From IMG/VR virus record IMGVR_UViG_3300021090_001101, positions 1 to 21,161 of that record: 21,161 nt of DNA. One strand, given 5' to 3'. How positions within the stretch are numbered: position 1 is the first letter of the stretch; each line of letters begins with the position of its first letter. Origin of the DNA: a virus. The notes under the pieces are model-generated. The model was not told the DNA's origin. It did no database searches and was given only the letters and a program-made list of their open reading frames with translations. Position numbers and translations under genes: made by a program. Below, one piece after another: positions 1 to 21,161 of this stretch.

Positions 1-2
1 AG

Positions 3-407
3 ACTGTGGGAAACGAGGTCCGGGTCTTCCTCGTGGACGCCGGGGGTCAGGCGGTCCTCCTGCACTCTCACATAGGATCTGAGCGCATCAAGCTCATATC
101 GCGTCCCGTGGGGGACGAAACGAACTATGCCGGGCACAAGGGAGAAATTTCGGTGGAACTGGACGCGGGCTCGCGGCGGGTCGTCTTTGCCTCCTCCTCT
201 GGCGGGGACGCGGGGATGAAGGTCATTTTCGATGCGGCCTCGGGGTTCATTGAGATTGCAGGTCCGGTTGTGGCCCGGCTCAATGTCGGTGTGCTGGAGA
301 TCCTTGGGCGCACGACGATGAAGGGAGACTTGCTCGTCGAGGGGGATCTGCTTGTTGAAGGAGACTCGTTAATCTGTGGAGAAAAGATCGGAGGGGAGGC
401 AGCATGA
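3..407 (+). CDS. Baseplate spike-like protein, C-terminal part (probably 5' partial)
   Basis: The frame is open to the left edge of the window, so the GTG at 6 may not be the true start and the protein is probably cut. What is visible is about 133 residues rich in short beta-strands, with hydrophobic positions alternating in the last third. It ends in a near-perfect internal repeat (GDLLVEGDLLVEGDSLI, residues about 107-123), a pattern typical of the triple-stranded beta-helix at the tip of gpV/gp5-type puncturing spikes. It lies directly ahead of other baseplate genes, where a spike is expected in P2-like order. I cannot see the OB-fold that normally precedes this region, presumably because it lies outside the window. 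The stop overlaps the next start as ATGA, indicating coupled translation. The spike assignment rests on repeat style and position, not on a catalytic motif. It could equally be another beta-rich structural protein. Confidence 0.5.
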   Translation, partial: TVGNEVRVFLVDAGGQAVLLHSHIGSERIKLISRPVGDETNYAGHKGEISVELDAGSRRVVFASSSGGDAGMKVIFDAASGFIEIAGPVVARLNVGVLEILGRTTMKGDLLVEGDLLVEGDSLICGEKIGGEAA

Positions 408-808
408 AGTTTGAGCCTATCGTAGCCGCGAATTTCGACTTCGATATCGGTCTGCCTTATTTTCATCTGGTGGTCAAACGGCTGTGTTGGCCGCTTCTCG
501 TGGAAGGCGGCACAACCTTTCCGCACAAGGAGCGTTGTCTTCGTGTGGAAATCGTTCTCTGTGAGGATATTCCGTACAACGACTGGTTCGAAAAAATGTT
601 GACGGAGACGTTCACTGGAGTGTTGACCTGTATGGATCGAAAAGGGGCGGAAAAACTGATTGTAACCTTCCACAACATGAAGCTCGTCGAGCGTGGTTTT
701 GATCTGGATTACACCAACTTGGGGCCGCTCAGGGCGAGGCTGGTTTTTCGCTACGACCATATCGAGGAAAAGCTGTTACCACCAACCGAGGTCATCACAA
801 CAATCTGA
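404..808 (+). CDS. Hypothetical virion protein, 134 aa
   Basis: I do not recognise this protein. It starts at ATG 404 inside the stop of the preceding gene, with a strong purine-rich ribosome site (GGAGGGGAGG, 390-399) four bases upstream. It ends with TGA at 806-808, which shares its A with the next ATG. The 134 residues alternate polar and hydrophobic positions, suggesting a compact beta-rich fold without membrane segments or signal peptide. The end of the chain (LGPLRARLVFRYDHIEEKL) has the strand-turn-strand look of small tail-tube or baseplate components. Its place between the spike-like and beta-helix genes makes a structural or assembly role likely. That is inference from context only. 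The long antisense frame across it is a shadow. Confidence 0.8.
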   Translation: MKFEPIVAANFDFDIGLPYFHLVVKRLCWPLLVEGGTTFPHKERCLRVEIVLCEDIPYNDWFEKMLTETFTGVLTCMDRKGAEKLIVTFHNMKLVERGFDLDYTNLGPLRARLVFRYDHIEEKLLPPTEVITTI

Positions 809-3132
809 TGTCCATTCAATCCGAGATAGACCGCAATCTGACCGAACGTGGCCGGTTTTTGCATTCGTTCGTAATTTCCGGTGAATCGGGAGACGCGAAT
901 GTTCCTAAAGACGTGCATGTACGTTTCTACGGTTGTACGATTGGGTCACTCAATTTGAACGGAAACAACAACGTTTTTCTTGAAGGAGGAGTATGCGCAG
1001 CGATTGTGGCAAAAAGTTCGTCTCTGATGTCGCGTGGAACTGGATTTACGGGGGAAGCCTCTCTTGACGAACAATCGAAAGCCGATCTTTTCGGTGGCTC
1101 CATCACCGCCCCGTGGAGATTCAAAGCCCGGTCATTTTTCCGTGGAGACAATCTCACGTTTTCTGGCGGTGATATCGCGCTCGATTTCCAAGCAGGCTCG
1201 CAAGGGCGTGTCACGCGCTCCACGTTTTCAGGGCACGGAACCGCGGCTGTAAAAGCCGCTGCCGGGTCCTATGCCTTACTTTCGAATTGTGCGTCGGTCA
1301 AGGGTACGCGGGCGTTGTGGGCGACTGATCGTGGAGTCATTCAAGCCATTGAGTGTGCGCTTGTCGAGGGAACGGGGCTTTACGCGTTACAGGTCGAGGA
1401 CTACGGGCGTATCGAGGCGTTGAACTGCGCGCTCGTCAAAGGAGCCGTCAACGCTGGATACGGCGATACCTATGGGTTCCTGAGCCTGCAAAAATGCACG
1501 ACGATTCTTGGGGCTGGAAATTCAGCCATCTTTCTCGATAACCATGCCGGGGCGGAGATACGGTTCTTCGATACGTGCGAAGGTCAGGGGGATTCGGCGA
1601 TACGTACAACGAATCTGAATTCGGTTTTCGTGCTCGGAGGGGCGTTACTCCGGTCGGGAGCCAAGGACGGTCTGGAGCTAAAAGGAGGCTCAACCGGGCA
1701 GATTGTCAGCGTTGTGCTGGTCAAAGGTGCTGGACGGCATGGGGTGCATCTCGAAAGCAACTCTGAATTGTATGTCAACGACGTGGTAAACATCGAAGGT
1801 GCCCAAGAGGGATTTTTCGCGGCCGATGGGTCGTTGCTCAACATGCATGACGTGGCTGTGGTAAAGGGGCTTGGAAGTCATGGTGGAACGATCAGCGGCG
1901 CGTCAAAGGCGGCACTCTTTGTCGATACGATCATCGGGGAAGCTGGCCACGGGTTGAATCTTTCGGGAAAATCGCGTGTCGTGTTGAAAGGTCCTTCGCT
2001 CGTCAAAGGTAATTCAGGTCACGGCGTTAGCCTTGGCGCTGAATGCGAGATTGTCGTGTCACAAGCTGAATCGGTGTCCGGGGAAGCAGGCGACGGGATC
2101 AACGCTGGTGCTTCCTGCAAGGTCATCACGAACAAGAGTACTGTTGTCGGAAAGGCAGGAAATGGCATTACAGCGGGGGCCGGAACGACGGTTCATGCCA
2201 CATCCTGCGCCAGCATTCTTGGACAGGCTGGCCATGGGATAGACGCCACGGATTCTCTCGTGCGTTTGCGGAAAGTGGCGTCTATTTCAGGACTGGCCGG
2301 GCACGGGATCAAGCTAGTCAACCCGGATTTTGAAATGGTTCTGTGTCCGGACGTTTCTGGCATCGAAGATGGGATCAACGCAGTTGGGCGAGGTGCGGGT
2401 TCTGACAGCCTGAAAGTCGAACGGTGTGTCGTGGTAGGGACCAGTACAGGGCTCAACGTGACGAAAGTGAAGGTTAGTAGTTACGGGTCTAAGTACACCG
2501 GTTCTACGTCTTTGCTGGCTGTACAAGCTCATGTCATCGTTTCGGAAGATGTTTTCGATGGTGATGCGACGATCTTGCAGACTGTGTACGAGGAGCGAAA
2601 CTCCAAAATTGACGGAGACTTGACGTACGATGACGCGTCTGTTTTTACTGTCAAGGGCGAGGTTACTGGAGATGTGGTTTTCAACAATACTGGAATTCTT
2701 TCGGTAAAGGGAATTACCAAGGATCTGACCGCTACAGATTCCGCGTTGTTGTTGCTTAAATCAGCGGCACAGGCGGTAGAGTTAACGGATGCTGTGGCGC
2801 TTTTAGTCAAGACAACGGCGCAGGGAATAGACGTGACGGATGCAGTGGCTTTTCTCATCAAGGCTACCGCGTCGGGGATGTCACTTTCCAACGCGGCGGC
2901 AATCCTCGTCAAGGCTACCGCGTCGGGGATGTCACTTTCCAACGCGGCGGCAATCCTAGCTAAATCAGGGGCTGGAATAATCTCTGGAAGCGGTTCTGTT
3001 GTTTCTGCTTTGGGGGGCACTCCCCAAATCGGAGTGGATTTCGTTGACCTTGAATCGGATCTCATCAAAATTCAGGACAAGACCGGTGCTTCGATGACCT
3101 TCGCTGGTTCGAGCATCACTACAAACGAGTAA
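808..3132 (+). CDS. Right-handed beta-helix tail fibre/spike-type protein, 774 aa
   Basis: The ATG at 808 overlaps the previous stop by one base and has no clear ribosome site, so it probably relies on coupling. Most of the chain is made of short rungs with a recurring Gly-rich turn. The clearest are residues about 377-500, where GEAGHG, GNSGHG, GEAGDG, GKAGNG, GQAGHG and GLAGHG recur every 23-24 residues. This spacing is typical of right-handed parallel beta-helices (pectate-lyase/tailspike-like fold). Residues 643-727 switch to five tandem 17-residue units (consensus like TDAVALLVKTTAQGIDV). No catalytic triad or chaperone peptidase domain is recognisable. Such proteins are usually trimeric fibres or spikes that contact or degrade surface polysaccharide. 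Its place among baseplate genes fits a baseplate-attached spike. Enzymatic activity cannot be claimed. Confidence 0.85.
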   Translation: MSIQSEIDRNLTERGRFLHSFVISGESGDANVPKDVHVRFYGCTIGSLNLNGNNNVFLEGGVCAAIVAKSSSLMSRGTGFTGEASLDEQSKADLFGGSITAPWRFKARSFFRGDNLTFSGGDIALDFQAGSQGRVTRSTFSGHGTAAVKAAAGSYALLSNCASVKGTRALWATDRGVIQAIECALVEGTGLYALQVEDYGRIEALNCALVKGAVNAGYGDTYGFLSLQKCTTILGAGNSAIFLDNHAGAEIRFFDTCEGQGDSAIRTTNLNSVFVLGGALLRSGAKDGLELKGGSTGQIVSVVLVKGAGRHGVHLESNSELYVNDVVNIEGAQEGFFAADGSLLNMHDVAVVKGLGSHGGTISGASKAALFVDTIIGEAGHGLNLSGKSRVVLKGPSLVKGNSGHGVSLGAECEIVVSQAESVSGEAGDGINAGASCKVITNKSTVVGKAGNGITAGAGTTVHATSCASILGQAGHGIDATDSLVRLRKVASISGLAGHGIKLVNPDFEMVLCPDVSGIEDGINAVGRGAGSDSLKVERCVVVGTSTGLNVTKVKVSSYGSKYTGSTSLLAVQAHVIVSEDVFDGDATILQTVYEERNSKIDGDLTYDDASVFTVKGEVTGDVVFNNTGILSVKGITKDLTATDSALLLLKSAAQAVELTDAVALLVKTTAQGIDVTDAVAFLIKATASGMSLSNAAAILVKATASGMSLSNAAAILAKSGAGIISGSGSVVSALGGTPQIGVDFVDLESDLIKIQDKTGASMTFAGSSITTNE
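1936..2310 (+). repeat. Beta-helix rungs with G-x-x-G-[HDN]-G turn, 23-24 residue period
   Basis: Six consecutive rungs of the 774-residue protein begin with variants of GxxGHG (GEAGHG, GNSGHG, GEAGDG, GKAGNG, GQAGHG, GLAGHG). The first and last start at residues 377 and 495, giving a mean spacing of 23.6 residues. Weaker versions continue towards the N-terminus. The repeat is clear in protein but degenerate in DNA, so it is old and under structural selection. Confidence 0.75.
2734..2988 (+). repeat. Five tandem 17-residue (51 bp) units, two nearly identical in DNA
   Basis: Residues 643-727 form five units of 17 residues: TDSALLLLKSAAQAVEL, TDAVALLVKTTAQGIDV, TDAVAFLIKATASGMSL, SNAAAILVKATASGMSL and SNAAAILAKSGAGIISG. 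Across the third to fifth units, bases 2858-2906 and 2909-2957 match over 49 consecutive bases in a 51-base period. This points to a recent duplication or ongoing repeat-number change. The other units are diverged. The unit pattern suggests small solenoid rungs or a shaft. Confidence 0.85.
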
Positions 3133-3139
3133 AAAAATC

Positions 3140-3526
3140 ATGGCATGTCCACAGCTTCCTGAATCACTCAACGGGCAAATCCAGACACTTCATGCGCGTT
3201 GTCAGGCTTTGGAAAAACGTGTAGCGACGTTAACGGCTGCTCTTACTTCGACGACTTCTTTTCTATCCACCGTGGCCGGAATAGTCGGTGTTTCGGTTCC
3301 GGGGGTGGTCGGCACCATCGCTACCTCACCGTTGGATCTGGCGGCTCTTGCGGGGCTGGTTCCAGCCGTTCCAACGATTCAGCTTGCCGGACTCATGCAG
3401 GCTCTTGATACGGTAGGTAACCCTTTGGATTTCGGGCTTCCAGCTTTTCCCGGTGGGGTTTTTCTAGACTTAGCCAATGACGCGGCCTGCGGGCAGCTTC
3501 ATACCTCTATTTTCGTGAAGCCATGA
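3140..3526 (+). CDS. Hypothetical small virion protein, 128 aa
   Basis: I do not recognise this protein. It begins at ATG 3140, seven bases after the beta-helix gene stop, with no good ribosome site, suggesting reinitiation from the upstream gene. Residues about 8-40 (QIQTLHARCQALEKRVATLT) look like a short coiled coil. An Ala/Val/Gly/Pro-rich middle follows that is hydrophobic but does not form a clear membrane helix. The tail contains NPLDFGLPAFPGGVFLDLAND. A coiled coil followed by a low-complexity hydrophobic stretch would suit a trimerising adaptor or a partner of the preceding beta-helix fibre. That is inference from adjacency. The alternative is an unrelated structural protein. Confidence 0.75.
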   Translation: MACPQLPESLNGQIQTLHARCQALEKRVATLTAALTSTTSFLSTVAGIVGVSVPGVVGTIATSPLDLAALAGLVPAVPTIQLAGLMQALDTVGNPLDFGLPAFPGGVFLDLANDAACGQLHTSIFVKP

Positions 3527-3550
3527 CTATCCTCTTGGAGAGAGTGCTGC

Positions 3551-5185
3551 GTGGTGGCGTCGTTCGATCTGTCTGAAGCCTCAGCCAATGTCATCGGGAC
3601 AGGGGCGAAAGTACCGTTTGCCTTTGGTATAGGAAAAAGCGTTCGCTCGGTCACGACAGCGAATGGGCTAGACAAAATTCTAGATTCCATTAAAACGATT
3701 CTTCAGACCCGCCCCGGTGAGCGTTTCATGGTGCCTGATTTTGGGTGTTTGACCGGGGATACTCCAATTCCGCTTTTGGACGGCACGGTAGTTCTTATGC
3801 GGGATCTTGTAGGCCGAGAGGTATGGGTCTATGGGAATGATGGGAATTATGTAGTTCCTGTGAAGACCGATGGCGCGGTGTCTAGGGGGTTCAAGCAGGT
3901 CGTACGAGTTCTTCTGGACGATGGGGCTGAACAACTATGCACTCCAGATCACCTGTTTCTTTTGCGGGACGGAACGTATCGAAGAGCGGATGCTTTGTCT
4001 TCTGGCGATTCGCTCATGCCTCTTTATCGCCAGATCAACCGACGAGGATATGAGGAGACTTATATACCGTGTATTGAAAAATGGGTTCCTACTCATCGTC
4101 TGTTGATTCCCAAAGTTATGAAGGGAAAAGTTGTTCATCACGCTGATTTTAATAAGCGTAACAACGCGCCAGAAAATCTTGTGGTTATTGGGAAGATTAA
4201 ACATTTCGAACTGCATTCGGTACACGCACGAGAAACGGGTATTCTCCACGCGCTGTGGTCCAGTCGTGAGGGACGAGAACGCATGTTAAACGTGGTTCGC
4301 AGAACCATTCAGCGGCATAATACACGCTACAAAGAAGACTGTGCCTATCGAGAGGATATTAGGGTGAAGCGTGCCATCAAGCTTCGTGCTTTTCACGCGA
4401 GGCGCCGTTTGGAAAATACTGCTGCGCGGGTAGAGAAGGAGCGGTGGAAGGAGCAGGTTCGACAGGAGAAATTGAAAAGGGCACATCTTATTCGTTCTGA
4501 AAATGCCCGTCAGTTCGGTGTTCCTCGTTTGATCGCGTGGAGTCGTAGTGAGGCGGGGCGGACAAATGCCAGACAGCTTGGAAAAAACAAACTTAAGTCC
4601 GTAACTCGTCAGGGTATATTGGAGTTTGCGACTCCGCTGACCTTTGACGGAAACCGTGCTGAATTAGTCACTTATGTCTGCCAACATTTTCAGCTTTCGC
4701 GTGCGGCTTTGAAGCGTCGTGTGGCTCTTTCAGAATTAGCCCCGCAGGTTGCGAAGGGAAACAAGTGGCACAACCATAAAGTCGTGTCTGTGGAACCATT
4801 GGCGCTAGAGTTGGAGGTTTTCGATCTCGTCAATACACGTACACAGAATTTCGCTGTAGGAGCAGGTGTTTTTGTTCATAATAGTCGGCTGTACGATCTC
4901 GTGTTCGAGCCGAACGATAATATCACAACCGCTCTTCTCAATTTCTACACTGTCGAGGCGCTCAAGAAATGGGAAAAGCGGGTACGTATTACGCGTGTGA
5001 CCTTTCAGATGAACGAGAATGATCCACACTACGTTGGAATCTCCATTGAATTCTACGTCCTTCAGACGCACCAGAAAGGCTCTTACGTATTTCCGTTCGT
5101 AAGGCAACCTGCGCCGATGACGGAACTGGCGACGGGCTCTGAGTCAAGACGGATTTTCACACAGGGGCAGGTGTTGTCGCTATGA
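3551..5185 (+). CDS. gp25-like baseplate wedge protein interrupted by an in-frame intein
   Basis: The 544-residue precursor contains two parts. The exteins are residues 1-65 and 445-544 (165 residues when joined). They read as a gpW/gp25-family baseplate wedge protein, with a family-like core TRPGERFMVPDFG, the splice point, then SRLYDLVFEPND, which is the usual conserved FG...L..L.FEP region. Residues 66-444 are an intein, described separately. In T4 and P2, gp25/gpW is part of the baseplate wedge that nucleates the sheath. Translation likely begins at GTG 3551, or GTG 3554 one codon on, because GGAGAGAG lies at 3537-3544; no usable ATG precedes it. The stop overlaps the next gene start (ATGA). 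Without splicing, the conserved core would be broken in two. The wedge family call is strong but not computed. Confidence 0.9.
   Translation: MVASFDLSEASANVIGTGAKVPFAFGIGKSVRSVTTANGLDKILDSIKTILQTRPGERFMVPDFGCLTGDTPIPLLDGTVVLMRDLVGREVWVYGNDGNYVVPVKTDGAVSRGFKQVVRVLLDDGAEQLCTPDHLFLLRDGTYRRADALSSGDSLMPLYRQINRRGYEETYIPCIEKWVPTHRLLIPKVMKGKVVHHADFNKRNNAPENLVVIGKIKHFELHSVHARETGILHALWSSREGRERMLNVVRRTIQRHNTRYKEDCAYREDIRVKRAIKLRAFHARRRLENTAARVEKERWKEQVRQEKLKRAHLIRSENARQFGVPRLIAWSRSEAGRTNARQLGKNKLKSVTRQGILEFATPLTFDGNRAELVTYVCQHFQLSRAALKRRVALSELAPQVAKGNKWHNHKVVSVEPLALELEVFDLVNTRTQNFAVGAGVFVHNSRLYDLVFEPNDNITTALLNFYTVEALKKWEKRVRITRVTFQMNENDPHYVGISIEFYVLQTHQKGSYVFPFVRQPAPMTELATGSESRRIFTQGQVLSL
3746..4882 (+). 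mobile_element. Intein with embedded HNH homing endonuclease, 379 aa
   Basis: The element runs from Cys66 to Asn444 of the precursor. Block A is CLTGDTPIPLLDG, with Cys as the first nucleophile. Block B is LCTPDHLFLL, with His134. The C-terminal blocks are VFDLVNTRTQNFAV and GVFVHN, giving the penultimate His443 and terminal Asn444, followed by Ser445 as the +1 nucleophile. These are the full splicing residues of a class 1 intein. Between them, residues about 180-215 hold an HNH nuclease core (VVHHADFNKRNNAPENL, with His196/His197, Asn201 and Asn209), not the commoner LAGLIDADG type. A long Arg/Lys-rich helical stretch (about 225-345) follows and could bind DNA. Many codons here are more AT-rich than in flanking genes, suggesting separate ancestry. 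TQNF stands where HNF is common in block F. Splicing appears intact by motif; nuclease activity is untested. Confidence 0.93.
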
Positions 5186-5550
5186 GTATTTTTCGCCTGT
5201 TCACGCGCGGGAAAAAGAGTCCGCTCATTGCGAAGAAGGAAATTCCCGTGGGGGTGACCGACAATCCGCTTGATCCTCGGTTGGGGCATGGACCGGACAC
5301 GGGACCTCGTTCGCAAAACGAAGTGTACCTTGTGCTGTCCAAGGAAGAGCGTATGAAACCCTTTATGCGTCCCTATCGCGACACGTATGTCCACGTCAAA
5401 TGCGGGATGCGCACGAAAATGGGAGTCGCACTTTCAGAGACGTACGCAAGGGACCCGAAATTCTACGGCTCCACGTATTGTTTTGAATGTCAAATGCATC
5501 TTCCGGTTTCTGAGTTCAACTGGCTGGACGGTGCGCAGGTAGGTAGCTAA
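5182..5550 (+). CDS. Small protein with putative HxxC...CxxC zinc site, 122 aa
   Basis: The gene overlaps the stop of the gp25-like gene as ATGA and ends one base before the J-like gene, so it sits within the baseplate wedge operon. The N-terminal 45 residues are basic and Gly/Pro-rich and look disordered. The C-terminal half is compact, with His71-x-x-Cys74 and Cys100-x-x-Cys103 flanking a conserved-looking segment (ALSETYARDPKFYGSTYC). This is the arrangement of a zinc ribbon or treble-clef-like site, and His106 follows closely. I recall similar Cys-rich sequences ending in a PV.EF.W..G..VGS tail from phage proteomes but cannot name the family. A role as a baseplate component or as an assembly factor is inferred from position. 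Metal binding is inferred from the Cys/His spacing only. Confidence 0.8.
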   Translation: MSIFRLFTRGKKSPLIAKKEIPVGVTDNPLDPRLGHGPDTGPRSQNEVYLVLSKEERMKPFMRPYRDTYVHVKCGMRTKMGVALSETYARDPKFYGSTYCFECQMHLPVSEFNWLDGAQVGS

Positions 5551-5551
5551 A

Positions 5552-7432
5552 ATGACCGACGCTCCGATTGCCCGTGTCCAATATACGAATGCGGATTTTC
5601 GCACTCTGCGGCAGGAGCTACTCGCTCGCATCCCGTTTTTGACTTCGGGTAAATGGTCGGATCTCAACGAGTCCGATATCGGCATCGCTATCGTGGAGCT
5701 TCTTATTGGAATGCAGGATCAGAACCTCTTCTACCTCGATAAGAAATTTCTTGAATCACAGCTTCCCACGGCGCGTCAAAGAGTCAACGTCAAGAATCTC
5801 CTGAAGCTGATCGCCTACGACGTGCCGGGGTATGTCTCGGCCAGCGGGCAGGTGACGATCTCGGTGGCCCCGAGCGCTACTCCGCCCGCCTATGGGACGG
5901 TCAATGGACACGCCAATTCGATCCTGATTCCGTTGGCAACCGAGCTTTCGGGGCGGAGCGAGGTGGCCGACGCGGTTTCTTTCTATACCATCGAAGACCG
6001 CTACCTGACACAGCCACAGGCCGGGGCTTCAGGAGCGGTCACGGTAGGAGTCATTCAGGGACAGCGGTTGACTTCTCCTGAAACGTTTCAGGGGGATGGA
6101 ACGGCTAATCAGCGCTATGTCCTGCGCGTGCAGAATGTGGCCCGTGATCTCTTGACGGTTAAGATCGGCTCGACCGAAAATTCGGCAATCCCGTGGGTAC
6201 GGGTGACGACATTCTTGACTTCGAAGGCCAACGATCAGATTTTTGAAGCAGTGGAGGACGAAAAGGGGAACGTCTACATTCAATTCGGGGATGGGAAATT
6301 CGGTAAGGTTCCTCCGCTCGGGCAGAATATCTACGTTTATGCCGTCATCACGTTGGGTACGACAGGCAACCTTGCCGCTGGCACGGTGACGCAGGTAACC
6401 TCTTCAGTGCTCGACACGAATGGTAGTCCGGTGTCGTTGACCGCTTCGAATGTGCAGGCGATGACGGGAGGAGCCGATCCTGAGACAATTGAGATCGCGA
6501 AGCGTAACGGTCCGGCACAGTTGTCGGCGCTTTTCAGGGCGATGTCGAAGAGAGATTACATTGCGCTGGCACAATTGATTCAGGGCGTTGACAAGGCGAA
6601 TGCGTGGGGAGAGCAGGAAGAGCTTCACCCAAATATTAAGCTCTTTAACCGGGTCATGGTGACCTTTCTCGCGCTTGACTCGAATGGAAATCTTATCGAC
6701 CCACTGTCTCCTGAATATGCCGTGATTCGTTCGCAGGTGTCTACTCTTCTGGAGGAGCGTAAACCGGTTACAACTCGTGTCGTGTTTGAGCAGCCACAGT
6801 GGGTGGACTTGATCGTTTCCACGCAGGTGGCTGTGGACAGGACGCTCTACGACGAAAATATCATCGCGTCAGAGGCCAAACTGGCTGTACAGGATTATTT
6901 CTCGTACGTCAACGTAACCTTTGGACAGGACGCACGGCAGTCTCTTGTCTCCAAGCTGCTTCTCACTGTGCCGGGGGTTTCATGGGCAACGGTACAGCTT
7001 GCTCAACGGAAGGGCTCGACAGAAACAGCGCCATCCTACGGGGACATTCCGGTGTCTCGGTGGGAGCTTATTCGTATCAACGACTTTGATCAGCAGGGAA
7101 ATCCGGTACTCGGAACGGATGCTTCCGGCAAGGTTATCGAGCATGTCAGGATCTTCACGACCACGCAGGTGGATGCACCGACTCCGGATTTCCAGACAGA
7201 CGAATCGTTGAGCGGTGTGTTCCCGTCAGGGGCGAAACCGTTCATTGAAACGCCGTTCGGCGTCATCAACGATGTGAACATGTCGTTCGTCAACCCGACG
7301 AATCTGGCTGGCAGAACTGTCATGGTCTACGTTGATGGTTTTTGGGATTCTGGCGCTGTGGTTTCAGGCGCAGGAATTACGACCAGTACGTCGCCGCATT
7401 CAAGCATCAAAGTCGTGAGTTGGGGAGGGTAG
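5552..7432 (+). CDS. Baseplate J-like protein (gpJ/Mu gp47/T4 gp6-type), 626 aa
   Basis: This protein fits the baseplate J-like family. The N-terminus (about residues 1-95) has the characteristic helical opening, with TSGKWSDLNESDIGIAIVEL followed by a QDQNLFYLDKKFLESQLPTA segment and ..NVKNLLKLIAYDVPGY. The middle contains the family's beta-rich core with IQFGDGKFGKVPPLGQNIYV and the GTTGNLAAGTVTQV stretch (about residues 245-285). A region beginning PETIEIAKRNGPAQL and including MSKRDYIALAQLIQGVDKAN (about 310-355) matches the usual domain that ends with the wedge contacts. In contractile tails this protein dimerises within each wedge and links wedges into the ring. Its order after the gp25-like gene and before tail protein I is the P2-type order. 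The last 80 residues extend beyond the usual core and may anchor the next fibre. Confidence 0.92.
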   Translation: MTDAPIARVQYTNADFRTLRQELLARIPFLTSGKWSDLNESDIGIAIVELLIGMQDQNLFYLDKKFLESQLPTARQRVNVKNLLKLIAYDVPGYVSASGQVTISVAPSATPPAYGTVNGHANSILIPLATELSGRSEVADAVSFYTIEDRYLTQPQAGASGAVTVGVIQGQRLTSPETFQGDGTANQRYVLRVQNVARDLLTVKIGSTENSAIPWVRVTTFLTSKANDQIFEAVEDEKGNVYIQFGDGKFGKVPPLGQNIYVYAVITLGTTGNLAAGTVTQVTSSVLDTNGSPVSLTASNVQAMTGGADPETIEIAKRNGPAQLSALFRAMSKRDYIALAQLIQGVDKANAWGEQEELHPNIKLFNRVMVTFLALDSNGNLIDPLSPEYAVIRSQVSTLLEERKPVTTRVVFEQPQWVDLIVSTQVAVDRTLYDENIIASEAKLAVQDYFSYVNVTFGQDARQSLVSKLLLTVPGVSWATVQLAQRKGSTETAPSYGDIPVSRWELIRINDFDQQGNPVLGTDASGKVIEHVRIFTTTQVDAPTPDFQTDESLSGVFPSGAKPFIETPFGVINDVNMSFVNPTNLAGRTVMVYVDGFWDSGAVVSGAGITTSTSPHSSIKVVSWGG

Positions 7433-7433
7433 G

Positions 7434-7490
7434 GTGTTCAAGAAATTCTTGACTGCACTGCTTTTCGTTTCTGGTATCGCTGCCGCGCAA
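7434..7490 (+). other. Predicted N-terminal signal peptide of the 825-aa protein
   Basis: The N-region has Lys3 and Lys4, the hydrophobic core is FLTALLFVSGIAA, and the end is Ala-Ala-Ala before Gln19, fitting the A-x-A rule of signal peptidase I. No lipobox Cys is present at the cleavage point, so a lipoprotein is not suggested. Confidence 0.6.
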
Positions 7491-9911
7491 GAAAAATTCA
7501 GTCTGTTCAATCGGGCGTCTCCCACTCCCGGAGGTACGACGGGCTGTATTGTCTATGCTTCGACGACCACTTCGTTGGGGTGCATCGCACTCGGGATTAC
7601 GGGGTATGTGTTGACGGCAGGGTCAGCAGGACCCCATTATGCTCCGCCAACAACGGGGGTCGTTCCAACAGGTACTGGATTTCGCTATGTTGCGAGTGGT
7701 GTGGAGGCTGACACAGGCAAGCTCGTTGACACTTCTGATGTGAATAATAGTCAGATCACGTACGCGAAAATTCAGGACATGGGTGCCTCTTCGCGGCTTC
7801 TCGGGCGATCAACAACCGGAGCCGGGGTCATCGAAGAGCTTGCTGTCAGCACGGGGCTCACACTTGCTGGTGGTGCTTTAACCGTGACATCCCCCATCCT
7901 GACGACTCTTGGTGGCACCGGGACAATTACGAACATGACGGCGGGGGGCATCGTGTTTCCGGGTGTGGGTGGTCCGTACACTCAGGATGCGACTAACCTT
8001 TTCTGGAATGACGCGGATAATCGTTTCGGAATAGGAACAGCTACACCGGCAGGTCTGCTCTCTGTCAATCTCGCGTCTGCCTCCGGGAACGTGAGCACAT
8101 GGGACAGTACCTACGCGATCTTTGGTGCCGCAGGTTCGGCGCAGGGTAAGGCTGTCGGGATTGGGTACGACAGCGTTAGCGATTTCGGGGAGATCCGATC
8201 AATTCACCCCGGTACATCATGGAAGAACCTCGCTATCAGGGGAAGAAACCTCCTTTTTTACTATCAGGACGGCGCAGGCATCACTCAAGAGGGGATGCGG
8301 CTGGTTGAGACTACAGGCCGTCTTGGTATCGGGACAGCGGCGCCCACCTCACGTGCGACGGTCTCCGATAATACAGTGGCGCTTCCGGCACCTCCGACAG
8401 GAACTGTAATTCATGTTGGTGGAGCGAACGACACGTTAGCCCGTTTTGTTTTAGATTCCTTCGGCAACGCACAACCGAACATCACCTTGCGGCGGGCACA
8501 GGGTACGGCTGCTCTGCCTACTGCTGTTGTATCTAATGATATTCTTGCTGACTACGCGGCTCGGGGTCGTGGCACGACGGTCTATTCTACTGGCGCGGCT
8601 GCTTTGATAAGGATGAGTGCTGCGCAAAATTGGACCGATACGGCTCAGGGTTCTTATTTGACGTTTTTTACGAGTCCGAATGGGACGAACACACTTACTG
8701 AGATTGTGCGTATCGACAGTACCGGACTTGTTGGGGTTGGTACGACGGCACCCACGTCGCGGTTGACAGCTTCGGATAACGCGGCAACGCTTCCGGCGCC
8801 TACTGCTGGTACTGTTTTCCATGCCGCGGCGGCGGATACCATTAACAGCCGATTTACAATTGATGCCTTCGGTGCTGGCGTGCCTCTCTTCACCGCTCGT
8901 GCTGCTCTCGGTACGGGGGCGTCTCCAACTGCCCTCGCTCTCGATGGCGGGATGGGCGGGTTTGACTGGCAGGGACGCGGCACAACGGTCTACTCTAGCA
9001 CGGCGCGGGCTTTCATCCGGGCCGCTGCGGCTGAGGCGTGGACGGACAGCGCGCACGGTACGTATCTGCGGTTCGCCACGACGCCAGTTGGCTCAACAAC
9101 AGTCACTGAACAGATGAGGCTCGACGCCGCTGGTCGTGTTGGGATCGGTGTCACGGTGCCCGTTTTCAATCTCGACCTTAAGTACCCTGTTGGAGCAACG
9201 GATGTTTTCGGCTGGCAGTATGGGGCTGATGCCGCTTCCCGTAATTGGGGGTTGCGTCCGGATATAATTGAGTATGGTGATTTTGTCATCCAGACGAGTG
9301 CCGCGAAAACATCTGGTCAGCTTAATATTAATCGCTGGCGAATCGGTCCTACAGGTCTCATTACCCATAGTCTTGCTGGACTCTCTGGTACTAGTGGTAC
9401 ATTATTAACGACTCCCGGCACTCTTTTTACGCAGACGGCAAATGCCGTTACGACAGCGAACAACCTCACGACGCTCTTCGGAACCGGGGTCGGGACTCTC
9501 ACGCTCGCGACCAATACGCTCGCCATTGGGCGTACCATCGAGATTGAGATGGGCGGGTTTATTTCGGCAGCGGACGGCGGGGCCGGGACAAAGACTCTCA
9601 CTCTTAGTCTTGGCGGTGTTACCATCGCCACTGCGACGAGCGGAGCGACGTTCACGACCGTCGTGAACAACGCATGGCGAGCGAAGGCGTCCATCACCTG
9701 CCGCACGACGGGGGCGGGCGGGACCTGCATTGGCGGGGCGTCGTGGGAGACGCAGATCGCCACTGCCAACCCGAACGGGGTATTCGCCGTGGCGACAGCG
9801 ACGGCGGCGTGCAACACAACGGGAACGCTGGTAATAGACCTGAAGCTCAATAATGGGAACGCTACCGGGACCTCCACGACCACCTATGCCAGCGTGAAGA
9901 TCCTGAATTAA
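7434..9911 (+). CDS. Tail fibre-like repeat protein with Sec-type signal peptide, 825 aa
   Basis: The GTG at 7434 follows a strong ribosome site (GGAGGG, 7424-7429) just after the J-like stop. The first 19 residues form a textbook signal peptide: basic FKK, hydrophobic FLTALLFVSGIAA, then AAQ as a likely cleavage site. This is unusual in a virion gene. The body holds fibre-style motifs: LGRSTTGAGVIEELAVSTGL (about 120-140) and IGTATP/IGTAAP/VGTTAP/IGVTVP turns, like those of fibre and adhesin stalks. It also holds a duplicated 136-residue unit (residues 297-432 and 433-568). The last ~170 residues are an Ala/Thr/Gly-rich beta domain (RTIEIEMGGFIS...), likely the distal, receptor-facing tip. 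No intramolecular chaperone peptidase domain is visible. It may be a fibre, or a phage-encoded surface protein exported from the infected cell. Position between J and I favours a virion protein. Confidence 0.82.
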   Translation: MFKKFLTALLFVSGIAAAQEKFSLFNRASPTPGGTTGCIVYASTTTSLGCIALGITGYVLTAGSAGPHYAPPTTGVVPTGTGFRYVASGVEADTGKLVDTSDVNNSQITYAKIQDMGASSRLLGRSTTGAGVIEELAVSTGLTLAGGALTVTSPILTTLGGTGTITNMTAGGIVFPGVGGPYTQDATNLFWNDADNRFGIGTATPAGLLSVNLASASGNVSTWDSTYAIFGAAGSAQGKAVGIGYDSVSDFGEIRSIHPGTSWKNLAIRGRNLLFYYQDGAGITQEGMRLVETTGRLGIGTAAPTSRATVSDNTVALPAPPTGTVIHVGGANDTLARFVLDSFGNAQPNITLRRAQGTAALPTAVVSNDILADYAARGRGTTVYSTGAAALIRMSAAQNWTDTAQGSYLTFFTSPNGTNTLTEIVRIDSTGLVGVGTTAPTSRLTASDNAATLPAPTAGTVFHAAAADTINSRFTIDAFGAGVPLFTARAALGTGASPTALALDGGMGGFDWQGRGTTVYSSTARAFIRAAAAEAWTDSAHGTYLRFATTPVGSTTVTEQMRLDAAGRVGIGVTVPVFNLDLKYPVGATDVFGWQYGADAASRNWGLRPDIIEYGDFVIQTSAAKTSGQLNINRWRIGPTGLITHSLAGLSGTSGTLLTTPGTLFTQTANAVTTANNLTTLFGTGVGTLTLATNTLAIGRTIEIEMGGFISAADGGAGTKTLTLSLGGVTIATATSGATFTTVVNNAWRAKASITCRTTGAGGTCIGGASWETQIATANPNGVFAVATATAACNTTGTLVIDLKLNNGNATGTSTTTYASVKILN
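8322..9137 (+). repeat. Tandem duplication of a 136-residue fibre unit (2 x 408 bp)
   Basis: Residues 297-432 (8322-8729) and 433-568 (8730-9137) align end to end without gaps. Both start with [LV]G[IV]GT.APTSR.T.SDN, both carry LPAP..GTV, RF..D.FG, RGRGTTVYS and .WTD.A.G.YL.F, and both end with R.D..G. The two halves are clearly diverged, so the duplication is not recent. Further weak copies precede it (FGIGTATPAG) and follow it (VGIGVTVP). Confidence 0.85.
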
Positions 9912-9912
9912 T

Positions 9913-10014
9913 ATGCCCGGTTTCACCGAGACTCGGCGTTTCGTTCTATCGGCTGAGTGTGGAAACAATTCGATGATGTACGCCATCGTGGAAGTGAGGG
10001 GGGGTGGTAGCTAA
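9913..10014 (+). CDS. Possible 33-aa ORF bridging fibre and tail protein I genes
   Basis: An ATG lies two bases after the 825-residue protein stop. It opens a 33-residue frame (MPGFTETRRFVLSAECGN...EVRGGGS) that ends at TAA 10012-10014, overlapping the first codons of the next gene. It fills the only sizeable gap between the two large genes, and the overlap matches the packing of this operon. The fibre gene runs right up to it, but no ribosome site is visible at the ATG, so it would rely on coupling. I do not recognise the peptide. It could be a real tiny gene, or a spacer that chances to be open. Confidence 0.4.
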   Translation: MPGFTETRRFVLSAECGNNSMMYAIVEVRGGGS

Positions 10015-12922
10015 AGTGGCAACAAAGACTACGGCTCCGGTCGTTGACCGTCTGACACTCAGCGATCACACGTCGCAGGTAATGGGATTTCTCGACGATG
10101 AGAATTCCGGTGCTATAGTCTATGTGTATCTGAACACAAAAAGGGTCGCGACTGTTTTCACAATTCTTGACTCGAACGGTAGGAAGAGGTGGCGCGCGGA
10201 GACTTCGGATTTCGCGTTTGGTGGCGGAGTCCAGCACGTCAAATCCGGGGATCATTTTTATTTTCAGGCCAAAGCAGTCGGGAAGGATAAATCCGATCCG
10301 ACGAAAATCTACACGGTTCTTGGCATCGACCAGCCGGATACTCCTTACACTCAGGCGGATCTCTCACAGCCACTGGGAAACATTTACGAAAGTGAACGTT
10401 ACCTTGTCGGGGATGTTCCGTTGTTCAATGGTACGGACCTCTTCATGTCTGATATCTCGAATAACGTGGAGGAAGGAGTCACGGTATCGGTTTACGTGAA
10501 CGGTACGTTTCTTGGCATCACACAGTCGGATCGGACCGGGCACTGGACATTCGATACGCTCAGCGTTCCGGATTCACCGCTTCTTCCTTTGACGAAGAAT
10601 GACCGGGTAACGGCACGAGCTATTCGGTACGCTGTCAATCCGGCGGACGGCTTGAAAACTGAAGTGCTTGTGCCTTCCGCCGAATCACAGCCTGCCATCG
10701 TGCTCGGGAACTTCTATACACAGCGCCTGTTCGATTTTCTTCCGGCGCAGATGCAGACGGATGACAAGATTTCTGGCGACCTTCAAGTATTCACGAAAAT
10801 ACTTGGGATGACGATGGATGAAGTGAAGTCGTTCATCGACCAGTTCACCGACATTTTTGACATCGACCGGTGCGACACTAAGTATTTCGATGCGCTGGCC
10901 TATTTGCTTGGCTACCCCCTCAACAAACAGGACTCGTTTGAGTCTCAGAGGTTTCAACTCAAGAATGCCGTTGAGTTGTGGAAGCGCAAGGGCACCTTCG
11001 AAGTCTTTCGAATTCTTTTCTACCTCCTTGATTTCGACATCACGATCACTGAGCTTTGGACAGAGGACTACGCGCTTTTCTTCCCGACGATCATGGCGTC
11101 AAACCGCGTGGATTATCTCTACTATGACGACCAGAATAACCCGCTGCCGCCACCTGACACGGCTCCCGAGCTTCTCGAAAATGGCGGCACATGGTATAAG
11201 TCTCCTTATTTCGGAATTCATATCGACCCGCTCGTGCAGTACACTCCAACACCGGGGTATCCCTATAAGACTGATCCTGTGGCCTGTCCGATGGAATCGA
11301 ACACGTTTGCGATTGCCTTTTCGCCGGAGGACCTTAAATATCTGCTCGAACGGGTTGATTATTTTCGCCCTGCGCATACGGTGCTTGACTACATCGCTTT
11401 CATGTTTCCGATTTTCGAGTGCGGTCCGATTCCGGACGACCCGATGGAATTGGACGTGGACTGGTATCCGCAGGACCCCGGTTGGTACGCGCCGTACTGT
11501 CTGCCTGATGATCCGATTTACTACCGTGACGGTCACCACTCCACGCGGCCAGACGGGAAGGGTACGCTCGACCTCGGCGTGATGAGGGATTTGACAGGAC
11601 TTCATCCCTCCACCGATCCGACTATCAACATGAAAAGGCTGCCGGAACGTGGTTATTGTCATCCGGGAGAAATTCTGGAATTCGCGTCGGAGAGCGACAC
11701 CGAGGAACCATATTATTTCACTATGCTCAGAAATGGTTTTGGAATGTCTATCGCCGATCTCGCGCCTGACATGAATGATTGGCCTTCTCGTGATCCCTAC
11801 GACCCGCCACTTCGTGACGGGAAATACCGGTACGCCTCTCGGTTGCTTGTCTACCACAGCCATTTGGAAATGCTTCACAATTTCTTTCCTAGTACTCAAT
11901 ACGGAGTTTCTCCAAGAAGTTCTCTGGTTCAATCCAGTGAGGACGGGTATCTTTACGGCGTGACATCAGCAGGAGGTTTGCTTGGTTACGGCATGGTTTT
12001 CAAATTCGATTTAGATGGTAATTTGCTAGACACTTACAACTTCGGTACGTATGAAGCGAGAGACGTACAGTGTGGATTAACGGAAGCACCGGAACCGGGG
12101 ATTGATCCACTCAGGCTTTACGGCGCTTCGGGGGTAGGTGGTTCCGCCGATGCAGGGTGTGTATTCAAAATAAATCGCACTCCTATGGCTCTGACTGTTC
12201 TTCATTCATTTCAGTTAGGTAATGAAGGCTACCTTCCGTCTTCATCACTTGTGTACGCCGTTGACGGATATCTTTATGGTGTCTGTGCGGGTGGTGGTCC
12301 GTCTGGACAGGGTACTGTTTTCAGAATTCTTGGGGATGGCACTGACTTTAGCGTTGTTCACGCGTTTGGTGCAGACGGAGTGAATTCTTCACGTTCGTTG
12401 ATGCAGGCTTCGAACGGACATTTTTATGGAACTGATGCAGTCGGTAATGTCTTCAAGATGGATGGGACAACGTTTGCTATAACAGTGCTTGCAACAGGGC
12501 TTGATACACCCTATGGAACACTCGTGGAGTACAGTGGGTTTCTTTACGGTGTGACTAGTGCTGGTGGGACTAACGGCAGGGGATTGTTCTACAAGGTGGA
12601 GCTTGCGACTGGAGCCTATACTGCTGTTTCATCATTTCCGGTATCTCCCGGTCCTACTCAAACATTCGCGTTTCTTGCGCTTGCTAGTGCTGGTTTATTT
12701 TATGGTGTCAGCACTCAGGGTGGTAGCGGCAATGATGGGGTAGTGTTTTCTGTAAACACGGCGGGTACGATAACCACACTGGAATCGTTTATGCGCAACA
12801 TTACTGGCTTTAGTTCGAAAGCGGGATTACTCAAAGCGACCAATGGTAGTTTCTACGGAGTGACTCCAGTGGCTACTCTTATCGGTGGAAGTTATGGAAC
12901 ACTTTTCAGGTTCCTGTACTAA
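10004..12922 (+). CDS. Tail protein I (P2 gpI-like) fused to Ig-like domains and a seven-repeat propeller, 972 aa
   Basis: There are three parts. Residues about 18-92 and 150-210 look like two bacterial Ig-like domains (VSVYVNGTFLG...TGHWTF pattern). Residues about 233-480 resemble phage tail protein I: FYTQRLFDFLPAQMQ, DALAYLLGYPLNKQ, ELWKRKGTFEVFRIL, and the closing VDYFRPAHTVLDYI. A Pro/Tyr/Asp-rich linker follows. Residues 639-972 hold seven Gloeo_Verruco-type repeats (signature like LYGVTSAGG...GTVFK), ending exactly at the C-terminus. gpI links the baseplate wedge to tail fibres in P2-like tails, so fusing it to a beta-propeller suggests a built-in binding head. Translation starts at GTG 10004 or in-frame GTG 10016; GGAAGTGAGG (9990-9999) could serve either. 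It is several times longer than a normal gpI (around 180 residues). Family calls are from motif recognition. Confidence 0.87.
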   Translation: MVAKVATKTTAPVVDRLTLSDHTSQVMGFLDDENSGAIVYVYLNTKRVATVFTILDSNGRKRWRAETSDFAFGGGVQHVKSGDHFYFQAKAVGKDKSDPTKIYTVLGIDQPDTPYTQADLSQPLGNIYESERYLVGDVPLFNGTDLFMSDISNNVEEGVTVSVYVNGTFLGITQSDRTGHWTFDTLSVPDSPLLPLTKNDRVTARAIRYAVNPADGLKTEVLVPSAESQPAIVLGNFYTQRLFDFLPAQMQTDDKISGDLQVFTKILGMTMDEVKSFIDQFTDIFDIDRCDTKYFDALAYLLGYPLNKQDSFESQRFQLKNAVELWKRKGTFEVFRILFYLLDFDITITELWTEDYALFFPTIMASNRVDYLYYDDQNNPLPPPDTAPELLENGGTWYKSPYFGIHIDPLVQYTPTPGYPYKTDPVACPMESNTFAIAFSPEDLKYLLERVDYFRPAHTVLDYIAFMFPIFECGPIPDDPMELDVDWYPQDPGWYAPYCLPDDPIYYRDGHHSTRPDGKGTLDLGVMRDLTGLHPSTDPTINMKRLPERGYCHPGEILEFASESDTEEPYYFTMLRNGFGMSIADLAPDMNDWPSRDPYDPPLRDGKYRYASRLLVYHSHLEMLHNFFPSTQYGVSPRSSLVQSSEDGYLYGVTSAGGLLGYGMVFKFDLDGNLLDTYNFGTYEARDVQCGLTEAPEPGIDPLRLYGASGVGGSADAGCVFKINRTPMALTVLHSFQLGNEGYLPSSSLVYAVDGYLYGVCAGGGPSGQGTVFRILGDGTDFSVVHAFGADGVNSSRSLMQASNGHFYGTDAVGNVFKMDGTTFAITVLATGLDTPYGTLVEYSGFLYGVTSAGGTNGRGLFYKVELATGAYTAVSSFPVSPGPTQTFAFLALASAGLFYGVSTQGGSGNDGVVFSVNTAGTITTLESFMRNITGFSSKAGLLKATNGSFYGVTPVATLIGGSYGTLFRFLY
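11918..12919 (+). repeat. Seven Gloeo_Verruco (GloVer)-type repeats
   Basis: Seven copies of a 40-55 residue unit are visible. Each carries an [LF]YG core and then a hydrophobic F-[KRS] strand. The core segments are YLYGVTSAGG, RLYGASGVGG, YLYGVCAGGG, HFYGTDAVG, FLYGVTSAGG, LFYGVSTQGG and SFYGVTPVA. The fourth copy is short. The array ends with LFRFLY at the stop codon. Seven units match a seven-bladed propeller. The repeat family is known from environmental bacterial surface proteins. Confidence 0.8.
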
Positions 12923-12935
12923 AGGGAGAGGTTAA

Positions 12936-13484
12936 GTGAGAAAAAAGAAGTTGCATCCGGTTATTGAGGAAGTGCTTCGGAAGCACGAGCAGGCAGCGGA
13001 ACGTTATCTGCGAAAACTCAACGTGATTGAGCGGGCTCCGTGCGGGATCGGGTTCCTGACTCTCGTAACGGTGGATGAGCACGGAAACGTACGTGACACG
13101 GTGTCTGGAGCGAACATCGTCGTGAATCTTGGACGGAGTAGCCTTGCACACCTGCTGGCCGGGGATTCTTCGGATAACCACAAGATCGTCGCCATGGTAT
13201 TTGGTGACGGCTCTACGCCTCCTGCGATCACGGACACGGGGCTCAGTGGCAGCACGATCATCCAAAAGGACACTTCCTACGACTTCCCTGATGGAGCCAC
13301 AGGTCTTAAGGTGCGATTTACAGCCGTTGTCGGTTCGGCTGAGGGGAACGGCGCGGGATCGCAGATTTACCGCGAGGCGGCGCTCGTGAAGGGAAATGGG
13401 GACATCTTCTCGCGAAAGGTCAGCGGGTCTATCACGAAGGACAATACGGTGGTCCTAACTGCCCTCTACACTTTTATTTTTTGA
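12936..13484 (+). CDS. Hypothetical virion/tail protein, 182 aa
   Basis: The GTG at 12936 is preceded by a clear ribosome site (GGGAGAGG, 12924-12931). Residues 1-35 are a basic amphipathic helix (KKKLHPVIEEVLRKHEQAAE). The rest is beta-rich, with VFGDGSTPPAITDTGL near the centre and a C-terminal stretch EAALVKGNGDIFSRKVSG...TVVLTALYTFIF. That ending resembles the final strands of a common small phage structural domain (the pattern R.....I.K.....LT....I.F). This suggests a tail or collar component. I cannot assign a named family. It is the last plus-strand gene before the antisense cassette, and its stop lies one base from the stop of the convergent gene, leaving no room for a terminator. Confidence 0.82.
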   Translation: MRKKKLHPVIEEVLRKHEQAAERYLRKLNVIERAPCGIGFLTLVTVDEHGNVRDTVSGANIVVNLGRSSLAHLLAGDSSDNHKIVAMVFGDGSTPPAITDTGLSGSTIIQKDTSYDFPDGATGLKVRFTAVVGSAEGNGAGSQIYREAALVKGNGDIFSRKVSGSITKDNTVVLTALYTFIF

Positions 13485-13485
13485 G

Positions 13486-13998
13486 TCAGAAGAATCTGGT
13501 GCCGTTCAGGTTGAAAATCTCTTGCTTGAGCTTGGCGATCTCGGCTTCCTTTTTTTCGATCTCTTCGACGTGTTTGCTGGTTTCGTTGTAAATGTGAGCT
13601 TCGTGAGCCTCTTTGAGGATCTTGGGGTTGCTGTCCGCCCATTTCTGGATGTGTGGTGTTAGCTCGGCGATGACGGCTTCACGGGCGCTTCTGCTCGGCT
13701 CGGTTGCACGCAGATTGGTGTATGGACCAGAGCGGCTCATGTAGAGCGCGGTGGATGCTCTGAGCCCTGACGTACCGGTATCCCGCTGGATTTCCCACTT
13801 GATGCCGTAGCGGAAGAAGTGTGCCGAAACTCCGTAGCGTACACCGCGTATGGTCAGGCCAATGTTCGGGTTTGTGGCGCTGTTGGAATTGGCGTCCACG
13901 TAGATGTGGTTTCCCTGCGTGACGTGGAGCAGAACCGGCCCGAATTTCGTGTCGAGTTTGATGTTGCTTGGAGTGTTCTTCCATTCACGAGGGTTCAT
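13486..13998 (-). CDS. Hypothetical cassette protein with C-terminal coiled coil, 170 aa
   Basis: The frame is open far upstream, but the start is taken at ATG 13998. A strong ribosome site (GAAAGGAAG, complement of 14005-14013) lies just before it, and the ATG overlaps the upstream stop as TAATG. The resulting protein begins MNPREWKNTPSNIKLDTKFG. Residues about 10-70 look beta-rich (GPVLLHVTQGNHIYVDANSN). The C-terminus (about 125-165) is a strong heptad-like coiled coil (HVEEIEKKEAEIAKLKQEIF). I recognise no enzyme motif, signal peptide or membrane segment. It is the last gene of the minus-strand cassette and stops one base from the convergent virion gene. Possible roles, such as a moron, decoy or anti-defence factor, would be guesses. 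Confidence 0.82.
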   Translation of the reverse strand: MNPREWKNTPSNIKLDTKFGPVLLHVTQGNHIYVDANSNSATNPNIGLTIRGVRYGVSAHFFRYGIKWEIQRDTGTSGLRASTALYMSRSGPYTNLRATEPSRSAREAVIAELTPHIQKWADSNPKILKEAHEAHIYNETSKHVEEIEKKEAEIAKLKQEIFNLNGTRFF

Positions 13999-14303
13999 TA
14001 CAGGCTTCCTTTCTTGACTTCCCGAAAACGTAGCCATTTGATTTCTCCGTGGTGGTCTAATGGTCTCCAGAACACGGTGCCCGGCTTGGTGATGGCCACT
14101 TCGAGTTCTTCGTTGTTCCCTGTTTCGTCCATGAATTGCCGCAGGGAATAGGTTGACCAGCCGGATGATTGAGCGAGAACTGCACGTGTTGCAGCAGCGA
14201 AGGAATAAGCAGCGACGATTTCTCGCGTTTGCTTGCCTCTGTTGGGGGCCGCGGGGCATTCTCCGCGGGACCCGATGTAGCCGTAGACTTTGAGGTGCTT
14301 CAC
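13998..14303 (-). CDS. Hypothetical cassette protein, 101 aa
   Basis: It starts at GTG 14303, four bases after the stop of the upstream cassette gene (TGA-ctcc-GTG), indicating coupled translation, and its TAA overlaps the next ATG. The 101 residues contain an N-terminal strand (KHLKVYGYIGSRGE), an Ala-rich helix (TREIVAAYSFAAATRAVLAQ) and a C-terminal segment VAITKPGTVFWRPLDHHGEI. I recall small actinophage-type proteins combining an REIVAA..S helix, an ETGN segment and a PG.VFWRPLD segment, but cannot name a family or function. The fold looks like a small alpha/beta module. No catalytic motif is evident. Confidence 0.82.
   Translation of the reverse strand: MKHLKVYGYIGSRGECPAAPNRGKQTREIVAAYSFAAATRAVLAQSSGWSTYSLRQFMDETGNNEELEVAITKPGTVFWRPLDHHGEIKWLRFREVKKGSL
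14005..14013 (-). promoter_or_regulatory. Ribosome site GAAAGGAAG of the 170-aa cassette gene
   Basis: The same GAAAGGAAG word precedes the first cassette gene at 14876-14884. Here it lies six bases before ATG 13998 and decides that start over the longer upstream frame. Confidence 0.6.
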
Positions 14304-14307
14304 GGAG

Positions 14308-14868
14308 TCACGTCTTCACCGTGCGGTAGAGCCTGACGATCTGGCGGACCTGATCGGCGGTGAGGTCATGTAGTTTGAGGCTGAACGTGGTGGGACCGCC
14401 GTCGATACGGCCTTTGAAGTTGTCGTCACGGCAGTTGTGAAAGCTTTCGTGGTCGTAGCCGATGTTCAGTTCGGCTTCGAGAGCCCACAGAGCTTTCTGG
14501 CGCTGGTTTTCGTAGATGTTGTTCTTCTTGTAGCTCTCGCTAAGTTCCGCGTTCTCCTTGGCCAGCAGGGTGTGTTTTTCGCGTAGTGCATCCGCGTCGA
14601 TGACTTCGTGTCTGATGGTGACCACCCGATGCGTTTTGTGCCCACGATGGGGGTTCTCGCTTGTTTCCATGCGGATGGAGGCTCGGTTCTTTTTGTAGCC
14701 GTAGCCACTGTAGAGCCACGAATAACGGACTCCATCCACGGTCGGGAAGGCCTCCGGGATCTCCTGAAGCGCTTCCGGGAATTCTCTGTCTATCACTGAA
14801 GACGGCAGAGCTTCCTTGACGATGGCGAGGAGGGTCTTTTCCTTAGGGACCTGAATCAGGTTCGTCAT
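14308..14868 (-). CDS. Hypothetical cassette protein with central coiled coil, 186 aa
   Basis: The frame extends to 14919, but ATG 14868 is chosen. GAAAGGAAG lies seven bases upstream of it, and the longer version would begin inside the -35 box of the promoter described here. The protein opens MTNLIQVPKEKTLLAIVKEA. It has an aromatic, beta-looking stretch (VRYSWLYSGYGYKKNRASIR, about 47-66), a coiled coil (DALREKHTLLAKENAELSES, about 92-115) and a C-terminal segment ending HDLTADQVRQIVRLYRTVKT. No known domain is recognised. It is the first gene of the cassette. A VRY segment followed by a Tyr-Gly-x-Lys stretch and a coiled coil also appears in the third cassette gene. A distant paralogy is possible but not shown. 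Confidence 0.82.
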   Translation of the reverse strand: MTNLIQVPKEKTLLAIVKEALPSSVIDREFPEALQEIPEAFPTVDGVRYSWLYSGYGYKKNRASIRMETSENPHRGHKTHRVVTIRHEVIDADALREKHTLLAKENAELSESYKKNNIYENQRQKALWALEAELNIGYDHESFHNCRDDNFKGRIDGGPTTFSLKLHDLTADQVRQIVRLYRTVKT

Positions 14869-14875
14869 GACGGGC

Positions 14876-14884
14876 CTTCCTTTC
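14876..14884 (-). promoter_or_regulatory. Ribosome site GAAAGGAAG of the 186-aa cassette gene
   Basis: The site lies seven bases before ATG 14868 and matches the site of the third cassette gene. It sets the start codon and fits a short leader of about 16 bases from the predicted transcription start. Confidence 0.6.
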
Positions 14885-14890
14885 TCCATT

Positions 14891-14919
14891 AATGTAATAA
14901 CTAAATGGTTGTTTGTCAA
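14891..14919 (-). promoter_or_regulatory. Sigma70-like promoter of the antisense cassette
   Basis: On the minus strand there is a perfect TTGACA (complement of 14914-14919), then a 17-base spacer, then TACATT (14891-14896), four of six matches to TATAAT. Transcription would start near 14884 and reach ATG 14868 after a short leader. Consensus strength and placement suggest host RNA polymerase use, independent of the late tail transcript. Confidence 0.72.
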
Positions 14920-15056
14920 GGGGGGAGCTAACCCGTTGAATTTAGGGGATCTAGCGCGTTCTCAAAGGGAGACCATTCACTTTAGCTCGTTTTCCCGTGA
15001 CTATCTCTATGAAAATGAGGGTTACTACCCATCTAACGAGGAGGCTCACAGAAGAA

Positions 15057-15290
15057 ATGAGCAGTGCGCTTCCAACCTCTGTCATGGTTGTCTTCGACCC
15101 GGCCAAAGTTCCCGGAGCGCTCCAGTCGTTACGAGACCTCGCCACGGATCTCCGCGTCAAATTCATGTCGGCGGTGGCCGAGTTTCCGAACGTGCGGTCG
15201 CGTTTCGTCGCGTCCTCTCCGCTTGAGGCGGCACAGTTCTATGACGCGGCGTTGCGGTTGACCCGTGGTTCTGTCCCTCGTTCGCTGTAG
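15057..15290 (+). CDS. Possible small hypothetical protein, 77 aa
   Basis: The stretch 14920-15412 lies between the divergent cassette promoter and the large fibre gene. The best coding candidate is a plus-strand frame with a likely start at ATG 15057, preceded by GAGGAGG (15038-15044, 12 bases away). Starts at 15009, 15015 or GTG 14997 are also possible. The product, MSSALPTSVMVVFDP..., reads like a compact alpha/beta protein (PGALQSLRDLATDLRVKFMS and SPLEAAQFYDAALRL). I do not recognise it. Overlapping frames in other phases compete, so this is a moderate call. The rest of the stretch holds hairpins, listed separately, and no other gene that I can support. Confidence 0.45.
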   Translation: MSSALPTSVMVVFDPAKVPGALQSLRDLATDLRVKFMSAVAEFPNVRSRFVASSPLEAAQFYDAALRLTRGSVPRSL

Positions 15291-15296
15291 CTTCTT

Positions 15297-15332
15297 CGGG
15301 ACTATCTTCTCGGAGAGAAGGAGCCAGTCCCG
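15297..15332 (+). other. Nested hairpin, two-part stem
   Basis: An outer stem CGGGACT/AGTCCCG (15297-15303 with 15326-15332) encloses an inner perfect stem CTTCTC-GGA-GAGAAG (15306-15320). No T-run follows, so it is not a simple terminator. It could be an RNA processing or stability element between the small ORF and the large fibre gene. Confidence 0.5.
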
Positions 15333-15364
15333 TAATGGAACCGGGTACGGCAAGGTTACTGTAC

Positions 15365-15395
15365 CGCAGCGCGTCTCGCGCTGTGCTTTCATTTT
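15365..15395 (+). terminator. Probable rho-independent terminator upstream of the 1633-aa fibre gene
   Basis: Stem CGCAGCGCG (15365-15373), loop TCT, and stem CGCGCTGTG (15377-15385) pair over nine positions including one G-U wobble. A broken T-rich tract follows (TTTCATTTT, 15387-15395). The T tract is imperfect, so termination may be partial and read-through could set the level of the large fibre. A competing GGTAC/GTACC pairing (15344-15348 with 15361-15365) overlaps its base. Confidence 0.5.
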
Positions 15396-15412
15396 GAATG
15401 CGTGAGGCATAG

Positions 15413-18400
15413 ATGGCTACTATCGTAAGCACCACGACCGCTGCTGAATTTTTCGTTTCAACGGATGTCTATAAATTCGACGTAGACAACCGCCCGTTGC
15501 AACACCTCCTCGACAACGACATCGCCATCAACACGGAGCTTGTCGCGACGACCGCAGAGGTTGTTCAGGCACGCACGGGATTGTCGCAGACGTATGGCTC
15601 TCTCGACGCGCGGCTCGACGATCTGGAGCTTGCGGCTGGATATCCGCAGAAGCAGGTTGCCTACAACGAATTTCGGGCACGAGCGCAGGCGTGGCAAGCA
15701 CGATACGCCTCTGGCGCTCTTCTCCCTTTGACGGAAATTGTGAAAATCTCGGACACGTGGGCGTGGCCACCGGGAATAGCTTCTCTTAACGCCGATACGG
15801 GGTATGGCGGTTTCAACCAGATTTTTCTGCACGATGAGGGTGCGACGGTCGGGGCGAACCGTATTTTTCTAGGTAATGGTTTGGAGCCGCGATATTCCAG
15901 CGGTTCAGGCGTGTATGACTTCCTGAAATACCGTCCGCTTCATTTAAGCGTGGCAGGTTTCCTCATTGACCTGTTCAACGAGGCAGGTGGGGCGTTGACA
16001 ACGGGGCTCACGAATGAAATCTGCTTCAACCTTCCAGCGGCGCCCTCCGCGAATGGACGTGTGGATTTCTTGTGGCTTGAAGTCTGGTTTCATAACGTTC
16101 CGCGCACGTCTCTTGCATTCAAACCGTACGGGGCTGCCGGGTCTCTGTCTGCTGATCTGACAACGGCTGATGATTCTTCACTGCGTGGAAATGTCGGGTT
16201 TTGGGGAGGCAACAACGGAGATTACTTTCAGGTCAGGCATCGTCTTCGGGTGTCCACGGTAGCTAACCCTGACTTGAATCCGTTCGGGATGTCGGACACA
16301 GCCAACGTAATCGCACAGGGTGGAAATTCTAGTGTTCCGTCTTCTGGTACGTACACGCAGTTCCGCTCGGCGGCGAAAGAGCAGGGAGACCCCGGTTTAT
16401 GGGTTGCTGGAGACGGGTCATCGTCTTCCAAGAGCACGCAGGTGACGATAGATGGCTACGTTTATGCCATTCCGGTTGCTCTCGTGTTCCGGAGAAATAC
16501 GGGGCAGTGGACGATTTCAAACCAGAATGGCAGCCGAACCTCTGCGGGGGCGGGTACGTGGAGCACGTTGGACTCGGCGCGTCCTGACGGCTACTACCAC
16601 GACAAGATCGAAAAGGGGGATGTTACCCTCGTAGCGCCTTCTGCGGTTTCAGAACGAACGAATTTGAAACGTGTTCTGGAAGAATCTTTCGACCGCTTGC
16701 TTCGTGGCCAGTTGAAGACGAAGCATGGATATCTTGATTACAGCACCCTCTATGAGGAAGCTACTTTCGGTGGCACGAATGAGACAGTTGGAGGCACCGA
16801 GATCGTAGAAGCGATCTGTCTGGATGGTTCTGGAACGCAGGCCAAGACCGTGCAGATGAAGGAGCCCGGTGGGTCCCCGCTCTGCAAGCCGGATGATTTC
16901 CGTCGCCTTTTTTCTCCTCAGACGGAAACTCAGCCGGTTGGGTTTACTCTTGACATTCAGTCTTCGGTGGGGACTCCTGCGAATTTCGCTTCTATCGCGG
17001 CGAGTGTCGTTACGATCAAGGCTATTGGAAATGGTGGTGTTGGTTCGCCTACAGCCGTTGTTTCAGAAGCTCCGGTGCTCTGGTGGTCTGGTTCGAAAAA
17101 ACCTGTCGCTTTAACGGGATCGTGGTCTGGACTGAACACAGGCACTCTTACGGCCACGCTCAACACTGGTGATGCTAATTACTCGGCAACGGGGATCGTG
17201 GTCGGACTCGTCAAGGTTACCTTTCCGGCAATGGGTAACACGTTCAGGAAGGCGAATTCGGCGGTTGTCGGACAAATTTACACGCCACCAGCAAGTTCCG
17301 CGCTTGCTTTTTCGGAAGTGCAGTTGCTCGGGGCAGACAGAATTACCGGGCCTACTGGAGTTGCCGTCGATGCGACGTATTACTACCTTTGCGATAGCGC
17401 ACACAAGGCGTGGAAGGTCAATCGTTCTACGGGTGCTGTCGCTAATACGTTTGGTGTTCACAGCACGTCAGGCGCTGATAACACTCACCTGAATTCTCCG
17501 TCTAGCATTGCGGTGGACGGGTCAGGTAATGTTTACATCGCAGACACAAAAAATCATCGTGTTATCAAGCTCAGTTCGGCCATGGCTTATGTCGGACAGT
17601 TCGGTGTGACTGGAGTTTCAGGAACCGACAACTCCCACCTAAAATCACCGGAAGGTGTCGCAGTAGACGGCTCGGGGAATATTTACATTTCCGATACGTT
17701 GAATTACCGGGTTGTGAAGATTTCTTCAGCGTTTTCATATTTGTCGGCTTATGGTGTGGTTGGGGTCAGCGTAGCAGACAACACGCATACGGTTCTTCCA
17801 CACCATGCGTATTTCGGGGATGACTCCAATCTCTACGTGGCCGACCACATCCGGGTGTTGATAATCAATCCTTCGACGATGGCAGCTATTACGTTCATCG
17901 AAAATGGCTACCAGATTCCCGGTTCGCGTGTGAACACGGTTCAGGCTATCGACCCGAGCGGTTCAATAGCGTCTCTCGTCGAAGATTCCTCGGGGAATAA
18001 GTACGTCTTGCACTCGACTGGTGGTTTCGACATGCCGGGAAACCACGTCGGGTATTTCGTTAGCAAATACGATTCGAATTGGGCCTTCCAGCTACGTTAC
18101 GGAGCCCGGTGGGATACGGAAATAACGTACGGTGGGATCAATGCCGGTACTACAAATGGTCTTGTGTTCGGGCACGACATCATCCTCGATGAGGCCAACA
18201 ACGTTCTGCACATCTTTGATGGGCAGAATAGCGCGGACTCGGTTAATGGAGCGGTTTGGGAAAACAGGATCATTTCCATCAGGGCATCCGATTTGACACT
18301 TTATCAGGTGCGTGCGTCAAATCCTGTCCCAACGTCCGGAAGTGTGACACCTTACGGGCCGATTTATGGTAATCGTACGGGCTCGGGTATCACATTCGAT

Positions 18401-20314
18401 CCGATTGCTGTCTATAGTCTTCAGTGGCCGACGTTGAAAATAAGTGGGCTCGAATTCGATTCGGTGAATCATTACCTCTACATCGCATACGGTTCGTACG
18501 CGGACACTAATTACTCACAAGACGGTTGGATGCGGATTGAAAAATGGTCCATATCCGGAACGGACCCGAATAGCTGGACGTTCGTCAACTCGTTTGGTAC
18601 AATGGACGTGGCTAATTTTTCCGGTGTTGGTTTCCGTTGGCGGGCTTGGTTCTCTTCAGCAATGGATAGCACGCGAATGGTTTCCAATTTCCCCGGTAAT
18701 GGTGGAATGTCTATTTCTCGGGACGGTTCGGCACTTTTTATTACCGACCAGCACACTGTCATCAAGCTCAACACGTCCGGGACGAATATGGCCTATGTCG
18801 GCAGGTTCGGATTTACTACTATTCCCGGTAACGACTCGGGGCATATGTCCTTTTATCGTGCGGCGGGTCAGGTGTTTTACGGGATGATACAGGCGTTCGT
18901 GGCTAACGAAGCTGACACGAATGGACGTATCTATGTAAGTGATACTAATAACGGGCGTATTGTCATTCTGAAAAACCTCAACAATTTCAACACGAGTGGT
19001 TCTCCCGGTGCATGGGTTACCTCGTTCATTAACACGAGAGTTCAGCAATCCTTTAGTATTCCGTTCGGTCAAAGCTACGCGCTTACAACGGGTGCGGCTA
19101 AAATATGGTTCAAGCCGACGCTCGCGCCTTTTGGGTTGTGGGAGTTGAATGTTGCAGGAGTAAATCGTGACGCTCCTGTGTATGTAGACGCCAACGTTTC
19201 GACGTTTGCTACTGTTTATGCTCCGTTGTCGTTTTCCGCGCTGCCTTTTGGTATCGACTCGCTTGGGGTTTATGGGTTGGCAAAGGTTTCTGGTAAGTTG
19301 TTTTTCAGTGCGACGAACACGAACCAGCTTGCTGCGGTGCAGACGCCTGATTATCGGTTCCTTGGGGAGTGCGGTACTCCGGGGACTGGTGGGCATGACC
19401 GGGCCTCGTGGAGCCATCCACTAGGGCTTGCCGCGGATGCCTCTACTCGGACACTCTACATCTGTGACCACGCTAACGCACGTCTCATCATTTGCGATCA
19501 GCATGTGGCCTTTGTCGAACAGAATGTTGGGCGTGTGGAATTTCTACTTCCTCCCGATCAGACTTCGACATGGTACGGGCATTCGAGGTTCACGGCGTTT
19601 CAGGGAGTTTACACGCGTGGGCGTGCTCTCTTAACCTATAATTCAGGGGATGCGCGCACGTGGCATCCAGTCATTGCTGGCCGCAACGTGTTGGTGGCTC
19701 CTGAAAATATTCTTGTGACAACGATGGGTAAAGGCTCGTCTGAAGGACTTTCAGATCCCGGAATCAACGTGTACGCCAACTGTATTCAGCGTCTCCCTAT
19801 TCCGCTCAATGGTTTAAGTGAGGTGGGAGTGCGTCCGCAAGAATTCGCTCTTGCTGGTGGTATTTTGCCGAGCAACGCTCATTATCTGCTTCCTCTGCTT
19901 GGCGCTTTTGCGGCGTCTCGAAACAACTACAGGGGAGAAAATGAATCCTACTGGCAGCGTGACACGTATCTAGGTGGAGATGAGCGGCTAGTCCAGCGCG
20001 GACTTCGCGGCGGCGTACAGTGTGTGACTTCAAGATTTGCGGCATTGGTTGGTCCTAAACTTCTGACTTTTAATTGCGCTCAGATCCCCAACTATCGCTA
20101 CTTGGTGGCTCCTTTCCTTGTTGTGGTGGAAGGGGAGATTCTGCTGGCAGTCCGGGTTACGTCTTATTCCAGTTCTTCTTCTGCGGTGACTGGAGGGTCG
20201 CCCGTAAATTCACTTGGTACTAGTGCGAACGACATCATTGAGCTTTACCGCCCGGTTGGGCATCCGATGATTCCGCATAACGGTGAGTCTGACTTTACAC
20301 TCACGTTGGCATAG
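15413..20314 (+). CDS. Giant tail fibre with NHL-type propeller repeats, 1633 aa
   Basis: The ATG at 15413 has GAGG five bases upstream (15404-15407). The N-terminus carries VYKFDVDNRPLQHLLDNDI (about 19-37), a DNRPL motif I associate with fibre N-terminal anchors. It is followed by a short coiled coil and a beta-rich middle. Residues about 640-820 contain NHL-like units about 50 residues apart (SIAVDGSGNVYIADTKNHRV, GVAVDGSGNIYISDTLNYRV, FGDDSNLYVADHIRV). A second, looser set occupies about 1095-1370 (SALFITDQHTVIKLN, GRIYVSDTNNGRIVILKN, RTLYICDHANARLIICD). NHL repeats build beta-propellers that bind proteins, RNA or glycans. Here they would form binding heads on a fibre. The C-terminal ~200 residues are a separate beta domain. 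No chaperone peptidase motif is visible. It is the largest gene in the window. Confidence 0.87.
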   Translation: MATIVSTTTAAEFFVSTDVYKFDVDNRPLQHLLDNDIAINTELVATTAEVVQARTGLSQTYGSLDARLDDLELAAGYPQKQVAYNEFRARAQAWQARYASGALLPLTEIVKISDTWAWPPGIASLNADTGYGGFNQIFLHDEGATVGANRIFLGNGLEPRYSSGSGVYDFLKYRPLHLSVAGFLIDLFNEAGGALTTGLTNEICFNLPAAPSANGRVDFLWLEVWFHNVPRTSLAFKPYGAAGSLSADLTTADDSSLRGNVGFWGGNNGDYFQVRHRLRVSTVANPDLNPFGMSDTANVIAQGGNSSVPSSGTYTQFRSAAKEQGDPGLWVAGDGSSSSKSTQVTIDGYVYAIPVALVFRRNTGQWTISNQNGSRTSAGAGTWSTLDSARPDGYYHDKIEKGDVTLVAPSAVSERTNLKRVLEESFDRLLRGQLKTKHGYLDYSTLYEEATFGGTNETVGGTEIVEAICLDGSGTQAKTVQMKEPGGSPLCKPDDFRRLFSPQTETQPVGFTLDIQSSVGTPANFASIAASVVTIKAIGNGGVGSPTAVVSEAPVLWWSGSKKPVALTGSWSGLNTGTLTATLNTGDANYSATGIVVGLVKVTFPAMGNTFRKANSAVVGQIYTPPASSALAFSEVQLLGADRITGPTGVAVDATYYYLCDSAHKAWKVNRSTGAVANTFGVHSTSGADNTHLNSPSSIAVDGSGNVYIADTKNHRVIKLSSAMAYVGQFGVTGVSGTDNSHLKSPEGVAVDGSGNIYISDTLNYRVVKISSAFSYLSAYGVVGVSVADNTHTVLPHHAYFGDDSNLYVADHIRVLIINPSTMAAITFIENGYQIPGSRVNTVQAIDPSGSIASLVEDSSGNKYVLHSTGGFDMPGNHVGYFVSKYDSNWAFQLRYGARWDTEITYGGINAGTTNGLVFGHDIILDEANNVLHIFDGQNSADSVNGAVWENRIISIRASDLTLYQVRASNPVPTSGSVTPYGPIYGNRTGSGITFDPIAVYSLQWPTLKISGLEFDSVNHYLYIAYGSYADTNYSQDGWMRIEKWSISGTDPNSWTFVNSFGTMDVANFSGVGFRWRAWFSSAMDSTRMVSNFPGNGGMSISRDGSALFITDQHTVIKLNTSGTNMAYVGRFGFTTIPGNDSGHMSFYRAAGQVFYGMIQAFVANEADTNGRIYVSDTNNGRIVILKNLNNFNTSGSPGAWVTSFINTRVQQSFSIPFGQSYALTTGAAKIWFKPTLAPFGLWELNVAGVNRDAPVYVDANVSTFATVYAPLSFSALPFGIDSLGVYGLAKVSGKLFFSATNTNQLAAVQTPDYRFLGECGTPGTGGHDRASWSHPLGLAADASTRTLYICDHANARLIICDQHVAFVEQNVGRVEFLLPPDQTSTWYGHSRFTAFQGVYTRGRALLTYNSGDARTWHPVIAGRNVLVAPENILVTTMGKGSSEGLSDPGINVYANCIQRLPIPLNGLSEVGVRPQEFALAGGILPSNAHYLLPLLGAFAASRNNYRGENESYWQRDTYLGGDERLVQRGLRGGVQCVTSRFAALVGPKLLTFNCAQIPNYRYLVAPFLVVVEGEILLAVRVTSYSSSSSAVTGGSPVNSLGTSANDIIELYRPVGHPMIPHNGESDFTLTLA
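17330..17880 (+). repeat. NHL-type repeats, first cluster
   Basis: About four units spaced near 50 residues, at about residues 649, 699, 749 and 799. The signature is x-VAVDGSGN-[VI]YI-[AS]DT-x-N-x-RV-[IV]K. Each is followed by an [FY]G...DN[ST]H segment (FGVHSTSGADNTH, FGVTGVSGTDNSH, YGVVGVSVADNTH). DNA copies are diverged, so selection acts on protein. Confidence 0.75.
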
Positions 20315-20379
20315 GCATGGATCAAGTGGTCAGTGTCATTTTTGCTGCTTGGAAAAATTGAAAGTTGATAAAGGTAGAA

Positions 20380-20835
20380 GTGTACGAACAGTTGCGGGAG
20401 GATATCCTGCATGGAATTGGCAGAACGCTGGACTATTACGTAGGGCGATACGTCTATGGTATCTCGGAAAAAGAGCTTGCAAACGTGCCCTCGTTCCGGA
20501 CTTTCGATAGGGTCATGCAGATCGTCTCGACTTTGAAAACTACACTTCCGCTCGACGAAACGTGGCCATTTTCACTCGTTGAAAATACGCGTTCGGCGCC
20601 GAAGACACGTGCTTACGTGGCCGGGTTTGGTGTACACGCCTATGAAATCGAGTGTGGCCCTCACGGGGGTACGGTAGAGGATGAGTCGTTTTGGTGGCAG
20701 ACGGAAGCTCGGAGTAAGTGTGTGGCGTATGGCCCCGATCCTGAGACAGCGATTCTACGTGCGTGTCTTTTGACAGCCATCAAGAGCTTGTGGATCAAGC
20801 AGCAGGCACACCAGCCAGCGGCGACTACAAATTGA
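20380..20835 (+). CDS. Hypothetical protein, possible phage ABA-sandwich-like domain, 151-156 aa
   Basis: The frame begins at TTG 20365, but GTG 20380 has a better ribosome site (AAAGG at 20370-20374), so the shorter 151-residue product is preferred. The protein starts with a helix region (VYEQLREDILHGIGRTLDYY). In its last 60 residues it has GPHGGTVEDESFWWQTEA, then CVAYGPDPETAILRACLLTA. That last segment resembles the end of small phage proteins annotated as ABA-sandwich domains. This is a recollection of a pattern, not a computed hit. No enzyme residues are recognised. It follows the giant fibre gene after about 65 bases and may be an assembly or accessory factor. Confidence 0.75.
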   Translation: MYEQLREDILHGIGRTLDYYVGRYVYGISEKELANVPSFRTFDRVMQIVSTLKTTLPLDETWPFSLVENTRSAPKTRAYVAGFGVHAYEIECGPHGGTVEDESFWWQTEARSKCVAYGPDPETAILRACLLTAIKSLWIKQQAHQPAATTN

Positions 20836-20860
20836 CTTGTGGGTGGGAGTATTGTATTCT
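20832..20860 (+). promoter_or_regulatory. Sigma70-like promoter before the last gene
   Basis: TTGACT (20832-20837) matches five of six bases of the -35 consensus. A 17-base spacer then leads to TATTCT (20855-20860), four of six bases of the -10. It overlaps the stop of the preceding gene and sits about 100 bases before the next start, in the only sizeable gap on this side. The leader, about 20867-20959, is rich in CT runs and I see no strong hairpin in it. Confidence 0.5.
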
Positions 20861-20959
20861 TGAATCAACTTTGCGCTCCGCTCTCTCCTTCTCTTCTCTC
20901 TGCAAAGCCGATCATGGAAACGCGCTTCCGCCCACATTTTCTTCTGGAGAAAAAACCAA

Positions 20960-21161
20960 GTGACTGGTATTTTGCTCTTTGATAATCCGCTAGTGCTGGA
21001 GCAAACAGACCCGGCGTGGGATCTTGAATTAGGGCTCTGTCTTGCGCATCTGCGCGGCGCTGGAAAATCTGTACCAGACCCTGAAATCCGGACGTGGATG
21101 TTTTCTAACCACTATGGTGTTCAGGCCAGCATATCCCGCGAATTTCTGCTGGCCGGGCTGG
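20960..21161 (+). CDS. Start of a truncated gene, product unrecognised
   Basis: A GTG at 20960 opens a frame with no stop to the window edge, preceded by GGAG (20946-20949) ten bases away. The visible 67 residues begin MTGILLFDNPLVLEQTDPAW and end with a helix NHYGVQASISREFLLAGL. A segment of the form YGV..S..FLLA.L can occur in the opening of peptidoglycan-lysis proteins and lytic transglycosylase-like enzymes, where it precedes an ES/EQS motif. The decisive residues would lie beyond the window, so this is only a guess. The preceding promoter-like site suggests it heads a new transcript. Confidence 0.65.
   Translation, partial: MTGILLFDNPLVLEQTDPAWDLELGLCLAHLRGAGKSVPDPEIRTWMFSNHYGVQASISREFLLAGL

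Follow-up and report, generated by a model that had tools for sequence, protein, structure and literature searches.

Attenuators are built from mutually exclusive terminator and antiterminator hairpins. The put RNA of phage HK022, in the part of the literature account cited here, is about 70 nt long, consists of two stem-loops and is found downstream of early promoters (PMC9378689), and an excerpt of a study of Tn916 points to a likely cis-acting RNA antiterminator in that system (PMC11658703). For phage LUZ100, part of the published report describes many transcription units that its authors put down to read-through across termination sites (PMC10134795). Here we describe a phage locus at which three successive hairpins precede a giant gene, and for which an earlier note had suggested that alternative folding controls read-through into that gene. 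We consider it probable, with real room for doubt, that the hairpins are the 3′ end and the weak, leaky terminator of an accessory, moron-like cassette, and not a switch for the giant gene.

The locus lies in a virus record of 21,161 bases, referred to here as the window. Its plus strand carries a tail array encoding a gp25-like wedge protein with an intein, baseplate J-like, tail-fibre-like and Tail_P2_I-like proteins, a 182-aa member of phrog_5417 (unknown function) and a 1633-aa NHL-repeat protein; the ORF of the last of these is the gene of 1633 residues that had been noted after the hairpins. The intein carries an HNH domain and splits the gp25-like baseplate gene (window 3551-5185), and a C-terminal splice-junction region of like kind is visible in the relative L002. 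Outside that relative, the giant protein has a distant match to the uncultured phage LR745208.1 (485 kb), which covers part of residues 1-362 (32.6% over 42%), and a Methanohalobium MAG contig gives a 34% match to residues 264-330. No tRNA or tmRNA genes were found. Rfam gave no match in the window at the gathering score, and for 15000-15600 only two sub-threshold matches (E 5.2 and 7.5). The gap of 122 nt between a small ORF of 97 aa and the giant gene (15291-15412) houses the hairpins, which we call H1, H2 and H3.

Table 1. Features of the extra block, the hairpin region and the giant gene (window coordinates; P, pairing probability; d, terminator score).
Feature	Position	Strand	Remarks
Block missing from the relative's locus, 1.9 kb	13485-15390 (right edge approximate)		From locus comparison
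Block ORF 3, 170 aa	13486-13998	-	ATG overlaps the stop of ORF 2
Block ORF 2, 101 aa from GTG	13998-14303	-	phrog_22624, phage family of unknown function, E 3.9e-13
Block ORF 1, 186 aa	14308-14868	-	ATG; Shine-Dalgarno-like GGAAGG upstream
Sigma-70-type promoter match, TTGACA-17-TACATT	14891-14919	-	Before the minus-strand ORFs; consensus match only
Small ORF, last before the hairpins	14997-15290	+	97 aa from GTG; 93 from ATG 15009; 77 from ATG 15057
H1, nested hairpin just 3′ of the stop of the 97-aa ORF	15297-15332	+	-17.2 kcal/mol folded alone
H2, 7-bp hairpin, context-dependent	15344-15365	+	P 0.25-0.97 in ten contexts
H3 and broken T tract, weak, intrinsic-terminator-like	15365-15395	+	P 0.79-1.00; d 5.6
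Giant NHL-repeat protein gene, 1633 aa	15413-20314	+	3′ of the hairpins

RNA folding recovered all three structures where the earlier note had placed them: a nested hairpin (H1), a GGTAC/GTACC pairing (H2) and a GC-rich stem (H3). H1 starts 6 nt past the stop codon that closes the 97-aa ORF. Its 7-bp outer stem (15297-15303 with 15326-15332) has a P of 0.92-0.99; across the nine sequence contexts that contain H1, the outer-stem pair lies at 0.93-0.99 in seven and at 0.26 and 0.43 in the remaining two. The inner stem (15305-15311 with 15315-15321) reaches 0.38-0.61. The arms of H2 (15344-15350 and 15359-15365) make 7 bp including one G-U pair. H3 has an 8-bp stem (15366-15373 with 15377-15384) and, when folded alone, 9 bp from 15365 to 15385 around a 3-nt loop (-14.3 kcal/mol). 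All three coexist in the minimum-energy fold of 15280-15412, and across the contexts tried H1 and H3 mostly fold strongly, whereas H2 varies with its surroundings. A 20-codon ATG ORF (15335-15397) covers H2, H3 and the T tract and stops 15 nt 5′ of the giant gene.

Gene order puts the hairpins in another light. One close relative was found for the giant gene, a single contig (L002, L004 and L010 are one and the same) in which the first part of the giant protein is 63% identical. There the Tail_P2_I-like gene is followed by the 187-aa gene and then, across a gap of 82 nt, by the giant gene; in the window, 1,928 nt separate the corresponding neighbours. The relative's gap, folded with a few flanking bases, has a z of +1.27, 183 of 200 shuffles being at least as stable. 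Similarity to the relative resumes at about 15395, just after the T tract of H3, in a short match that is weak evidence for the exact edge. Because the hairpins lie within a block that the relative lacks, they resemble a cassette end more than a conserved leader of the giant gene. We infer a gain of the block here and not a loss in the relative, two histories that look the same with one relative. The strain L003, which is near-identical (13,635 nt with 6 mismatches), has the left junction of the block and then ends. No repeats bounding the block (13485 to ~15390) were found, the nearest to its ends being a 14-nt inverted pair (13487-13500 with 15816-15829).

The block is one of several differences from the relative. 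The 825-aa tail-fibre-like gene (7434-9911) and the C-terminal third of the Tail_P2_I-like protein (~11810-12922; 972 aa versus 619) are also without counterparts at the relative's locus, so that, counting the block, three or more large pieces set the two regions apart. Searches beyond this pair returned little. No phage record matched 14800-15800 at the DNA level and no viral contig held an exact copy of a 32-base piece; the first part of the giant protein found one contig among viral contigs, one short match among genome contigs and one distant phage record, the contig scans resting on short peptide patterns that can miss relatives.

Within the block, three ORFs run on the minus strand and the small ORF that precedes the hairpins runs on the plus strand. 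The frame of the small ORF has the best codon score of the six, though a low one; no relative of it was found, one of the searches showing little for lack of a positive control. Block ORF 1 (186 aa) matched no family above chance and no relatives of it were found, one of the searches again lacking a positive control. Block ORF 2 (101 aa) has relatives in 9 phage records, which amount to five phages (four of Arthrobacter, one of Rhodococcus) because several are listed twice, and none was found in viral contigs. In one phage, Sonali, the phrog_22624 gene adjoins an integrase gene. The end of block ORF 3 (170 aa) and the stop of the 182-aa gene are 1 nt apart; no relatives of this ORF were found, a longer reading of it matching the near-identical strain only. 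For block ORFs 1 and 3, scored from earlier guesses of their starts, codon usage gives the minus-strand frames no advantage over the antisense ones, so for these two it is the layout that argues for genes. The promoter match ahead of the minus-strand ORFs (14919-14891) agrees with the consensus at 10 of 12 positions and is the best of 13 matches in 1-20000, where 12.0 are expected at 9/12 or better. A d scan of the window found no terminator for these ORFs.

The suggested control of read-through by alternative folding was not borne out. H3 persists in all ten contexts (P 0.79-1.00), holding its 5′ arm open carries an ensemble free-energy penalty of 8.6-11.7 kcal/mol (three contexts), and neither the ten contexts nor three constrained folds yielded a structure with upstream sequence serving as antiterminator to H3. 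The proposed overlap of H2 with the base of the terminator stem holds for one base, C15365, which H2 and H3 could share, and goes no further. H2 does have a competitor, a helix around H1 (15285-15291 with 15344-15350; P 0.49-0.74 in three longer contexts), and its own P falls to 0.25-0.46 in the five contexts whose upstream end is at 15260 or beyond; neither H2 nor the competing helix touches H3. The exclusion between these two structures, and the 20-codon ORF that runs across H2 and H3, are what an attenuator could build on, with alternatives of H2 and H3 governing read-through into the giant gene and translation of that ORF perhaps choosing between them. Yet the stability of H3 and the cost of its removal, the single base common to H2 and H3, and the relative's 82-nt gap without such structure (in a relative that lacks the entire block) all speak against it, and an ORF of 20 codons would be unremarkable in length within 122 nt. 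We therefore regard an attenuator as very unlikely.

Another way of bypassing H3 would be an RNA like put, in which the transcript of H1 and H2 makes the polymerase ignore H3 and later terminators. H1 and H2 do present two stem-loops over 69 nt ahead of a terminator-like hairpin, but the one plus-strand promoter candidate upstream of them is poor (9/12, the second hexamer having T as its second base), H2 is unstable once its upstream flank is included and Rfam gave no match, although Rfam may not hold put. This explanation is scarcely credible.

Folding of the isolated region also pairs 15285-15294 with the ribosome-binding site of the giant gene (15404-15412; P 0.72-0.83). The helix keeps a P of 0.56 in 15280-15430 and has 0.00-0.03 in seven other contexts with a readable probe pair, two of which start at 15291 and thus cut it. 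Hiding of the ribosome-binding site was rejected as a function, since the site is hidden to the same degree in 113 of 200 shuffles and the effect is lost with longer flanks. Also discarded was a motif, CATT-TGAAT, that stands before the giant gene in both phages, with 13 scattered copies in 140 kb of the relative. The same helix, together with an H1 that begins so close to a stop codon and is stable on its own, could be read as a post-transcriptional arrangement that protects the 3′ end of the cassette mRNA, offers a cleavage point at which this mRNA would be parted from that of the giant gene or brings the stop codon near the ribosome-binding site of the giant gene. We think this quite unlikely, given how the helix behaves with other flanks, an access to the site no lower than in shuffled sequences, and the shortness of H1 beside classic RNase III sites, which are long duplexes.

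The hairpin region is more stable than most shuffled versions of itself. For 15297-15395, z is -3.3, with 7 of 1000 dinucleotide shuffles as stable and 993 less so; the whole gap (15291-15412) gives z -2.3 (22/1000 as stable), both for coordinates picked post hoc because they looked structured, and 15280-15420 gives z -2.5 (4/200). When 150 pieces of 99 nt were drawn at random from the window, z was -2.5 or lower for 2 of them and -3 or lower for none. We also ran a scan with 383 regular tiles on each strand, to which one 110-nt piece placed on the finding (15290-15399) was added. On the plus strand that piece ranked 6 by z and 21 by energy among the 384, and ORFs contain all five of the pieces with a lower z. 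Tile 15300-15409, the closest of the regular ones, came 36th on the plus strand and 1st on the minus strand (z -4.18). An inverted repeat folds on either strand; on the minus strand, no T tract follows the stem.

As a terminator, H3 is a weak candidate in a suggestive place. Its stem is GC-rich, of at least 5 bp and with a short loop, as in intrinsic terminators, and the tract directly 3′ of it, CTTTCATTTT, has 7 T in 10 with C as its first base. The description of the last hairpin as terminator-like with a broken T tract is supported, the tract being interrupted by C and A; the absence of a good promoter between the hairpins and the giant gene was likewise upheld, with no match of 9/12 or better there. 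A consensus terminator scan of 14000-16500 gave 8 sites against an expected 3.3; over 1-20000 it gave 29 against an expected 22.3 (sd 5.5), with H3 at the head of the list. Among unbulged hairpins scored with the d formula of d'Aubenton-Carafa, H3 (5.6) is the only one above zero in the window on either strand. Across 24 shuffles there were, per strand, 1.6 hairpins with d above zero and 0.875 with d of at least 5, so the score of H3 alone is not beyond chance. It is the position in the 122-nt gap that carries the weight, whereas the distance of 75 nt from the stop of the small ORF to the start of H3 counts against a terminator.

These figures bear on a further alternative, that the hairpins are chance GC-rich inverted repeats in the gap and neither terminate nor regulate. 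The frequency of such d scores in shuffled strands, the five plus-strand pieces with lower z inside ORFs, the interrupted T tract and the failure to find the element in any relative among phage records and viral and genome contigs all fit a lack of function. The z of the region, matched by so few shuffles, does not, and nor does the placing of the only positive terminator score of the window in a short gap after an ORF and before a gene start. On balance we hold this alternative to be unlikely.

As a yardstick, and a loose one, the same d scan was run on 140,000 of the relative's 141,027 bases, without a shuffle control and against ORFs of at least 80 aa picked greedily by a mechanical rule. 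It gave 25 terminator-like matches, 14 of them within the picked ORFs and 8 at most 150 nt after a same-strand stop. Of these eight, five have d 17.9-52.7 at 17-29 nt from the stop, one has d 13.5 at 126 nt and two have d 1.6-2.6 at 20-21 nt. Judged by these matches, the lineage seems to use intrinsic terminators shortly 3′ of stop codons, and H3, with its broken T tract, its greater distance from the stop and a score far below the best of these, would be at best a weak member of the set. The scan of L003 gave no terminator matches. In L020, the upstream part of the near-identical strain, a hairpin at 4569-4599 has d 37.3 and lies 31 nt after a stop; it sits inside another picked ORF, and plus-strand ORFs continue downstream.

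Under the cassette reading that we favour, H1-H3 would form the 3′ untranslated region of the small plus-strand gene (14997-15290) that ends the cassette, itself lodged between two genes of the phage tail array. H3 and its T-rich tail would provide a partial stop for transcripts initiated in the cassette, limiting their run into the giant gene; H1 would probably just protect or space the 3′ end, and H2 would be incidental. The giant gene would be reached by read-through of the late tail transcript, either through a leaky terminator or by a late RNA polymerase that has been made termination-resistant. On this reading H3 would both terminate and leak, and presumably the small ORF is translated and the promoter match works. 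A more elaborate version, in which H1 and H2, alone or together with translation of the small ORF, set how frequently polymerase gets past H3 so that the cassette meters expression of the giant gene, strikes us as highly improbable. If the cassette reading is right, the locus holds a tidy but ordinary accessory cassette inside a tail array, equipped with a promoter of its own and ending in a terminator that leaks, and the giant gene stays on its transcript despite the insertion. The lesson is to compare a relative's gene order before proposing a switch from apparent leader structure.

Set beside the systems introduced above, the locus shares with attenuators a series of hairpins before a gene, the last of them terminator-like, and departs from them in that no fold removing H3 was found and the hairpins follow an accessory ORF. 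With HK022 put, as the cited part of the source describes it, the likeness is one of size, two stem-loops in about 70 nt before a terminator-like site; put has an early promoter upstream, whereas here the candidate is poor and the second stem-loop is unstable in context (PMC9378689). The intrinsic terminators among the late genes of phage SPP1, to the extent that an excerpt of their description covers them, also combine a GC-rich stem-loop with a T-rich tail between same-strand genes, and as at H3 no promoter match precedes the next gene (PMC6316719). In contrast to these, the putative terminator H3 has a T tract broken by C and A, a near-threshold score and two hairpins upstream. Phage morons, accessory units set between core genes and marked by a promoter, a terminator and transcription of their own, offer the remaining comparison. 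The block differs from them in having three opposite-strand ORFs and one same-strand ORF, with a minus-strand terminator not found; it resembles them as a block of small ORFs between genes that adjoin in the one relative, and in having a sigma-70-like promoter match as well as, at one of its ends, a terminator-like hairpin.
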